Positions 1-64,000 of a stretch of 64,000 nt of DNA are shown piece after piece. The notes under the pieces are model-generated. The model did no database searches. It had not been told where the DNA came from and saw only the letters and a list, made by a program, of their open reading frames with translations. The stretch is taken from the NCBI GenBank assembly GCA_020621965.1, contig JAHRYV010000005.1:1-64000 (forward strand), in the 5' to 3' direction. The position numbers and the translations under genes were made by a program. Positions within the stretch are counted from its first letter, which is position 1. Each line of letters opens with the position of its first letter. The DNA is from Curvibacter sp. GTDB taxonomy: Bacteria > Pseudomonadota > Gammaproteobacteria > Burkholderiales > Burkholderiaceae_C.

Positions 1-154
1 CCAGAATCGCCTCGCAAAACGGTTGCTCCTTGCCTTCACCATCAATGAAGTAATCTGCATGCGTGGTGACAGGTATGGATAGCAGTGCAGATACCAGGCA
101 CAGCGATCTGATGTACGTCGCCAACTGACTTTTTTCGAATGCAGAGTGGTTCAT
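1..154 (-). CDS. N-terminus of an exported protein, cut off by the window edge
   Basis: Only the first 51 codons of a leftward gene are inside the window. The ATG at 154 has AAGGA seven bases upstream. The N-terminus has a polar, basic start followed by a hydrophobic stretch (SLCLVSALLSIPVTTHA) and then acidic residues, which looks like a Sec signal peptide with cleavage after THA. The visible mature part (DYFIDGEGKEQPFCEAIL) shows no domain I recognise. No function can be assigned. Confidence 0.6.
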   Translation of the reverse strand, partial: MNHSAFEKSQLATYIRSLCLVSALLSIPVTTHADYFIDGEGKEQPFCEAIL

Positions 155-483
155 GCCGCCATCCTTTTTGTGCTTTCACATGACGTTGGATTCATCGGTG
201 CGTCCTCTTCACCGCCACGTTCAACCTTGCGGCAGACCACCACCGTACAGCCGTCGTGCAACAGGGCCTCTTCGTCCCGGTTCGAGGCACTGCGACTCAG
301 CAGTCCCCAATGGATCTCCCGTCTTCATGTTTTCTCCCTGCGCGCTGCTGGGTCCAGCGCGGTTTTTGCGCGCAACGCAAGCCGTCAACCTGATGCACAG
401 CCCCGGCGATGGCCCGCGTTCTGCGCCTTGCCGGCCGAAAATGCCGCCCCGTCCCTGATTGCGACGATTCCGGGAATCAGCCC
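155..483. other. Intergenic stretch without a convincing gene
   Basis: Between the leftward exported-protein start and the end of the DUF1631 gene. Short open frames here overlap one another, lack ribosome sites and look like chance frames in GC-rich DNA. A GGTTCGAGGC string near 280 recalls a T-arm, but no cloverleaf can be built around it. It must hold the promoter of the leftward gene at 154, which I cannot place. Confidence 0.5.
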
Positions 484-2754
484 CTAGGACCGGCCCGTGT
501 TGCGGGCGTTGAGCAGCGCGGTCTGCGCCACGGCGTCCAGGGCGTTGTCCACCACGTGGCGCTCGGACACGATGCGCATCAGGCCGTTGGTGCGCAGCTG
601 CTCCATGGTGCGGCGCGACATGGAGTGCGCCAGGCCCTTGCCCGAGATGAACATGAACAGGGTGCCGTGCGGGCTGGCCCAGGTGAGCTGGGCGCGTACC
701 CACTCCCCCTTGAGCTGCAGTTCCACCCAGCAGCCGATGGCCAGGTCGGCCGTGTTCCAGGTGCTGGACACGGGAGCGCCGGCCGCGCCCGGCGTGACAG
801 TGCCCTGGGGCAGGTAACCGGCTTCGTCGGCCTCGCGGCCGGCCACCCAGATGTTCTCGGGGTTGGTGGCGGCCAGCACGCCGAAATCGGTGCCGCTCTC
901 GCCGGCCTCCTGCGAGAACTCCTCGGGCAGGTCGTCCAAATAGCCGTCGGGCTCGCTCACCTCCAAGCCGGCCACCGGGCCACCTCGCGCCGCGGGCAGT
1001 GCGGCGGGTTGGGCCGGCGCCGCCACGGGCGCGGGCTCCACCGCCACCTTGGGCGGCTCGAAAGCCTTCTCGTGGCGGGCGATCAGTTCGTCGAGGAAAC
1101 GCGGGATGCGCTCGGGCGGGTAGTCGATCAGCTGCAGGCCGTGGCGCAGGCGGACCAGCAGATTGGGCACCATCTGCACCAGGCGGGCGCGGTCCTGGCG
1201 CACCAGCTTGACCTGCACGCTCCAGAGCAGGTCGTCGACCAGGGCGAGGTAACCGTCGGCGTCGCTGGTGCCGCCGGCGCGCAGCTGGGATTCGGCCACC
1301 GCCTGGGCCCAGGGGCCGCAGAGGAAGGCGGCGACGAAGTCGGGGATCTTCTTGTCGGCGATGCGCTCCTGGAAGTCGGCCGCGTGGCGCTGCGCCAGCA
1401 GGTTGCGCTGCTCGGCGTGCATCAGTGCGCGGGCGGCGTCCTGCTGCTTGGCCCGCAGTTCCAGGTCGACACGCGACCACTGGGCGTCGATCATGGTCAG
1501 CGCACGGGCGAAGGACTCGGCCGCGCCGTCGCTGCCCAGCAGCTCCAGCACGGCGGAGGACACCATCTTGAGGAAACGCTGGAAGCGCTCGTCGTTCTCG
1601 GTCTTGTAACCCAGGCTCTGGTGCGTGATGCGGTCCAGGAACTGGCGCGCCGGGTGCCGCCGGTCGCTGAAAAAGCGCGGGTCGGTCTGCGACAGGCGCA
1701 GCAGCATGGGGCCGAGCTCCTTGACCTGCGCCCGCACGGGCGGCAGCAGGCGCTGGTCGCGGGCCAGGTTGTCCAGCATCAGGCGCACCACCTCCTCGCC
1801 CAGCTGCTCGCCGAGCTGGCGGTTGCGGTTGGTCTCCTGACCCTGGGCCGCGCTGGGCGGCGGAGCCGCCCGCTGCGCCCGTTCACTCAGGCGCTTGAGC
1901 ATGGGCTCGACCATGCGCAGGTCTTCCAGCGCCACCACGGGCGCCGGCACGGTATGCAGGAAATCCTTCTTGGGCATGGCGCCGTCGAGCTCACCCGTGA
2001 GCAGGCGCCGCAGCTTGTCCAGCGTGAGCATGGTGCGGGCCACGGGGTTCTCCGCCGGCTGGCCACCCGCGCCCGGGCTGCCGGTGGTCAACAGGGGCAC
2101 CACGGGCTCGATGCCCTGCGAGCGCAGCCAGTCCGCCAGCTCCTTGTAGAGCGCACACACGCTGTTGCCCAGGATGCCGCCGGCCGGCGAGATGAGCGCT
2201 GTGCGGGCCTCTTCGCTGGGTACGTGCAGCGCCAGGGTCTCGCGCAGCGCGCGGGCAAAGGTCTCGGGGCGCAGCGGGTTGAGGTGGGCCTGCACCGAGA
2301 GCCAGCCCATCAGGCTGCTGATCAGGGCGTTGAGCGGCGGCAGCACTTCGTCGGTGGCGAACTGGATCTCCTGCTGCGCCAGCGCGTATTCGATGTTGGC
2401 GTCGAGCTGGCTGGCGTCGAGCAGCTGGATGTCGTCGAAGCGCACCAGCGCCTCCGGATCGCTGGCGTGGCTGCCGCTGCGGTAGATGGCCAGGCGCAGC
2501 TGGGCGGCGAAGGTCTCGCGCACCGCCTGCGCCTGGACACGCAGGGCCTCGACGATCTGAGGTGTGACGATGCGCTGGTTGACCTTGGACGACTTGCTGC
2601 CGACCTGGTTGACGGCCAGGTCCAGCCCCTTGATGACGTCGTCGATCAGCGGCCCGGACTGCTGCAGCACCACTTCGATGCAATCATGCAGGGACGGGCG
2701 CTCCGCGGTCGGATCGTCCGACACGCCCAGGCGCCGCATGAGGAATTTCTTCAT
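484..2754 (-). CDS. DUF1631 family protein
   Basis: A 756-residue cytoplasmic protein that looks like the DUF1631 family common in Burkholderiales; its function is unknown. There is no signal peptide or membrane segment. The sequence is mostly helical and Leu/Ala/Arg-rich, with a low-complexity Pro/Ala segment around residues 590-620 and a C-terminal part rich in beta-prone residues (CWVELQLKGEWVRAQLTW, LFMFISGKGLAHS), which may be a small separate domain. The ATG at 2754 (MKKFLMRRLG) is chosen because upstream codons in the same frame look like non-coding leader. The gene is transcribed away from rhlE. Family assignment is by recognition only. Confidence 0.7.
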   Translation of the reverse strand: MKKFLMRRLGVSDDPTAERPSLHDCIEVVLQQSGPLIDDVIKGLDLAVNQVGSKSSKVNQRIVTPQIVEALRVQAQAVRETFAAQLRLAIYRSGSHASDPEALVRFDDIQLLDASQLDANIEYALAQQEIQFATDEVLPPLNALISSLMGWLSVQAHLNPLRPETFARALRETLALHVPSEEARTALISPAGGILGNSVCALYKELADWLRSQGIEPVVPLLTTGSPGAGGQPAENPVARTMLTLDKLRRLLTGELDGAMPKKDFLHTVPAPVVALEDLRMVEPMLKRLSERAQRAAPPPSAAQGQETNRNRQLGEQLGEEVVRLMLDNLARDQRLLPPVRAQVKELGPMLLRLSQTDPRFFSDRRHPARQFLDRITHQSLGYKTENDERFQRFLKMVSSAVLELLGSDGAAESFARALTMIDAQWSRVDLELRAKQQDAARALMHAEQRNLLAQRHAADFQERIADKKIPDFVAAFLCGPWAQAVAESQLRAGGTSDADGYLALVDDLLWSVQVKLVRQDRARLVQMVPNLLVRLRHGLQLIDYPPERIPRFLDELIARHEKAFEPPKVAVEPAPVAAPAQPAALPAARGGPVAGLEVSEPDGYLDDLPEEFSQEAGESGTDFGVLAATNPENIWVAGREADEAGYLPQGTVTPGAAGAPVSSTWNTADLAIGCWVELQLKGEWVRAQLTWASPHGTLFMFISGKGLAHSMSRRTMEQLRTNGLMRIVSERHVVDNALDAVAQTALLNARNTGRS

Positions 2755-3146
2755 TGGGAATGCAGTGACAAGCCGGGACCGTGCCCCGGCACTCGTGGCA
2801 TTTATTGTCACTCGGACCCGGCGGTTCGGACAGTACCGCACTACATCTTGTTACCAGCATGACAAATAAAGTCACATGCGATCATTTTTGGCAGCCCGAA
2901 ACGACACGACGCGTCACCCGCTGCGCCGGCATCGATTTCCGGCCGCCGGACGGGTTGCGGCAAAGCATGAGACAATAGCCGCGTTGCCGTTCAGTTGCGC
3001 GCAACATCAGCACACTGCTGGGGGCTTTGTCACCGCGTCCCGCGGACCGACGGTTCCACCCTTGAACCCTATCTGCCTTTGACTGGCCGGGCGCCTCAAG
3101 CACCCGTACAGGCCGATATCCCAGCGCCCGGATGGGCGCCATCTAC
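2755..3146. other. Divergent intergenic region between DUF1631 and rhlE
   Basis: About 390 bases between two divergent starts. No gene is supported here. It is the only place the two promoters can sit. I see a GACAAT-like string near 2971 that could be a minus-10 for rhlE, without a good minus-35. A long leader for rhlE would fit the cold- and autoregulated leaders known for some DEAD-box genes, but no structure is obvious by eye. Confidence 0.35.
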
Positions 3147-4820
3147 ATGAACTTTGAAGATCTGAAACTGGCTCCGGCCATCCTGAAGGCTGTGCGCGAG
3201 CAGGGCTACGAGACCCCCACCGCCATCCAGGCCCAGGCCATCCCGCTGGTACTCGAGGGCCACGACCTGCTGGGCGGCGCCCAGACCGGCACCGGCAAGA
3301 CGGCCGCCTTCACCCTGCCCCTGCTGCATCGCCTCACCATGAGCCGCAGCGCGCAGAACAAATGGGGCGGCACCGGCATCCGCGCCCTGGTGCTCACCCC
3401 CACGCGCGAGCTGGCCGCCCAGGTCGAGGAATCGGTCCAGACCTATGGCAAGTACCTGCAACTGAGCTCCACGGTCGTCTTTGGCGGTGTCGGCATGAAC
3501 CCGCAGATCAGCCGCCTCAAGAAGGGCGTGGACATCCTGGTCGCCACCCCGGGCCGTCTGCTCGACCTGCAGCAACAGGGTTTCCTGGACCTCTCCACGG
3601 TGCAGACCCTGGTGCTGGACGAGGCCGACCGCATGCTGGACATGGGTTTCATCCATGACGTGAAGAAGGTGCTGGCCCTGGTGCCCAAGGACAAGCAGAG
3701 CCTGCTGTTCTCCGCCACCTTCAGCGACGAGATCCGCGAGCTGGCCAACGGCCTGCTCAAGAACCCGCAGAGCGTGCAGGTCACGCCGCGCAACACCACG
3801 GTGCAGCGCATCACCCAGGTCATCCACCCGGTGGGCCGCGGCAAGAAGAAGGCGCTGCTGGCGCACATCATCCAGCAGCACAACTGGAGCCAGGTGCTGG
3901 TGTTCGTGCGCACCAAGTTCGGCGCCAACAACGTGGCCGAATATCTGGAAAAGAACGGCATCACCGCCATGGCGCTGCACGGCAACAAGAGCCAGGGTGC
4001 CCGCACCCAGGCGCTGGCCGGCTTCAAGAGCGGCACCGTGCGCGCCCTGGTGGCCACCGACATCGCCGCGCGCGGCATCGACATCGACGATCTGCCGCAC
4101 GTGGTGAACTACGAGATTCCCAACGTCAGCGAAGACTATGTGCACCGCATCGGCCGTACCGGCCGCGCCGGTGCCGACGGCGCCGCCGTCAACCTGGTCT
4201 GCCTGGACGAGGAAGGTTTCATGGCCGAGATCGAGCGCTTCACCAAGCAGAAGATCGAGGTGCAGGTGGTCGAAGGCTTCGGCCCCGAGCCGGGCGAGCG
4301 CGCCGAGCCCATCGCCATGGGCCGCCAGACCATCTGGGGCGGCGCCGGCAAGCCGCCGAGCCGCGAGGTGATGGCCGCGGCCGCCAAGGCGGCACGCAGC
4401 GAAATGCTGCAGCGCGTGCGTGACAACAAGGCCGGCCAGGGCGAACGCGCCAAGGGCGGCGGCCAGGGCCAGCGTGCCGGTGGCGGCCAGAACGCCCCGC
4501 GCGGCGGCCAGGCCAAACCCCAGGGCCAGCGCGCCCAGGGTCAAGGCCAGGGTCAGGGCGGCCAGGGCCGCAGCAGCGAACAACGCCGCAGCAGCGGCGG
4601 TGGCGGCAACGGCCAGCGTGCCGGCGAGCCGCGCCAGCCCGATCCGCTGCGCACCGGCACCGACGCGCTGAGCCAGGGCGGTCGCAACCGCGGGCGCGGT
4701 GGTCGTCCCGGCGGTGGCGGTGGTGGTGGTGGCGGCCAGGGCCGCAACCGCGACAGCGGCAAGAGTGGCGGCGGCGGGGTGGATCCGCTGCGCACCAGCT
4801 ACGGCCGCATCGGCAACTGA
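3147..4820 (+). CDS. rhlE: DEAD-box ATP-dependent RNA helicase, RhlE type
   Basis: A 557-residue RNA helicase expected to act in ribosome assembly or RNA turnover. All core motifs are visible in order: Q motif (TAIQAQAIP), Walker A (AQTGTGKT), [12 protein letters not shown] in [16 protein letters not shown] in FSATFS, then [12 protein letters not shown] and [10 protein letters not shown]. After about residue 400 comes a long disordered tail rich in Gly, Gln and Arg with RGG-like repeats, typical of the RNA-binding tails of betaproteobacterial RhlE. ATG 3147 (MNFEDLKL) is preferred over 3132 because it matches the usual family start. A clean intrinsic terminator follows at 4840. Confidence 0.93.
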
Positions 4821-4839
4821 GCTGACACTCTCACATCAA

Positions 4840-4865
4840 CGGCCTGCCTTATGCAGGCCGTTTTT
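4840..4865 (+). terminator. Intrinsic terminator of rhlE
   Basis: An 8-bp GC-rich stem (CGGCCTGC, loop CTTAT, GCAGGCCG) followed directly by TTTTT, 20 bases after the rhlE stop. On the opposite strand the stem is preceded by A residues only, so it serves rhlE rather than the convergent cupin gene. Confidence 0.9.
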
Positions 4866-4868
4866 GTT

Positions 4869-5252
4869 TCAGCCGCGCACGAACAAGGTGATCAGCGGGT
4901 CCGGGCCGACCTGACGGCTCCAGTGGCCATGGATAGCCGCATCGAAGGTCTGCCCGGGGGGCAGCAGATCGGCGGAATAGAAGTGCTGGCCCGGGCCGAA
5001 GATGCGCGACACCCCGCCCTGGATACCGATCTCCATCTGCCCTTGCAGGATGAAGACCCACTGCGGCGTGGTGGTGACGTGAAAGCTGCTGCGAAAGCCC
5101 ACCGGGCTGTGGCGCAGCTGGTAGCCGCCGCTGGCAAACAGCTCCGACAGCATGGACTGCGGCGTGCCCTGCCCCAGCGGCACGGCCTCCTCGCGAAAGC
5201 GCGCGCGGCCGTCGGTGTCGGTGTAGAGGATGACTTTGGTGATTGTGGTCAT
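4869..5252 (-). CDS. Small cupin-fold protein
   Basis: A 127-residue single-domain protein. The central part ([26 protein letters not shown], then [18 protein letters not shown]) has the spacing of the two short cupin motifs, including the [10 protein letters not shown] turn and a later histidine. This suggests a beta-barrel binding a small molecule or metal. No signal peptide is present. ATG 5252 (MTTITKV) is the likely start; an in-frame ATG two codons upstream is possible. It lies convergent to rhlE and divergent from gloA. The substrate is unknown. Confidence 0.65.
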
Positions 5253-5379
5253 GACCATGGTGCAAACAAGTTCGATCGGCCATTATTCCCCAAGGGATGG
5301 TGTTCAAAACTCGCGCCGCGCGGTATGCTCGCGCCGACACGGTCCGCCGTGCCATCGACTTAACGACACCCTTTCGATC

Positions 5380-5778
5380 ATGAGATTCCTCCACACCATG
5401 CTGCGCGTCGGCAACCTGCAGCGCGCCATCGATTTCTACACCCGCGTCATGGGCATGACGCTGCTGCGCACCACCGACCGGCCCGAGCAGAAGTACTCGC
5501 TGGCCTTCCTCGGTTATGCCGCCAACCCCGAGCAGGCGGAAATCGAGCTGACCTACAACTACGGCGTCGACCGATACGAGATGGGCGGCGCCTACGGCCA
5601 TATCGCGCTGGGCGTGGACGACATCTACGCCACCTGCGAGCAGATCCGCGCCAAGGCCGCGCAGTTCGGCGGCAGCATCACGCGCGAACCCGGCCCGGTC
5701 AAGGGCGGCAACACGCTGATCGCTTTCATCACCGACCCCGACGGCTACAAGATCGAGCTGATCCAGCACGGCGCCTGA
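5380..5778 (+). CDS. gloA: Lactoylglutathione lyase (glyoxalase I)
   Basis: A 132-residue protein that isomerises the methylglyoxal-glutathione hemithioacetal to S-lactoylglutathione, the first step of methylglyoxal detoxification in the cytosol. The glyoxalase fold repeats are clear: [20 protein letters not shown], then [15 protein letters not shown], and [11 protein letters not shown] at the end. The four expected metal ligands can be assigned as His5, the Glu in AEIELTYN, the His in YGHIAL and the Glu in KIELIQ. Length matches the family. ATG 5380 is chosen because the family start is MRFLHTM. Confidence 0.93.
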
Positions 5779-5886
5779 GCCGCGCGCCCGAACGACCCGG
5801 CGCCGGCCGGAAAACGGGCGGAAGTTGTCTTATCTCACGCCCAGCGGCCGCCCGGGCCGGGCGGGGCCGTCTGAGCGCGGTACGAT

Positions 5887-7935
5887 GTGCCGAAAGGACG
5901 GCAACACGGCCGTCCGGATCCGCGAAAGCACCGTCCCTTGAATTTGCCTGACCCTCTTGAGCGCCTGCTCCAGCCGGCCCCGGCGGAGCTGGAGCTGTCG
6001 CATGACTGGCGCGAGCGCATCCTCTCGACCATCCTGATGGCCGCCGCCGTGCTGGGTGCCCTGACCGCCGTGCCCAGCATCTGGCTGGCCGTGCACCAGG
6101 GCCTGCGCTCCATTGCCTGGGCCGACGGCCTGGCCCTGGTCTGGGTCCTGGTCCTGTGGCGCTGGCCAGGTCTGAACTACCGCTGGCGGGCCTGGAACCT
6201 GCTGGCCCTGACCTATCTGCTGGGCGTCTGGCTGTTGCTGCAGGTGGGACCGGTCAGCCAGATCTATCTCATGGCCACGCCCGTCCTGGGCGCCTTGCTG
6301 CTGGGCATGCGCCCGGCCCTGCTGACGCTGGCCGTCAATACCGTCACGCTGGCGACCATCGGCTACCTGGCCCAGGCCGACCTGCATGTGCCGGGTTTCG
6401 AGCACCGGCCCTTCGCCGAGTGGGCCGTCATCACGATCAACTTCCTGTTCGTCAACGCCGTCATCACGATTTCCTGCGGCGTGCTGCTCAGCCGGCTGGA
6501 GCGTTCGCTCGACCGACAGCTGGTCATCTCCCATTCGCTCGAAGAGGGCCAGCTGCATCTGCGCGCTGTCAACGAGGAACTGCAGCGCACCGCCACGGCG
6601 CTCAACCGCCTGGCCTACTACGACGAACTCAGCGGCCTGCCCAACCGGCGCCTGCTGATGGACCGGCTGGCCCAGGCCCAGGCGACGGCGCAACACGCGC
6701 CCCTGGGCAGCGTCCTGCTCTACCTGGACCTGGACCGCTTCAAGAACGTCAACGATGCCCGGGGCCACGCGGCCGGCGATGCCCTGCTGGGCGCCGTGGC
6801 GCAGCGCCTGCGCACGCTGGTGCGGGCCGACGACACCGTGGCCCGCCTGGGCGGCGACGAATTCGCGATCCTGGCCACCCTGCCGGCGAACACCCACGAG
6901 CCTGCGCGCGACGGCGACGCGCGCGCCGCCCTGGTCATGGCCGGCAAGATACGGGAGGCCTTCGAGCAGCCCTTCAGCATCGACGGCCACCCCTACGGCG
7001 TGAGCGCCAGCATCGGCGTGGTCGTGCTCGGCCACCCGGACCAGTCCGCCGACGATCTGCTGCGCGACGCCGATACCGCCATGTACCGCGCCAAGGCCGC
7101 CGGCCGCAACCGGATCGCCTTCTTCGAAGCCACTATGCAGCGCGAGGTGGAACAGCACCTGGCCATGGAGAGCGACCTGGCCATGGCCCTGGGTCAGGAC
7201 CAGCTGTCCCTGCACCTGCAATCCCAGGTGGATGCCGCCGGGACGGTGGTCGGCGTGGAGATGCTGCTGCGCTGGGTCCATCCGGTGCTCGGCGCGATCC
7301 CGCCGGCGCGCTTCATTCCCGTCGCCGAGGAATCCAGCCTCATCGTGCGCCTGGGCGACTGGGTGCTGGAGCAGGCCTGCCGCACGCAGCGGCGCCTGCA
7401 GGCCTTGGGCATCGCGGTGCCGCTGTCGCTCAACGTCAGCCCGCGCCAGTTCCACCAGAACGATTTCGTCGAGCGGGTGCTGGCCACGCTCGATCGCAGC
7501 GGCGCCGACGCGCGCATGCTGGTCTTCGAGGTGACCGAGGGCCTGCTGCTGGAGAACCTGGCGCACACCATCCCGCGCATGGAGGCCCTGGCCGCACGCG
7601 GCATCCGCTTCTCCGTCGACGATTTCGGCACCGGCTACTCCAGCCTGGCCTACCTCAAACGCCTGCCCTTGCACGAACTCAAGATCGACCGCAGTTTCAT
7701 CGTGGACACCCCGTCCGACCCCGGAGATACCGCCATCGTGCAGATGATCCTGTCCATGGCCCGCCACCTCGGGCTCAAGGTGGTGGCCGAGGGCGTGGAG
7801 ACACGGGCCCAGGCTGATTTCCTGGCGAGCAACGGCTGCGACGCCATGCAGGGTTATCTCTTTGCGCGCCCGCAGCCGCTGGAGACCTGGCTAGGCACCA
7901 CCCACAAGACCGCCGACCTCTTTGCCAGCGCCTAG
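5887..7935 (+). CDS. Membrane GGDEF-EAL cyclic-di-GMP enzyme
   Basis: Up to 682 residues. Several hydrophobic helices in roughly residues 35-200 form a membrane sensor part, followed by a short coiled linker, a GGDEF domain (RLGGDEFAIL near residue 320) and an EAL domain. The GGDEF part keeps the catalytic signature and an RxxD inhibitory site (RADD, five residues upstream). The EAL part reads GVEMLLRW, so the signature is EML with the essential Glu kept; DDFGTGYSSLAYLKRLP and LKIDRSFI are present. It may therefore both make and degrade c-di-GMP. Start is uncertain: GTG 5887 or TTG 5938. A 7-bp hairpin (5896-5915) would lie in the leader if TTG is used. Confidence 0.88.
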   Translation: MPKGRQHGRPDPRKHRPLNLPDPLERLLQPAPAELELSHDWRERILSTILMAAAVLGALTAVPSIWLAVHQGLRSIAWADGLALVWVLVLWRWPGLNYRWRAWNLLALTYLLGVWLLLQVGPVSQIYLMATPVLGALLLGMRPALLTLAVNTVTLATIGYLAQADLHVPGFEHRPFAEWAVITINFLFVNAVITISCGVLLSRLERSLDRQLVISHSLEEGQLHLRAVNEELQRTATALNRLAYYDELSGLPNRRLLMDRLAQAQATAQHAPLGSVLLYLDLDRFKNVNDARGHAAGDALLGAVAQRLRTLVRADDTVARLGGDEFAILATLPANTHEPARDGDARAALVMAGKIREAFEQPFSIDGHPYGVSASIGVVVLGHPDQSADDLLRDADTAMYRAKAAGRNRIAFFEATMQREVEQHLAMESDLAMALGQDQLSLHLQSQVDAAGTVVGVEMLLRWVHPVLGAIPPARFIPVAEESSLIVRLGDWVLEQACRTQRRLQALGIAVPLSLNVSPRQFHQNDFVERVLATLDRSGADARMLVFEVTEGLLLENLAHTIPRMEALAARGIRFSVDDFGTGYSSLAYLKRLPLHELKIDRSFIVDTPSDPGDTAIVQMILSMARHLGLKVVAEGVETRAQADFLASNGCDAMQGYLFARPQPLETWLGTTHKTADLFASA

Positions 7936-7941
7936 GGACGC

Positions 7942-8673
7942 TCAGGGCTTGAGGGTCTCGGCCGCCAGGCGCTGGTAGGTGCCGTTGTGCTTGAGCCTGG
8001 CCAGGGCCTGCGACACGCGCGGCACCAGGGCGGCATGTTTCTTGTGCAGATACATGTGCATGGGCACGCTCACCAGCGGGGGCTCCATCACGCGCACCGT
8101 CAGGCCCGAATCACGCGCCTGCGCCAGTCCCTGCCAGCGTTCGTGCAGGGCGACGTCGACCCGCTCGCGCGCCAGCAGCGCGAACATCTGCTCGGCTTCG
8201 CGCACCGGCGTGGCCGGCACCCCGGGCGGCAGGTTGGACTCGAAGATCTTCCAGCCGATGATGTAGGTAACGGAATAGGGCTTGAGCGCATTCCAGTCGG
8301 GCGTGGCAAACGCCGGCTTGCGGCTCATGGCGACGAAGTCGTTCATCATCACCGGCTCGGGCACCCGGATCAGGTTGGGGTAGGTCTTTTCCAGTCCCGC
8401 CACGCGCAGAGCCTGGCCGTCGTCGATGCCCTCATTGGCGTTGAGCAGGCTGCGCTCGGACGCGGCCGGATAGACCAGGATCTCGGCCTGCACGCCAACC
8501 TCGCGGAACACGGCCGCCACCAGCCGGTCGAGAAAACCGGTGCGCGCGGGCGTGGTGTAAGGCGCCACCACGCTGGTGGAGATCACCAGCTTGTCCGCTG
8601 CCGCGGCCGGGACGGCCAGCCCCAGCACCAACGGCAGTAGGATGGAGAGATACCACGGTTGGCGACTTGACAT
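7942..8673 (-). CDS. Periplasmic solute-binding protein, family 3-like
   Basis: A 243-residue exported protein. Residues 1-27 form a signal peptide ending in VPAAAA. The mature part begins DKLVISTSVVAPYTTPARTGFLDRL and continues with a two-lobe binding-protein pattern (LVAAVFREVGVQAEILVYPAASERSLLNANEGIDDG), as in amino-acid-type binding proteins lacking a linked transporter. ATG 8673 has AAGGG about seven bases upstream. No permease or ATPase gene is adjacent, so it may act as a free-standing periplasmic binder or sensor. The ligand is unknown. Confidence 0.75.
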   Translation of the reverse strand: MSSRQPWYLSILLPLVLGLAVPAAAADKLVISTSVVAPYTTPARTGFLDRLVAAVFREVGVQAEILVYPAASERSLLNANEGIDDGQALRVAGLEKTYPNLIRVPEPVMMNDFVAMSRKPAFATPDWNALKPYSVTYIIGWKIFESNLPPGVPATPVREAEQMFALLARERVDVALHERWQGLAQARDSGLTVRVMEPPLVSVPMHMYLHKKHAALVPRVSQALARLKHNGTYQRLAAETLKP

Positions 8674-8766
8674 GCAGACCCTTGCGAAGATGACACAGCG
8701 CAGGAACGCGATCCGCGCATATTGTGGCCGCATTTGCCGGCTTGCGGTTGCGGCCGGGAGCACGCA

Positions 8767-9360
8767 ATGAACACGACGCCCGGGCTGCCCCGCCCGTTGC
8801 GCGACCCCGCTCCCCTGCTGGCGCGCGCGCTGGCCGAATGGGGCGGCCACGGCGACCTGTGGATCTTCGGCTACGCCTCGCTGATCTGGCGCCCCGACTT
8901 TGCCTTCGAGGAACGCCGCCCGGCCCAGGTCCTGGGCTGGCACCGGGCGCTGAAGATGTGGAGCCGCGTCAACCGCGGCACACCCGAAGTCCCGGGGCTG
9001 GTGTTCGCGCTGCTGTCCGGCGGCAGCTGTCACGGCATGGTTTTTCGCGTCCATCGCCACCAGGCGCCGGACATCCTGTCCGCCTTGTGGGAGCGCGAGA
9101 TGCCCACCGGGGTCTACGACCCGCGCTGGCTGCGCTGCCGCACGCCGCAGGGCCCGGTGTCGGCCCTGGCCTTCACGCTGTCGCGCCGCAGCCCGAACTA
9201 CACCGGTGAGCTCAGTGCGGAGCAGTACCGGCAGATCTTCGCCCAAGCGCGCGGGCGCTACGGCAGCACCCACGACTACGCCCGGCTGACCTTCGAGAGC
9301 CTGCAGGCCCACGGCATCCGCGATCGCGCGCTGGAGCGGCTGCTGCGCCACGCCCGCTGA
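8767..9360 (+). CDS. ChaC-type gamma-glutamylcyclotransferase
   Basis: A 197-residue cytosolic protein. It opens the family pattern with LWIFGYASLIWRPDF, the substrate-binding loop near residue 36, followed by HRALKMWSRVNRGTPEVPGLVFALLSGGSCHGMVFRV and WEREMPTGVYDPRWL. Known family members cleave glutathione or gamma-glutamyl amines to 5-oxoproline. Length fits ChaC-like proteins. It is divergent from the binding-protein gene, so the promoters share the 93 bases between 8674 and 8766. Specificity for glutathione is inferred from the family. Confidence 0.8.
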   Translation: MNTTPGLPRPLRDPAPLLARALAEWGGHGDLWIFGYASLIWRPDFAFEERRPAQVLGWHRALKMWSRVNRGTPEVPGLVFALLSGGSCHGMVFRVHRHQAPDILSALWEREMPTGVYDPRWLRCRTPQGPVSALAFTLSRRSPNYTGELSAEQYRQIFAQARGRYGSTHDYARLTFESLQAHGIRDRALERLLRHAR

Positions 9361-9463
9361 GCGGCGAGACCGCGGCACAGCCGGGGTTGCTCGGGCCCAC
9401 GCTTGCGCCCGCACCGGTACGCGCCTACAGTGGGCGCCCACGCCCTTGCGCAAGGAGTACACC

Positions 9464-9976
9464 ATGTATCGAGTCCTGATGATCGCGTCGGCCGCCGCGC
9501 TGCTGGCGGCCTGCACCACCCCGGGCGGACCGGCCGCCACGGCCCAGTTGCAGCCCACGCGCGGCAACACCGCCAGCGGCGAGGTCCGCTTCGTCCAACG
9601 GGGCGACAAGGTGCTGGTCAGCGGCGAGGTGCGCGGCCTCAAGCCCTATGCTGAGCACGGCTTTCACATCCACGAGAAGGGCGACTGCTCCAGCGGCGAC
9701 GGCCTGAGCGCCGGCGGCCACTTCAACCCGCGCGGCCAGCGACACGGCGCGCACGGCGGCGCCGAGCACCACGCCGGCGACCTGCCCAGCCTGCGGGCCG
9801 ATCGCGACGGTGTGGCGCGCATCCAGTTCGAGTCGGGCAGCATCGCCGTGGGCAGCGGCAGCCAAGACATCGTGGGCCGCGGCCTGATCGTGCACCGCGA
9901 CCCGGACGACTACACCACACAGCCCACGGGCAACGCCGGGCCGCGGCTGGCCTGTGCCGTCATCGCGGCTCAGTGA
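9464..9976 (+). CDS. sodC: Periplasmic Cu/Zn superoxide dismutase, putative lipoprotein
   Basis: A 170-residue protein that dismutates superoxide outside the cytoplasm. The N-terminus has a lipobox (LLAAC, Cys17), so it is probably a lipoprotein. Copper ligands are visible in HGFHIHEKGDC and LIVHRDPDD, with zinc-loop residues in GGHFNPRG and the downstream His/Asp-rich segment (GGAEHHAGDLPSL). The two disulfide cysteines are in EKGDC and RLACAV. ATG 9464 is preceded by AAGGAG. Its stop overlaps the stop of the convergent MocA-like gene by seven bases. Confidence 0.92.
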   Translation: MYRVLMIASAAALLAACTTPGGPAATAQLQPTRGNTASGEVRFVQRGDKVLVSGEVRGLKPYAEHGFHIHEKGDCSSGDGLSAGGHFNPRGQRHGAHGGAEHHAGDLPSLRADRDGVARIQFESGSIAVGSGSQDIVGRGLIVHRDPDDYTTQPTGNAGPRLACAVIAAQ

Positions 9977-10509
9977 GGGGCGCGTGCGCGCAGGATCTGC
10001 AGCGCCTGCTCCAGGTCCTGCACGGTGTCGATGTCGGTCACGCAGCCGGCATCGTCCACCTCCACCGTCCACAGGCGGTGCCGGCGCACGACGGCGGCCG
10101 CCCCCTGCGCGCCGCCCAGCGCCATCAGCGCCGGCCCGCAGTCGCGGCTGAAACGCACGGGGTGGCCGTGCCGGCCCTGGTACACCGGCCGCACCACGGT
10201 CTGGCCCGCCGGGGCCGCCGCCACGCGGCGCAGCGTCTCGGGCAACACCAGGGGCAGGTCGGCCGGCAGGATCAGCCAGCCGTCGGCATCGGCCGTGGCG
10301 CGCACGGCGGCGGCGATCGAGTCGCCCATGCCGGGATGGGGCGCGTCCTCCAGATGAAACGGCAGACCGCTGGCGCGTACCGCGTCCAGGGTGTGCTGCA
10401 GCACGGTCTTGTCACCCAGCCGGGCCTGCAGCTTGGGCGTCGTGCCGCCGGAGGCCAAAAAACGCTCGCCCCGCCCCGAGGCCAGCACAAGCACCGTGGG
10501 CGCAGCCAT
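9970..10509 (-). CDS. MocA-like nucleotidyltransferase
   Basis: A 179-residue NTP-transferase-fold protein like MocA/MobA, which attach CMP or GMP to molybdopterin. It begins PTVLVLASGRGERFLASGG, an NTP-binding loop of the LAxGxGxRF type, followed by PKLQARLGDKTVLQHTL and ILPADLPLVLPETL, where the Asp of LPADLP is the expected metal ligand. It lies nine bases downstream of an xdhC-family gene on the same strand. That pairing is common for maturation of xanthine-dehydrogenase-type molybdoenzymes, although no such enzyme is in this window. Confidence 0.82.
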   Translation of the reverse strand: MAAPTVLVLASGRGERFLASGGTTPKLQARLGDKTVLQHTLDAVRASGLPFHLEDAPHPGMGDSIAAAVRATADADGWLILPADLPLVLPETLRRVAAAPAGQTVVRPVYQGRHGHPVRFSRDCGPALMALGGAQGAAAVVRRHRLWTVEVDDAGCVTDIDTVQDLEQALQILRARAPH

Positions 10510-10517
10510 GCCGGGCC

Positions 10518-11519
10518 TCAGGCCGTGACGCAACCCGGTGCGCTGGCCCGGCGCACCCTGGCGGCGTTCTTGACCTGCACGATCTCGGCCAGGATGGCCA
10601 CGGCAATCTCGGCCGGCGTGCGCGCGCCGAGATCCAGCCCCACCGGGCCGTGCAGCCGCGCCAACTCCCCGGCGCTGAGATCGAAGTGCTCGGCCAGGCG
10701 TTGCTTGCGCGCGGCCTGGTTGCGCTGCGAGCCCAGGGCGCCGACGTAGAAGGCGGCCGACTTGAGAGCCTCCAGCAGCGCCATGTCGTCGAGCTTGGGG
10801 TCGTGCGTCAGCGCCACGATGGCGGTGTGCGCGTCGGGCAGCAGCTCGCGCACCACGTCGTCGGGCATGCCCGGCACACGCTGCACGCCTTCCAGCCCCA
10901 GGGTGAAAGCGTATTCCTCGCGCGGATCGCAGACCAGCACCTCGAAGTCCAGCAGGCCGGCCATCTGCGCCACCGCCTGCGAGAGCTGGCCGGCGCCAAT
11001 GAGCAGCAGCCGCCACTTGGGGCCGAACACCGTGGTCAGGCTGCGGTCGTCGTAGTGCAGGGACTGGCCGCGCACCGCATCACTCAGCGTGACCTGGCCG
11101 CTGGCGAGGTCCAGCGTGCGCGCCACCAGCCGGTGTTCGGCGGTGCGCGCCAGCAGTTGTTCGATCCAGGACACGTCCTGCAGCGGTTCCTGCAGCAGGC
11201 GCAGCGTGCCGCCGCAGGGCAGGCCGAAACGGGCCGCCTCTTCCTGGTTGACACCATAGACGATGAGCGCGGGCCGCGCAGCGGCCGCAGCGTGGGCGCC
11301 AGCCGCCAGCGCCGCCTTGGCGCGCGCGATCAGGTCGTCCTCCACGCAGCCGCCCGAGACCGAGCCGCTGACCACGCCGTCCTCACGCACGGCCAGCAAG
11401 GCGCCCGGCGGACGCGGCGCGCTGCCCCAGGTCTGCACCACGGTGACCAGCGTCACGGCGTGGCCGCCGCGCTTCCAGGCCAGCGCGTCGGCCAGCACAC
11501 GCAGATCGAGGCTTTCCAT
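10518..11519 (-). CDS. xdhC: XdhC/CoxF family molybdoenzyme maturation protein
   Basis: A 333-residue protein. The N-terminal XdhC domain shows [19 protein letters not shown] and the conserved [13 protein letters not shown], and a Rossmann-like C-terminal domain shows [18 protein letters not shown], then [20 protein letters not shown] and [11 protein letters not shown]. Family members bind molybdenum cofactor and help insert its sulfurated form into xanthine-dehydrogenase-type enzymes. It is first in a two-gene leftward unit with the MocA-like gene and divergent from pdxH. Confidence 0.88.
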
Positions 11520-11583
11520 GGACGGGGCTCCTTGCAGGATTTGTTGTGGACGGCGCTCGCGACTCCCGCGGAATCGACGAATC

Positions 11584-11589
11584 TATACT
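11584..11589 (+). promoter_or_regulatory. Candidate minus-10 element of pdxH, possibly leaderless
   Basis: TATACT ends seven bases before the A of the pdxH ATG (11596), so a standard start point falls on or next to the start codon. No Shine-Dalgarno sequence is seen between them. A minus-35 match is weak (GACTCC region). The element is therefore tentative. Confidence 0.4.
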
Positions 11590-11595
11590 GGCAGT

Positions 11596-12234
11596 ATGAC
11601 GAATATCGCCGATCTCCGCAAAAGCTACGAGCGCCATGAACTCAGCGAGGACGCCTCGCACGCCGACCCGCTGCAGCAATTCGACCAGTGGCTGCGCGAA
11701 GCCATCCAGTCCGAGATCCCGGAACCGAACGCGATGACGGTGGCCACGGTCGGCAGCGATCTGCGGCCCTCCACCCGTGTGGTGCTGATCAAGGGGTATG
11801 ACGCGCGCGGCATCGTCTGGTACAGCAACTACCAAAGCCGCAAGGGCCGCGAACTGGCCGGCAACCCGTTTGCGGCGCTGCAGTTCCACTGGGTCGAACT
11901 GGAGCGTGTGGTGCGCATCGAAGGCCAGGTGGAGCAGGTCAGTGCCGAAGAAAGCGACGAGTACTTCCACAGCCGCCCGCTCGATTCACGCATCGGCGCC
12001 TGGGCCAGCCCGCAAAGCCAGGTGATCAGCGGGCGCAGCGTGCTGGTGGCCAACGCCGCCAAGTACGCGGCGCAGTTCCTGCTGAAACCGCCGCGCCCGC
12101 CGCACTGGGGCGGCTATCGCCTGATGCCGCAGCGCTGGGAGTTCTGGCAGGGCCGGCCCAGCCGCCTGCACGACCGGCTGCGCTACCAGCCCGACGGCCA
12201 GGGCGGGTGGACACGCGAGCGCCTCGCGCCCTAA
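11596..12234 (+). CDS. pdxH: Pyridoxamine/pyridoxine 5'-phosphate oxidase
   Basis: A 212-residue FMN enzyme that oxidises PNP or PMP to pyridoxal 5'-phosphate, the last step of vitamin B6 synthesis and salvage. Diagnostic parts are [16 protein letters not shown] at the N-terminus, [53 protein letters not shown] and the C-terminal [17 protein letters not shown] with ERLAP as the last residues. Length is typical. It is divergent from xdhC. The last four bases overlap the stop of the convergent AEC carrier gene. Confidence 0.95.
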
Positions 12235-13169
12235 AGACGGCCAGCGGCGTACATCACCAGCGGCAGGGTCAGCAGGGCCGCGGCGTTGGAGACGATGACG
12301 CAGGCGGTCACCAGTTCCTCGGCCACGGCGTAGCGCTGCGAGAACAGGAAGACGTTGGCGCCGATGGGCAGCGCCGCCGTCACCACCATCACCAGCAGCG
12401 GCAGGCCGCTCAGGCCCAGCAGCAGCCCCAGCAGCGCCACCAGCGCCGGCAGCAGCAGGTTCTTGGCCAGCGTGACGGCCAGCGCTCCGCGCACATGCGG
12501 CCCGACCGCCGTGCCGGCCAGCGTCACACCCACCAGCAGCAGGGCCAGCGGGCCGAAGGCCTGGCCCAGCCACTGCAGCGGCCGGTCCACCACTTCCGGG
12601 ATGGCCCAGCCGGTCTGCGCGTACAGCAGGCCGGCCAGGATGGGCAGGGGCACGGGGTGGATGACGGCATTGCGCACCGCGCCCAGCACGGTGCGCCACA
12701 GGGCCTGGGGCCGCGCCGCCGCCGCCTCGCGCGCCACCGCCAGCTCCAGCACCACGGTGGCGACGGTCAGCAGCACCAGCGCGTGCAGCGAGACCAGGGT
12801 CAGCAGGATCACCAGTGCGGCCTCGCCGTAGGCCAGGCCGATCAGCGCAATGCCGATCATCACCGTGTTGCTGAAGGTGGCGGCCAGGGCCAGCACGGCG
12901 GCGCGCCGGTTGAAACCCTGCCACAGCAGCGTGGCGGCGAACAGGATGAGCGCGGCTGCAAAGTAGCTCAGCAGCGGCCGGAAGTCGAGCTGCAGGACGT
13001 CGACCTTGCTCATGGTGCGGAACATCAGCGCCGGCGTCAGCACCAGGAACACCAGGTTGGAGAGGTCCTTGCTGGACTCGGCGCGGATCCAGCGCGCACG
13101 GCCGGCCGCATAACCCAGCGCCACCAGCAGCACGACCGGGACCAGGGCGGAGAGGACGGGGTGGTTCAC
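12231..13169 (-). CDS. AEC-family membrane carrier (auxin efflux carrier-like)
   Basis: A 312-residue integral membrane protein with about ten hydrophobic segments. It has the AEC family character: [20 protein letters not shown] at the start, helix-breaking polar positions mid-membrane ([19 protein letters not shown]) and [21 protein letters not shown] in the centre. Family members export or import small organic anions such as malate or malonate. It begins only 16 bases after the acyl carrier protein gene and is probably the last gene of the leftward acetyl-CoA/2-oxoacid unit, which hints at an organic acid substrate. That role is inference. Confidence 0.8.
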
Positions 13170-13185
13170 CCGCCCATGGTAACGC

Positions 13186-13437
13186 TCAGGACAGGCGCGC
13201 CTGCAGGTAGTCGAGCACGTTGTCCAGCGTGATCAGGCGGGCGTAGTCGGCTTCCGGGATGTCCACGCCCAGGCGCTGGTGCAGGCCGATCAGGAAGTTC
13301 AGCCAGTCCATCGAATCCAGATCGACCTGATGGCGCAGCGGCGTGGCCGGCTCGATGTCGTCCACCTCGACTTCGGGTGCGATGCCGTGCAGCACCTCCA
13401 GCGCCAGGGCCTTGAGCGCCTTGCGGTCCGGGCTCAT
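13186..13437 (-). CDS. Acyl carrier protein
   Basis: An 83-residue acidic helical protein. The sequence HQVDLDSMDWLNFLIGL carries the DSM(D) motif, in which the Ser would carry 4'-phosphopantetheine. It differs from the housekeeping AcpP, whose motif is usually DSLD followed by V/TVEL, so it is a dedicated carrier. ATG 13437 is chosen because the TGA of the upstream 30-codon ORF overlaps it (ATGA) and GGAGG lies seven bases before it; a TTG two codons upstream is less likely. Sitting behind E1/E2 genes suggests it accepts or donates an acyl group made by that complex, which is inference. Confidence 0.82.
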   Translation of the reverse strand: MSPDRKALKALALEVLHGIAPEVEVDDIEPATPLRHQVDLDSMDWLNFLIGLHQRLGVDIPEADYARLITLDNVLDYLQARLS

Positions 13438-13526
13438 GGACAAACCTCCGTGGGTGGCACTGCGGTGCGAGCCCCCGCGCCGGCATCGCCTGCGCTTCTA
13501 TTGACGGGCGGCCGGGCTTGGCTCAT
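13434..13526 (-). CDS. 30-codon coupling ORF, copy B
   Basis: ATG 13526 overlaps the stop of the E2 gene (ATGA) and its own TGA overlaps the ATG of the acyl carrier gene (ATGA). The peptide begins MSQARPPVNRSAG and continues AGAGARTAV and TEV near the end. A homologous 30-codon ORF lies at 16717-16809, with the same length and the same overlaps at both ends. Its last third carries GGAGG, the ribosome site of the next gene. Translation is likely from the arrangement; whether the peptide does anything is unknown. Confidence 0.6.
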   Translation of the reverse strand: MSQARPPVNRSAGDAGAGARTAVPPTEVCP

Positions 13527-14701
13527 GAGGTCTCCAGTTTCTCGGGGGTCTGCAGCAGCTCGCGCAGCTCGGCCAGGAACAGCGCACCCTGGTGGCCGTC
13601 GGTGACGCGATGGTCGGCCGCCAGCGAGGCGGTCAGCAGCGGCACGGCGCGCAGCTCACCATCGACCACCCAGGGCCGCACCGCCACACTGCCGAAACCG
13701 ATGATCGCCACCTGCGGCGGATAGATCACGCCGAACACCGATTCCACACCCTGGTCGCCAAGGTTGGTGACGGTGATGGTGGGGTCGCTCATCTCGGAGG
13801 AACGCAGCGAGCCGGCACGCGCGCGCTGCACCAGGTCGGCCAGTTCGCGCATGACTGTTGCCAGCGACTTGGTGCCGACGTCGTGCAAGGCTGGCGCCAC
13901 CAGGCCGCCGCCGCGCAGCGCGATCGCCACGCCGGTGTGCACGGCGCTCGACGCTTCGAACCGCTCCTGGCGATAGAAGCCGTTGAGTTGCGGCACGCGC
14001 GCCAGCGCCAGCGCCACGGCCTTGAGCTGCAGCACTGCGGGCAGGATGCGCTCGGTGATGGGCAGGCCTTCGTTGCGCTGCTGCAGCCAGGCCAGGGCCG
14101 CAGCCATGGGGATGGTCTCGCTCAGGTAGTAATGCGGGATCTCGCGCTTGGAGCGGCTCATGGCGGCGGCAATGGCGCGGCGCATGGCCTGCTGGCGGTC
14201 GGCCGGTGCCGGTGCCGCTGTCGCGGCGGGGGCAGCGGCGGCCTCGACATCGGCCAGCGTGACCGCGCCCTGGGCTCCGCTGCCGCGCAGCGTGGCCACG
14301 TCGACCCCGAGCTCCTGCGCCCGTTTGCGCGCCGACGGCGACACCGGCGGCCGTGTCGCCACCGGGGCGAGCCCGGCTGCCGCTGCGGCACTCGCCGGCC
14401 TGGCGGGCTCGGCCGCGCGGGCCGCTGGCGCGGCCGGCACGGCCCCCGCCGGCGGCGCAGCCTCGCCCGGCGCCAGCAGCGTCGCCAGCACCGTGCCCAC
14501 CGGCACGGTCTGGCCGGGCTGCACGAGCAGTTCGTGCACCGTGCCCTCGTCCCAGCACTCGACGTCGACCGCCGCCTTGGAGGTGTCGACCACCGCGATC
14601 ACCTGGCCGCGTGTGACGTGGTCGCCGGGCTGCACCTGCCACTGCAGCAGCTTGCCCTGGTCCATGTCGGCGCCCAGCGAGGGCAGTTTGAACTCGATCA
14701 T
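13523..14701 (-). CDS. Dihydrolipoamide acyltransferase (E2) of a 2-oxoacid dehydrogenase complex
   Basis: A 392-residue E2. Residues 1-75 form one lipoyl domain with the lipoyl-lysine in VVDTSKAAVDVE, followed by an Ala/Pro-rich hinge. The E1/E3-binding domain (SPSARKRAQELGVDVATL, GAQGAVTLADVE) comes next. The catalytic domain carries SLAADHRVTDGHQGALFL, with the active His and Asp in HRVTDG. It transfers the acyl group from E1 to CoA. Most E2s of acetyl type have one to three lipoyl domains, so one is at the short end. No E3 gene follows; the complex must borrow E3 from elsewhere. The start MIEFKLPSLGADMDQG is unambiguous. Confidence 0.9.
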   Translation of the reverse strand: MIEFKLPSLGADMDQGKLLQWQVQPGDHVTRGQVIAVVDTSKAAVDVECWDEGTVHELLVQPGQTVPVGTVLATLLAPGEAAPPAGAVPAAPAARAAEPARPASAAAAAGLAPVATRPPVSPSARKRAQELGVDVATLRGSGAQGAVTLADVEAAAAPAATAAPAPADRQQAMRRAIAAAMSRSKREIPHYYLSETIPMAAALAWLQQRNEGLPITERILPAVLQLKAVALALARVPQLNGFYRQERFEASSAVHTGVAIALRGGGLVAPALHDVGTKSLATVMRELADLVQRARAGSLRSSEMSDPTITVTNLGDQGVESVFGVIYPPQVAIIGFGSVAVRPWVVDGELRAVPLLTASLAADHRVTDGHQGALFLAELRELLQTPEKLETS

Positions 14702-14714
14702 GCGTGTTGCCTCC

Positions 14715-15698
14715 TCAGCGCCCCAGCATGGCACGCACCGTGGCGACGATCTTCTCCACCTGCGGCAGCGCTGCTTCTTCCAGATGCCGCGGATAGGGAA
14801 TGGGCACTTCCTCGCTGCACACCCGCGCCAGCGGGGCGTCGAGTTCGTAGAAGGCCTGCTCCATGATCCTCGCCATCACCTCGGCGGCCAGGCTGCCCGA
14901 ACGCCAGGCTTCGTCCACCACCACGGCACGGCGGCACTTGCGCACCGAGGCCATGATGGTGGCGTCGTCCAGCGGGCGCAGCACACGCAGGTCCACCACC
15001 TCAGCCGCGATGCCCAGCGCTGCCAGCTCTTCCGCCGCGCGCAGGGTCTTGAACAAGGAGCCGCCGTGCGTGATCAGGCTGACGTCGCTGCCCTCGCGCC
15101 GCACGGCGGCACTGCGGATGTCTACCGACGGCGGCGCGCCGTCGGGCAGTTCGCCCTCGCTGTTGTAGAGCAGGGCGTGCTCGAAGATCAGCACCGGGTC
15201 GGGATCGGCCAGCGCCGGTGCCAGCATGCCGCGCGCGTCCTCGATGGTGGCCGGCGCCAGCACCCGCAGGCCCGGCACATGGGCATACCAGCCCTCGAAG
15301 CTGTTGGAGTGCTGGGCCGCGACCTGGCGGCCCGCCCCGGTGGCCATGCGGATGACGATGGGCACCGAGAACTGGCCGCCCGACATGTGGCGCAGCATGG
15401 CCGCGGTGTTGACGATGGGGTCCAGCGCCAGCAGGCTGAAGTTGACCGTCATGACCTCGACGATGGGCCGCAGGCCGCCCAGCGCGGCGCCGACGCCGGC
15501 CGCCGTGAAGCCCAGTTCGGACAAGGGCGTGTCGCGGATGCGATCACTGCCGAACTCGTCGAGCAGGCCCTTGGACACCGCGTAGGTGCCACCGTAGTGG
15601 CCCACGTCCTCGCCCATCAGGAAGACGCGTTCGTCGCCCTGCAGGGCCTCACGCAGGGCCTCGCGCACGGCCTCGCGGTAGGTGATGCGCCGGCTCAT
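14715..15698 (-). CDS. 2-oxoacid (pyruvate or acetoin type) dehydrogenase E1 beta subunit
   Basis: A 327-residue E1 beta. Family features are [56 protein letters not shown], the potassium/TPP region [21 protein letters not shown], and [17 protein letters not shown]. It pairs with E1 alpha to bind thiamine diphosphate and decarboxylate a 2-oxoacid or cleave acetoin. Its ATG overlaps the E1 alpha stop (ATGA), and 13 bases separate it from E2. Sequence alone does not separate pyruvate, branched-chain or acetoin substrates; the neighbouring acetyl-CoA synthetase favours a two-carbon product. Confidence 0.9.
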
Positions 15699-16720
15699 GC
15701 GGTGCCCCCCGGCGGCGTGGTGACGTCGCGCAACAGGTCCGCCACCGGCTCCCAGCTGCCGGCCTCGGCATAAGCCACGGCCACCTCGACTTCGGCCTGC
15801 GCGCGCGCGTCGACGGCCTGGAACTCGGCTTCGGTCAGCAGGCCCTGCTCCTTGAGGCGCGCGGTGTAGCTGTGGATGGGGCCGCGTGTCTTCCAGGCCT
15901 CGACCTCGGCCTTGTCGCGGTAGAGCTCGGGGTCGAACATGGAGTGGGCACGAAAGCGGTAGGTGCGCAGCTCCAGGAACTTCGGCCCGGTGCCGCTGCG
16001 CACGCGCTCGGCTGCCGCCTGCACGGCCGAGTGCACCGCGACCACATCCATGCCGTCCACCGTCAACGAGGGCACGCCGTAACACAGGGCCTTGGCGCAC
16101 AGATCGGTCTGGGACTCGGAGCGCGCCAGCGAGGTTCCCATGGCGTAAAGGTTGTTCTCGCACAGGAAGAGCACCGGCAGCTTCCACAAGGCCGCCAGGT
16201 TGATGGCCTCGTGGAACACGCCCTCGGCCATGGCGCCTTCGCCGAAGAAACAGGCCGTGAGCGCGGGACGCTTTTTCATCCTGTCGGCCAGCGCCAGACC
16301 CACGGCCAGCGGCAGACCGCCGCCGACGATGGCATTGCCACCATAAAAACGCCGCTTGGCGTCGAACAGGTGCATGGAGCCGCCGCGCCCGCGCGAGCAG
16401 CCCTCCTGCTTGCCGTACATCTCGGCCATGATGCTCTGCATCGGCATGCCGCGCAGCAGCGCATGGCCGTGGTCGCGGTAGGCCGCGACGACGTTGTCTT
16501 CGGGCTGCAGCGCGCGCAAGGCGCCGGTGGCCACCGCTTCCTCGCCGATGTAAAGGTGCAGGAAGCCGCGGATCTTCTGCTCGCCATACAGCTGGGCGCA
16601 GCGCTCCTCCATACGCCGCACGCGCAGCAGGTCGAACAGCACGCTGTGCGCAAAGCCCTTGTTCCAGGGCACGGGACCGTTGGGCGGCGCCGGCAGCGGC
16701 GGGTAATAGGAGGAGCTCAT
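15695..16720 (-). CDS. 2-oxoacid (pyruvate or acetoin type) dehydrogenase E1 alpha subunit
   Basis: A 341-residue TPP-binding subunit. Visible features are [32 protein letters not shown], the [10 protein letters not shown] phosphate-loop motif, [15 protein letters not shown], and the TPP motif [23 protein letters not shown] followed by [28 protein letters not shown] is the regulatory-loop region. The ATG at 16720 is coupled by an ATGA overlap to the preceding 30-codon ORF, which supplies a GGAGG ribosome site. It is second among the enzyme genes after the acetyl-CoA synthetase. Confidence 0.9.
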
Positions 16721-16805
16721 AGAGAGACCTCCGTGCTGCGCACTGCGGTGCGAGCCCCCGCGCCGGCAAAGCCTGCGCTACGCTTGGCGGGCGGCCGGGC
16801 GGAGC

Positions 16806-16809
<4 letters not shown>
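16717..16809 (-). CDS. 30-codon coupling ORF, copy A
   Basis: ATG 16809 overlaps the TGA of the acetyl-CoA synthetase gene and its own TGA overlaps the E1 alpha ATG, both as ATGA. The peptide starts [13 protein letters not shown], then AGAGARTAV and TEVSL at the end. Compared with copy B, 16 of 93 bases differ, with no gap. Codon 10 changes from CGT to AGA yet stays Arg, while the core is identical in DNA. GGAGG for the next gene lies near its end. No similar ORF was found elsewhere in the window. Confidence 0.6.
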
Positions 16810-18593
<1,784 letters not shown>

Positions 18594-18667
18594 AGGTCCC
18601 TTCTGCTTGCGCAGCCGGTCCCCGCCCAAAAAGCGGCCGGCCTCACCTGTTGTTCTTGCGGTCAAGC

Positions 18668-18705
18668 TTAATACCCTGCATGGACGCTGTTTTGATGCAG
18701 ATCAA
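18668..18705 (-). promoter_or_regulatory. FNR/Anr box and candidate minus-10 before the synthetase-dehydrogenase unit
   Basis: TTGATGCAGATCAA at 18692-18705 matches the FNR/Anr consensus TTGAT-N4-ATCAA at all ten defined positions. Reading leftward, 18 bases separate it from TATTAA (18673-18668), a usable minus-10. That spacing is a few bases shorter than a classic class II site. The acsA ATG is about 100 bases downstream of the box. This suggests oxygen-responsive control of the unit. Confidence 0.65.
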
Positions 18706-18738
18706 GACCGATCCAGACGGGTCCGGCGCGCCCCCCGC

Positions 18739-21408
18739 TCAGGGACTCTGCGGCTGCAGCTCGAGCGCGATCGGACAGGAGCGGTCGCCGTCCTCGACCG
18801 GCCCTTCGGCAAAACCGAGCCGGTGCGCCAGGTCGCGCATGGGCCGGTTCTCCAGGATGACGTTGCCGACCAGACGCCGCGTGCCGCGCGCGCGCAGATA
18901 GCGGATCAGCTTGTCCAGCAACAGCCGGCCCAGACCCTGGCCCTTGAGGTCGGAGCGCACGATGATGCCGAACTCGGCCTCCTGGTTGTCGGGGTCGACG
19001 GTCGCGCGCACCACACCCAGAGTCTGCTCCGTGCCGGCGGCATCCGAACTCACGGCGACAAAGGCCATCTCGCGCTCGTAGTCGATCTGCACCAGGCGCG
19101 CCAGCTCGCTGCGCTCGATGCCGCGGCGGCTGTAGAAAATCCGCATGCGGATGTCCTCGGGCTCGAGTTGCTCCAGGAAGGCGCGGTGCTGCAGCTCGTC
19201 CTCCGGCCGCACGGGCCGCAGCGTCAGCACGCGCCCGCTCCAGGGCAACGTCTCGCTCAGCTCGGCCGGGTAGGGACGGATGGCAAAGCTGTCGGCGCCG
19301 GCGGGGCCGCGGGCGCTCACGCGGATGCGCGCATCCAGGGCGATCACCCCCTCCTCGTTGGCCAGCAGCGGATTGATGTCGAGTTCGGCCAGCTCGGGAA
19401 TGTCGGCCAGCAGTTGCGACACCGTCACCAGCACGCCCAGCAGGGCCGCCTCGTCGGCCGCCGGCGTGTCACGCCAGGCGCCCAGCAGCCGGGCCACCCG
19501 CGTGCGCGCCACCAGCGCGCGCGCCAGGGGCACGTTGAGCGGCGGCAGCGCCACCGCGCGGTCGGCCAGCACCTCGACCGCCGTGCCGCCCTGGCCGAAC
19601 AGCACCACCGGGCCGAACACGCTGTCGATGCTGGCGCCCACGATCAGCTCGCGGGCATGGGCACGCCGGACCATGGCCTGCACGGTGAAGCCCTGCAGAC
19701 GGGCCTCGGGCCGCGCCTGGCGCACCCGCGCCAGCATGGACTGCGCGGCCGCCTCGACAACCGCCGCGCTGCCCAGATTGAGCACCACGCCGCCGACGTC
19801 CGACTTGTGCGTGATGTCGTCGGACAGGATCTTCAGCACCACCGGGTAGCCGATGGCCTCGGCCGCCGCGACCGCGGCTTGCGGTTCTGGGGCGACACGG
19901 CGTGCGGCCGCCACCGGGATGCGGTAGGCGGCCAGCACCGCCTTGGCCTCCGGCTCGCTGAGCAGCTCACGGCCGCTGGCCAGCACCTGCTGCACCAGGG
20001 AACGCACCGCCGCGACGTCGACCGCCGCCCCGCTGACGCCCGCCGGCGGCGCCTCCAGCAGCTGCGCCTGGTTGCGGCGGTAGGTCACGCCCATGGTGAA
20101 GGCGCGCACCGCCTCCTCGGGCGTCTCGAAACCGGCGATGCCGGCCTGGCGAAAGAGCTGGCGCGCCTCGTCCACGGCGCCGTCGCCCAGCCAGCAGCCC
20201 AGCAGACGCGGCGGATCGCTGCGGGCCAGGGGCAGCAGCGCGCGCGCAATGTCGGCGCTGGGCACGATGGCGGTGGGCGCATGGATGAAGAGCACGGCAC
20301 CGGCGGCCGGATCCTCGGCCAGGGTCTGCAGGGCCTGCACATAACGCTGCACCGGCGCGTCGCCGATGATGTCCACCGGATTGGCATGTGACCAGTTGGC
20401 GGGCAGTTGGGCGTCGAGCCGCTGCAGCGTGGCCGGCGCCAGCTCGGCCAGCGTCACCCCCATGTGGGCCGCGGCATCCGCCGCCATGACGCCGGCGCCG
20501 CCGCCGTTGGTGAGGATGGTGAGCGCGTCGGCCGTGTTACCCCGATACCGTGCCAGCGTCTCGGCTGCCAGGAAAAGCTGCTGCAGGGTGTCGACGCGCA
20601 GCATGCCGGCGCGCGCGATGGCCGCGTCATACACCAGGTCCGAGCCGGCCAGGGCCCCGGTGTGCGAGGCCGCCGCGCGCTGGCCCTGCGGCGAGCGCCC
20701 GGCCTTGACCACGATGACCGGCTTGTTGCGCGCCGCCGCGCGCGCCGCCGACATGAACTTGCGCGGCGACTCGATGGACTCGATGTAGAGCAGGATGGCG
20801 CGCGTGCGCGCGTCGCTGCCCAGGTAGTCCAGCAGGTCGCCGAAATCGACGTCGGCATGCTCGCCCAGCGAGAGGAAATGCGAGAAGCCGATGCCGCGCG
20901 AACCGGCCCAGTCCAGCATCGCCGTCATCAGGGCGCCGGACTGGGTGACGAAGGCCAGCTCGCCGGGGCGCGCGCCGATGTGCGCAAAGCTGGCGTTCAG
21001 GCCCTGGTGCGGCGCCAGCAGACCGATGCAGTTGGGGCCGAGGATGCGCAGCAGCTTGGGGCGCGCGGCGTCCAGCATGGCCTGCTTTTGCGCCGCGTCC
21101 AGCCCGGCGGTCAGCACCACGGCCGCGCGTGTGCCGCGCTCGGCCAGCTCGGCGATCAGCCCCGGCACCGTGGCCGGCGGTGTGCACAGCACGGCCAGGT
21201 CGGGCACGGCCGGCAGGGCCGGCACATTCGGATAAACCGGCTGGCCATCGAGCTCGCGGTACTTGGGGTTGACGGCATAGACCGGGCCGGCAAAACCCTG
21301 GCGCAGATTGCACCAGACGGTGCGGCCCACGCTGTGCGGCCGCACGGAGGCGCCAAAGACTGCCACCGAGGCCGGCGTCAGCAGGTAGTCCAGATTACGG
21401 ATGCTCAT
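18739..21408 (-). CDS. Pat/ACD-type protein: NDP-forming acyl-CoA synthetase domains plus GNAT acetyltransferase
   Basis: 889 residues. Order: a CoA-binding Rossmann domain (LLTPASVAVFGASVRPHSVG), succinyl-CoA-ligase-like domains with ILGPNCIGLLAP and the loop SHTGALAGSDL, an ATP-grasp part (YPVVLKILSDDITHKSDVGGV), and a C-terminal GNAT domain with SDLKGQGLGRLLLDKL, the acetyl-CoA loop. This is the layout of Salmonella Pat / E. coli PatZ, which acetylates and shuts off acetyl-CoA synthetase. The gene sits directly upstream of such a synthetase on the same strand. The His of SHTGALAG is kept, so residual acyl-CoA synthetase activity cannot be excluded. ATG 21408 (MSIRNLDYLL) is the likely start. 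Confidence 0.85.
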   Translation of the reverse strand: MSIRNLDYLLTPASVAVFGASVRPHSVGRTVWCNLRQGFAGPVYAVNPKYRELDGQPVYPNVPALPAVPDLAVLCTPPATVPGLIAELAERGTRAAVVLTAGLDAAQKQAMLDAARPKLLRILGPNCIGLLAPHQGLNASFAHIGARPGELAFVTQSGALMTAMLDWAGSRGIGFSHFLSLGEHADVDFGDLLDYLGSDARTRAILLYIESIESPRKFMSAARAAARNKPVIVVKAGRSPQGQRAAASHTGALAGSDLVYDAAIARAGMLRVDTLQQLFLAAETLARYRGNTADALTILTNGGGAGVMAADAAAHMGVTLAELAPATLQRLDAQLPANWSHANPVDIIGDAPVQRYVQALQTLAEDPAAGAVLFIHAPTAIVPSADIARALLPLARSDPPRLLGCWLGDGAVDEARQLFRQAGIAGFETPEEAVRAFTMGVTYRRNQAQLLEAPPAGVSGAAVDVAAVRSLVQQVLASGRELLSEPEAKAVLAAYRIPVAAARRVAPEPQAAVAAAEAIGYPVVLKILSDDITHKSDVGGVVLNLGSAAVVEAAAQSMLARVRQARPEARLQGFTVQAMVRRAHARELIVGASIDSVFGPVVLFGQGGTAVEVLADRAVALPPLNVPLARALVARTRVARLLGAWRDTPAADEAALLGVLVTVSQLLADIPELAELDINPLLANEEGVIALDARIRVSARGPAGADSFAIRPYPAELSETLPWSGRVLTLRPVRPEDELQHRAFLEQLEPEDIRMRIFYSRRGIERSELARLVQIDYEREMAFVAVSSDAAGTEQTLGVVRATVDPDNQEAEFGIIVRSDLKGQGLGRLLLDKLIRYLRARGTRRLVGNVILENRPMRDLAHRLGFAEGPVEDGDRSCPIALELQPQSP

Positions 21409-21437
21409 GCGCGTCAGGCCTCCGGTTGGTGGACCCG

Positions 21438-21465
21438 ACTGTACCTGCATTGCGCAGCCACGCAA
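21438..21465 (-). promoter_or_regulatory. Candidate sigma-70 promoter of the Pat-like gene
   Basis: Leftward, TTGCGT (21465-21460), 16 bases, TACAGT (21443-21438). The expected start is about 20 bases before the ATG at 21408. Both hexamers are imperfect, so this is a weak call. Confidence 0.3.
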
Positions 21466-21481
21466 CGCAGCTACATAAATT

Positions 21482-21500
21482 GGAGCGCGGCGAGCGCTCC
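21482..21500 (-). terminator. Hairpin behind the ZnuD-like receptor gene
   Basis: A 7-bp stem GGAGCGC / GCGCTCC with a five-base loop, 20 bases after the receptor stop. Reading leftward it is followed by AATTTAT, a poor but AT-rich tail. Probably a weak intrinsic terminator separating the metal-uptake operon from the Pat-like gene. Confidence 0.45.
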
Positions 21501-21519
21501 GGCGTTGCGCCAGCGCGAC

Positions 21520-23532
21520 TCAGAAGCTCAGCTGCAGGCCGGCCTTGAGGCTGCGCCCGGGCAGGGGCGCGCGGCCCGGCGCGGTCTGCGTCAGGATAGA
21601 GTTGGCGCTGTAGGCCAGGGTATCGCCCAGGTTGTCCAGTCGCGCGTACCACAGCAGCTGCGCGCCGCCGGAGCGCAGCCGGTAGGTCAGCGCCGCATGC
21701 CACAGCGTGTAGCCCGCGGTGGGCAGCTGGCCGTCGGGCACCCGGTCCTGGGCGGCGAGCTGGTCCACCCCGACACGCGCGCCCGCCCCCCCCTGCTGCC
21801 AGTGCAGCGTGGCCCCGAGGCGCAGCGGCGCGATGCGCGGCAGCGGCTGGCCGGTGCTGCTGTTCTCGGCCCGCACGCTGTCGGCGCGCAGCCCCAGGTC
21901 CAGGCTGCCGCCGCGCTCGAGCAGGCGGACGTTGCCGCTGGCCTCCACACCGGAAAAACGCGCCGGCACCTGGGTGTAGCGGTACTCGGGCGGCACGGTG
22001 GACGGATTGCTGAGCTCAAGCGCGATGTAGTTGCTGAACTGGTGCTGGAAGAGTTGCAGCTGGGCACGATGGGCGCCGCGCTGCCAGCCCAGGCCGACGT
22101 CGACGTTGCTGGACCGCTCCTTGGCGAGGTCCGGGTTGCCGATCTCGTAGGCGTTGGTGGCTACGTGCTCGCCATGGGCAAACAACTCGTAGTCTTTCGG
22201 TGCGCGCTCGTTCCACGACAGGTTGCCGGTGACTTGCCACTCGGGCGAGGTCTTCCACAGCGCACCCAGCGCCTGGCTGGTCGGCGTGTAACTGCGCGTG
22301 GCCGGCGTGAAGGTGACCAGGGTCGGATGACCGAGCGATTCGACCTGCACGTTCTCCACCCGCGCGCCGGCGCTGAGCCGGCCCCAGGCGGTCGTGTACT
22401 CCTCGTGCGCAAACGCGGCGCCGGCGCGCGTGCGGCTGTAGGGCGCGTAGGCCTCGGTGCCGTCGGCGGAAAACTCGTTGTGCTCGAACTGCAGGCCGAG
22501 CACGCCGTCGAGCGCGCCCCAGCGGGCCTGGCGCGCCTGCAGGCGCAACTCATGCCCCTGGTTCTTGAACAGCGTGCCGGCCACGCCGGCGTCGGACTCG
22601 GTGTGGCGGTAGTCGCTGCGGCTGAACTGCGCCTGCACGCTGCGCAGCGGGCCGCTGAAGTCGCGCAGTTCGCCCTCCAGCGCCAGCCGGGTCGAGCGCA
22701 TGGCGATGCTCACCTCGTCCTCGGCCACGGTGCCGTAGCTGCTGTCCTGGGTGGAGAGCGCCGCGCCGAGGTAGCCGCGTTCGAAGTACAAGGTGCCGCC
22801 GAGCGCGCCGCCCCAGCTCTGGCTGGCCGAGTTGCACAGGCGCCGGGCCGTGGTCGTGACGCCGCCGCGCGTGCAGGCGATGTCCAGCGGCACCGCCACG
22901 TCCTGGGTCTGGCGCGACATGGCGTCCACGTGCAGGGTGTAACGCCGCGTGCCGGCGTCGAGCAGCACGGCGCCGCTTTGCTCGTGGTTGCCGGTGGCCC
23001 CGGCGACATCGGCCTTGCCACTCACGCCGCCGCCGGCGTCGAACAGCGGCTCGCGCGCGATCCGGCTGTCGATGACGTTGACCACGCCGCCCACGGCGCT
23101 GCCGCCGTACTGCAGCGTGGCCGGCCCGCGCAGCACCTCGATGCGTTCGACCAGCAAGGGCTCCAGCGTGACGGCGTGGTCATAACTCAGGCTGGAGACG
23201 TCCTGGCTGGCGCCGCCGTTGCTCAGGACGCGGATGCGGTCGCCGTCCAGGCCACGGATCACCGGGCGGCTGGCGTTGGGGCCGAAGTAGGTGCTGCTGA
23301 CGCCGGGCGTGCCGTCCAGCGTCTCGCCCAGCGTGGGGCGGGTGCGCAGCACCAGCTCGTCGCGCTCCAGGCGCAACACGGGGGCCATCAGGTCCTGGGC
23401 ACCGAGCGGGTTGCCGGTCACGGTGACGGCCTCCAGCGTGGGCTCCTCCTGGGCCCAGGCCGGCAGAGCCGCCAGGGCGAGCACGGCGAGAGCCGTGCGG
23501 GAAAACGAAGGAAAAGTCTTGGGGTCTGGCAT
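21520..23532 (-). CDS. TonB-dependent outer-membrane receptor, ZnuD-like
   Basis: A 670-residue receptor. It has a signal peptide (ending PAWAQ), a TonB-box-like LEAVTVTG and a plug domain (PTLGETLDGTPGVSSTYFG, RPVIRGLDGDRIRVLSNG, VERIEVLRGPATLQYGGSAVGGVVNV), followed by a 22-strand-type barrel ending in LKAGLQLSF with a terminal Phe. The plug sequence is of the kind found in ZnuD, the zinc receptor of Neisseria. Its place at the end of an operon with a His-rich ABC permease supports a zinc or similar metal substrate. No Zur box was recognised. Substrate is inference. Confidence 0.82.
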   Translation of the reverse strand: MPDPKTFPSFSRTALAVLALAALPAWAQEEPTLEAVTVTGNPLGAQDLMAPVLRLERDELVLRTRPTLGETLDGTPGVSSTYFGPNASRPVIRGLDGDRIRVLSNGGASQDVSSLSYDHAVTLEPLLVERIEVLRGPATLQYGGSAVGGVVNVIDSRIAREPLFDAGGGVSGKADVAGATGNHEQSGAVLLDAGTRRYTLHVDAMSRQTQDVAVPLDIACTRGGVTTTARRLCNSASQSWGGALGGTLYFERGYLGAALSTQDSSYGTVAEDEVSIAMRSTRLALEGELRDFSGPLRSVQAQFSRSDYRHTESDAGVAGTLFKNQGHELRLQARQARWGALDGVLGLQFEHNEFSADGTEAYAPYSRTRAGAAFAHEEYTTAWGRLSAGARVENVQVESLGHPTLVTFTPATRSYTPTSQALGALWKTSPEWQVTGNLSWNERAPKDYELFAHGEHVATNAYEIGNPDLAKERSSNVDVGLGWQRGAHRAQLQLFQHQFSNYIALELSNPSTVPPEYRYTQVPARFSGVEASGNVRLLERGGSLDLGLRADSVRAENSSTGQPLPRIAPLRLGATLHWQQGGAGARVGVDQLAAQDRVPDGQLPTAGYTLWHAALTYRLRSGGAQLLWYARLDNLGDTLAYSANSILTQTAPGRAPLPGRSLKAGLQLSF

Positions 23533-23603
23533 GTCGGTCTCGTTGAATCAAAAAGCGCGAATCCACACCGGCAGCGGGCCCGGTGTGAGGCGGCAGTGGG
23601 GAT

Positions 23604-23981
23604 TCAGCGAGACAGCGGTGGCGCGCGCGCCGCGAAGGCGGCGCAGGGTTGCGGCCACAGGGACGACAGCAGGCTCCAGGCGGCCAGCACGGGCAGCGCC
23701 GCGACGGCCGGCGCGGGCAGCTGCGGCAGCGGTGCGCCGTGGCCGAGCTGGTCGTACAGGCGGCAGTCGCCGTCTTCATCGGCCGGCGCCAGCAGGTGGG
23801 CCAGCAGGCCGGCCGCGGGAGCATCGACGGCTTGAACGACCGCCTCGTGCGCCGCCGGCCCGGCGTGCAGCACGCCGTGCGCCAGCCCCAGCAGTTGCGC
23901 CCACAGCAGCGCCAGCACGAGCAGCATCGTGCCCGGCAGTTGCCGGCGCGGTGCCGTGGCGAGGGTGGAGCGGCGCAGCAT
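23604..23981 (-). CDS. DUF2946-like small membrane/secreted protein
   Basis: A 125-residue protein. An N-terminal hydrophobic segment (TMLLVLALLWAQLLGLAHGVLH) and a C-terminal one (AALPVLAAWSLLSSLWP) flank an acidic, Cys-containing middle part (HLLAPADEDGDCRLYDQLGHG). The C-x-x-Y-D-Q-x-x-H pattern is typical of DUF2946-type proteins, which often accompany metal-uptake receptors. It lies between the DUF3299 and receptor genes on the same strand. The Asp, Cys and His residues could bind metal; function is unknown. Confidence 0.62.
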   Translation of the reverse strand: MLRRSTLATAPRRQLPGTMLLVLALLWAQLLGLAHGVLHAGPAAHEAVVQAVDAPAAGLLAHLLAPADEDGDCRLYDQLGHGAPLPQLPAPAVAALPVLAAWSLLSSLWPQPCAAFAARAPPLSR

Positions 23982-24008
23982 GGGAATCTGGAGCGGAAGA
24001 AAAGCGGA

Positions 24009-24515
24009 TTACTCCACCGGCACGGCGTCGGTGATGCGGTAATACAGGCCGTAGGGGTCGTTGGGCAGCACGGCCAGGCGGCCCTGCACCACCAGCGGCT
24101 CCAGGCCATAGCGGATCGGCTTCTTGCTCTTCACCTCGATCATGCTCTCCGGCCCGCCGGGCAGGCAGAAGGAGCAGGACAGCGGCACGGAACTCAGCAG
24201 GAAATGGGTCTGCTTCTCGCCCGGCTCCAGCGGCATCATGAAACCCTGCACGCGCTGGGGCTTGTTGTCCAGCGCCAGGATCTCGGGCGGGAACACCGGC
24301 AGCACGCGGTTTTTCTCGACCTTGGTTTTCACCTGGGTCAGCAGCGACCAGGGCAGGACGTCGGCGCGCTCCTTCAGCGGCGGAAACGGGCTTTGCGGGC
24401 TGTGCACGCCGGCGCCGCTGCCGCTGGGCACCCCGCCGGCAATGGGCGGGGCCAGCTGGGCCTGCGCGAACTGCGCCGCGAGCAGCAGCAGGAAGGAGGA
24501 AAGAAGTGCACGCAT
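24009..24515 (-). CDS. DUF3299 family exported protein
   Basis: A 168-residue protein with a short signal peptide (ALLSSFLLLLAAQFAQAQ). The DUF3299 character is clear in LPVFPPEILALDNKPQRVQGFMMPLEPGEKQTHFLL and SVPLSCSFCLPGGPESMIEV, where CSFC could bind a metal or form a disulfide. In several proteobacteria such genes sit beside a MacB-like ABC pair in zinc-responsive operons, as here. Three bases separate it from the permease stop. Biochemical role is unknown. Confidence 0.78.
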   Translation of the reverse strand: MRALLSSFLLLLAAQFAQAQLAPPIAGGVPSGSGAGVHSPQSPFPPLKERADVLPWSLLTQVKTKVEKNRVLPVFPPEILALDNKPQRVQGFMMPLEPGEKQTHFLLSSVPLSCSFCLPGGPESMIEVKSKKPIRYGLEPLVVQGRLAVLPNDPYGLYYRITDAVPVE

Positions 24516-24518
24516 TTT

Positions 24519-25730
24519 TTATCTCGAATTCAGCAATTGTCCCGCTTCGGCGCGGTAGGCGCCCAGCGCGGGCAGCAAAGCGGCCAGGGTGGCCACGATC
24601 AGAGCCAGGGCCGGGACCCAAAGTTCCACGCCCAGCCAGAGCCAGCCCGTCATGGGCAGCGACTGCTGGGCGGCCAATAAATAGCCTAGCAGGCCTGTCA
24701 AGCCATGCCCCGCCACCAGGCCCAGCACGGTGGCCAGGCCGGCCAGCCACAGCGCCTCGCCCAGCAGCAGCGCGGCCAGCCGGCGCGGCGGCGCACCCAA
24801 CATGCGCAGCAGGGCCAGGTCCGCGCGCCGCTCGCGCACCGCGCTCCACAGCGCGATGAAGACGCTCAGGCCCGCGGTCAGCAGCAGCACGGCGGCAAAA
24901 CCGCGCAGCACGTCGGCCCCCACGCCCACCATGCGCAGCAGGCGTGTGATCTCCAGCGCCGGCGCGGCCGCCTGCAGGTTCGTGCTGGTGTTCACGTAGC
25001 GCGGGAAGCTGGCCGCCGCCAGCGGGCTGCGGTAGCGCACCAGGGCCAGGGTGATCTCGCGCGTTTCATCCTCGTGGTCGGTCTCGTGCGCTTCGTCCTT
25101 GCCATGGGCCACCTCGTGCACCTCCCAGACCGACTCGGTGGCCGTGAGCAGCAGGCGGTCGAGCACGCAGGCGCAGGGCGCCAGCACGCCGCTGACCTGG
25201 TAGGGATGGGCCGCATGGCCGGGCGCGTCGCCGCTGTCGGCCAGACCGTGCGCGCCGGCGAATTGCTGGCCCGGCTGCAGGCCGGTGGCCAACGCGGCCT
25301 GGTCGCCCAGCACCACCTCCATGGGCTGCTGCCAGAGCCGGCCCTGGGCCAGCTGCGCGCCGTAGTGCTGCGGGTAGGCGTGCGTGGTGCCGACGATGCG
25401 AAAACCGCGGTAGCTGTCACCCAGGCTCAGCGGGATCAGCTGGGCCACGCGCGCGTCCTGCGCCAGCGCCTGCGCTGCGCGCAGCGGGATGTTGCCCGGC
25501 GGCACGTCCAGGTGGAACACGCCGGCCAGTATCAGTTGCAGCGGACTGCCCTTGGCGCCAACCACCGCGTCGATGCCGGCGAGGTCGCGCTCGAAGGCGC
25601 GGTCGAGCTGCGCGCGCGTGAGCAGCACCAGCGTGATGGCCGCCAGCCCCAGGGTGAGCAGCAGCAGGTTGAGCACCGTGGCCAGCGGCCGGGCCCACAG
25701 GTAGCGCCAGGACAGCGCCAGGGTCTTCAT
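24519..25730 (-). CDS. FtsX/MacB-type ABC transporter permease with acidic His-rich loop
   Basis: A 403-residue permease with one N-terminal membrane helix (ATVLNLLLLTLGLAAITLVLL), a large periplasmic domain, and three C-terminal helices in roughly residues 275-400, the FtsX layout. Within the periplasmic part, about residues 198-218, lies EVHEVAHGKDEAHETDHEDE, four His and eight acidic residues in 20 positions. This looks like a metal-binding insert. It overlaps its ATPase gene by four bases (ATGA). Together they form a MacB-like transporter in which substrate handling is periplasmic. The metal link is inferred from the loop and the receptor gene downstream. Confidence 0.82.
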   Translation of the reverse strand: MKTLALSWRYLWARPLATVLNLLLLTLGLAAITLVLLTRAQLDRAFERDLAGIDAVVGAKGSPLQLILAGVFHLDVPPGNIPLRAAQALAQDARVAQLIPLSLGDSYRGFRIVGTTHAYPQHYGAQLAQGRLWQQPMEVVLGDQAALATGLQPGQQFAGAHGLADSGDAPGHAAHPYQVSGVLAPCACVLDRLLLTATESVWEVHEVAHGKDEAHETDHEDETREITLALVRYRSPLAAASFPRYVNTSTNLQAAAPALEITRLLRMVGVGADVLRGFAAVLLLTAGLSVFIALWSAVRERRADLALLRMLGAPPRRLAALLLGEALWLAGLATVLGLVAGHGLTGLLGYLLAAQQSLPMTGWLWLGVELWVPALALIVATLAALLPALGAYRAEAGQLLNSR

Positions 25731-26383
25731 GTGCTTGCCTCGCGCGCCGCGTCGAGATCCAGCACCTGGGCCTGCGGCAAGGCCTGGACCACACGGGCGT
25801 CATGGGTGGCGATCACCAGCGTGGCGCCGCAGCGTTGCGCGCTGGTCTGCAGCAGGGCCAGGGCCTCGCGCGCGGCCACGTCGTCCAGGCTGGCCGTGGG
25901 CTCGTCGGCCAGGATGACTTGCGGGCTCAACAGCACCGCGCGCGCCAGTGCCACACGCTGGGCCTGCCCGCCCGAGAGCTGCTGCGGCCGCCGCGTCGCC
26001 AGTTCGGCCACGCCCAGGGCCTGCAGCGCCGCCGTGATGGCCGCCTCATCGCCGGCCAAGCCGGCGGCGAAATAGACCAGTTCCAGGTTGCCGGCCACCG
26101 TGAGCGCGTCGCTCAGGTAGAGTTTCTGCGGCAGGAAACCGATATGGCGCGCGCGCCAGGCGTCGCGCTGCACCGGTGTCAGCGTCGCCAGCGCCTGGCC
26201 CGCCACGGCGATCGTCCCCGCGCTGGGGCGCAACAGGCCGGCCGCCAGCGCCAGCCAGCTCGATTTGCCGCTGCCCGAGCGCCCGCGCAGCAGCAGCACG
26301 CCGCCTTGCGCCACCTCGACGTCGGGAAAACTCAACTCCGCCCCGCCCGGGTACTGGCAGGCCAGGGACCGCGTCTGGATCAT
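25727..26383 (-). CDS. ABC transporter ATP-binding protein (LolD/MacB type)
   Basis: A 218-residue ATPase. Walker A is LRGRSGSGKSSWL, the signature is QLSGGQAQRVALARAVLLSP, Walker B is VILADEPTASLDD and the switch His is in LVIATHDARVV. It energises the adjacent FtsX-type permease. Its ATG overlaps the msrA stop by four bases (ATGA), so it is translationally coupled to msrA. Confidence 0.9.
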   Translation of the reverse strand: MIQTRSLACQYPGGAELSFPDVEVAQGGVLLLRGRSGSGKSSWLALAAGLLRPSAGTIAVAGQALATLTPVQRDAWRARHIGFLPQKLYLSDALTVAGNLELVYFAAGLAGDEAAITAALQALGVAELATRRPQQLSGGQAQRVALARAVLLSPQVILADEPTASLDDVAAREALALLQTSAQRCGATLVIATHDARVVQALPQAQVLDLDAAREAST

Positions 26384-26934
26384 GCGCCGGCCTCCGGCTT
26401 GAGCAGCTCGGCAAACTGCTTCCTGAACTTGGCCACCTTGGGGCCGACCACCACGGCGCAGTAGCCCTGGTTCGGGTGCTGGGCGTAGTAATCCTGGTGG
26501 TAATCTTCGGCCGGCCAGTAGTTGGCCAGCGGCAGCACCTCGGTGACGAGGGGCGCGTCGTAGACCTGGGCCTGCTCCAGCTCGGCCATCAGCGCGCGCG
26601 CCACCTGCTCCTGCTCGGGCTGGGTGTAATAGATGGCGCTGCGGTATTGGGTGCCGACGTCGTTGCCCTGGCGGTTCAGGGTCGTGGGGTCGTGGGTGGC
26701 GAAGAAGATGCCCAGCAGTTGGCGCACGCTGACCTGCGCCGGGTCATAAACCAGGCGCACCACCTCGTTGTGGCCGGTGTCGCCGCGGCAGACCTGTTCG
26801 TAGCTGGGGTGCTCCAGTTGGCCGTTGCTGTAGCCGCTTTGCACGTCGAGCACGCCGCGCACGCGCAGGAACACGGCTTCGGTGCACCAGAAGCAGCCGC
26901 CGCCGAGGACGAGGACGGGCAGGGAGTCGGGCAT
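26380..26934 (-). CDS. msrA: Peptide methionine (S)-S-oxide reductase
   Basis: A 184-residue enzyme that reduces methionine-S-sulfoxide in proteins. The catalytic motif GGGCFWCTEAVFL (Cys near residue 15) is at the N-terminus, and GYSNGQLEHPSYEQVCRGDTGHNEVVRLVYDP and YCAVVVGPKVAKF follow. The downstream resolving cysteine of some MsrA types is limited to NQGYCAV. It is the first gene of the leftward unit with the ABC/DUF3299/receptor genes and coupled to the ATPase gene by ATGA. Confidence 0.93.
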   Translation of the reverse strand: MPDSLPVLVLGGGCFWCTEAVFLRVRGVLDVQSGYSNGQLEHPSYEQVCRGDTGHNEVVRLVYDPAQVSVRQLLGIFFATHDPTTLNRQGNDVGTQYRSAIYYTQPEQEQVARALMAELEQAQVYDAPLVTEVLPLANYWPAEDYHQDYYAQHPNQGYCAVVVGPKVAKFRKQFAELLKPEAGA

Positions 26935-27052
26935 GGGGAGTACTTGCGAGTGAAGAATCCCCGCATCTTAGGGTAGGGCCCGCCGGCCCGCCTTTACCCG
27001 GGATTTACCGCACGCCCATCCAGCGCCGGTACGAAACCGGCACCATATCGGC

Positions 27053-27101
27053 TTGACGGGCGGCGGGGCGGCGATTACATTACTAACCAATCAGTCATTA
27101 A
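27053..27101 (+). promoter_or_regulatory. Promoter and likely operator of the tetR-RND operon
   Basis: TTGACG (27053-27058), a 17-base spacer, and TACATT (27076-27081) form a good sigma-70 promoter. An imperfect dyad, TTACTAACCAATCAGTCA (27080-27097), overlaps the minus-10 end and the start point. This is where TetR-family autorepressors usually bind. The leader to the ATG at 27117 is about 30 bases. Confidence 0.6.
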
Positions 27102-27116
27102 CATCGTGATCCGTTC

Positions 27117-27809
27117 ATGATCACCAGGATCCTCTCCGACACCTGCGCCAAAGTGCAGGCCAAGCGCGAGCGGCGCAAGGAAGCCCGCCCGGGTGAATTG
27201 TTGGCCGCCGCGCTGGAGTTGTTCGTCGAAAAAGGTTATGCCGCCACCCGCTCCGAGGAAGTGGCGCGCCGTGCCGGCGTCTCCAAGGGCACGCTGTTCC
27301 TCTACTTCGCCAGCAAGGAAGAGCTGTTCAAGGCCGTGGTGCGCGAAAACCTGGCCGGCCGCATTCCCGAGTGGGAAGCCGAATTCGCCGCCTACACCGG
27401 CAGCACGGCCGACATGCTGCGTTATGCCATGCAGACCTGGTGGCAGCGCGTGGGTGCCACACCGGCCTCGGGCATCACCAAGCTGATGATGAGCGAGGCC
27501 AGCAACTTCCCCGAACTCGCCGTCTTCTACCAGCAGGAAGTCATCCAGCCCGGCCAGAACCTGATCCGGCGCATCCTGCAGCGCGGGGTGGACCGCGGTG
27601 AATTCCGCCCCCTGGACATGGAACACGCCGTGTACCTGGTGCTGGCGCCGATGATCTTCCTCATGTCGTGGAAACATTCCTTCGGCGCCTGTGGCTGCGT
27701 GCTCACGCCGCTCGATCCGGAAAAGTACCTCGCGCAGCAGGTGGATACCCTGTTGTACGGCCTGTGCCCGGACGGCCGACCTCTTCCCAAGGAAAGCAAA
27801 AGAACATGA
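27117..27809 (+). CDS. TetR-family transcriptional regulator
   Basis: A 230-residue regulator. The helix-turn-helix lies in ALELFVEKGYAATRSEEVARRAGVSKGTLFLYFASKEELFKAVV (residues 31-76), the standard TetR DNA-binding part. The rest is a helical ligand domain with a Cys-containing stretch (SFGACGCVL) near residue 190. Its stop overlaps the RND adaptor start (ATGA), so it very likely represses the efflux operon it heads, as AcrR/TtgR-like proteins do. The inducer is unknown. Confidence 0.88.
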   Translation: MITRILSDTCAKVQAKRERRKEARPGELLAAALELFVEKGYAATRSEEVARRAGVSKGTLFLYFASKEELFKAVVRENLAGRIPEWEAEFAAYTGSTADMLRYAMQTWWQRVGATPASGITKLMMSEASNFPELAVFYQQEVIQPGQNLIRRILQRGVDRGEFRPLDMEHAVYLVLAPMIFLMSWKHSFGACGCVLTPLDPEKYLAQQVDTLLYGLCPDGRPLPKESKRT

Positions 27810-28957
27810 AACGCTGGATCAAGTGGGGCCTGGTGGCCCTGGTCGTGGTGCTGCTGGCCGCAGGTGTGCTCAACGCGCTGCGCGCGCGCAAGGCCCAGCA
27901 GGCCGCCGTGGCCGAACAGTCGGCACGCGGCGCGCAGGCCGTGGTCGAACTGGCGGCGGCCGACGTCTTCGCGCTCAGGACACTGGAGCTCACCCGCGGC
28001 CTGCCGGTCTCGGGCACGCTCAAGGCGGTGAACACCGCCTTCGTCAAGGCGCGCGTGCCGGGTGAGCTGCAGGGACTGAGCGTGCGCGAAGGCGACGCCG
28101 TGCGGGCCGGCCAGGTGGTCGCGCGCATCGATCCCGCCGAGTACGAGGCCCGGCTGCGCCAGGCCCAGCTGCAGGCCGACGCCGCGCGCGCGCAGATCGA
28201 CATCGCCCAGCGCCAGTTCGACAACAACCGCGCCCTGGTGAACCAGGGTTTCATCTCCAAGACCGCGCTGGACACCTCGCAGGCCAACCTCAACGGCGCG
28301 CGTGCCAGCTTCGAGGCCGCCATGGCCGCGGCCGACGTGGCGCGCAAGAGCCTGAACGACACCGTGCTCAAGGCACCCATGAGCGGCTACATCGCGCAAC
28401 GCCTGGCGCAGCCGGGCGAGCGGGTGGCGGTGGATGCGCGCATCGTCGAGATCGTCGACCTCTCACGCCTGGAGATCGAGGCTGCGCTCAGCGCCGCCGA
28501 TACGGTGGGTGTGCGTGTCGGCCAGCAGGCCCTGCTGCAGGTCGAAGGCCACGCACAGCCGGTGCCCGCGCGGGTGGCCCGCATCAACCCCAGCACCCAG
28601 GCCGGCAGCCGCAGCGTGCTGGTCTACCTGCAGCTCAAGGGCATTGCGGGCCTGCGCCAGGGCCTGTTCGCGCAAGGCTCGCTCGGCACCGAGCGGCTCA
28701 AGACCGCCGCCGTGCCGCTGGCAGCGGTACGCAACGACAAGCCCCTGCCCTATGTGCAGGTGGTGCAGGGCGAGCAGGTGCGCCACCTGACGGTGACGCT
28801 GGGCGCACGCGGCCAGGCCGACGGCCAGGAGATGGTGGCGGTCAACGGCCTGCCCGAGGGCAGCACGGTGCTGGCCGGCGCGGTCGGCCCGCTGCGCGAG
28901 GGCACGGTCGTGCGCTACACCGCCGCCCCGGCCCCGGTCGCGGCGCCTGCCCGCTGA
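27806..28957 (+). CDS. RND efflux periplasmic adaptor (membrane fusion protein)
   Basis: A 383-residue adaptor. One N-terminal anchor helix (IKWGLVALVVVLLAAGVL) is followed by a lipoyl/biotinyl-like half (VKARVPGELQGLSVREGDAVRAGQVVARID), an alpha-hairpin coiled coil (residues about 115-175), the second lipoyl half (DTVLKAPMSGYIAQRLAQPGERV), a beta barrel and a membrane-proximal domain. It bridges the inner-membrane pump and a TolC-type channel. The pump gene starts ten bases downstream but is interrupted. Confidence 0.9.
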   Translation: MKRWIKWGLVALVVVLLAAGVLNALRARKAQQAAVAEQSARGAQAVVELAAADVFALRTLELTRGLPVSGTLKAVNTAFVKARVPGELQGLSVREGDAVRAGQVVARIDPAEYEARLRQAQLQADAARAQIDIAQRQFDNNRALVNQGFISKTALDTSQANLNGARASFEAAMAAADVARKSLNDTVLKAPMSGYIAQRLAQPGERVAVDARIVEIVDLSRLEIEAALSAADTVGVRVGQQALLQVEGHAQPVPARVARINPSTQAGSRSVLVYLQLKGIAGLRQGLFAQGSLGTERLKTAAVPLAAVRNDKPLPYVQVVQGEQVRHLTVTLGARGQADGQEMVAVNGLPEGSTVLAGAVGPLREGTVVRYTAAPAPVAAPAR

Positions 28958-28967
28958 GGCCCCGACC

Positions 28968-31900
28968 ATGTGGTTCACGCGCGTCAGCCTCAAGAACCCG
29001 GTCTTCGCCACCATGGTCATGTTGGCCATCGTGGTGCTGGGCCTGTTTTCCTACCAGCGCCTGCAGGTCGACCAGTTCCCCAACGTCGACTTCCCGGTGG
29101 TGGTGATCAGCACCACCTATCCCGGCGCCTCGCCCGAGATCGTGGAGAGCGAGGTCACCAAGAAGATCGAGGAAGGCGTCAACTCGATTGCCGGCATCAA
29201 CGCCCTGACCTCGCGCAGCTACGACAGCCAGTCGGTGGTGATCATCGAGTTCCAGCTGCACATCGACGGGCGCAAGGCGGCCGAGGACGTGCGCGAGAAG
29301 GTGGCCGCCATCCGCCCCACCCTGCGCGACGAGGTCGAGGAGCCGCGGGTGCTGCGCTTCGACCCGGCCAGCCGCGCCATCTGGTCGCTGGCGGTCTTGC
29401 CTGACAGCAGCGCCGCCAAGGTGCCGTCCGCGGTGGAGCTGACCAGCTGGGCCGACCAGGTGCTGAAGAAACGGCTGGAGAACGTGCGCGGCGTCGGCGC
29501 CGTCACCCTGGTGGGCGCCACCAAACGCGAGATCAACCTCTACCTGCGCCCCGAGGCGCTGGAGGCCTACGGCATCACGCCGGCCCAGGTGGTGGCCGCG
29601 GTGCAGAGCGAGAACCAGGAACTGCCGGTGGGCGCGGTGCGTTCGCAGGCGCACGAGCTGGTGGTGCAGATCGACGCGCGCATGCGCCGGCCGGAGGACT
29701 TCGGCCGCATCATCGTGGCGCGCAAGGGCAGCACACCGATCCGCCTGGCCCAGCTGGCCACGGTGCAGGACGGCCCGCAGGAAATCGAGACCCTGGCCTT
29801 GCACGATGGCCAGCGCACCCTGCTGCTGTCGGTGCAGAAGGCGCAGGACGAGAACACCATCGCCGTCATCGACGGCCTGACCCGCACCGTGACCGAGATG
29901 AAGTCCCAGTTGCCGCCGGGCGTGCGGCTGGAGCCCATCTTCGACGGCTCGCGCCCGATCCGGGTGGCGGTGCAGAACGTGCGCCAGACGCTGTTCGAAG
30001 GCGCCATCCTGACCATCCTGATCGTCTTCCTGTTCCTGAACTCATGGCGCTCGACCGTCATCACCGGGCTGACGCTGCCGATCGCGCTGATCGGCACCTT
30101 CCTCTTCATGTACTGGTTCGGCTTCACCATCAACATGATCACGCTGATGGCGCTGTCCCGTGCGTGGGCCTGCTGATCGACGACGCCATCGTGGTGCGCG
30201 AGAACATCGTGCGCCACGTGCAGATGGGCAAGGCGCCGTATCAGGCCTCGCTGGACGGCACGCAGGAGATCGGCTGGCGGTGCTGGCCACCACCTTCTCC
30301 ATCGTGGCGGTGTTCCTGCCCATCGGCTTCATGGGTGGCATCATCGGCAAGTTCTTCCACGAGTTCGGCATCACCATCGTGGCCGCGGTGCTGATCTCCA
30401 TGTTCGTAAGCTTCACGCTGGACCCCATGCTGTCCTCGCTCTGGCACGACCCCAGCATCCACACGCACGGGCACAAGGGCGAAGCGCTCACCTTCTACGA
30501 CAAGACCATCGGCCGCGTCACCGGCTGGTTCGACCGGTCCACCGAGAACCTGGCCCACGTCTACCACGACATCCTCGACTGGTCGCTGCGCCACAAGCCG
30601 GCCACGCTGGCGCTGGCCTTCGGGGTCTTCGTGACCAGCATCGTCATGGTGCCGCTGCTGGGCACGGAGTTCGTCCCCAAGGCCGACTTCTCCGAAACCA
30701 CGGTCAACTTCTACACCCCGGTGGGCTCCTCCATCGAGGCCACCGAGGCCAAGACCCGCCAGGTGCAGGCCATCCTGCGCGAGTTCCCCGAGGTGCGCTA
30801 CTCGCTGGCCACGCTCAACACCGGCAACGCGCTGGGCAAGAACTACGCCAGCGTCTATGTACGCCTGGTCGACCGCAAGGACCGCCAGCGCAACGTGGAC
30901 CAGATGGCCGCGACGCTGCGCGAGCGGCTGCGCCAGGTGCCGGGCATCACCGTCACCCACTCCGGCCTGCTCGACCCGGTGGGCGGGCAGAAGCAGATCG
31001 AGTTCTCGCTGCAGGGCAGCGACCTGCAGGAGCTCGAGCGGCTCAGCCAGCTGGTGATGGACCAGCTGCGCGACATCCCCGGCCTGGTGGACCTGGACTC
31101 CAGCGTCAAGGCCGGCAAGCCCACCATCGACGTGCAGATCCGGCTCGAGGCGGCCGCCGACCTGGGCCTGAACGTGAGCCAGATCGCCGGCGCCCTGCGC
31201 ACCCTGGTGGCCGGCCAGACGGTGGGCAACTGGCGCGCCAGCGACGACCAGACCTACGACGTCAACGTGCGGCTGGCGCCCACGGCGCGCAACACCCTGT
31301 CCGACCTGGAGCGCCTGCCCTTTGCCATGGGCAGCAACAGCGACGGCAGCTCGCGCGTGGTGCGCCTGAACCAGGTCGCCGAGCTGCGCGAGGGCACCGG
31401 CTCCAACCAGATCAACCGGCGCGACCTGATGCGCGAAGTGGCCATCAATGCCAACGTCTACAACCGCTCGATGGGCGAGATCTCGGCCGACATCCGCAAG
31501 GTGCTCGACGGCGTCGCCTTCCCGCCCGGCTACCGCTACCAGTTCGGCGGCTCGACCAAGAACATGCAGGAGTCCTTCGGCTACGCGCTGTCGGCGCTGG
31601 CGCTGGCCATCATCTTCATCTACATGATCCTGGCCAGCCAGTTCAAGAGCTTCTTCCAGCCGCTGGCGCTGATGACCTCGCTGCCGCTGACCCTCATCGG
31701 CGTGGTGCTGCGCGCTGATGTTCCGCTCACCCACCTCCATGTTCTCCATCATCGGCGTGGTCATGCTCATGGGCCTGGTGACCAAAAACGCCATCCTGCT
31801 GGTGGATTCGCCATCTCCGCGCGCGCGGACGGCATGGGCGCAGCGCCGCCCTGCTGATGGCCGCGCGGTGCGGCTGCGCGATCCGATGACCACCCTGGCC

Positions 31901-32092
31901 ATGATCTTCGGCATGGTGCCGCTGGCCTTTGCCCTCTCCGAAGGCTCGGAGCAGCGCGCCCCCATGGGCCAGGCAGTGATCGGCGGTGTCATCACCTCCT
32001 CGCTGCTGACGCTGGTGGTGGTGCCTGTGGTCTACTGCTATATGGACGACTTCAGCCAGTGGCTGCGCCGGCGCCTGGGCCCCAAAAAGTGA
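28968..32092 (+). pseudogene. RND efflux pump gene broken by several single-base indels
   Basis: The reading frame encodes an AcrB-type pump of about 1040 residues: MWFTRVSLKNPVFATMVML, VDQFPNVDFPVVVISTTYPG, the porter domains, [23 protein letters not shown] and VTKNAILLVD are all recognisable. The frame shifts after LMALS (about 30158, one base lost), again at EIG (about 30278, one lost), after LIGVVL (about 31708, one gained), and three single bases are missing between 31805 and 31875. Thus no intact product is made as written. The rest shows no decay, so either a very recent pseudogene or sequence errors. An otherwise normal adaptor and regulator precede it. Confidence 0.85.
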
Positions 32093-32146
32093 GCGCCCGG
32101 TAAAATTTTCCAAGATCCTCTACAATACCCCATGGAGTATATGAAA

Positions 32147-32812
32147 ATGAACTTCGAACAAGCCCGCTTCAACATGATCGAGCAGCAGATCCGCCCCTGG
32201 AACGTGCTCGACGCCGCCGTGCTGGACCTGCTGTCGGTCGTGCGCCGCGAGGACTTCGTGCCGCCGGCCCACAAGGCCCTGGCCTTCGCCGACATGGAGC
32301 TGCCGCTGCGCGCCGGTGGCGAGCCGGGCCAGTGCATGCTGGCGCCCAAGGTCGAGGCCCGCATGCTGCAGGACCTGGCCGTGCAGAAACACGAGAAGGT
32401 GCTGGAGATCGGCACCGGCTCGGGTTACATGGCCGCCCTGCTGGCGCAGCGCGCCCAGCGCGTGATCTCGCTGGAGATCGAACCCGAACTGGTGCGCCTG
32501 GCGCGCGCCAACCTGCAGAAGGCCGGCATCTCCAACGTGGAAGTCCGCGAAGCCGACGGCGCCAAGGGCGTGCCGGTCGAGGCGCCGTTCGACGTCATCG
32601 TGCTCAGCGGTTCGGTGGCCGATGTGCCGCACAAGCTGCTGGAGCTGCTCAAGACCGGCGGCCGCCTGATGGCCATCGTGGGCGACGCCCCGGTCATGCG
32701 CGCCACCCTGATCACCCGCACCAGCACCGTCGAGTACCTGACGAGCCAGGGCTGGGACACGCTGGCGCCGCGCCTGCTGAATTTCCCGGAGCACCCGCGT
32801 TTCAATTTCTAG
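32147..32812 (+). CDS. Protein-L-isoaspartate O-methyltransferase-like protein
   Basis: A 221-residue SAM-dependent methyltransferase of the PCMT family, proposed to methylate damaged isoaspartyl residues. The SAM site is VLEIGTGSGYMAALLAQ, followed by VISLEIEPELVRLA. The N-terminal NMIEQQIRPWNVLD replaces the MV-x-Q classic start and is characteristic of the Burkholderiales version found next to tolC. The catalytic acceptor Ser/Thr region reads PLRAGGEPGQCMLAP. ATG 32147 is preferred; ATG 32132 is in frame. TACAAT at 32121 could be its minus-10. The annotation as true PCMT is uncertain because this group is divergent. Confidence 0.8.
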   Translation: MNFEQARFNMIEQQIRPWNVLDAAVLDLLSVVRREDFVPPAHKALAFADMELPLRAGGEPGQCMLAPKVEARMLQDLAVQKHEKVLEIGTGSGYMAALLAQRAQRVISLEIEPELVRLARANLQKAGISNVEVREADGAKGVPVEAPFDVIVLSGSVADVPHKLLELLKTGGRLMAIVGDAPVMRATLITRTSTVEYLTSQGWDTLAPRLLNFPEHPRFNF

Positions 32813-32842
32813 GCCGCGTCCTGCGGCGCAGGAGGTCCCATC

Positions 32843-33187
32843 ATGATCGACCACATCTACCCCGGCGATTTGAAAGACTGGATCGAGAAGGTCAAGGCCC
32901 ACGGCCGACCGCTCGTGCTGGATGTGCGCGAGCCGTCCGAGCTGGAGCGCGCCACCATCCCGCCGGCCCCGGAGTTCGATCTGGTGCACATCCCCATGGG
33001 CGTGATCCCGCCGCGCCTCAACGAGCTCGACCCGAGCCGTCCGGTGGCCTGCCTGTGCCACCACGGTGGGCGCAGCGCGCGCGTGGCGGCCTTCCTTGAG
33101 TACCAGGGCTTCAAGCACGTGGCCAACATCAACGGCGGCATCAACGCCTGGTCCATGCAACTGGACCCCCGCGTGCCGCGCTATTGA
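32843..33187 (+). CDS. Single-domain rhodanese-like protein
   Basis: A 114-residue rhodanese domain. The N-terminus shows LVLDVREPSELERATIP, and the active-site loop is ACLCHHGGRSARVA with the catalytic Cys in CHHGGRS. The GFKHVANINGGINAW end is typical. Family members transfer sulfane sulfur or bind it. It lies 30 bases after the methyltransferase and 53 before tolC in the order common in this bacterial group. Specific role unknown. Confidence 0.9.
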   Translation: MIDHIYPGDLKDWIEKVKAHGRPLVLDVREPSELERATIPPAPEFDLVHIPMGVIPPRLNELDPSRPVACLCHHGGRSARVAAFLEYQGFKHVANINGGINAWSMQLDPRVPRY

Positions 33188-33240
33188 AACCCGACACCCC
33201 GGTATCCATATACACCCCCGGAGTACCCGAAAGGACGACC

Positions 33241-34662
33241 ATGAAAACCTTCCGCCTGCTGCCCTTGACGCTGGCGATCGGCGCTGCCCTGGCCCTGCCC
33301 GCGCAGGCCCAGAGTCTGCTGGAACTGTATGACGCCGCCCGCGGCCATGACGCCGCCTTCCAGGCCGCCAAGTCGCAGTACGAAGCCAATCTGTCCAAGG
33401 CCGATCAGGCCAAATCGGCCCTGCTGCCCACGGTGAACCTCACCGCCGGTGCGTCCAACAGCCGCATCGACTACCAGGAACCCGCCGGCCAGCCCGCGCG
33501 CTCCTTCGACAACCAGAACGTCGGCATCAACGCCACCCAGCCGCTGTACCGCTCGGCCAACTACGCCAGCTACCAGCAGGGCACGCGCCAGACCGAACTG
33601 GCCGAAGCCCAGCTGCAGACCGCCGAGCAGGATCTGGTCGTGCGCGTGAGCCAGGCCTACTTCGACGTGCTGGCCGCGCAGGACAGCCTGGCCTTCGTGC
33701 AGGCACAGAAGGCCGCCGTGGCCGAGCAGCTGGCCTCGGCCCGGCGCAACTTCGAGGTCGGCACCGCCACCATCACCGACACGCGCGAGGCCCAGGCCCG
33801 CTACGACCTGGTGACCGCGCAGGAGATCGCCGCCGACAACGACCTGCGCGTCAAGAAGCTGGCCCTCGACCAGCTGGTCGGCAAGCCCGACACCAGCCCC
33901 TACCCGCTGGCGCCCGCCTCCACGCTGCCCGCCTTGGCGCCGCAAGACGTGAACACCTGGGTCCAGCAGGGCCAGGAACAGCACCCGGCCATCCGCCAGG
34001 CGCGCCTGGCCGTGGAGATCGCCGAGTACGAGACCGACAAGGCCAAGGCCGGCCACAAGCCCACGCTGGACCTCACCGCCAGCCACAGCATCAACCGCAA
34101 CGTCGGCGGCACGGCGCTGAGCTCCACCGACTCGCGCTACGCCCTCACCACGGTGGGTGTGCAGTTCAATATGCCGCTGTTCGCCGGTTTTGCCACCCAG
34201 AACCGCGTCAAGGAAACCCTGGCCCTGGAAGACAAGGCCCGCGCCGACCTGGACGCCGCGCAGCGCAACATCGCCCAGGCCACCCGCAGCGCCTACTTCG
34301 GCGTGGTCTCGGGGCTGGGCCAGGTGAAGGCGCTGGAAGCGGCCGAGGCCTCCAGCCAGAGTGCGCTGGATGCCAACAAGCTGGGTTACCAGGTGGGTGT
34401 GCGCATCAACATCGACGTGCTGAACTCGCAGAGCCAGTTGTTCGACACCAAGGCCAAGCTGGCCAAGGCGCGTTACGACGTGCTGGTCGGCGGCCTCAAG
34501 CTGCGCCAGGCCAACGGCACGCTCAAGAGCGAGGACCTGCAGGGCGTCAACAGCCTGCTGACCCCGCCGGCGCCGCCGGCCGAAACCCCGGCCACCGGCG
34601 CCCCCGCGGCGGCACCGGCCACGACACCGACCACGCCGGCCGCGCCCGCTCAGTCCAAGTAA
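33241..34662 (+). CDS. tolC: TolC-family outer-membrane channel protein
   Basis: A 473-residue exported protein. After the signal peptide (LLPLTLAIGAALALPAQAQ) come two repeats of the TolC type: long helical stretches (AKSQYEANLSKADQAKSALLPTVNLTAGAS; QARLAVEIAEYETDKAKAGHKPTLDLTAS) with barrel strands in NVGINATQPLYRSANYA and GVQFNMPLFAGFATQNRV. The C-terminal 35 residues are a Pro/Ala/Thr tail. It forms the outer channel for tripartite efflux and type I secretion, and may serve the RND adaptor upstream. Its end overlaps the convergent waaA stop by 13 bases. Confidence 0.9.
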   Translation: MKTFRLLPLTLAIGAALALPAQAQSLLELYDAARGHDAAFQAAKSQYEANLSKADQAKSALLPTVNLTAGASNSRIDYQEPAGQPARSFDNQNVGINATQPLYRSANYASYQQGTRQTELAEAQLQTAEQDLVVRVSQAYFDVLAAQDSLAFVQAQKAAVAEQLASARRNFEVGTATITDTREAQARYDLVTAQEIAADNDLRVKKLALDQLVGKPDTSPYPLAPASTLPALAPQDVNTWVQQGQEQHPAIRQARLAVEIAEYETDKAKAGHKPTLDLTASHSINRNVGGTALSSTDSRYALTTVGVQFNMPLFAGFATQNRVKETLALEDKARADLDAAQRNIAQATRSAYFGVVSGLGQVKALEAAEASSQSALDANKLGYQVGVRINIDVLNSQSQLFDTKAKLAKARYDVLVGGLKLRQANGTLKSEDLQGVNSLLTPPAPPAETPATGAPAAAPATTPTTPAAPAQSK

Positions 34663-35921
34663 GCCCGCAGGGCCTGGCAGGTGCGCTCGGTCGCGCCCCG
34701 GTGCGCCTGGGCAAAGCCGCTGGCCGCCGCCGCCATGGCCTGCTGGCGCCCGGGCTCCTGCACCAGTGCCAGCGCCGTGGCCACCGCCGGCTCCAGGGCC
34801 GCGCAGCGCAGCGCGGCGCCGGCCTCTTCGGCCAGGCTGGCGGCTTCCTCGAAGTTGAAGGTGTGCGGCCCCATGAGCACCGGGCAGCCACAGGCCGCCG
34901 CCTCGATCAGGTTCTGGCCGCCCAGCGGCGCAAAGCTGCCGCCCAGCAGGGCCGCATCACTCAGCCCGTAGTACACCGCCATCTCACCCAGGGAGTCACC
35001 GAGCCAGAGGTCGGCCGACTGGTCGACCAGCGTCGGCTGCTCGCCCCACTGGCTGCGGCGCGCCACGGTGTAACCCTGCGCGGCGATCAAAGCCGCCACC
35101 TCGTCGAAACGCTGCGGATGGCGCGGCACGATCAGCCACTGCACCGCGCGTGCGGCCTCGCCGGCCTGGCGCAGGCAGCGCAGCAGCTCGGCCTCCTCGC
35201 CCTCGCGCGAGCTGGCGAACATGATCACCGGCCGCCCCAGCGCGGCGCGCCAGGCGCGCCCGCGCGCCACCTGTTCGGCATCCGGTGCGGCATCGAACTT
35301 GAGATTGCCGTACACGCCCTGCACCGGGGCACCCAGCCGGGTCAGGCGCGCCGCATCGTCTTGCGTCTGCGCCCACACTGCCGCCAGGCTGCGATAGGCA
35401 GGGCCCGCCAGCCAGGCCAGCCGCTGCGCGCTGCGCAGCGACTTGTCACTCAGGCGCGCATTGGCCAGCACCAGCGGCACGCCGCTGCGCTCACAGGCGG
35501 CGGCCAGGTTGGGCCAGACCTCGGTCTCCAGCAGCAGCCCCAAGCGCGGGCGGAAATGATCGAGAAAACGCTGCACCGCCGCCGGTGTGTCCCAGGGCAA
35601 CCAGACCTGCATGTCGCCCTCGCGCAGCAGGCTGGCGCCCTCGGCGCGGCCGGTGGCTGTGCCATGGGTCAGCAGCAGGCGCATCTGCGGCCACTGGGCG
35701 CGCAGGCGCGCGAGCAGCACCGCCGCGGCGCGTGTCTCGCCCAGCGAGACCGCATGCACCCACAGCGTGCGACCGTCGGCCGGCAGCGGCGGCAGGCCGT
35801 AGCGGCCGAAGCGCTCCTCCACCGCCACCAGATAACCGGGCTCCTGCTGGCCGCGCCGGCGCAGCTTGCGGCGCACCAGCGGCTGGGCCAGCCAGGTCAG
35901 CAGCGTATAGGCCGCGCGCAT
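34650..35921 (-). CDS. waaA: 3-deoxy-D-manno-octulosonic acid (Kdo) transferase
   Basis: A 423-residue inner-membrane-associated glycosyltransferase that adds Kdo to lipid A precursor. Family marks are the N-terminal helix, RFGRYG, TLWVHAVSLGETRAA, LLLTHGTATGR, LLLETEVWPNLAAACE, the GNLKFD motif, FASSREGEEAELL, LIVPRHPQRFDEV, LWLGDSLGEMAVYYGLSDAALLGGSFAPLGGQNLIEAAACG. Length is typical. Its ATG shares one base with the waaC stop (TGATG), so the two are coupled. Confidence 0.94.
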   Translation of the reverse strand: MRAAYTLLTWLAQPLVRRKLRRRGQQEPGYLVAVEERFGRYGLPPLPADGRTLWVHAVSLGETRAAAVLLARLRAQWPQMRLLLTHGTATGRAEGASLLREGDMQVWLPWDTPAAVQRFLDHFRPRLGLLLETEVWPNLAAACERSGVPLVLANARLSDKSLRSAQRLAWLAGPAYRSLAAVWAQTQDDAARLTRLGAPVQGVYGNLKFDAAPDAEQVARGRAWRAALGRPVIMFASSREGEEAELLRCLRQAGEAARAVQWLIVPRHPQRFDEVAALIAAQGYTVARRSQWGEQPTLVDQSADLWLGDSLGEMAVYYGLSDAALLGGSFAPLGGQNLIEAAACGCPVLMGPHTFNFEEAASLAEEAGAALRCAALEPAVATALALVQEPGRQQAMAAAASGFAQAHRGATERTCQALRAYLD

Positions 35922-36910
35922 CAGGCCGCTCCCGCCGCGCGGCTCACGTCCAGCCAGGCCGACCAGACCGCCTCGACGCCAGGCGCCGGCTGCGCGTAGA
36001 CGCTGCGCTGGCGCCGGCGCTCCACGGGACCGGTGCGCCAGGCGGTGTCGAAGTTGTAGAGCTGCACATGCGGCAGGTCCAGCGCCACCGCGATGTGGCT
36101 CAGGCCGCTGTCCACACCGATGACACCGGCGCAGCCACCCAGGGCATCGGTCAGCGCATCGAGCGCCAGCCGCGGCCAGACCACGGCATGGGCCATCTCG
36201 CGCGCCAGGGCCTCGCTGCGCCGCTGCTCGTCATCAGTGCCGTGCAGCAGGGCGACGTCGAAACCGGCCGCGTCCAGCCGGCGCGCCAGTTCCAGCCAAT
36301 GCGTGGCCGGCCACTGCTTGTCGGCGCGTGAACTGCCGTGCACCAGGGCCACGCAAGGCCGGGCCGACGACGCGGCTTTGGCCGGGGCCGTGACGGCACG
36401 CAGTCCGAAGACCTCCTCGGTCGGCAACTCGTAGCCCAGGGCCTGCGCGCACAGCAGGCGCGAACGGTGCACCGCGTGCACGTGCGGCTCGATGCGCACG
36501 GCCACGTCGGCCACCCAGCGCGTCGGCGCTTCATAACCCGAACCCTCGGTCCGGTTGGCCAGGGCATAACGCTGGCCGCCGGGCGCCAGCCGCGCCAGCC
36601 AGGCCACCAGGGCCGATTTGGTAAGGCCCTGCAGGTCGATGACCGCGTCGTAGGCCTCGGCCTGCAGTTCGGTCTTGAAGGCCTTCCATTCGGCACGCGT
36701 GGTCGCGGCCAAGGGCGCCTTGCGCCAGCGCCGCAGCTCACAGGGAATGACACGGCGCACGCCCGCGCAGCGCTGCACCAGCGGCGCAAAACCCTTCTCC
36801 ACCACCCAGTCGATCTGCGCCTGCGGCAGGGCGCGGCGGATGTCCTGCACCGCCGGCATGGCGTGCACCACGTCGCCCAGCGAGGACAGCTTGACGATCA
36901 GTATTTTCAA
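35921..36910 (-). CDS. waaC: Lipopolysaccharide heptosyltransferase I
   Basis: A 329-residue GT9 enzyme that adds the first heptose to Kdo2-lipid A. It begins LKILIVKLSSLGDVVHAMPAVQDI, the classic start, and shows YDAVIDLQGLTKSAL, VALVHGSSRADKQWP, GVIGVDSGLSHIAVALDLPHVQLYN. The start is taken as TTG 36910, with GGAGA nine bases upstream; an ATG at 36970 would overlap the manB-like gene and add 20 residues that do not fit the family. It lies 31 bases after the phosphomannomutase gene. Confidence 0.9.
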   Translation of the reverse strand: MKILIVKLSSLGDVVHAMPAVQDIRRALPQAQIDWVVEKGFAPLVQRCAGVRRVIPCELRRWRKAPLAATTRAEWKAFKTELQAEAYDAVIDLQGLTKSALVAWLARLAPGGQRYALANRTEGSGYEAPTRWVADVAVRIEPHVHAVHRSRLLCAQALGYELPTEEVFGLRAVTAPAKAASSARPCVALVHGSSRADKQWPATHWLELARRLDAAGFDVALLHGTDDEQRRSEALAREMAHAVVWPRLALDALTDALGGCAGVIGVDSGLSHIAVALDLPHVQLYNFDTAWRTGPVERRRQRSVYAQPAPGVEAVWSAWLDVSRAAGAA

Positions 36911-36941
36911 ACCTGGGTCTCCAAGGGACGCCGGGGCGCGT

Positions 36942-38324
36942 TCAATGGGCGGCTTCGGCGAAGGACGCATCCGGCTTGACGCTGCGCAGCAGGGCCAGCA
37001 TCTCGCCCTCGATGCGCTGCAGCGCTGCGGCGGTGTGGCCTTCGAAACGCAGCACCAGCACCGGCGTGGTGTTGGAGGCGCGGATCAGGCCGAAGCCGTC
37101 GGGCCAGTCCACCCGCACGCCGTCGATGGTGTTGAGCTGGGCCGGCGCCGCGAACGCGGCCTTGGCCACCAGTTGTTCCACCAGCTGGTGCGGCTCGCCC
37201 TCGGCGCACTTCACGTTGAGCTCCGGCGTCGAATGGCTGGTCGGCAGGGCGTTGAGCACGGCGCTGGCATCCTTCGAACGGCTCAGGATCTCCAGCAGGC
37301 GGCAGGCGGCGTAGGTGCCGTCGTCGAAGCCGAACCAACGCTCCTTGAAGAAGATATGGCCGCTCATCTCGCCGCCCAGCGGCGAGTTGATCTCTTTCAT
37401 CTTGGCCTTGATCAGCGAGTGGCCGGTCTTGAACATCAGCGGCTGGCCGCCGGCGGCTTTGATGGCCGGCGCCAGGCGCTGCGAACATTTGACGTCGAAC
37501 ACGATGGTGCCGCCGGGCACACGCGACAGCACGTCCTGGGCGAACAGCATCATCTGGCGGTCAGGATAGATATTGCTGCCGTCCTTGGTGACGATGCCCA
37601 GACGGTCGCCGTCGCCGTCGAAGGCCAGGCCAAGTTCGGCGTCGCCGCTTCGCAGGGCGGCGATCACGTCACGCAGGTTCTCGGGCTTGCTCGGGTCCGG
37701 ATGGTGATTGGGGAAGGTGCCGTCGACCGCGCTGTGCAGCTCGGTCACCTCGCAGCCGATGGCACGCAGGATGGCCGGGGCCGAGGCGCCGGCCACGCCG
37801 TTGCCGGAGTCGACCACGATCTTCAGCGGCCGCGCCAGCTTGATGTCGCTCACGATGCGGTCGCGGTACGGCGCATAGACATTGAGGTTGCGCACGGAGC
37901 CACCGGCCTGCAACGTCCACGACTCCGCTTCCATGGTGCGGCGCAGGCCCTGGATCTCCTCGCCATAGATGGCGCGGCCGGCCAGCACCATCTTGAAGCC
38001 GTTGTAGTCGGCCGGGTTGTGGCTGCCGGTGACCTGGATGCCGCTGCTGCACACGGTGCTGGCGGCGAAGTAGAGCATGGGCGTGGTGACCATGCCGACG
38101 TCAATGACCTCGATGCCCGTGGCCACCAGGCCGCGGATCAGCGCCGCGCTCAGGGCCGGGCCGCTCAAGCGGCCATCGCGCCCCACCGCCACCCGCGTTT
38201 CGCCGGCCTGGCGCGCGGCGCTGCCGAAGGCACGGCCCAAGGCCTCGGCCACGGCCTCGTTCAGGGTGGACGGCACGATGCCGCGGATGTCATAGGCCTT
38301 GAAAATCGAAGCAGATACTTGCAT
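36942..38324 (-). CDS. manB: Phosphomannomutase/phosphoglucomutase
   Basis: A 460-residue hexose-phosphate mutase that interconverts 6- and 1-phosphates of mannose or glucose for LPS and polysaccharide precursors. Four motifs are present: catalytic phosphoserine loop TGSHNPADYNGFKM, metal loop AFDGDGDRLGIV, sugar loop GGEMSGHIFF, and phosphate loop RASNTTPVLVLRFE. ATG 38324 (MQVSASIFKAYDIRG) fits AlgC-type enzymes. It leads the leftward manB-waaC-waaA unit. A short piece of a related gene occurs at 54.75 kb. Confidence 0.92.
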   Translation of the reverse strand: MQVSASIFKAYDIRGIVPSTLNEAVAEALGRAFGSAARQAGETRVAVGRDGRLSGPALSAALIRGLVATGIEVIDVGMVTTPMLYFAASTVCSSGIQVTGSHNPADYNGFKMVLAGRAIYGEEIQGLRRTMEAESWTLQAGGSVRNLNVYAPYRDRIVSDIKLARPLKIVVDSGNGVAGASAPAILRAIGCEVTELHSAVDGTFPNHHPDPSKPENLRDVIAALRSGDAELGLAFDGDGDRLGIVTKDGSNIYPDRQMMLFAQDVLSRVPGGTIVFDVKCSQRLAPAIKAAGGQPLMFKTGHSLIKAKMKEINSPLGGEMSGHIFFKERWFGFDDGTYAACRLLEILSRSKDASAVLNALPTSHSTPELNVKCAEGEPHQLVEQLVAKAAFAAPAQLNTIDGVRVDWPDGFGLIRASNTTPVLVLRFEGHTAAALQRIEGEMLALLRSVKPDASFAEAAH

Positions 38325-38782
38325 GGGATGGTCTGGCGTCGCAGCCTGGGCGCTTGCACCGGGTCTGCTTGTTCGTACGGAGGGGCCATTGTAGGCGGCA
38401 GGCCAAGCTGCCAGCTTTCGCCCGGGAGCCGAACGCCCTGTCGCCGTGAGCAGATACCGGCCGTCTGACGACATCGCCGCGCAGCACGCCCTCTGTCCGT
38501 GCGACCCCGCACGCGTCCCGCTGCTGGCACCGCGAATGCGGCAGCACCAGTTGGCGTTGCCGCGAATATCCACCTCCACGCAGCAGTTCCTGCACGAACC
38601 GGACTCCCTGCGCACTCACGCAAATCACGCCCTGACCAGAAGCTGACTTTGGCGAACAATTCGCATTACGCGAATTCACGCCACAGTTCATGGCTCGGGA
38701 CACAATTTGATACTCGTCAACCAGCACGGAACGGCTGGGGCAGGCCACTGTTCTCTTAGCATCGGAAGCCTTAAGAGTTGAA
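38325..38782. other. Divergent intergenic region before the cytochrome cluster
   Basis: About 460 bases separate manB (leftward) from the cytochrome cluster (rightward). Short frames here show no coding character, no ribosome sites and no conserved motif. It should contain both promoters. The notable element is an FNR-like site at 38707. Confidence 0.5.
38707..38720 (+). promoter_or_regulatory. FNR/Anr-like site upstream of the cytochrome cluster
   Basis: TTGATACTCGTCAA matches TTGAT-N4-ATCAA at nine of ten positions. Its centre is 69 bases before the first ATG of the cluster. No convincing minus-10 stands at the class II distance, so only the site, not the promoter geometry, is supported. 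Confidence 0.4.
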
Positions 38783-39721
38783 ATGGAATTCGCCGGCAAT
38801 CTGCAGGCGAGACCGGCTTCGATGAGCGCCATACAAAATACAACAGCGACAAACTTGACCTCGGACAAATCGGCTCAGGCCCGCAGCCTGCTGGCCGCAG
38901 ACACCATCGTCTATCTGGTGCTGGCGGCACTGGTCTGGTTGACCTGGAAGATCAGCAGACTCGGGCTGTTCGAGGCCGGCGACGACCTAGGCTACTGGCT
39001 CGGTGTGATCGGCGGCAGCATGATGCTGATCCTGTTCAGTTACCCGCTGCGCAAACACTTCCGGTTTGCTCAGAACTGGGGCCGGGTCAAATGGTGGTTC
39101 CTGGTGCACATGGTGCTGGGCATCGGCGGCCCGCTGCTGATCCTGCTGCATTCGACCTTCCGTATCGGCTCGCTCAACGCCGGCGTGGCGCTGTACAGCA
39201 TGGTCATCGTCGCCCTGAGCGGCGTGGTCGGTCGCTTCATCTATGCCCGCGTGCACCGTGGCCTGCGCGGCGAGCAGACCGGCTTCAAGGAACTGCAGAC
39301 CCGCGCCAAGTTCGACCAGGACGAAGTGCGTTCGCGCCTGGCCTTCGCACCCCAGGTCGAAGCCGACCTCAAGGCCTTCGAGCAGGATGAGTTGCAGGCC
39401 GCGCCCGGCTGGCTGACCTACTTTCGCCAGGTGTTCTGGCTACCGATCAAGCAGTGGATCATCTACCGGCGCTGCGTGCGCGACCTCCACCCGCAGATCC
39501 GCAAGCTGGCCCAGCACGGCAAGTGGTCACACCAGGATCTGGTGCGCCGCGAGGCCATGTCCCGCAAGCTGATCCGCCGCTACCTCACCGCCGTGGTCCG
39601 GGTTTCCCAGTACACCGCCTACGAGCGCCTGTTCTCGCTCTGGCACGTGGCGCACATCCCCTTCGTGTACCTGCTGATCATCAGTGCCGTGGTGCACGTG
39701 ATCGCGGTCCACGCCTACTGA
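38783..39721 (+). CDS. Multi-spanning membrane protein with paired histidines, putative diheme b-type cytochrome
   Basis: 312 residues with about five hydrophobic segments: near residues 40-60 and 70-90, 105-125, 130-155 and 280-310. Two pairs of His are spaced 14 apart in membrane helices: HMVLGIGGPLLILLH and HIPFVYLLIISAVVH, the spacing used to hold b hemes in cytochrome b561 and ferric-reductase-like proteins. A long soluble, charged loop (about 155-270) separates them. It heads the multiheme cluster, 20 bases before the first c-type cytochrome, so a role in passing electrons between quinones and the periplasm is reasonable. Heme binding is inferred. ATG 38783 has AAGAG upstream; ATG 38822 is an alternative. 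Confidence 0.7.
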   Translation: MEFAGNLQARPASMSAIQNTTATNLTSDKSAQARSLLAADTIVYLVLAALVWLTWKISRLGLFEAGDDLGYWLGVIGGSMMLILFSYPLRKHFRFAQNWGRVKWWFLVHMVLGIGGPLLILLHSTFRIGSLNAGVALYSMVIVALSGVVGRFIYARVHRGLRGEQTGFKELQTRAKFDQDEVRSRLAFAPQVEADLKAFEQDELQAAPGWLTYFRQVFWLPIKQWIIYRRCVRDLHPQIRKLAQHGKWSHQDLVRREAMSRKLIRRYLTAVVRVSQYTAYERLFSLWHVAHIPFVYLLIISAVVHVIAVHAY

Positions 39722-39741
39722 GCCGCCTGGGGCCACCTGCC

Positions 39742-41622
39742 ATGCGCGCGCTCGGTTTCTTCAAATACCCGGTCGCGTATTGGCGCCTCCTGGCCTGCAC
39801 CGGCTTGCTGGCGCTGCTGTGCGGCCCGGCCCTGGCGCAGACCATCGAGTCGGTGATTGCCCCGGGCAAGGTCATCGAGGGCCATGCCAAGTACGAGGAC
39901 GAGTGCAAGCAATGCCACGTGCGTTTCGACCGCAAGGCGCAGGACGGCCTGTGCATGGACTGCCACAAGGACGTCGGCACCGATGTGCGCGCCAAGGGTG
40001 GCTACCACGGCCGGCTGAAGGCCCAGGCCTGCCGCAGCTGCCACACCGACCACAAGGGCCGCGAGGCACGCATTGCCGAGTTCGACAAGAAGAAGTTCGA
40101 CCACGCCCAGACCGACTTCGCCCTGCGCGGCAAGCACCAGGAGACGGAATGCGACAAGTGCCATCTCAGCGGCAAGAAATACCGCGAGGCGGCGCAGGCC
40201 TGCAACGACTGCCACAAGAAGGACGACGTGCACAAAGGCTCGCTCGGTCCGAAGTGCGCCGATTGCCACGGCGAGAAGGACTGGAAGGAGGCGCGCTTCG
40301 ACCACGACAAGACCCGCTTCGCGCTGAAGGACAAGCACGTCGACGTGAAGTGCGTCGACTGCCACCAGGACAACCAGTTCAAGGACACCCCGCTGGCCTG
40401 CGTAGCCTGCCACAAGAAGGACGACGACGGCAAGAAGGGCCACAAGGGCCAGTTCGGCGAGAAGTGCGAGAGCTGCCACAACGCCAAGTCATGGAAGGAA
40501 AACACCTTCAACCATGACACCGACACCAAATACCTGCTGCGCGGCAAACACATCAAGACCACCTGCGCCAGCTGCCATACCGGCCATCTCTACAAGGTCA
40601 AACTGAGCCAGGACTGCTACAGCTGCCACAAGAAGGACGACAAACACAAGGAAAGCCTGGGCAAGAACTGCGGCAGCTGCCACACCGAGCGCGACTGGAA
40701 GGAACGGGCCAAGTTCGACCACGACAAGACCGACTTCCCGCTGCTGGGCAAACACGCCAAGGCCGAGTGCAAGGACTGCCACAAAAACGTCATGTTCAAG
40801 GAAGCGCCCAAGGACTGCTACAGCTGCCACAAGAAGGACGACAAGCACGAGCGCACTCTGGGCGAAAAGTGCGCCGATTGCCACACGGAAAAGGACTGGA
40901 AGAACACGAGCGGGCGCTTCGACCACGACAAGACCGACTTCCAGCTGCGCAACGCGCACGCGGACAAGAAGGTCAAGTGCAGCGCCTGCCACAAGGACCT
41001 GCGCAGTTTCCGCAAGACACCGCTGGACTGCTACAGCTGCCACAAGAAGGACGACAAACACGAGGGCCAGGAGGGCACGAAGTGCCAGGCCTGCCACGGC
41101 GACCGTTCCTGGAAAGACACGCGTTTCGACCACGGCCAGTCCCGTTTCCCGCTGACGGGCAAACACATCGTCGTGTCGTGCAAGAAATGCCATGAGACCC
41201 CCCGCTACAAGGACGCGCCGCGCGACTGCTACAGCTGCCACAAGAAGGAAGACAAGCACAAGCTGAAGTTCGGCGTGCGCTGCGAGAACTGCCACAACAC
41301 ACGCGCGTGGGGGCTGTGGAACTACGACCACAACGCGCGCACCAGCTACAAGCTTGACGGCGCGCACCGCAAGGTGGCTTGCGAGAGCTGCCACAAGGAG
41401 CCGGCACCGCGCGGCAAGGACGCCGCCTTGCTGGGCAGCAGCTGCATCGGCTGCCACCGCACGGAGGACGTGCATGACGGGCAGTTCGGCGCGCGCTGCG
41501 AGCAGTGCCACAGCACCGACAGCTGGAAGAACTTCAGAAACCGCATCGGGAGTCTGGGCCAGGGCTCCCGCAATGCTGCCCTCGTCAGCCAGGCCGGGAC
41601 CACAAGAGGACGTGAAGAATGA
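39742..41622 (+). CDS. 24-heme periplasmic-type c cytochrome
   Basis: A 626-residue exported protein. The signal peptide (LLACTGLLALLCGPALAQ) is followed by 24 CXXCH motifs, from CKQCH near residue 55 to CEQCH near 592. The protein is very Lys/Asp/His-rich. Much of it is built from repeats of about 66-71 residues with three hemes each, seen as FDHDKTDF, GKH and CYSCHKKDDKHE recurring at 40615, 40816, 41029 and 41227. Free histidines at matching places could give bis-His ligation. It resembles cytochrome c3/c7-type repeat proteins and probably forms a long periplasmic or through-pore wire. Its stop overlaps the start of the next cytochrome (ATGA). Confidence 0.92.
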   Translation: MRALGFFKYPVAYWRLLACTGLLALLCGPALAQTIESVIAPGKVIEGHAKYEDECKQCHVRFDRKAQDGLCMDCHKDVGTDVRAKGGYHGRLKAQACRSCHTDHKGREARIAEFDKKKFDHAQTDFALRGKHQETECDKCHLSGKKYREAAQACNDCHKKDDVHKGSLGPKCADCHGEKDWKEARFDHDKTRFALKDKHVDVKCVDCHQDNQFKDTPLACVACHKKDDDGKKGHKGQFGEKCESCHNAKSWKENTFNHDTDTKYLLRGKHIKTTCASCHTGHLYKVKLSQDCYSCHKKDDKHKESLGKNCGSCHTERDWKERAKFDHDKTDFPLLGKHAKAECKDCHKNVMFKEAPKDCYSCHKKDDKHERTLGEKCADCHTEKDWKNTSGRFDHDKTDFQLRNAHADKKVKCSACHKDLRSFRKTPLDCYSCHKKDDKHEGQEGTKCQACHGDRSWKDTRFDHGQSRFPLTGKHIVVSCKKCHETPRYKDAPRDCYSCHKKEDKHKLKFGVRCENCHNTRAWGLWNYDHNARTSYKLDGAHRKVACESCHKEPAPRGKDAALLGSSCIGCHRTEDVHDGQFGARCEQCHSTDSWKNFRNRIGSLGQGSRNAALVSQAGTTRGREE

Positions 41623-43769
41623 ACAACAACCGAGACAATCTCCGCCGCCCCCTGCGTCAGTTCGCGGCCATGCTGCTGGGCCTCGTGCTCTGGCTCGCCA
41701 GCACCCCGCTGCTGGCCCAGAGCCCGATCCGCAATTTCGACCACACCAAGACCGGCTTTCAACTCAGCGGAGTGCACTCGTCGCAGCGCTGCGAGTCCTG
41801 TCACCTCAACGGTGTCTTCAAAGGCACCCCGCGCGACTGCGCCAGCTGCCACGCCCCCGGCGCCCGCCTGGCCGGCCAGAACGTGGTCAAGCCGCCGCAG
41901 CACCTCCCGACCCAGCTGAGCTGCGACTCCTGCCACAGCACCGTGACCTTCAGCGGTGCCAAGTTCAATCACATGGGCGTGGCGCCGACGGCCTGCACGC
42001 GCTGTCACAACGGCGTGACGGCCCCGGGCAAGTCTGCCGGGCACATCGCCACCGCGGGCAATTGCGGCGACTGCCACCGCACCACGGCCTGGCTGCCCGC
42101 AGCCAAGCCTGACCACAGCGCGTACACCGCGGCGACCAACTGCGCCAGCTGCCACAACGGCACCAATGCGATCAGCAAGCCGGCCAACCATATGCCGACC
42201 ACGCTGAACTGCATCGCCTGCCACTCCCCCATGGGCGCCACCTTCACACCCCACAGCTGGAACCACACGCAGCAGCCGGTGACCGCGCAGTGCGCCACCT
42301 GCCACACCGGCAGCTACCTCAGCGGCCGGGGCAAACCCGCCAACCACATCCCCTACCAGGTCTTGAGCGGCGTGGCCATCGCCAACTGCGACAGCTGCCA
42401 CAAGGCCGGCTTCAGTACGTGGTTCCCCGGCACCTTTCACGCCAACGTGTCGATCAGCACGCAGTGCGCCACCTGCCACCTCAGCGGCGTCTACGGGGTG
42501 ACGAGCAAACCCGCCACCCCGATCCACGCCACGGTCACCGGCAACTGCGAGAACTGCCACAAGACCACCAGTGCCTGGACCGCCGCGCGGCCCGACCACA
42601 GCCTGTACACGGCCGCCACCAACTGCGCCAGCTGCCACAACAACGTGGCCGCCACGGGCAAGCCGGCCAACCACATGCCGACGACGCTGAACTGCATCGC
42701 CTGCCACTCCCCCATGGGCGCCTTGTTCACCCCCAACAGCTGGAACCACACGCAGCAGCCGGTGACCGCCCAATGCGCCACCTGCCACACCGGCAGTTAC
42801 CTCAGCGGCATGGGCAAACCCGCCAACCACATCCCGTACCAGCTGGTCACCGCCTCGGCCAGCGCCAACTGCGACAGCTGCCACAAGGCCGGCTTCAGCA
42901 CCTGGTTCCCCGGGCGCTTCCACGCCAATGTGTCGACGTCGACGCAGTGCGCCACCTGCCACCTCAGCGGCGTCTACGGGCTGACGAGCAAACCCGCCAC
43001 CGCCATCCACGCCACCGTCACCGGCAATTGCGAGAACTGCCACAAGACCACCAGCGCCTGGACCGCGGCCAAGCCCGACCACAGCCTGTTCACGGTCGCC
43101 ACCAACTGCAGCAGCTGCCACAACAACGTGGCCGCCACCGGCAAGCCGGTCAACCACATGCCGACCACGCTGAACTGCATCGCCTGCCACTCCCCGACGG
43201 GAGCCTTGTTCACCCCCAACAGCTGGAACCACACGCAGCAGCCGGTGACCGCGCAGTGCGCCACCTGCCACACCGGCGGTTACCTCAGCGGCATGGGCAA
43301 GCCCGCCAATCACATCCCCTATCAGGCGATCGGCGTCTCGGCCGCTGCCAACTGCGACAGCTGCCACAAGTCCGGCTTCTCGACCTGGTTCCCGGGCCGC
43401 TTCCACGCCAACTTCACCGTGACGGGGCAGTGCTCCACCTGCCACGGCAGCGCGGTCTACGGCCTGACCACCAAGCCGGCCAACCACATCCCGGTGATCG
43501 CCCTGCTCAACGGCTCCACGCTGGAGTGCAATGCCTGTCACACCAGCACCATCACCTGGACGGCGCAGACCATGAACCACAACAACAGCATGGGCAACGG
43601 CGCCGGCTGGTGCAAGAGCTGCCACGACACCAGCACCAGCTATCTCGGCAACATGATGAAGATGGCGCTGAACCACCGCGGCGGAACCACCATCAAGACC
43701 GACTGCTCGCAGTCCAGCTGCCACCGCCCGCTGGGGACCTTTGGCGCGCCCTACTCGAAATGGAACTAG
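41619..43769 (+). CDS. 24-heme (plus one CX4CH) c cytochrome with tandem hexaheme repeats
   Basis: A 716-residue exported protein. The signal peptide ends LASTPLLAQ; then 24 CXXCH motifs and one CSQSSCH (CX4CH) near the C-terminus. Unlike its neighbour it is Thr/Asn/Gly/Ala-rich and nearly uncharged, as expected for a surface-exposed or extracellular cytochrome. The centre is three tandem units of exactly 161 residues, each with six hemes (CENCH or CGDCH, CASCH, CIACH, CATCH, CDSCH, CATCH) and shared blocks NHMPTTLNCIACHSP, SWNHTQQPVTAQCATCH and GFSTWFPG. It is translationally coupled to the preceding cytochrome. Probably the terminal electron exchanger of the conduit; location is inference. 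Confidence 0.92.
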   Translation: MNNNRDNLRRPLRQFAAMLLGLVLWLASTPLLAQSPIRNFDHTKTGFQLSGVHSSQRCESCHLNGVFKGTPRDCASCHAPGARLAGQNVVKPPQHLPTQLSCDSCHSTVTFSGAKFNHMGVAPTACTRCHNGVTAPGKSAGHIATAGNCGDCHRTTAWLPAAKPDHSAYTAATNCASCHNGTNAISKPANHMPTTLNCIACHSPMGATFTPHSWNHTQQPVTAQCATCHTGSYLSGRGKPANHIPYQVLSGVAIANCDSCHKAGFSTWFPGTFHANVSISTQCATCHLSGVYGVTSKPATPIHATVTGNCENCHKTTSAWTAARPDHSLYTAATNCASCHNNVAATGKPANHMPTTLNCIACHSPMGALFTPNSWNHTQQPVTAQCATCHTGSYLSGMGKPANHIPYQLVTASASANCDSCHKAGFSTWFPGRFHANVSTSTQCATCHLSGVYGLTSKPATAIHATVTGNCENCHKTTSAWTAAKPDHSLFTVATNCSSCHNNVAATGKPVNHMPTTLNCIACHSPTGALFTPNSWNHTQQPVTAQCATCHTGGYLSGMGKPANHIPYQAIGVSAAANCDSCHKSGFSTWFPGRFHANFTVTGQCSTCHGSAVYGLTTKPANHIPVIALLNGSTLECNACHTSTITWTAQTMNHNNSMGNGAGWCKSCHDTSTSYLGNMMKMALNHRGGTTIKTDCSQSSCHRPLGTFGAPYSKWN
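42063..43511 (+). repeat. Three tandem 483-bp repeats inside the second cytochrome gene
   Basis: Equivalent heme codons start at 42063, 42546 and 43029, exactly 483 bases apart. Units 2 and 3 are very alike at the DNA level and unit 1 slightly less so. Each encodes 161 residues and six CXXCH motifs. A fourth, incomplete unit appears to follow (CNACH, CKSCH). Direct repeats this long can recombine and change copy number. Confidence 0.9.
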
Positions 43770-43801
43770 TCACCCCGGGCTGAGCACGCCCTGTCCCTCC
43801 A

Positions 43802-43837
43802 CGTGGCCGGCCGGCCCGCAAGCGCAGGCCGGCCACG
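43802..43837 (+). other. Perfect inverted repeat between cytochrome and porin genes
   Basis: CGTGGCCGGCC (43802-43812) and GGCCGGCCACG (43827-43837) form an 11-bp stem with a 14-base loop, 33 bases after the cytochrome stop and 12 before the porin ATG. No T-run follows. It could slow transcription, stabilise the upstream mRNA or mask the weak ribosome site of the porin gene. Confidence 0.7.
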
Positions 43838-43849
43838 ATCTTGCGCACC

Positions 43850-46549
43850 ATGACGAGAAGAATCCTTTCCTGGACCCTTGCGGCCGTCTGCCTACAGGCC
43901 GGCCTGCTGTCCACTGCCCGGGCCCAGCTGCTCGAAGAAATCGAACTGCGGCGCGAGGGCAACCACGCCGTCGTGCAGGTGCGCTTCGTCACGCCGGTGC
44001 AGATCCAGCGCACGCTGTCCACCCAGAACGGCCGGCTGCTGCAGATCTTCTACAGCGTGCTGCCGACCACGGAACGCCTGAACCAGATCACCAGCGAACG
44101 CCGCCTCAACGATCTGCCGGGCCTGCCCGCCCTGCGCATCACCGACGAAGACGCGCTGAGCGACGGCGTCAACCGCAAGCTGGTGCTGCACTTTGGCGAG
44201 ACGACACGCTACCGCGTGCGCCCCGGCCGCGACCAGCGCGGCCTGGAGATCGTGCTCGATGGCCGCGGCGCCGCCATCAGCGCGCTCACACCGGCGCCGC
44301 TGGCGGCCGTGCCGGCCATCAGCGCGGGCGGTTACGCCATCGTGCTGCAGAGCTCGAACAGTCCGGGCCAGCCCCTGGCCGCCGCCGTCCCGATGGAACT
44401 GCAGGACAAGGCGGTCTACACCTCGCAGCGTGTGGTCAACGGCAAGACCCTGTACGAAATCGACCTCGGCAACTTCCCCACCCTGCCGGCCGCCGAGAGC
44501 GCGCGTGCGCGTCTGCTGCGCCGCTTCCCGGGCGCCACCATCATCGCCCTGACCCCGCCCGCACCTGCACCTGCACCTGCACCTGCACCTGCACCTGCAC
44601 CTGCACCCGCGCCCGCAGCGGCAACAATGCCGGTACCGCCCATGCCAGTGCTGCCGGCGCTGCCGCTGCCGGTTCCCGCAGTGACGGCTGCCGAAACGAC
44701 GGCCCCTGCGGCGCAGGCGGCTGCGCCGGCCACGCCCTTGCCACCAGCGGCGCCGGAGCCCGTGTCCGCGCTACCCGCACCGGTGGTCGAACCCCCGATC
44801 GTTGCGCTGCCGGTCACGCCCCTGCCCATCGTCCCGACGCCCAGCGAAGCCGTCGAAGTCGCCACCCCCAGCCCGCAGGCCGCGGCCGAGTACAACGCCA
44901 AGGCTGCCTTGCTGCTGGCCGGTGCCGAGCTGGCTTATGAGCAGGGCGATCACCGCACGGCCATCGAAACGCTCAACACCTTGCTGAACCTGCCGACCAA
45001 CAGCTCCTCGCGCAAGGCGCAGCAACTCATCGGCTCCGCCCGCCTGCGCGGCGGCGACCCCAAGGGTGCGCGCCGCGAGTTCGAACTCTTCCTGCAGCTC
45101 TACCCCTCCGGCCGCGACAGCGACCAGGTCCGCCAGCAACTCGCCCGTCTGCCGGCGCCCGAGCCGGCAGCGCGCCCGCGCCGGCCCATGGAGCCGATCT
45201 CCGCCACCAACGGCTCTGTCTCACTCTTCTACTACGGCGGCCAGTCCCAGGTGCGCACACTGGACTTCCAGAACTCGCCGATCAGCGGCCTGCCCGTGCT
45301 GCAGTCGGACAACACACTCTCCGGCACCGACCTGCGGCAGCTGCAGTCCACGGTCGACCTCAACTGGCGCCACCGCGACAGCGACAACGACATGCGTTTT
45401 GTCTTTCGCGACACCGCCAGCGCCAACCTGCTGCCCAACGGCAGCAACCGCAACCGCCTGACCGCGCTCTACTTCGACCAGCGCTCCTTCGTCAACGGCA
45501 CCAGTTTGCGCGTCGGCCGCCAGTCTCCCACCGGCGGCGGCGTGCTCTACCGCTTCGACGGCGTGCAGGCCGGCTACACCTTCGCGCCCAAGTGGCGCGT
45601 CAACGGCGTGGCGGGCAAACCCTCGGACGACCTGCTCGACACCCAGCGCCGCTTTGCCGGCCTGTCCATCGAGGCCGAGGCGCTGACACACGAGCTCAGC
45701 GGCAATCTCTACGTGATCCAGCAGACCATCGACGGCGAGGCCGACCGCCAGGCCTACGGCACCGAACTGCGCTACTTCAGCGGCGGCCTGTCCATGTTCG
45801 GCCAGGTGGATTACGACCAGGTGTTCCAGCGCGTCAACATCGCCGGCCTGCAGGGCACCATGCTTTACGAGGACAACAGCGTGCTGAACTTCCTGATCGA
45901 CCGGCGCACCACCCCGCTGCTGTCCCTGGGCAATGCCCTGTTCTTCCAGGACCCGGCGGCGCCGACGATCGCGCGCACCATCCGCGAGCTGCTGCTGACC
46001 ACGCCGCTGGACACGCTGGTGACGCGGGTCAAGGGCATTACACCGTTCCAGAACCAGGCCATGCTGGGCTACACCACGCCCATCAGCAAAAACTGGCAGA
46101 CCGGCGCCAACCTCAACTACACCAGCGTCGACGAAATCCCGCCCGTCGACGTGATCCTGCCGCAGGGCCAGCCGGCCACGGGCAACCTGTGGGGGCTGGG
46201 CCTGCAGCTGATCGGCTCCAACCTCTATTCGGGCCGCGACACACACGTCTTCAACCTGACCTTCCTCAGCGGCCCCACCTACAATGGGCAGCTGCTGTCC
46301 TACAACAACCTGACCGGCCTGAACGAGCAGTGGCAGCTCGAACCCTCGCTGCGCTACTACACCCAGGTCGACAGCACCGACACGCGCATGGTGCGTTGGA
46401 CACCGGGCATGCGCGTGACCTACCGCATCCGCAAGCACATCTCGCTGGAGACCGAGCTCCAGTACGAGATCTCCGAATCCAGGGGCCCGCTGCGCGAGGA
46501 ATCGTCCAAGCGGATCTTCTATTACTTCGGAGGGCGCTACGATTTCTGA
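43850..46549 (+). CDS. Outer-membrane beta-barrel with SPOR-like and TPR domains, putative porin of the cytochrome conduit
   Basis: 899 residues. A signal peptide (ending STARAQ) is followed by a beta-rich domain and an SPOR-like part (YAIVLQSSN ... YEIDLGNFPTLPAAESARARLLRRFP, about 163-232). A Pro/Ala linker (233-343) contains a PA repeat, then TPR-like helices (about 345-435: ALLLAGAELAYEQGDHRTAIETL). A barrel of about 450 residues with alternating strands ends in IFYYFGGRYDF, with the terminal Phe used for outer-membrane insertion. It carries no heme motif. The position after two 24-heme cytochromes suggests the sheath that lets a cytochrome cross the outer membrane. ATG 43850 lacks a good ribosome site; TTG 43841 is possible. 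Confidence 0.82.
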   Translation: MTRRILSWTLAAVCLQAGLLSTARAQLLEEIELRREGNHAVVQVRFVTPVQIQRTLSTQNGRLLQIFYSVLPTTERLNQITSERRLNDLPGLPALRITDEDALSDGVNRKLVLHFGETTRYRVRPGRDQRGLEIVLDGRGAAISALTPAPLAAVPAISAGGYAIVLQSSNSPGQPLAAAVPMELQDKAVYTSQRVVNGKTLYEIDLGNFPTLPAAESARARLLRRFPGATIIALTPPAPAPAPAPAPAPAPAPAPAAATMPVPPMPVLPALPLPVPAVTAAETTAPAAQAAAPATPLPPAAPEPVSALPAPVVEPPIVALPVTPLPIVPTPSEAVEVATPSPQAAAEYNAKAALLLAGAELAYEQGDHRTAIETLNTLLNLPTNSSSRKAQQLIGSARLRGGDPKGARREFELFLQLYPSGRDSDQVRQQLARLPAPEPAARPRRPMEPISATNGSVSLFYYGGQSQVRTLDFQNSPISGLPVLQSDNTLSGTDLRQLQSTVDLNWRHRDSDNDMRFVFRDTASANLLPNGSNRNRLTALYFDQRSFVNGTSLRVGRQSPTGGGVLYRFDGVQAGYTFAPKWRVNGVAGKPSDDLLDTQRRFAGLSIEAEALTHELSGNLYVIQQTIDGEADRQAYGTELRYFSGGLSMFGQVDYDQVFQRVNIAGLQGTMLYEDNSVLNFLIDRRTTPLLSLGNALFFQDPAAPTIARTIRELLLTTPLDTLVTRVKGITPFQNQAMLGYTTPISKNWQTGANLNYTSVDEIPPVDVILPQGQPATGNLWGLGLQLIGSNLYSGRDTHVFNLTFLSGPTYNGQLLSYNNLTGLNEQWQLEPSLRYYTQVDSTDTRMVRWTPGMRVTYRIRKHISLETELQYEISESRGPLREESSKRIFYYFGGRYDF
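44564..44605 (+). repeat. (CCTGCA)7 microsatellite in the porin linker
   Basis: Seven perfect CCTGCA units encode Pro-Ala repeats, with degenerate CCCGCA/CCCGCG units on either side. Gain or loss of units stays in frame, changing only linker length between the SPOR-like and TPR domains. Confidence 0.9.
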
Positions 46550-46568
46550 GAACCGCACCCCCCCTCTG

Positions 46569-47168
46569 TTGTCGGCGCGCGGACTGTCGCTGCGCCGCGG
46601 TCGCGAGTGGCTGTTCCGCGGGCTGGATCTCAGCGTCGCCCCCGGCCAGCTGCTGTGGCTGCGCGGGCCCAACGGCTGCGGCAAGACCAGCCTGCTGCGC
46701 GCGCTGGTCGGCCTGACGCTCCCGGATGAGGGCGCGGTGGACCTGCCGGCCTGCGCACCGGTCTACATCGGCCACAGCCCCGCCCTCAAGGACGATCTGC
46801 GGGCGGTCGAGGCGCTGCAGTTCCTGGCCTGCCTGCACGGCCGCGACAGCCGGGCGGCGAGCGTCGCCGCCGCGCTGCAGCGCCTGCAGGTGCAGCACCG
46901 CGGCCAGCGCAGCGTGCGCACCCTGTCGCAGGGCCAGCGCCGCCGCGTCGCGCTGGCGCGCCTGGCGCTGGAAGACACGCCCGCGCTCTGGGTGCTGGAC
47001 GAACCCTTCGACGCGCTGGACCAGGCCGGCATCGCCGTCGTGCTGCAACTGATCCGCGAACAGCTGCAGCGCCAGGGCGCCGTCGTGCTGACCAGCCACC
47101 TGCCCTTCGAGCTGCCGGGCATCGCGGTGCAGACGCTGGACCTGGACACAAGGCCCGCCCATGTCTGA
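46569..47168 (+). CDS. ccmA: Heme exporter ATPase CcmA
   Basis: The ATPase of the CcmABCD complex that drives release of holo-CcmE. Walker A is LRGPNGCGKTSLLRALVG, the signature LSQGQRRRVALARLAL, Walker B ALWVLDEPFDALD, and the switch region VLTSHLPF. Length (about 200 residues) fits. The start is uncertain: TTG 46569 is the first conventional codon. A frame extending back to ATT 46542, eight bases after GGAGGG inside the porin 3' end, would add ISENRTPPL. Either way it follows the porin stop within about 20 bases or overlaps it. It overlaps ccmB by eight bases. Confidence 0.9.
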   Translation: MSARGLSLRRGREWLFRGLDLSVAPGQLLWLRGPNGCGKTSLLRALVGLTLPDEGAVDLPACAPVYIGHSPALKDDLRAVEALQFLACLHGRDSRAASVAAALQRLQVQHRGQRSVRTLSQGQRRRVALARLALEDTPALWVLDEPFDALDQAGIAVVLQLIREQLQRQGAVVLTSHLPFELPGIAVQTLDLDTRPAHV

Positions 47169-47832
47169 CAGCGCTTTCCTGCTCATCGTGCGGCGCGACC
47201 TGCGCCTGGCAGCGCGCCGGCGCATCGAGGTACTGCTGCCGCTGGTCTTCTTCGTCGTCGCCGCCAGCCTCTTTCCGCTGGGTGTCGGCCCCGAGCCGCA
47301 GACCCTGCGCCAGATCGCGCCGGGCATCGTCTGGGTCTGCGCGCTGCTGGCGGCCATGCTCTCGCTGGGCTCGCTGTATGCGAGTGACCACGCCGACGGC
47401 ACGCTCGACCAGCTGCTGCTATCGCGCCGCTCGCTCACGCTGCTGGCCGCCGGCAAGGCCCTGGCCCATTGGCTGCTCAGCGGCCTGCCGCTCATCGTGC
47501 TGGCGCCGCTGCTGGGCCTGCTGTTCGACCTGCCGGGCCGCTCCATCGCCATCCTCGCCCTCGGCCTGTTGCTGGGCACACCCATCCTCAGCCTGCTGGG
47601 CGGCATCGGCGCGGCCCTCACGCTGGGTCTGCGCAACGGCGGCATCCTGCTGCTGCTGCTGGTGCTGCCCTTGTGCGTCCCGGTGCTGATCTTCGGCGCC
47701 GGGGCCGTCGCGGCGGTGGAGGCCGGCCTGTCCGCCCAGGGCCACCTCTCCTTGCTGGGGGCACTGTTGCTGCTGAGCCTGCTCGGCGCGCCACCGGCCG
47801 CCGCCGCGGCGCTCAGAATCTCGGTCCACTGA
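47161..47832 (+). CDS. ccmB: Heme exporter permease CcmB
   Basis: A 223-residue inner-membrane protein with six hydrophobic segments. Family features include FLLIVRRDLRLAARRR at the N-terminus, VWVCALLAAMLSLGSLYASDHADGTLDQLLLSR and the LPLCVPVLIFGAGAV segment. It is the permease partner of CcmA. One base separates its stop from ccmC. Confidence 0.95.
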   Translation: MSDSAFLLIVRRDLRLAARRRIEVLLPLVFFVVAASLFPLGVGPEPQTLRQIAPGIVWVCALLAAMLSLGSLYASDHADGTLDQLLLSRRSLTLLAAGKALAHWLLSGLPLIVLAPLLGLLFDLPGRSIAILALGLLLGTPILSLLGGIGAALTLGLRNGGILLLLLVLPLCVPVLIFGAGAVAAVEAGLSAQGHLSLLGALLLLSLLGAPPAAAAALRISVH

Positions 47833-47833
47833 T

Positions 47834-48592
47834 ATGCACACCTCGCCCCGCTTTTACACCTACGCCGCGCCCTCGCGCTTCTACGCCCTGGCCGGCCGGC
47901 TCGTGCCCTGGCTCTATGCCCTCGCCGCGCTCACGGCCGTGGCGGGGCTGTACGTCGGCTTTTTCGTCGCGCCCACCGATGCCACCCAGGGCCAGGTCTA
48001 CCGCGTCATCTTCATCCACGTCCCTGCCGCCTGGCTGTCCATGCTGCTCTACCTGGTGATGGCCGGCTGGGCCGTGGTGGGCTGGGCCTTCAACGCGCGG
48101 CTGGCGTCCATGGTGGCGCGCGCGCTGGCGCCCACCGGCGCCCTGTTCACCGTCATGGCGCTGTGGACCGGCGCCCTGTGGGGCAAACCGACCTGGGGCA
48201 CCTGGTGGGTGTGGGACGCGCGCCTGACCTCCGAGCTCATCCTGCTTTTCCTCTACCTCGGCTACATCGCGCTGGTGGAATCGATCGACGACGTGCGCCG
48301 CGCCGACCACGCCGGTGCCCTGCTGGCCCTGGTGGGCGCCGTCAACGTGCCCATCATCTATTTCTCGGTGCGCTGGTGGAACACCCTGCACCAGGGCGCC
48401 AGCGTCAGCATGACGGCCGCGCCCAAGATGGCCAGCACCATGCTCACCGCCATGCTGCTGATGACCGTGGCCTGCTGGGCCTACGCCTTCGCCGTGGTCT
48501 TCACCCGCACCCGCGCCATCGTGCTGGAGCGCGAGGCCGATGCCGACTGGGTGCAGGATCTGGCCCGCCAGGCCGACAAGGAGACAGCATGA
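47834..48592 (+). CDS. ccmC: Heme-handling membrane protein CcmC
   Basis: A 252-residue, six-helix inner-membrane protein that loads heme onto CcmE. The tryptophan-rich WWD signature is WGTWWVWDARLTSELILLFLYLG, flanked by periplasmic His in IHVPAAWLS and the later RWWNTLHQG. Length and hydrophobic pattern are typical. Its stop overlaps ccmD (ATGA). Confidence 0.95.
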   Translation: MHTSPRFYTYAAPSRFYALAGRLVPWLYALAALTAVAGLYVGFFVAPTDATQGQVYRVIFIHVPAAWLSMLLYLVMAGWAVVGWAFNARLASMVARALAPTGALFTVMALWTGALWGKPTWGTWWVWDARLTSELILLFLYLGYIALVESIDDVRRADHAGALLALVGAVNVPIIYFSVRWWNTLHQGASVSMTAAPKMASTMLTAMLLMTVACWAYAFAVVFTRTRAIVLEREADADWVQDLARQADKETA

Positions 48593-48756
48593 ACTGGAAC
48601 AGCCTCGATGAATTTCTGGCCATGGGCGGTTATGCGCTCTACGTCTGGGGCTCCTATGCCCTGGTGCTGGGGCTGATGCTGCTCGAGCCCGTGCTGGCCG
48701 AGCACCGCCACCGCCGTGCGCTGGCGCAGGCCCGCGACAACCTGGAGGAATGCTGA
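48589..48756 (+). CDS. ccmD: Heme exporter accessory protein CcmD
   Basis: A 55-residue protein with one membrane helix ([25 protein letters not shown]) followed by a charged tail ([15 protein letters not shown]). This is the classic CcmD form, which helps release holo-CcmE from CcmABC. It is coupled to ccmC by ATGA and followed within a base by ccmE. Confidence 0.9.
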
Positions 48757-48757
48757 G

Positions 48758-49210
48758 ATGAAACCGCGTCACCGCAAGATGGCCATCGCCGCCGGCGTGC
48801 TGCTGGTGCTGGGCGCCGTGGTCGCCTTGGTGCTCAATGCCTTCCAGAGCAATCTGGTCTTTTTCTACTCGCCCACGCAGGTGGCGGCGAACGAGGCCCC
48901 GCAAGGGCGCACCTTCCGCCTGGGCGGCCTGGTCGAGCAAGGCAGCGTCAGGCGCGACGGCCTGGTCGTGAGTTTCGTCGTCACCGACACGGCCAGGTCC
49001 ATCCCCGTGCGTTATGAAGGCATCCTGCCCGACCTGTTCAAGGAGGGCAAGGGCGTGGTGGCCCAGGGCCAGCTGCGCGAGGGCGTCTTCATCGCCCGCG
49101 AGGTGCTGGCCAAACACGACGAGAACTACATGCCGCCCGAGGCGGCGCAAGCCCTGCAGGCGGCCGCCAAAGCGTCCGCCCCCGCAGCGGCCCCGGAGAA
49201 AAAACCATGA
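48758..49210 (+). CDS. ccmE: Heme chaperone CcmE
   Basis: A 150-residue periplasmic OB-fold protein anchored by one N-terminal helix ([19 protein letters not shown]). The covalent heme ligand is the His in [10 protein letters not shown], with the conserved Tyr four residues later. [12 protein letters not shown] and [21 protein letters not shown] are typical. The C-terminal tail is Ala/Pro-rich. Its stop overlaps ccmF (ATGA). Confidence 0.95.
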
Positions 49211-51195
49211 TTCCTGAAATCGGTCACTTCCTGCTCTGGCTCGCGCTGGGCACGTCCCTGGTGCTGGGTGTGCTGCCGCTGGCCGGCGCCGCGCGCGGCC
49301 GCGCCGACTGGATGGCGCTGGCGCGGCCCTTGTCCCTGACGCTGGGCCTGCTGGTGCTGCTGGCCTTCGCCTGCCTGACGGCCTCCTTCATCCGCCACGA
49401 CTTCTCGGTGCTCTACGTCGCCTCCAACTCCAACACAGCCCTGCCCCTGCCTTACCGCATCGCCGGCGTCTGGGGCGGGCACGAAGGCTCGCTGCTGCTG
49501 TGGGTGCTGATGCTGTGCGGCTGGATGGTGGCCGTGGCCGGTTTCAGCCGGCACCTGCCGCAGGCCGTGCAGGCGCGCATCCTCGCCGTCATGGGCCTGG
49601 TGGCGCTGGGTTTCCTGCTGTTCATGCTCACCACCTCGAACCCCTTCGAGCGCCTGTTCCCGGTGCCGGCCGACGGCCGCGACCTCAACCCGCTGCTGCA
49701 GGACCCGGGCATGGTGTTCCACCCGCCGCTGCTCTACATGGGCTACGTCGGTTTCTCGGTGGCCTTCGCTTTTGCCATCGCGGCGTTGATCGGCGGCAAC
49801 CTCGACGCCACCTGGGCGCGCTGGACGCGGCCCTGGACGACGGTGGCCTGGCTCTTCCTCACGCTGGGCATTGCGCTGGGCAGCGCCTGGGCCTATTACG
49901 AGCTGGGCTGGGGCGGCTGGTGGTTCTGGGACCCGGTGGAGAACGCCTCCTTCATGCCCTGGCTGGTCGGCACGGCGCTGATGCACTCGCTGGCCGTGAC
50001 CGAAAAGCGCGGCAGCTTCAAGTCCTGGACCGTGCTGCTGGCCATCCTGGCCTTCTCGCTCTCGCTCTTGGGCACCTTCCTGGTCCGCTCGGGTGTGCTG
50101 TCCTCGGTGCACGCCTTCGCCACCGACCCACGGCGCGGCCTCTTCATCCTGGGCCTGCTGACGGTGGTGATCGGCGCCTCGCTGGCGCTGTATGCCTGGC
50201 GCGCGCCCAAGGTCGGCCTGGGGGCGCGCTTCGCGCTGATCTCGCGCGAGACCGCGCTGCTGGGCAACAACGTGCTGCTGCTGGTGGCCGCCGGCGCCGT
50301 GCTGCTGGGCACGCTCTACCCGCTGCTGCTCGATGCCCTGGGTGCGGGCAAGATCTCGGTCGGCCCGCCCTACTTCGACACGGTCTTCATGCCGCTGATG
50401 ACACCGGTGCTTTTCCTCATGGGCGTGGGCCCGCTGGCGCGCTGGAAACAGGCCGAGGTGCCGGACCTCGCGCGGCGCCTGCGCTGGGCGCTGGGCGCGG
50501 CCGTGGTGGCGGCCCTGCTGAGCGGCTGGCTGGCCGGTGAGATCCACCTGGTGACCAGCTTCGGCCTGCTGCTGGCCTACTGGATCGTGGCCACCGTGGC
50601 GACCGACGTCTGGGAGCGCATCGCGCCGCAGGGCGGCGGCGCCGCGCAGGCCCTGCGCAAGCTGCGCCAGATCCCGCGCGCGCAAGTCGGCATGCTGCTG
50701 GCCCACCTGGGTGTAGCGGCGTTCTGCTTCGGCGTGGCCATGGTCAAAGGCTACGAGGTGGAGCGCGACGTGCGCATGGCCATCGGCGACAGCACCACGC
50801 TGCGCGGCTACACCTTCACGCTGCGCGGCCTGCGTGACGTCAACGGCCCGAACTACTACGCCGTGCAGGGCCTGGTCGAGGTGAAACAGAACGAGCGCCG
50901 GGTCGCCGAGCTGAAGCCGGAAAAACGCGTCTACCGCGTGCAGCAGAACCCCATGACCGAGGCCGCCATCGACGTCGGCCTCACGCGCGACCTGTATGTC
51001 TCGCTCGGCGAGGCGGTGGACGGCAAGGCCTGGATCGTGCGCATCTACGTCAAGCCCTTCATCGACTGGATCTGGGGCGGCTGCCTGCTGATGGCGCTGG
51101 GCGGCGCGCTCGCCGCCAGCGACCGGCGTTACCGCGCCCGCCAGCCGCAGACCCGCCAGGCCGCGAATGCGCAGGCCGAAGGAGTGACGCCATGA
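49207..51195 (+). CDS. ccmF: Cytochrome c heme lyase subunit CcmF
   Basis: A 662-residue membrane protein with more than a dozen helices that attaches heme to CXXCH sites with CcmH/I. Marks are [35 protein letters not shown] and the WWD signature [18 protein letters not shown], then [15 protein letters not shown] and [18 protein letters not shown]. The C-terminal periplasmic part ends after a last helix. The gene is coupled to both neighbours by ATGA overlaps. Confidence 0.96.
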
Positions 51196-51725
51196 GCAAG
51201 ACCCTGCGCTTCCTGATCCCGCTGGCGCTCTTCATCACGCTGGTGGCCTTCCTCGCCGTCGGGCTCAAGCTCGACCCCAAGGAAGTGCCCTCGCCGCTAA
51301 TCGACAAACCGGCCCCCGGCTTTGCGCTCACGCGCCTGGACCAGCCCACCCTGACCATCCGCCGCGAGGATCTGCTGGGCAAGGTCTGGATGCTCAACGT
51401 CTGGGCGTCCTGGTGCACCGCCTGCCGCGAAGAGCACCCGGTGCTGCTGGACTTTGCCAAGCGCCGCCTGGTGCCGGTCTACGGCCTGAACTACAAGGAC
51501 CAGCGCGGCGCCGGCCTGCGCTGGCTGGCCAACTACGGCGACCCTTACGAGACCTCGCTGTTCGACCCGGACGGCCGCGTGGGCATCGACTGGGGCGTCT
51601 ACGGCGTGCCGGAGACCTTTGTCATCGACCGCACGGGCGTGGTGCGCTACAAACACATCGGCCCGCTCACGCCCGAAGTCCTGCGCGAGCGCATCGAACC
51701 CTTGCTGAGGCAGCTCCATGGCTAA
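51192..51725 (+). CDS. ccmG: Thiol:disulfide interchange protein CcmG/DsbE
   Basis: A 177-residue thioredoxin-fold protein with an N-terminal anchor (FLIPLALFITLVAFLAVGL). It reduces apocytochrome or CcmH thiols before heme attachment. The active site is NVWASWCTACREEHPVLL, so the CXXC is CTAC, rather than the more common CPTC/CPSC. GVYGVPETFVIDRTGVVRYKHIGP carries the cis-Pro. It overlaps ccmH by eight bases. Confidence 0.93.
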   Translation: MSKTLRFLIPLALFITLVAFLAVGLKLDPKEVPSPLIDKPAPGFALTRLDQPTLTIRREDLLGKVWMLNVWASWCTACREEHPVLLDFAKRRLVPVYGLNYKDQRGAGLRWLANYGDPYETSLFDPDGRVGIDWGVYGVPETFVIDRTGVVRYKHIGPLTPEVLRERIEPLLRQLHG

Positions 51726-52170
51726 ATTCCTACTGCCCCTGCTGCTGGCCCTGGCGGCCAGTCTGAGCCACGCCGGTGAAGCCGCGCCCGCCGCCGCCGA
51801 CCCGGCGCTGGAAGCGCGCATGGCGCGCATCACGGCCGAGCTGCGCTGCCTGGTCTGCCAGAACCAGACCATCGCCGACTCGCAATCGGGCCTGGCCACC
51901 GACCTGCGCCAGCAGGTACGCGAGATGCTGCAGCGCGGCGACAGCGAGCAGCAGGTCATCGACTACATGACCGCGCGCTACGGCGACTTCGTGCTCTACC
52001 GCCCGCCCGTCAAGGCCAGCACGGCCCTGCTCTGGTTCGGCCCGGCCCTGCTGCTGATCGCCGGCGTGACCACCCTGGTCGTGGTGCTGCGCCGGCGCAG
52101 CAGGCTCGCCGACGACCAGTTCGAAGCCGACCCTGAAACCGATACCACCCCGGCCGACGAGGCCCGTTGA
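51718..52170 (+). CDS. ccmH: Cytochrome c maturation protein CcmH
   Basis: A 150-residue protein with signal peptide (LLPLLLALAASLSHAGE), the redox motif LRCLVCQNQTIADSQSGLA, GDSEQQVIDYMTARYGDFVLYRPP and a C-terminal membrane helix (ALLWFGPALLLIAGVTTLVVVL). This is the short CcmH of organisms with a separate CcmI. The CXXC is RCLVCQ as in the family. Confidence 0.94.
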   Translation: MAKFLLPLLLALAASLSHAGEAAPAAADPALEARMARITAELRCLVCQNQTIADSQSGLATDLRQQVREMLQRGDSEQQVIDYMTARYGDFVLYRPPVKASTALLWFGPALLLIAGVTTLVVVLRRRSRLADDQFEADPETDTTPADEAR

Positions 52171-52187
52171 AATATTCCCGCCCCATC

Positions 52188-53339
52188 ATGTCCAACGATC
52201 TGAAGACCCTGAAGAAGCAGCTGCTGCAGTTGCGCGAGCTGCATGAGGCCGGCGCCCTGCCGCGCGAGCAATACGACGCCGCCCGCGCGCCGCTGGAGCA
52301 GCGCCTGCTCGAACTGGTGATGAGCCCCGCCGCCGCCGCACCGCGCGCCTCGCGCCCGCTGTGGCTGCTCATCGGCGCGGCCGTCGTGCTGGTGGCCGGC
52401 GCCGGTTATTGGTGGACCGGCTCGCCCGCGCTGCTGGCCGGCGGCGAAGCCGCGCGCGGCAACCCGCACACCACGGGCGAGGTCGCGCCACACGCCACCG
52501 ACGCCGAGCAGATGGCGGGCATGGTGGAGCGGCTGGCCGAGCGCCTGAAGAAGGAACCCAAGGACGCCGAAGGCTGGGCCATGCTGGCGCGCTCCTACAC
52601 CGTGCTGGAGCGCAACGCCGAGGCGGTGAAAGCCTACGAAAAAGCCGTGGCGCTGGCGCCGAAGGACGCCGACCTGCTGGCCGACTATGCCGACGCGCTG
52701 GCCATGAAAAACGGTCGCCAGCTCGCGGGCGAAGCCATGAAGATGGTGGAACGCGCCCTCAAGGCCGACCCTCGCCACCTCAAGGCCCTGGCCCTGGCCG
52801 GCACGCACGCCTTCGACCGCAAGGACTACAAGGCCGCCGTCAAGTACTGGCAGCAGGCGGTGGACGCCGGCGCGCCGGACCACGAGCTGGTGCGCCAGCT
52901 CGAGCCCGGCCTGGCGCAGGCACGCGAACTCGCCGGTCTGCCGGCAGCAGCGGCGCAGGACAAACGCGCGCCGGCCCCCGGCACCGCCCTGAACGCCAGC
53001 GTCAGCGGCACCGTGACACTGGCCCCGGCCCTGGCCCGCCAGGCCAGCCCCGACGACACGGTCTTCATCTACGCCCGCGACGCCCAGGGCTCGCGCATGC
53101 CGCTGGCCATCCTGCGCAAGCAGGTGCGCGACCTGCCCCTGCGCTTCACGCTGGACGACAGCCTGGCCATGTCGCCGGCGGCCAAACTCTCCGGCGCGAA
53201 GCAGGTCATCGTCGAGGCGCGCATCAGCAAGAGCGGCGAAGCCCGCGCCCAGGCCGGCGACCTGAGCGGCCAGGTCGGCCCGGTCGGCCCTGGCGCGGCC
53301 GCGCTCGCGCTCGAGATCCGCACCACCGTCCAACCCTGA
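52188..53339 (+). CDS. ccmI: CcmI-like TPR protein, apocytochrome chaperone
   Basis: 383 residues. A cytoplasmic coiled start (DLKTLKKQLLQLRELHEAGALPREQYDAARAPLEQRLLELV) precedes a single membrane helix (PLWLLIGAAVVLVAGAGYWW). A periplasmic TPR domain follows (about 120-255: WAMLARSYTVLERNAEAVKAYEKAVALAPKDADLLADYADAL) and then a C-terminal beta domain (VSGTVTLAPALARQASPDDTVFIYARD). This fits CcmI, with only one N-terminal helix instead of two. It presents apocytochrome to CcmF/CcmH. ATG 52188 is preferred; TTG 52167 overlaps ccmH. Confidence 0.85.
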   Translation: MSNDLKTLKKQLLQLRELHEAGALPREQYDAARAPLEQRLLELVMSPAAAAPRASRPLWLLIGAAVVLVAGAGYWWTGSPALLAGGEAARGNPHTTGEVAPHATDAEQMAGMVERLAERLKKEPKDAEGWAMLARSYTVLERNAEAVKAYEKAVALAPKDADLLADYADALAMKNGRQLAGEAMKMVERALKADPRHLKALALAGTHAFDRKDYKAAVKYWQQAVDAGAPDHELVRQLEPGLAQARELAGLPAAAAQDKRAPAPGTALNASVSGTVTLAPALARQASPDDTVFIYARDAQGSRMPLAILRKQVRDLPLRFTLDDSLAMSPAAKLSGAKQVIVEARISKSGEARAQAGDLSGQVGPVGPGAAALALEIRTTVQP

Positions 53340-53376
53340 ACCCCATTTCTCCCGCGCTCCGCTCTTTCTCGTCGCC

Positions 53377-54669
53377 ATGAACTACCTCTACGTCTATCTC
53401 ATCGCGATCCTGCTGATCATGACGCTGTACCTGCGCCGCTACTACCGCCGGCACGCCACCGACGTGGCCGAGCTGCAGGAAGCCGTGCAGGCCGGCCTGG
53501 TCGAGCCGCCCTCGTTGCACCCCGTCGTGGACCCGAGTGTGTGCATGGGCGGCGGCTCGTGCGCCAAGTCCTGCCCGGAGGAAGCCATCGGCGTCATCAA
53601 CGGCAAGATGACACTGAAAAACGCCGCCGCCTGCATCGGCCACGGCGCCTGCATGGCGGCCTGCCCGACCGAAGCCATCAAGCTGGTGTTCGGCACGGAA
53701 AAACGCGGCATCGACATCCCCAACATCACACCCGACTTCGAGACCAATGTGCCGGGCATCTTCATCGCCGGTGAGTTGGGCGGCATGGGCCTGATCCGCA
53801 AGGCCGCGCAACAGGGCCGCGAGGCCATGGCCGCCATCAGGAAGAAGCTGGGCAACGGCCCGGCCGACTACGACGTGGCCATCGTCGGCTGCGGCCCGGC
53901 CGGCCTGTCCGCGGGCCTCTCGGCCATCCACCACAAACTGCGCTACAAGCTGATCGAGCAGGAAGACTCGCTGGGCGGTGCGGTCTACCATTACCCGCGG
54001 CAGAAGATCGCCATGACCGCGCCCTTCGACCTGGACCTGGTGGGCAAGGTCAAGTTCTCGGAAGTGCAGAAGGAAAAGCTGATCGACTTCTGGATGGACA
54101 TCGTGAAGAAGACCGGGCTGAAGATCTCCTTTCGCGAACAGATGGAAGCCATCGAGAAGGAAAACGGCCGCTTCCTCGTCAAGACCAATCGCGGCAGTTA
54201 CACCGCCCGCACCGTGCTGCTGGCCATGGGCCGGCGCGGCACACCACGCAAGCTGGAAGTGCCGGGCGAAGAGAGCCCCAAGGTGACCTACCGACTCATC
54301 GATCCAGCCCAATACAAGGGGCAGGCCGTGCTGGTGGTGGGCGGCGGCGACAGCGCGCTGGAGGCCGCCATCGCCCTGTCGCAGGAAGAGGGCACGGACG
54401 TCACGCTGTCTTACCGCAGCGAAGCGTTTTCGCGCGTGAAGCAGAAGAACCGCATGCTGCTGGAGCAACAACAGAAGGCCGGCCGCCTGCGCGTGCTGCT
54501 CAAATCCAATGTGCGTTCCATCGACGACAAACTCGTGGTCATCGACACCGACGGCATTCCGCAGCGTTACCGCAACGACGCCATCATCGTCTGCGCCGGC
54601 GGCCTGCTGCCCACACCGCTGCTGCAGAAGATCGGCATCCAGTTCGACACCAAGTTCGGTACGGCCTGA
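53377..54669 (+). CDS. Membrane-anchored Fe-S/FAD pyridine-nucleotide oxidoreductase with non-canonical cluster motifs
   Basis: 430 residues. Residues 1-18 form a membrane helix (YLYVYLIAILLIMTLYL). Residues 50-105 are a dicluster ferredoxin-like domain with CMGGGSCAKSCPEEAIG and CIGHGACMAACPTEAIK. In each, the second Cys of CxxCxxCxxxCP is replaced, by Gly and by His. A short GELGGMGLIRKAAQQGREA segment follows. Then come an FAD-binding part (VAIVGCGPAGLSAGLSA) and an NAD(P) part (VLVVGGGDSALEAAIAL) of the thioredoxin-reductase-like family; no redox CXXC is seen. It lies 37 bases after ccmI and may link NAD(P)H to the membrane electron chain. A strong hairpin follows. Confidence 0.8.
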   Translation: MNYLYVYLIAILLIMTLYLRRYYRRHATDVAELQEAVQAGLVEPPSLHPVVDPSVCMGGGSCAKSCPEEAIGVINGKMTLKNAAACIGHGACMAACPTEAIKLVFGTEKRGIDIPNITPDFETNVPGIFIAGELGGMGLIRKAAQQGREAMAAIRKKLGNGPADYDVAIVGCGPAGLSAGLSAIHHKLRYKLIEQEDSLGGAVYHYPRQKIAMTAPFDLDLVGKVKFSEVQKEKLIDFWMDIVKKTGLKISFREQMEAIEKENGRFLVKTNRGSYTARTVLLAMGRRGTPRKLEVPGEESPKVTYRLIDPAQYKGQAVLVVGGGDSALEAAIALSQEEGTDVTLSYRSEAFSRVKQKNRMLLEQQQKAGRLRVLLKSNVRSIDDKLVVIDTDGIPQRYRNDAIIVCAGGLLPTPLLQKIGIQFDTKFGTA

Positions 54670-54688
54670 GGTGCGCTGCGCCGAACGG

Positions 54689-54717
54689 AGAAGGGGATGG
54701 CGCCGCCATCCCCTTCT
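54689..54717 (+). terminator. Terminator hairpin at the end of the cytochrome/ccm region
   Basis: A perfect 13-bp stem AGAAGGGGATGGC / GCCATCCCCTTCT with a three-base loop, 20 bases after the oxidoreductase stop. The T-run is poor (TTG), so termination may be partial. It is the first such structure after the conduit and ccm genes. Confidence 0.75.
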
Positions 54718-54744
54718 TGCCGCCTCTGTCTCAGCCACCGGCGT

Positions 54745-54803
54745 GCTGATCAGGGCCGCGCTCAAGGCCGGGCCGCTGAGCCGTCCGCCGCAGCTAACGA
54801 CCA
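54745..54803 (-). pseudogene. Scrap of a phosphomannomutase-type gene
   Basis: Leftward this encodes GGRLSGPALSAALI, nearly identical to GRDGRLSGPALSAALIRG of the manB gene at 38.1 kb, including strong DNA similarity over about 40 bases. Nothing else of such a gene remains. It is next to a transposase remnant, so probably a relic of a lost polysaccharide gene or a recombination junction. Confidence 0.55.
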
Positions 54804-54871
54804 CCCACCGCAATCCGCTAGTGGGGCCCGCCCGGTTGCGCAAGTGCGGGGCGCACAATGCCTCACATAAA

Positions 54872-55105
54872 TACAAGCGCGATTGGCGCGATTGACCTTT
54901 TGCAGGACGCCTCGCGCGCTCCCGGTCCAGATGAAAGGCTTGGGTTCGATATTTTGATGAGCGACGTAGTCATTGATCGCGGCAACCAGTTCAGGCATGC
55001 TGGCGAACACACCGCGGCGCGACCGCTCGGTGATCAGATCGCGAATAAGCGCTCGACCGTGTTCAGCCAAGACGCCCACTCCCATGCTTCGCCTGCTACA
55101 CGGGA
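54872..55105 (-). pseudogene. C-terminal remnant of an IS630-type transposase, frameshifted
   Basis: Leftward, one frame reads ASWLNTVERLF and then stops; the next frame continues RDLITERSRRGVFAS, then MPELVAAINDYVAHQN and NIEPKPFIWTGSA. Joined by removing one base near 55045 this is the C-terminal end of an IS630-family DDE transposase (the ASWLN-VERFF and KPF-WT blocks are characteristic). The N-terminal two thirds are absent. No terminal inverted repeats were recognised. Confidence 0.72.
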
Positions 55106-55278
55106 AATAGGGCTCATGCTGACCTGCATGGAAGGGGATGTATAACCCTGTATCCGGGTGGTCGCTTGGGCACTTACCCTGCGGCCACAGTGGCGGATTT
55201 CGAAATTGGTGCTCTCAGGAGGATCCCTCTTGGTTCGAACCTCAACATTACTCAATATTCTGGAAAGCGAGAAACAAC

Positions 55279-56553
55279 ATGAATCGCGATCAGGCAAGAA
55301 TTGCGGTCATTGGACTCGGATATGTCGGGCTTCCACTCGCAGTGGAATTTGGTCGCAAACGTCCTGTCGTCGGCTTTGATATCGACCAAAAACGCATTGA
55401 TGAGCTGAAGGCTGGGATTGACTGCAATCTGGAAGCCGACCGTGACGAGTTGCTGGAAGCCAAGTCACTGACCTTCACCTATCGTGTCGAAGACCTGCGT
55501 AACTGCAACTGCTACATCATCACCGTGCCGACGCCCATCGACGAGCACAAGCGCCCCGATCTCACGCCACTCGTCAAAGCGAGCGAAACCGTGGCGGGTG
55601 TGCTGAAGAAAGGCGACATCGTGATCTACGAATCGACCGTCTATCCGGGCTGTACCGAAGAAGACTGCGTCCCGATTCTGGAGAAACGATCCGGCCTCAA
55701 ATTCAACCAAGACTTCTATTGCGCTTATTGCCCCGAGCGCGTCAATCCTGGCGACAAGGAACGTCGACTCACAAGCGTCGTGAAAGTGACCTCGGGGTCC
55801 ACCCCGGAAATAGCGGATTTTGTTGACGACCTGTACAAGGACATCATTACCGCAGGCACCCACAAAGCGGAGAGCATCAAGGTCGCGGAGGCCGCCAAGG
55901 TCATCGAAAACACCCAGCGTGATCTCAATATTGCACTCGTCAACGAGTTGGCCCTGATCTTCAACAAGATGGGCATCGACACCGAAGCCGTGCTCAAGGC
56001 CGCCGGCACCAAATGGAATTTTCTGCCCTTCCGCCCCGGCTTGGTCGGCGGTCACTGCATAGGCGTGGATCCCTACTACCTCACCCATAAAGCTCAGGCT
56101 ATAGGCTACCACCCGGAAATCATACTGGCCGGGCGCCGCCTGAACGACAGCATGGGCACCTACGTCGCGGCCCAGTTGGTGAAAGCCATGGCCAAGCGTC
56201 GAATACATCTCGAGAACTCCCGCGTGCTGGTCATGGGCCTCACCTTCAAGGAAAACTGCCCGGATCTGCGCAATACCCGGGTGGTCGATATCGTCAAGGA
56301 GTTGAAGGATTTCTGCTGCAATGTCGACGTCTACGACCCATGGGTCACAGCGTCAGAGGCGCAGCACGAATATGGCATCACCCCCATTGGCGAACCCCAG
56401 CAGGGAACGTACGATGCCATCCTGTTGGCCGTTGCACACAAGGAGTTCAAAAACATGGGTGCAGCCTATATCCGAGCCCTTGGCAAGAACACCAGCGTCA
56501 TATACGACCTGAAATATGCTCTGCCGGCTGAAGAGTCGGATTTGCGGCTGTGA
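55279..56553 (+). CDS. Nucleotide-sugar 6-dehydrogenase, TviB/WbpA-like
   Basis: A 424-residue UDP-sugar dehydrogenase that oxidises C6 of UDP-GlcNAc or UDP-glucose with two NAD+. The Rossmann start is [18 protein letters not shown]; the substrate region shows [16 protein letters not shown] and [41 protein letters not shown] contains the catalytic Cys in [12 protein letters not shown]. The YYLTHKAQ form is typical of the UDP-GlcNAc/UDP-GalNAc (TviB, WbpA/O) branch. No other capsule or O-antigen gene is nearby. Codon use is richer in A/T than in neighbours, and IS debris precedes it, suggesting transfer. ATG 55279 fits the family. Confidence 0.88.
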
Positions 56554-56642
56554 AGTCGTAACCGGCCGTAACCCGGGCAACGTCTTCAACAGAATCCCAG
56601 TGTGCGAGGTCCGGAACAGGCTTGAGTCTGTAACGGCGTGAG

Positions 56643-56671
56643 AAGGGGCAGCGCCGCCAGGCCTGCCCCTT
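56643..56671. terminator. Hairpin between two convergent genes
   Basis: AAGGGGCAG (56643-56651) and CTGCCCCTT (56663-56671) form a 9-bp stem followed on the plus strand by TTGTCTT. It stands between the convergent dehydrogenase and ahpF stops and can serve the rightward gene, perhaps both. Confidence 0.6.
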
Positions 56672-56690
56672 TGTCTTGGAGTATTGCCGT

Positions 56691-58268
56691 TCAGGCTGCG
56701 ACGCTCTGCGCCACCGGCGTGCGGATCAGGTGGTCGAAGGCGCTGAGCGCGGCCTTGGCGCCCTCGCCCGCGGCGATCACGATCTGCTTGTAGGGCACGG
56801 TGGTGCAGTCACCGGCGGCGAATACGCCCGCCACACTGGTGTGGCCCTTGGCGTCGACCACGATCTCGCCGAAGCGGCTGAGCTCCAGCGTGCCCTTGAG
56901 CCACTCGGTGTTGGGCACCAGGCCGATCTGCACGAACACACCTTCGAGCTCGACCAGTTGCTCGGCGCCGCTGACACGGTCCTTGTAGCGCAGGCCGTTC
57001 ACTCGTGAGCCGTCGCCGGTGATCTCGGTGGTCTGGGCGTTCACATGGACGGTGACGTTGGGCAGGCTCCTGAGCTTGCTCACCAGCACGGCGTCGGCCT
57101 TGAGGGCGTCGGCAAACTCGACCAGCGTCACGTGCTGCACGATGCCGGCGAGATCAATGGCCGCTTCCACACCCGAATTGCCGCCGCCGATCACGGCCAC
57201 GCGCTTGCCCTTGAAGAGCGGGCCGTCGCAGTGCGGGCAATAGGCCACGCCGCGGTTCTTGTATTCCTGCTCACCCGGCACGTTGACGTTGCGCCAGCGC
57301 GCGCCGGTGGAGAGGATGACACTGCGCGCCTTGAGCACGCCGCCGTTGGCCAGCTGCAGCTGCACCAGGCCGCCCGCCTCGCTGGCCGGGATCAGCTTGT
57401 CGGCACGCTGCAGGTTCATGATGTCCACCTCGTAGTGGCGCACCTGGGCTTCCAGCGCGGCGGCGAACTTGGGGCCGTCGGTCTCCAGCACCGAGATGTA
57501 GTTCTCGATGGCCAGGGTGTCGTTGACCTGGCCGCCGAAACGCTCGGCCGTCACGCCCACGCGGATGCCCTTGCGCGCCGCGTAGACGGCCGCCGCCGCA
57601 CCGGCCGGGCCGCCGCCGACGATCAGCACGTCATACGCGTCCTTGGCGGACAGCTTGGCGGCTTCGCGCGCTTCCGACTTGACGTCGAGCTTGGCCACGA
57701 TCTCCTCCACCGTCATGCGACCAGAAGCGAAGACCTGGCCGTTGAGGTAGACCATGGGCACGGCCATGATCTGGCGCGCGTCGACTTCGGCCTGGAACAG
57801 CGCGCCGTCGATCACCGTGGTCTGCACACGCGGGTTCAGCACGGCCATCAGGCTGGTGGCCTGCACCACGTCCGGGCAGTTGTGGCAGCTCAGGGACATG
57901 TAGACCTCGAACTTGAACTCGCCTTCCAGGCCCTGGATCTGCTCGATGACTTCGGGCTCGACCTTGGGCGGGTGGCCGCCGGTCCACAGCAGGGCCAGCA
58001 CCAGCGAGGTGAACTCGTGGCCCAGCGGGATCGCCGCAAAACGCACGCCGTGACTCTCGCCTTCGCGGGCAATCACGAAGGAGGGCTTGCGGGCGTCGCT
58101 GCCGCTCTCATCCAGCGTGACCAGCGCCGACAGGCCGGCGATGTCCTGCAGCAAGGCGCGCAGTTCGGCCGAGGCCGCGCCGTCGTCCAGCGAGGCGATC
58201 AGGCGGATCGGGCGTTGCAGTTTGCCGAGGTAGGCCTGCAACTGGGTCTTCAGGGTGTCGTCGAGCAT
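56691..58268 (-). CDS. ahpF: Alkyl hydroperoxide reductase subunit F
   Basis: A 525-residue flavoprotein that reduces AhpC with NADH. The N-terminal double-thioredoxin-like domain carries [13 protein letters not shown], the redox CHNC centre. The FAD site is [19 protein letters not shown], the second disulfide is [13 protein letters not shown], and the NADH site [43 protein letters not shown] closes the family pattern. ATG 58268 has AGGAG nine bases upstream. It follows ahpC on the same strand after 107 bases containing a strong hairpin. Confidence 0.96.
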
Positions 58269-58309
58269 GGTTTCTCTCCTGTAAGGATGGGGCGTCAATG
58301 CCGCTGGGG

Positions 58310-58342
58310 GATGGGCTGCATCCGGCTGGGATGCAGCCCATC
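58310..58342 (-). other. Strong hairpin in the ahpC-ahpF spacer
   Basis: GATGGGCTGCATC and GATGCAGCCCATC form a perfect 13-bp stem with a seven-base loop. No T-run follows in the leftward direction, so read-through is expected. Such structures often protect the upstream message and lower downstream expression, which would give more AhpC than AhpF. Confidence 0.7.
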
Positions 58343-58375
58343 GGGCTGCGGTACTGGCAGCGGTGGAAAGATGGT

Positions 58376-58939
58376 TTAGATCTTGCCGACCAGGTCCAGC
58401 GAGGGGGTCAGGGTCTTGGCGCCTTCGTTCCACTTGGCGGGGCAGACCTGGCCGGGGTTCTTGGCCACGTACTGGGCGGCCTTCAGTTTGCGCACGGTTT
58501 CCTTGACATCGCGGGCGATGGCGTTGTCATGCACTTCCATGGTCTTGATCACGCCTTCGGGGTTGATGATGAAGGTGCCGCGCAGCGCCAGGCCTTCTTC
58601 CTCGATGTGCACGCCGAAAGCGCGGGTCAGCTTGTGGGTCGGGTCGCCCACCAGCGGGAACTTGGCCTTGCCCACGGCGGGCGAGGTCTCGTGCCACACC
58701 TTGTGCGAGAAGTGGGTGTCGGTGGTGACGATGTAGACCTCGGCACCGGCCTTCTGGAACTCGGCGTAGTTGTCGGCAGCGTCCTCGATCTCGGTCGGGC
58801 AGTTGAAGGTGAAGGCGGCCGGCATGAAGATCAGCACGGACCACTTGCCCTGCAGGCTGGCTTCGGTAACGTCCACGAACTTGCCGTTGTGAAAGGCGGT
58901 GGTCTTGAAGGGCTGGACCTGGGTGTTGATCAGGGACAT
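58376..58939 (-). CDS. ahpC: Alkyl hydroperoxide reductase subunit C (2-Cys peroxiredoxin)
   Basis: A 187-residue peroxidase. The peroxidatic Cys is in [13 protein letters not shown] (the common form is FVCPTE) and the resolving Cys in [23 protein letters not shown] and [23 protein letters not shown] are typical. It reduces hydrogen peroxide and organic peroxides, recycled by AhpF. AGGAGTTATCG precedes the ATG. Confidence 0.97.
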
Positions 58940-59100
58940 CGATAACTCCTGTAGTTGATAAAAGGCATTTATGAAAATGACCGGTTCAATTCAAACCGAT
59001 GGCGTGAATTGTAGATGAAAGCTATCGATTTTTATTATTGATTTAACAATACTACCGATAGGAAAGATTTATTGCGCCGCACATGAACGCGTGCGGAATG
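58940..59100 (-). promoter_or_regulatory. AT-rich ahpC promoter region with possible OxyR-type half-sites
   Basis: This is one of the most AT-rich stretches of the window. Leftward it contains ATAG-N7-CTAC (around 59010-59025) and an ATTG-N6-CAAT palindrome (59037-59050), and CTATCG/CGATAG occur as an inverted pair spanning about 40 bases. The arrangement recalls LysR-type OxyR sites, but only part of the four-element consensus matches. A TTGAAC and TAAATG pair further down could be the promoter. Confidence 0.35.
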
Positions 59101-59145
59101 CGCGTCAGAAACGGAAGGTCGAGGTGGCGCGATGTGAGCGCCCGC

Positions 59146-59205
59146 TCAAAGGCCGGAGCTCTTAAGCAGCAGTCCCAGCAGCGCGCTTCCAACGCTGGGA
59201 GATAT
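59146..59205 (-). pseudogene. Possible 3' scrap of a second chrA gene
   Basis: Leftward it reads SALLGLLLKSSGL followed by TGA, against CALLGLAVKSAGL and TGA at the end of the intact chrA at 60591. DNA similarity continues a few bases past the stop (TTTGA). The remnant abuts the fic stop. Only about 14 codons are comparable, so chance or convergent hydrophobic sequence is not excluded. Confidence 0.4.
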
Positions 59206-59207
59206 GT

Positions 59208-60413
59208 TCACGGCGCTCCATGAACAGTGGCGGCATCCGCTTCCGCCTCCGGCCATAGACGCGGAAACAGGAAACGCAGGGCGTGCTGCGGCAGGCCAAA
59301 GCGCACCTTGCCCTGCGCGGAGTCAGACTTGAGCAATCCCCGCTTGAGCAGCGCGCCCAGCACATCGGTGGCGCCGCGCGCGCTCATGCCGATCATGCTC
59401 TTGAAGTCGCCGCGAGCCATCTCCTCGCCGCTGAGGAAAAGGTAGTGCAGGCCCCGCAGGGCCTCCTGGCGCACGCCCGACTTCAGCACGGTTTCCTCGA
59501 ACACGAGGCAGGCTTCGAGACGCGCCTTCATGGTCTCGAAGTCCAGCATGCCCGACATGAAGCCGACCTGATCCAGGCAGGTATCGAGCACGTAGTCGAT
59601 CCAGGCCATCAGGGCCTGCTCGCTCAGATTGCCCCGCCCGTCCAGGTCGCCGCGGCGTGCGCTGTCCGCATCGGCCAGCAAGGCGTAGTAGCGCTCGGTG
59701 CTGCGTGCAAAGCCTCGCAGCGGTGACCACAGCCCGCCGGTATAACCCAGCGCGCTCAGCAAGGTATGCGTGTGCAAGCGCATCACCCGGCCATTGCCAT
59801 CGACAAAGGGGTGGATCCAACCCAGCCGCTGATGGGCAGCCGCCAGCGCGACCAGGGTCAGTTCTCCCGGGCGAACCGTGCCGTAAAAAGTCGCCCAGCG
59901 CGTCAGAAACTGCGTCACGCTGGCGTGCGCGGGCGCCACATGCTGGCCCACCTGTACTTCGCGCTGGCGCAACTGCCCGGGCACGATGGGCTCGTTCTGC
60001 GTCGTCACCAGATCAGTGGCCGGCAGCCGACCGAATAGCCCCCGGTGCAGCTCACACACCGCCTCGACCGAATACAGCGCCTTGGCGCCGGCCTCGCCGG
60101 CGTAACGCGTTTCCAGCGATTGCTCGGCTTCGATATGGGCGACGGCCAGGCGCTGTCTGGCGGCCAGCCCGAGGTCCCGGGAAAAGTCCTGGCGCAAAGC
60201 CTGCTCGATCTCGTGCGGCCGCGTGTGTTGCCCCTCGATGCGGTTGGTGTAGTACGAGTTCATGCTGCGCAGCAAGTTGCGCAGTTCCGGCGGCACCCGC
60301 GTCCCCGCCAGCCGCGTGGCTTGCCGCAACAGGACGTGCGACTTGGCCAAGAGAGGCTCAAGCCGTGCCTCTGAAGGCAAGAGAGGCTCAAACTGGACCG
60401 GATCGGTATACAT
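59208..60413 (-). CDS. Fic-domain protein, class II with N-terminal inhibitory motif
   Basis: A 401-residue Fic protein, probably an AMP-transferring (adenylyl) enzyme. The catalytic motif HPFVDGNGRVMR is complete. The inhibitory helix motif (S/T)xxxE(G/N) is present upstream as TNRIEG (SYYTNRIEGQHTRP), placing it in class II, where one Glu blocks productive ATP binding. The C-terminal third (DFKSMIGMSARGATDVLGALLKRGLL) looks like a winged helix. Tight AT-rich upstream DNA with three repeated sites suggests autoregulation. No toxin-antitoxin partner is adjacent. Target is unknown. Confidence 0.88.
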   Translation of the reverse strand: MYTDPVQFEPLLPSEARLEPLLAKSHVLLRQATRLAGTRVPPELRNLLRSMNSYYTNRIEGQHTRPHEIEQALRQDFSRDLGLAARQRLAVAHIEAEQSLETRYAGEAGAKALYSVEAVCELHRGLFGRLPATDLVTTQNEPIVPGQLRQREVQVGQHVAPAHASVTQFLTRWATFYGTVRPGELTLVALAAAHQRLGWIHPFVDGNGRVMRLHTHTLLSALGYTGGLWSPLRGFARSTERYYALLADADSARRGDLDGRGNLSEQALMAWIDYVLDTCLDQVGFMSGMLDFETMKARLEACLVFEETVLKSGVRQEALRGLHYLFLSGEEMARGDFKSMIGMSARGATDVLGALLKRGLLKSDSAQGKVRFGLPQHALRFLFPRLWPEAEADAATVHGAP

Positions 60414-60421
60414 GGCGTTTA

Positions 60422-60509
60422 TTTTGCCAAGTTTCTTGTATTTGTAAACTATTGTTTTTATTCAGTTTTTTAAAATTTTTTCAAACTATTTTGCCAACGT
60501 TTTTGCCAA
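60422..60509 (-). promoter_or_regulatory. Three TTGGCAAAA repeats in the AT-rich fic promoter
   Basis: On the minus strand TTGGCAAAA occurs three times (60509-60501, 60497-60489, 60430-60422). The first two are 12 bases apart; the third is nine bases before the fic ATG. Between them lies a run of A/T with several possible minus-10 strings. The layout is that of a multi-copy operator. The Fic protein's winged-helix end is a candidate binder. Confidence 0.55.
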
Positions 60510-60590
60510 CCATGGCGCCCACTCAGCCAGAACGCGGGCACTTCGACCTGCCGGATCGCCTTGGTCAGCGTACCTCAGGGGTGGTGACGT

Positions 60591-61940
<1,350 letters not shown>

Positions 61941-61984
61941 GAGGGCCGATCATAGTCGCGCGGGCCAACCCCACCTTGCACAAG

Positions 61985-63025
61985 TCAATCCGCGAGAGCG
62001 GACAAGTCGAGCTCCGGATGGCGTCGATGCAGCGACTCCCTCCCCTGCTGGGCACGCTCCCTCCAGCCCGGCCCGCGGTTCACCAGATCGGTCCAGGCCG
62101 CGCGCAGCGCCCCGACGTCGTTCTCCGCCAAGTACTCGATGAGCGCCGCCGCCTGGTCGAGATCCTTGCTGGCTTTGGTGCGCTGGGCCTGGGGCCGCTC
62201 GCCGTAGACCAGCAGCTTGTGGACTGCGTACTTCTCGGGCGGCGGCGCATTGACCACGATAGGACCGGTATTGCTCAGCAGCGCGAGCTGGATCGGGCTC
62301 TCCATCGAGAACTCCAGGAACTTGAGCGGCTGCATCGTCACGTTCAGCGGCTCGATCTTGACCGGCTCATCGCCGCCACGATGCATCGCGGTTACGAAGT
62401 CGAGCTGAAGGTCCGGCTCGTCCGACTTCACGTAGGTGGTCAGACTCTTTACCGGTACAAAACCCATCCTGAGCGAATCGATCACGGCCGGCGTGTCGAT
62501 CTTCACGGTGGCCGGCAGGGCGATGGAGACGTTCCTGCCGGCATGGGCAAAGTCCAGGTCCAGCGTCTGGGCGCCTGTGTTCCAGGTCACGCCGAGCAGG
62601 TTCTGATAGGCCAGGTAGACGTGCGTGCCGATCAGGATGCCGCCCGCGTGGAAGAAGCCCGCGTCCGCCAGACGGCCGATGATTCTGGCGTGGGCGGGGA
62701 TGATGTAGCTGCATCCGGCAGCGATGGCCACTCGGGCGAGCTGGCGCAGGTGCTGTTGCTGCGGCGCCTGGGGGTTCTTGCGATGCTCGTCGATTAGCGC
62801 GTCCAGCTCCGGCGAGGCTGGCCCCACATAGATCTGGGTCTGCCTGCCCATGAGATCCGGGACCTGGTAGTAGACGTAGGCCTTGCCCTTGACCTTCTTG
62901 GTCGAGAAGCTGCCCGGCAGGCTGGCCACGGAGCGCACATGGGCAAGCTGGGCGGCTCCCAGGACCTGGGCAAAGGCAGCCTGCGCCTGGGCCGATTGAG
63001 GAGTGTGGAGCATGGCTATACTCAC
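61985..63025 (-). CDS. GSU2403-type nucleotidyltransferase-fold protein
   Basis: About 346 residues from GTG 63025, or 342 from ATG 63013. The N-terminal part contains GSFSTKKVKGKAYVYYQVPD, typical of this poorly known family. The middle has HARIIGRLADAGFFHAGGILIGTHVYLAYQNLLGV followed by QTLDLDFAHAG, a DxD-like nucleotidyltransferase motif. A helical C-terminal region follows. TATACT 13 bases before the GTG is a likely minus-10, so the leader would be very short. Family role is not known; some such proteins occur in accessory islands. It sits convergent to no partner gene. Confidence 0.68.
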   Translation of the reverse strand: MSIAMLHTPQSAQAQAAFAQVLGAAQLAHVRSVASLPGSFSTKKVKGKAYVYYQVPDLMGRQTQIYVGPASPELDALIDEHRKNPQAPQQQHLRQLARVAIAAGCSYIIPAHARIIGRLADAGFFHAGGILIGTHVYLAYQNLLGVTWNTGAQTLDLDFAHAGRNVSIALPATVKIDTPAVIDSLRMGFVPVKSLTTYVKSDEPDLQLDFVTAMHRGGDEPVKIEPLNVTMQPLKFLEFSMESPIQLALLSNTGPIVVNAPPPEKYAVHKLLVYGERPQAQRTKASKDLDQAAALIEYLAENDVGALRAAWTDLVNRGPGWRERAQQGRESLHRRHPELDLSALAD

Positions 63026-63106
63026 GTTTTAGTTTTTCAGTATAACGCAGGACAAGGTTCTCGGGCTCCACAGGAATGTCCCCTTGGCCCGCCACAATAG
63101 CGCCCC

Positions 63107-63874
63107 ATGTTCATCGTCGCCCAACTGCTCGCCTTCCTCACCCAGCCGCTGGCTTGGGTGCTCATGTTGCTGACCGTGGGTTTGTTGCTGCAGCGCCGCT
63201 GGCGCCGCGGCGGCACGGCCCTGCTGTGGAGCGCGCTGACCGTGCTCGTGCTGCAAGGCTGGGAGCCGCTGCCCGACGCCCTGCTGCGCAGGTTGGAGAC
63301 GCAATACCCGGCGCCGGCACAGATCGACCTGAGCCGCTACGCCGGTGTGGTGGTGCTGGGTGGGGCCACCGCGTCGACCTATGTGTGGGAAGGCCATGAA
63401 CAACCGGCCTTGACCGAGGCAGCCGAGCGCCTGACGGCGGCCATACCGCTGCTGCAGCGCGCGCCGCAGCTCAAGCTGCTGTACACCGGTGGCGAGGGAA
63501 CCTTCGTGCCCACCGGCTTGACCGAAGCGGAGCGGGCGCGGCGTTTTTATGCCCAGATGGGCGTGGACCTGCGGCGCGTGCTGCTGGAGTCGGCCTCACG
63601 CACCACCTACGAGAACGCCGTGCTCAGCGCCGCCCTGCCCGGCGTGGACAAGAGCCAGCCCTGGCTGCTGTTGACCTCAGCCAACCACATGCCGCGTTCC
63701 ATGGCCACTTTTGAGAAAGCGGGCTGGAACGTGACGCCCTGGCCCACCGATTACCGCACCGGGCTGGCCACGCCCTGGACGCAGTACTCGCTGGCCGGCG
63801 GTGCCGAGAAGTGGCACACCGTCCTGCACGAGTATCTGGGGATGTGGGTCTACCGGTTCACTGGCCGGGGCTGA
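63107..63874 (+). CDS. YdcF/ElyC-like DUF218 membrane protein
   Basis: A 255-residue protein with two N-terminal membrane helices (LLAFLTQPLAWVLMLLTVGLLL; TALLWSALTVLVLQGW) and a periplasmic DUF218 domain: YAGVVVLGGATAS, LKLLYTGGEGTFVP, ESASRTTYENAVLSAA and LLLTSANHMPRSMATFEKAGW. ElyC and SanA, its relatives, act in envelope integrity. The conserved acidic and Gly-Gly motifs are intact. Divergent from the nucleotidyltransferase. Confidence 0.85.
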   Translation: MFIVAQLLAFLTQPLAWVLMLLTVGLLLQRRWRRGGTALLWSALTVLVLQGWEPLPDALLRRLETQYPAPAQIDLSRYAGVVVLGGATASTYVWEGHEQPALTEAAERLTAAIPLLQRAPQLKLLYTGGEGTFVPTGLTEAERARRFYAQMGVDLRRVLLESASRTTYENAVLSAALPGVDKSQPWLLLTSANHMPRSMATFEKAGWNVTPWPTDYRTGLATPWTQYSLAGGAEKWHTVLHEYLGMWVYRFTGRG

Positions 63875-63884
63875 CGGTCGGCAC

Positions 63885-64000
63885 TCAGCTGAGCTGCACC
63901 ATGGCCTGCACATCGGCGACCAGTTCCGTCACCAATACGCACAACTCCCGTATCGTGGACTCCTCCACATCCAGGAATCCCTCGTACTCGGCCAGATTTC
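63885..64000 (-). CDS. C-terminal end of an unidentified gene cut by the right edge
   Basis: Thirty-seven codons and a TGA (63885-63887) of a leftward gene are visible: NLAEYEGFLDVEEST, then ELCVLVTELVADVQAMV. The sequence is acidic and amphipathic-helical, with no diagnostic motif. I cannot name a family. Confidence 0.5.
   Translation of the reverse strand, partial: NLAEYEGFLDVEESTIRELCVLVTELVADVQAMVQLS

Follow-up and report, generated by a model that had tools for sequence, protein, structure and literature searches.

The window, that is, the whole stretch of 64,000 nucleotides of Curvibacter sp. DNA that was analysed, contains four co-directional (+) ORFs at 38783–46549, as originally predicted. 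The same-strand run extends beyond them, continuing 19 bases past the barrel gene into a cytochrome c maturation operon (ccmA-I) and then into a flavoprotein gene ending at 54669. Polysaccharide genes were also observed near the locus. The features of the run were as follows:

38783..39721, + strand, inner-membrane protein (IMP) of the PCC3 type, 312 aa, two WX3HX13H motifs and SGXXG
39742..41622, + strand, cytochrome 1, periplasmic-type multiheme, 626 aa, 24 CXXCH, charged
41619..43769, + strand, cytochrome 2, extracellular-type multiheme, 716 aa, 24 CXXCH and one CX4CH, few charges
43841 (TTG) or 43850 (ATG)..46549, + strand, outer-membrane-type TPR/barrel protein, 902 or 899 aa, no CXXCH
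46569..47168, + strand, ccmA (TIGR01189 above cut-off)
47161..47832, + strand, ccmB (TIGR01190 above cut-off)
47834..48592, + strand, ccmC (TIGR01191 above cut-off)
48589..48756, + strand, probable ccmD, 55 aa (position and sequence only)
48758..49210, + strand, ccmE (PF03100)
49207..51195, + strand, ccmF, heme lyase (TIGR00353 above cut-off)
51192..51725, + strand, ccmG/dsbE (TIGR00385 above cut-off)
51718..52170, + strand, ccmH, NrfF-like (TIGR03147 below cut-off)
52167..53339, + strand, ccmI/cycH, TPR and Ig-like (PF23892 and PF23914 above cut-off)
53377..54669, + strand, membrane-anchored Fe-S/FAD/NAD(P)-type flavoprotein, 430 aa, proposed fifth PCC3 component

PCC3 is a known class of candidate electron conduits leading from the inner membrane to the cell exterior, for which four components are given in the main text of He et al. 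2017 (PMC5566968); the class definition includes an IMP with five transmembrane helices and motifs on helices 3, 4 and 5. The gene order of the locus, namely, IMP, periplasmic-type cytochrome, extracellular-type cytochrome and barrel protein, is also that described for Slit_1446-1449 (PMC12016527), which, together with Slit_0867-0870, represents the PCC3 clusters of Sideroxydans ES-1. The 312-aa protein corresponds to the IMP of the class (~300 aa, two WX3HX13H motifs and SGXXG): the motifs were located at W105/H109/H123 and W287/H291/H305, and SGXXG, which reads SGVVG, at S146-G150. Both WX3HX13H motifs and SGXXG were also present in 79 of the 79 full-length IMPs among 84 loci. The IMP is predicted to be a diheme b protein, a reading that rests on the motif, since neither a b-cytochrome in the PDB nor the Pfam ferric reductase family was matched. 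The IMP profile gave no b-cytochrome and no meaningful match in the PDB. At E 1, a set of 23 IMPs matched 18 Pfam families; the ferric reductase/NOX family PF01794 was not one of them, and the sole recurring match was DUF4405 (11/23, best E 8.7e-4).

The 24 CXXCH motifs of cytochrome 1 are arranged as a repeating three-heme pattern and lie within the ~21–27 hemes of PCC3 periplasmic cytochromes; K+D+E account for ~29% of its residues. Cytochrome 2 carries a CX4CH motif at residue 696 beside its 24 CXXCH (25 heme motifs), with D+E of ~2% and T/S/A/G of 40%, and agrees with the second cytochrome of the class, which is heme-rich, built of small residues and low in residues per heme. The 48 or more c hemes of the original prediction thus amount to 49. 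Histidines outside the heme motifs number 25 in cytochrome 1 (24 heme sites) and 26 in cytochrome 2 (25 heme sites), and there are 26.1 and 28.6 aa per heme, respectively, values that would be expected of bis-His wires. Both cytochromes matched Pfam cytochrome c7/c3 families far over the cut-off, whereas their scores for the decaheme MtrA/DmsE family TIGR03508 were 20.5 and 100.5 bits (cut-off 192.2 bits), and a PDB search with cytochrome 1 gave no match at 1e-5. First cytochromes with 21, 24 or 27 hemes made up 68 of the 70 complete ones in the named loci, where the length of the second cytochrome varies freely and that of the first does not. This pattern would fit one cytochrome inside and one outside, and the 21/24/27 heme rule of the periplasmic cytochrome against the free outer one represents a length rule that can be related to the width of the periplasm. 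It should be noted that assemblies often break the PCC3 cluster at cytochrome 2, a possible reason why its genes escaped notice.

The barrel protein consists of an N-terminal domain, a weak SPOR-like segment, a proline/alanine linker, a TPR part and a C-terminal barrel-type region, with Phe as the last residue. The SPOR match (E 0.018, under the cut-off) recurred in 7 of 22 relatives; the TPR matches were likewise under the Pfam cut-off, with TPR_9 recurring in 18/22 (E 0.1). The SPOR-like and TPR domains had therefore been recognised correctly, but TPR is a feature of the family and not an addition in this locus. Relatives found by phmmer adjoin PCC3 genes in 29 loci, Gallionella loci included, which links the co-clustered barrel to those of other PCC3 sets. 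Meanwhile, none of the 22 family members matched the MtrB/PioB family PF11854 in Pfam at E 0.1, so that the homology to known conduit porins called for by the original prediction holds for other PCC3 barrels, themselves putative porins, and not for MtrB/PioB. PF11854 was also absent from the window's own genome, an absence that weighs little as the genome is 86% complete. A crude strand-alternation score gave 18–32 peaks, depending on the threshold, in a 453-residue region (within ~1–3 standard deviations of shuffled sequences, too small a difference for a strand count), published predictions for PCC3 barrels reaching up to 42 strands; a PDB search with the barrel profile returned mainly TPR proteins and no barrel.

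Since the locus agrees with PCC3 (He et al. 2017) in gene order and heme numbers, in the motifs of the IMP and in the relatives of its barrel, it almost certainly belongs to this class, and the proposal of a PCC3-type porin-cytochrome conduit candidate, made from a paired-His membrane protein, two 24-CXXCH cytochromes and a barrel-type protein encoded in one direction, was upheld. The locus shares with the published clusters the four components and their order, the IMP motifs, the low number of residues per heme and a low-complexity extracellular cytochrome, while its heme numbers are 24 and 25 against published medians of 21 (periplasmic) and 34 (extracellular). MtrCAB/MtoAB/PioAB systems similarly have a periplasmic multiheme cytochrome, an outer-membrane barrel and an outer cytochrome (MtrC), whereas the locus has 24–25 hemes instead of 10 and a barrel family without PF11854. 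The Mtr system uses CymA in the place where the locus has the HX13H IMP. PCC4 and other HX13H-IMP clusters are alike in the His motif of the IMP but have a different IMP family and smaller cytochromes, and PCC4 carries further redox proteins (He et al. 2017).

The description of the four genes as a complete set did not hold, because the locus also includes a Ccm operon and a flavoprotein whose occurrence matches that of the IMP almost one-to-one. A System I (Ccm) set ccmA-I with CcmF, in which ccmD was assigned by position, is present between the barrel and flavoprotein genes. The flavoprotein has an N-terminal hydrophobic stretch followed by an FAD/NAD(P) pyridine-nucleotide oxidoreductase domain and two ferredoxin-type motifs, CX5CX3CP, the second being CxxHxxCxxxCP (Cys3His); the nearest NCBIfam model was YpdA, with a score under its cut-off. 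NAD(P) binding is predicted from family membership, and the cofactors and membrane topology of the conduit parts are likewise predicted.

In the family sample (399 genomes), the IMP was found in 32 genomes and the flavoprotein, at a threshold of E 1e-60, in 33, with both in 31 (Fisher p ~1e-42, kinship of genomes ignored). In the phylum sample (334 genomes), the same four genomes carried the IMP and the flavoprotein, only two of them being new beyond the family sample. Of the 31 genomes that carry the pair, 18 had the flavoprotein gene ≤20 kb from an IMP gene, two of them via second copies. In the 18 more distant loci (L079-L097 without L083), it was within 5 kb in every case and in 16 was divergent from the IMP gene, with <0.6 kb between them. 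The pairwise distances of the IMP and flavoprotein sequences correlated at 0.91 (32 loci including the window). In one genome (G246), the flavoprotein is on a different contig of a six-contig assembly, and linkage is thus not universal; another (G381) has the IMP without the flavoprotein, but its IMP gene is cut by a contig end. PCC3 was also located in Polaromonas jejuensis (L051), where the 10 kb of flank covered stops inside ccm genes. In ES-1, the neighbour of Slit_1446 (presumably Slit_1445) is predicted, by analogy with the Gallionella loci, to encode the flavoprotein in divergent orientation to the IMP gene. According to this co-occurrence and linkage, the flavoprotein is very probably a working part of PCC3, which suggests that the class has an overlooked fifth part, a membrane-anchored enzyme of a usually NAD(P)H-using type. 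The locus and its relatives differ in this linked and co-occurring flavoprotein from PCC3 as published, and the window differs further in the ccm operon between the barrel and flavoprotein genes. Since 2017, PCC3 has figured among the candidate conduits for iron oxidation; in the papers considered here, its function is described as untested and no cytoplasmic electron partner is proposed. The near one-to-one co-occurrence of the flavoprotein supplies the class with a concrete partner candidate and a marker gene.

A related run was found on a plasmid of Emticicia (Bacteroidota), with an IMP (profile E 2e-40, both motifs), the flavoprotein and cytochromes with 23 and 40 hemes; it carries CcsA/ResB and has an unrelated protein in the barrel position. 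Since CcsA/ResB is present there instead, Ccm is dispensable in some loci. In the family sample, however, CcmF was present in 31 of 32 IMP genomes compared with 135 of 367 genomes without the IMP, in keeping with a Ccm system that goes with PCC3.

The path from quinones assumed by the original prediction is putative: the NAD(P)-type flavoprotein as co-occurring partner suggests an electron partner other than quinones, though there may be a quinone site. A PCC3 conduit with the flavoprotein as fifth component and its own System I Ccm is, on balance, the somewhat favoured explanation of the locus as a whole. At its FAD, the membrane-anchored flavoprotein would exchange electrons with NAD(P)H, and two unusual Fe-S clusters would relay these to the IMP, whose two b hemes would take them over the inner membrane, much as in ferric reductases and NADPH oxidases. 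The 24-heme cytochrome 1 would bridge the periplasm, the TPR barrel protein would provide the passage through the outer membrane, and the 25-heme cytochrome 2 would deliver the electrons to an acceptor outside the cell. The outward direction is preferred on energetic grounds, being downhill from NAD(P)H; that electrons flow outward and are fed by NAD(P)H has roughly even chances, and the order of partners, NAD(P) use, direction and substrate are all putative. The two HX13H pairs on two helices were likened to ferric reductase/NOX in the account of the IMP by He et al. (PMC5566968), and the putative NAD(P)H-FAD partner adds to this likeness, whereas no sequence homology was detected (Pfam, PDB), the partner has Fe-S motifs and is a protein of its own, and the electrons would reach a multiheme wire. 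More tentatively, PCC3 in general may be a trans-envelope NAD(P)H oxidase, although the chances of this are somewhat short of even. Its conserved mobile core would comprise the Cys3His-motif flavoprotein, the diheme-b IMP and the fixed-length periplasmic and free-length outer heme wires, often accompanied by dedicated heme-attachment genes (CcsA/ResB in the case of the Emticicia plasmid, System I in that of the window and of several Pseudomonadota) and with an exchangeable barrel. If so, cells could shed NAD(P)H reducing power outside directly, bypassing quinones. The flavoprotein partner makes the direction and source of PCC3 electrons an ordinary biochemical question.

The published model of PCC3, which He et al. 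(PMC5566968) combine with a habitat argument in their treatment of the class, is an inward conduit in which an external donor such as Fe(II) reduces the extracellular cytochrome and electrons reach quinone through the IMP, the flavoprotein then being a side branch or serving redox poise. This reading is unlikely, yet it is the best of the alternatives, and the published expression data give a mixed picture of the direction. For Sideroxydans CL21, the second PCC3 copy is reported to have had a raised IMP gene under conditions that allowed iron oxidation (PMC12442390), which fits inward flow. On the other hand, the PCC3 clusters of ES-1 were lower with Fe(II) than with thiosulfate, the authors stating no apparent involvement under their conditions (PMC8788666). 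The proteome table for ES-1 gives the extracellular PCC3 cytochrome a value of 0 throughout its eight columns, and the remaining PCC3 proteins that it lists range from 0 to 63 percentile (PMC12016527). Furthermore, a quinone-only route leaves the near one-to-one NAD(P)-type flavoprotein unexplained, and the window's own genome yielded no RuBisCO large subunit, a weak absence at 86% completeness.

It is improbable that the flavoprotein belongs to cytochrome c maturation, as a reductant for heme attachment whose presence reflects the 49-heme load. Its gene is the next one after ccmI in the window as well as in L124, L126, L127 and L131, and its FAD/NAD domain comes closest to YpdA/thioredoxin/ferredoxin-NADP reductases. 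However, the flavoprotein (E 1e-60) was found in only 2 of the 135 CcmF-positive, IMP-negative genomes of the family sample and not in the other 133, and therefore follows PCC3 and not cytochrome maturation; in both exceptions, its contig ends inside the ccm genes, on the PCC3 side. In L142 and L160, the flavoprotein gene comes after that of the barrel and no ccm match separates the two, and in most of L079-L097 it stands beside the IMP gene, again with no ccm match. A thioredoxin-reductase-type CXXC was not seen in the flavoprotein sequence, while the ferredoxin-type motifs were kept in 44 of 44 sequences. The combination of TPR and barrel occurs in exporters, and the least probable reading, in which the cytochromes are periplasmic and the barrel exports polysaccharide or a surface protein without an outer-membrane conduit, draws on this, on the lack of an MtrB/PioB match, on the lack of an obvious lipobox in either cytochrome as read from the sequence, and on the nearby polysaccharide genes, but is opposed by the barrel and the two giant cytochromes staying together in order across Pseudomonadota and by the free length of the second cytochrome alone.

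Searches against plasmids gave no match for the IMP (tblastn, 1e-10) and one for the flavoprotein (1e-50), that of Emticicia, where the IMP was found by profile; PCC3 as plasmid-borne in general was rejected. A PCC3 locus assigned to archaeal Methanoperedens (L019, IMP 92% identical) was set aside: over 3 kb the contig has ~65% GC and 87% identity to the window, after which its GC drops to ~40%, making a chimeric contig join likelier. A relative of the IMP in L054 has no giant cytochrome within 10 kb. In L016 and L017, an IMP-like sequence is accompanied by cytochromes with 7–8 hemes and paired with a different NAD/FAD/2Fe-2S reductase, whose domain content is not that of the flavoprotein; these two clusters count in favour of the flavoprotein as a PCC3 part.

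In the window, the four co-directional genes placed at 38783–46549 by the original prediction were present there, with intergenic spacings of 20, −4 and 71 bases (the third being 80 bases if the barrel gene starts at ATG 43850). The same strand continued into System I cytochrome c maturation (ccm) genes and a flavoprotein gene, which is proposed as a fifth component of the porin-cytochrome conduit class PCC3:

38783–39721, +, inner-membrane protein (IMP)
39742–41622, +, cytochrome 1
41619–43769, +, cytochrome 2
43841/43850–46549, +, barrel protein
starting 19 bases past the barrel gene, +, ccmA, B, C, (D), E, F, G, H, I
53377–54669, +, flavoprotein, 430 aa, starting 37 bases past ccmI
55138–56553, UDP-N-acetylglucosamine C-6 dehydrogenase, TviB type (polysaccharide); GC of the region drops to 0.59
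59211–60413, -, Fic-domain protein
60594–61940, -, chromate transporter

The IMP contained one cysteine, and neither it nor the barrel protein contained CXXCH. Cytochrome 1 had 24 CXXCH motifs, mostly spaced by 16–17, 18 and 32–36 residues (a three-heme repeat), and cytochrome 2 had 24 CXXCH and one CX4CH; these 49 sites bear out the predicted 48 or more c hemes. The heme-motif richness of both cytochromes was well past chance, and both matched the Pfam cytochrome c7/c3 families far above the cut-off. The CX4CH motif, located C-terminally at residues 696–702 and shared by several related loci, e.g., L026, L036 and L051, possibly binds a special terminal heme. At the sequence level, the locus had each PCC3 feature checked against the consulted part of He et al. 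2017 (PMC5566968), and its gene order was that of Slit_1446–1449 of Sideroxydans lithotrophicus ES-1, listed as PCC3 in a table of PMC12016527.

Scanning of named genomes with an IMP alignment matched 159 stretches, of which 120 were confirmed and 80 of the 120 listed (L018–L097); the hosts included many Burkholderiales (Rhodoferax, Polaromonas, Piscinibacter, Roseateles, MAGs) as well as Gallionella, Methylotenera and others. Two WX3HX13H motifs and SGXXG were found in all 79 full-length IMPs (84 loci with an IMP match), and W105, H109, H123, S146, G147, G150, W287, H291 and H305 were invariant in the 23-IMP alignment, in which DUF4405 was the sole recurring Pfam match (11/23, best E-value = 8.7e-4).

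In the family sample of 399 genomes, searched for the IMP (E-value 1e-20), flavoprotein (1e-60) and CcmF (1e-60), the IMP was found in 32, the flavoprotein in 33 and both in 31 (Fisher p ~1e-42, relatedness ignored; per genus, 20/141 and 21/141). The IMP occurred without the flavoprotein in G381 alone, whose contig ends inside the IMP; the flavoprotein occurred without the IMP in G067 and G409, where it follows ccm genes on short contigs ending within ccm on the PCC3 side. Genomes G096 and G220 each contained two IMPs and as many flavoprotein matches; the second match of G220 was partial and had an internal stop. In the phylum sample (334 genomes; IMP profile, E-value 1e-15), both proteins were found in the same four genomes, namely, the window's genome and G139, which the family sample had already included, plus two new ones, one from another family of the class and one from another class.

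The two genes lay at most 20 kb apart on one contig in 16 of the 31 genomes with both, and second copies added two such cases. The G202 locus was likely split by assembly: a first contig stops within cytochrome 2, and a second starts in a cytochrome fragment, followed by barrel, ccm and flavoprotein (L125, L126). G246, a six-contig assembly with the flavoprotein on a different contig from the IMP, was an exception to linkage. Among the named-genome loci L079–L097 except L083, the flavoprotein was within 5 kb in 18/18, and 16 were divergent to the IMP with less than 0.6 kb between; in L018–L078 and L083 it was seen in 15/62, and in 36 of the other 47 loci the sequence extends under 10 kb past the IMP. 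In L142 and L160, the flavoprotein lay downstream of the barrel, and no ccm gene was matched in the interval.

CcmF was present in 166 of the 399 family genomes, namely, in 31/32 with the IMP versus 135/367 without it (p ~5e-12, relatedness ignored), the lone exception among the former being G337 (58% complete), while the flavoprotein was found in 2 of the 135 CcmF-positive, IMP-negative genomes. Thus, PCC3 accompanies System I in the family sample and the flavoprotein accompanies PCC3; the flavoprotein is very unlikely to be a Ccm protein. Of the 31 genomes containing IMP and CcmF, 9 had them no more than 20 kb apart.

At its N-terminus the flavoprotein had a hydrophobic stretch; it also carried two ferredoxin-type motifs, besides a pyridine-nucleotide oxidoreductase domain (PF13738, PF07992), whose nearest PDB entries were YpdA/Bdr, thioredoxin reductases and ferredoxin-NADP reductases; the NCBIfam YpdA model matched below the cut-off, and no thioredoxin-reductase-type CXXC was seen in the protein. 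Across 44 sequences (one from the window and the rest from 43 loci, possibly including near-duplicates), the six motif cysteines were invariant and the second motif was always CxxHxxCxxxCP, a candidate Cys3His cluster; at the place of its His, the first motif had Ser in 38, Ala in 4, Gly in 1 (the window) and Cys in 1. The hydrophobic start was above threshold in 43/44, and a basic stretch followed it in 43/44, so that by the positive-inside rule the domains are predicted to be cytoplasmic.

Electrons may pass outward from NAD(P)H, which would be downhill since NAD(P)H is a strong electron donor. Alternatively, a quinone-linked model of PCC3 may apply. Published data on direction are mixed: in the consulted parts of the reports, PCC3 of ES-1 was lower on Fe(II) (PMC8788666), and the IMP of one PCC3 copy in Sideroxydans CL21 was higher when cells can oxidise iron (PMC12442390). 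Among the paper listings and text passages covered, none tied such a flavoprotein or a ccm operon to PCC3; PMC10734462, where PCC3 and ferredoxin both occur, concerns Rnf and other ferredoxins in the part consulted.

The sole plasmid match of the flavoprotein was on pEMTOL02 of Emticicia oligotrophica (Bacteroidota), with 43% identity and S/H motifs, together with an IMP of 281 aa bearing the two motifs (profile E-value = 2e-40), cytochromes of 23 and 40 CXXCH and a CcsA/ResB protein; the 538-aa protein of this locus had no detectable similarity to the PCC3 barrel (E-value = 0.32). The inner core and wires are kept here, while the barrel and heme-attachment system differ. L017 combines a 7-heme cytochrome with an IMP-like ORF, and L016 an 8-heme cytochrome with a single-frame IMP-like stretch; in both, the neighbour was a membrane-start NAD/FAD/2Fe-2S reductase, and the consulted part of He et al. 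(PMC5566968) describes a further redox protein in clusters of this kind. Same-motif IMPs pair with different NAD(P)H-type flavoproteins, which by analogy supports such a flavoprotein as their putative inner electron partner.

Cytochrome 1 was complete in 70 of the 80 listed loci, with 24 hemes in 56, 21 in 6 and 27 in 6; the remaining two ORFs (9 and 10 hemes) appear broken, with the reading resumed in a different frame (9+15, 10+12). In the other ten loci, four ran off the contig and six had no such ORF within 900 bases (L078 and L080 end at once). Cytochrome 2 was complete in 27/80, with 4 to 53 motifs, although at least six of these look cut or broken (L019, L045, L046, L055, L076, L092), and ran off the locus end in 32/80, with up to 72 motifs. 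Three of the latter (L052, L053, L058) stop at the 10-kb flank limit and the rest at contig ends; therefore, assemblies seem to break PCC3 clusters at the cytochrome 2 repeats. Thus, the inner wire length is quantised and nearly fixed, whereas that of the outer wire is not; a table in PMC10734462 also gives 21, 24 and 27 hemes for the Gallionellaceae periplasmic PCC3 cytochrome.

Some IMP relatives showed no giant cytochrome: L054 had none in 10 kb, L043 has a 400-aa ORF containing 3 CXXCH, after which the flavoprotein comes, and L030 showed none before its early end. In L015 (G057), an IMP-like gene adjoins a 10-heme ORF, divergent from a ccm operon, and a flavoprotein match was sought there and not found. 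L019 (JAPZAO010000098.1, titled Candidatus Methanoperedens) was set aside as a probable chimeric contig or misbin joined inside cytochrome 2, because its first 3 kb (87% identical to window 39011–42055) had ~65% GC, falling to ~40% thereafter.

The barrel protein matched 34 ORFs in 29 loci, six of these ORFs being pieces in L076. In the 22-member alignment, a variable middle separated the N-terminal domain from TPR, and a barrel-type region formed the C-terminal part; with Pfam at E-value 0.1, TPR_9 was found in 18/22, SPOR in 7/22 and the MtrB/PioB family in 0/22. Both domains that the original prediction described as additional in this barrel thus recur, TPR being a family trait rather than an addition here and SPOR an occasional one.

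In the window's genus, CcmF scored high in 5/25 sister genomes, and neither PCC3 nor ccm was found upstream of the neighbouring pgm gene in the regions (5–12 kb each) taken from 20 of the 25; ResB (System II) was also present in the window's own genome. PCC3, ccm and the flavoprotein likely arrived jointly. The waaC-pgm genes adjoin the PCC3-ccm cluster at the IMP end in the window (34650–38390) and in L026, and kdtA-waaC-pgm adjoins it at the flavoprotein end in L124 (G178), so this neighbourhood is a possible recurrent insertion place for such clusters.
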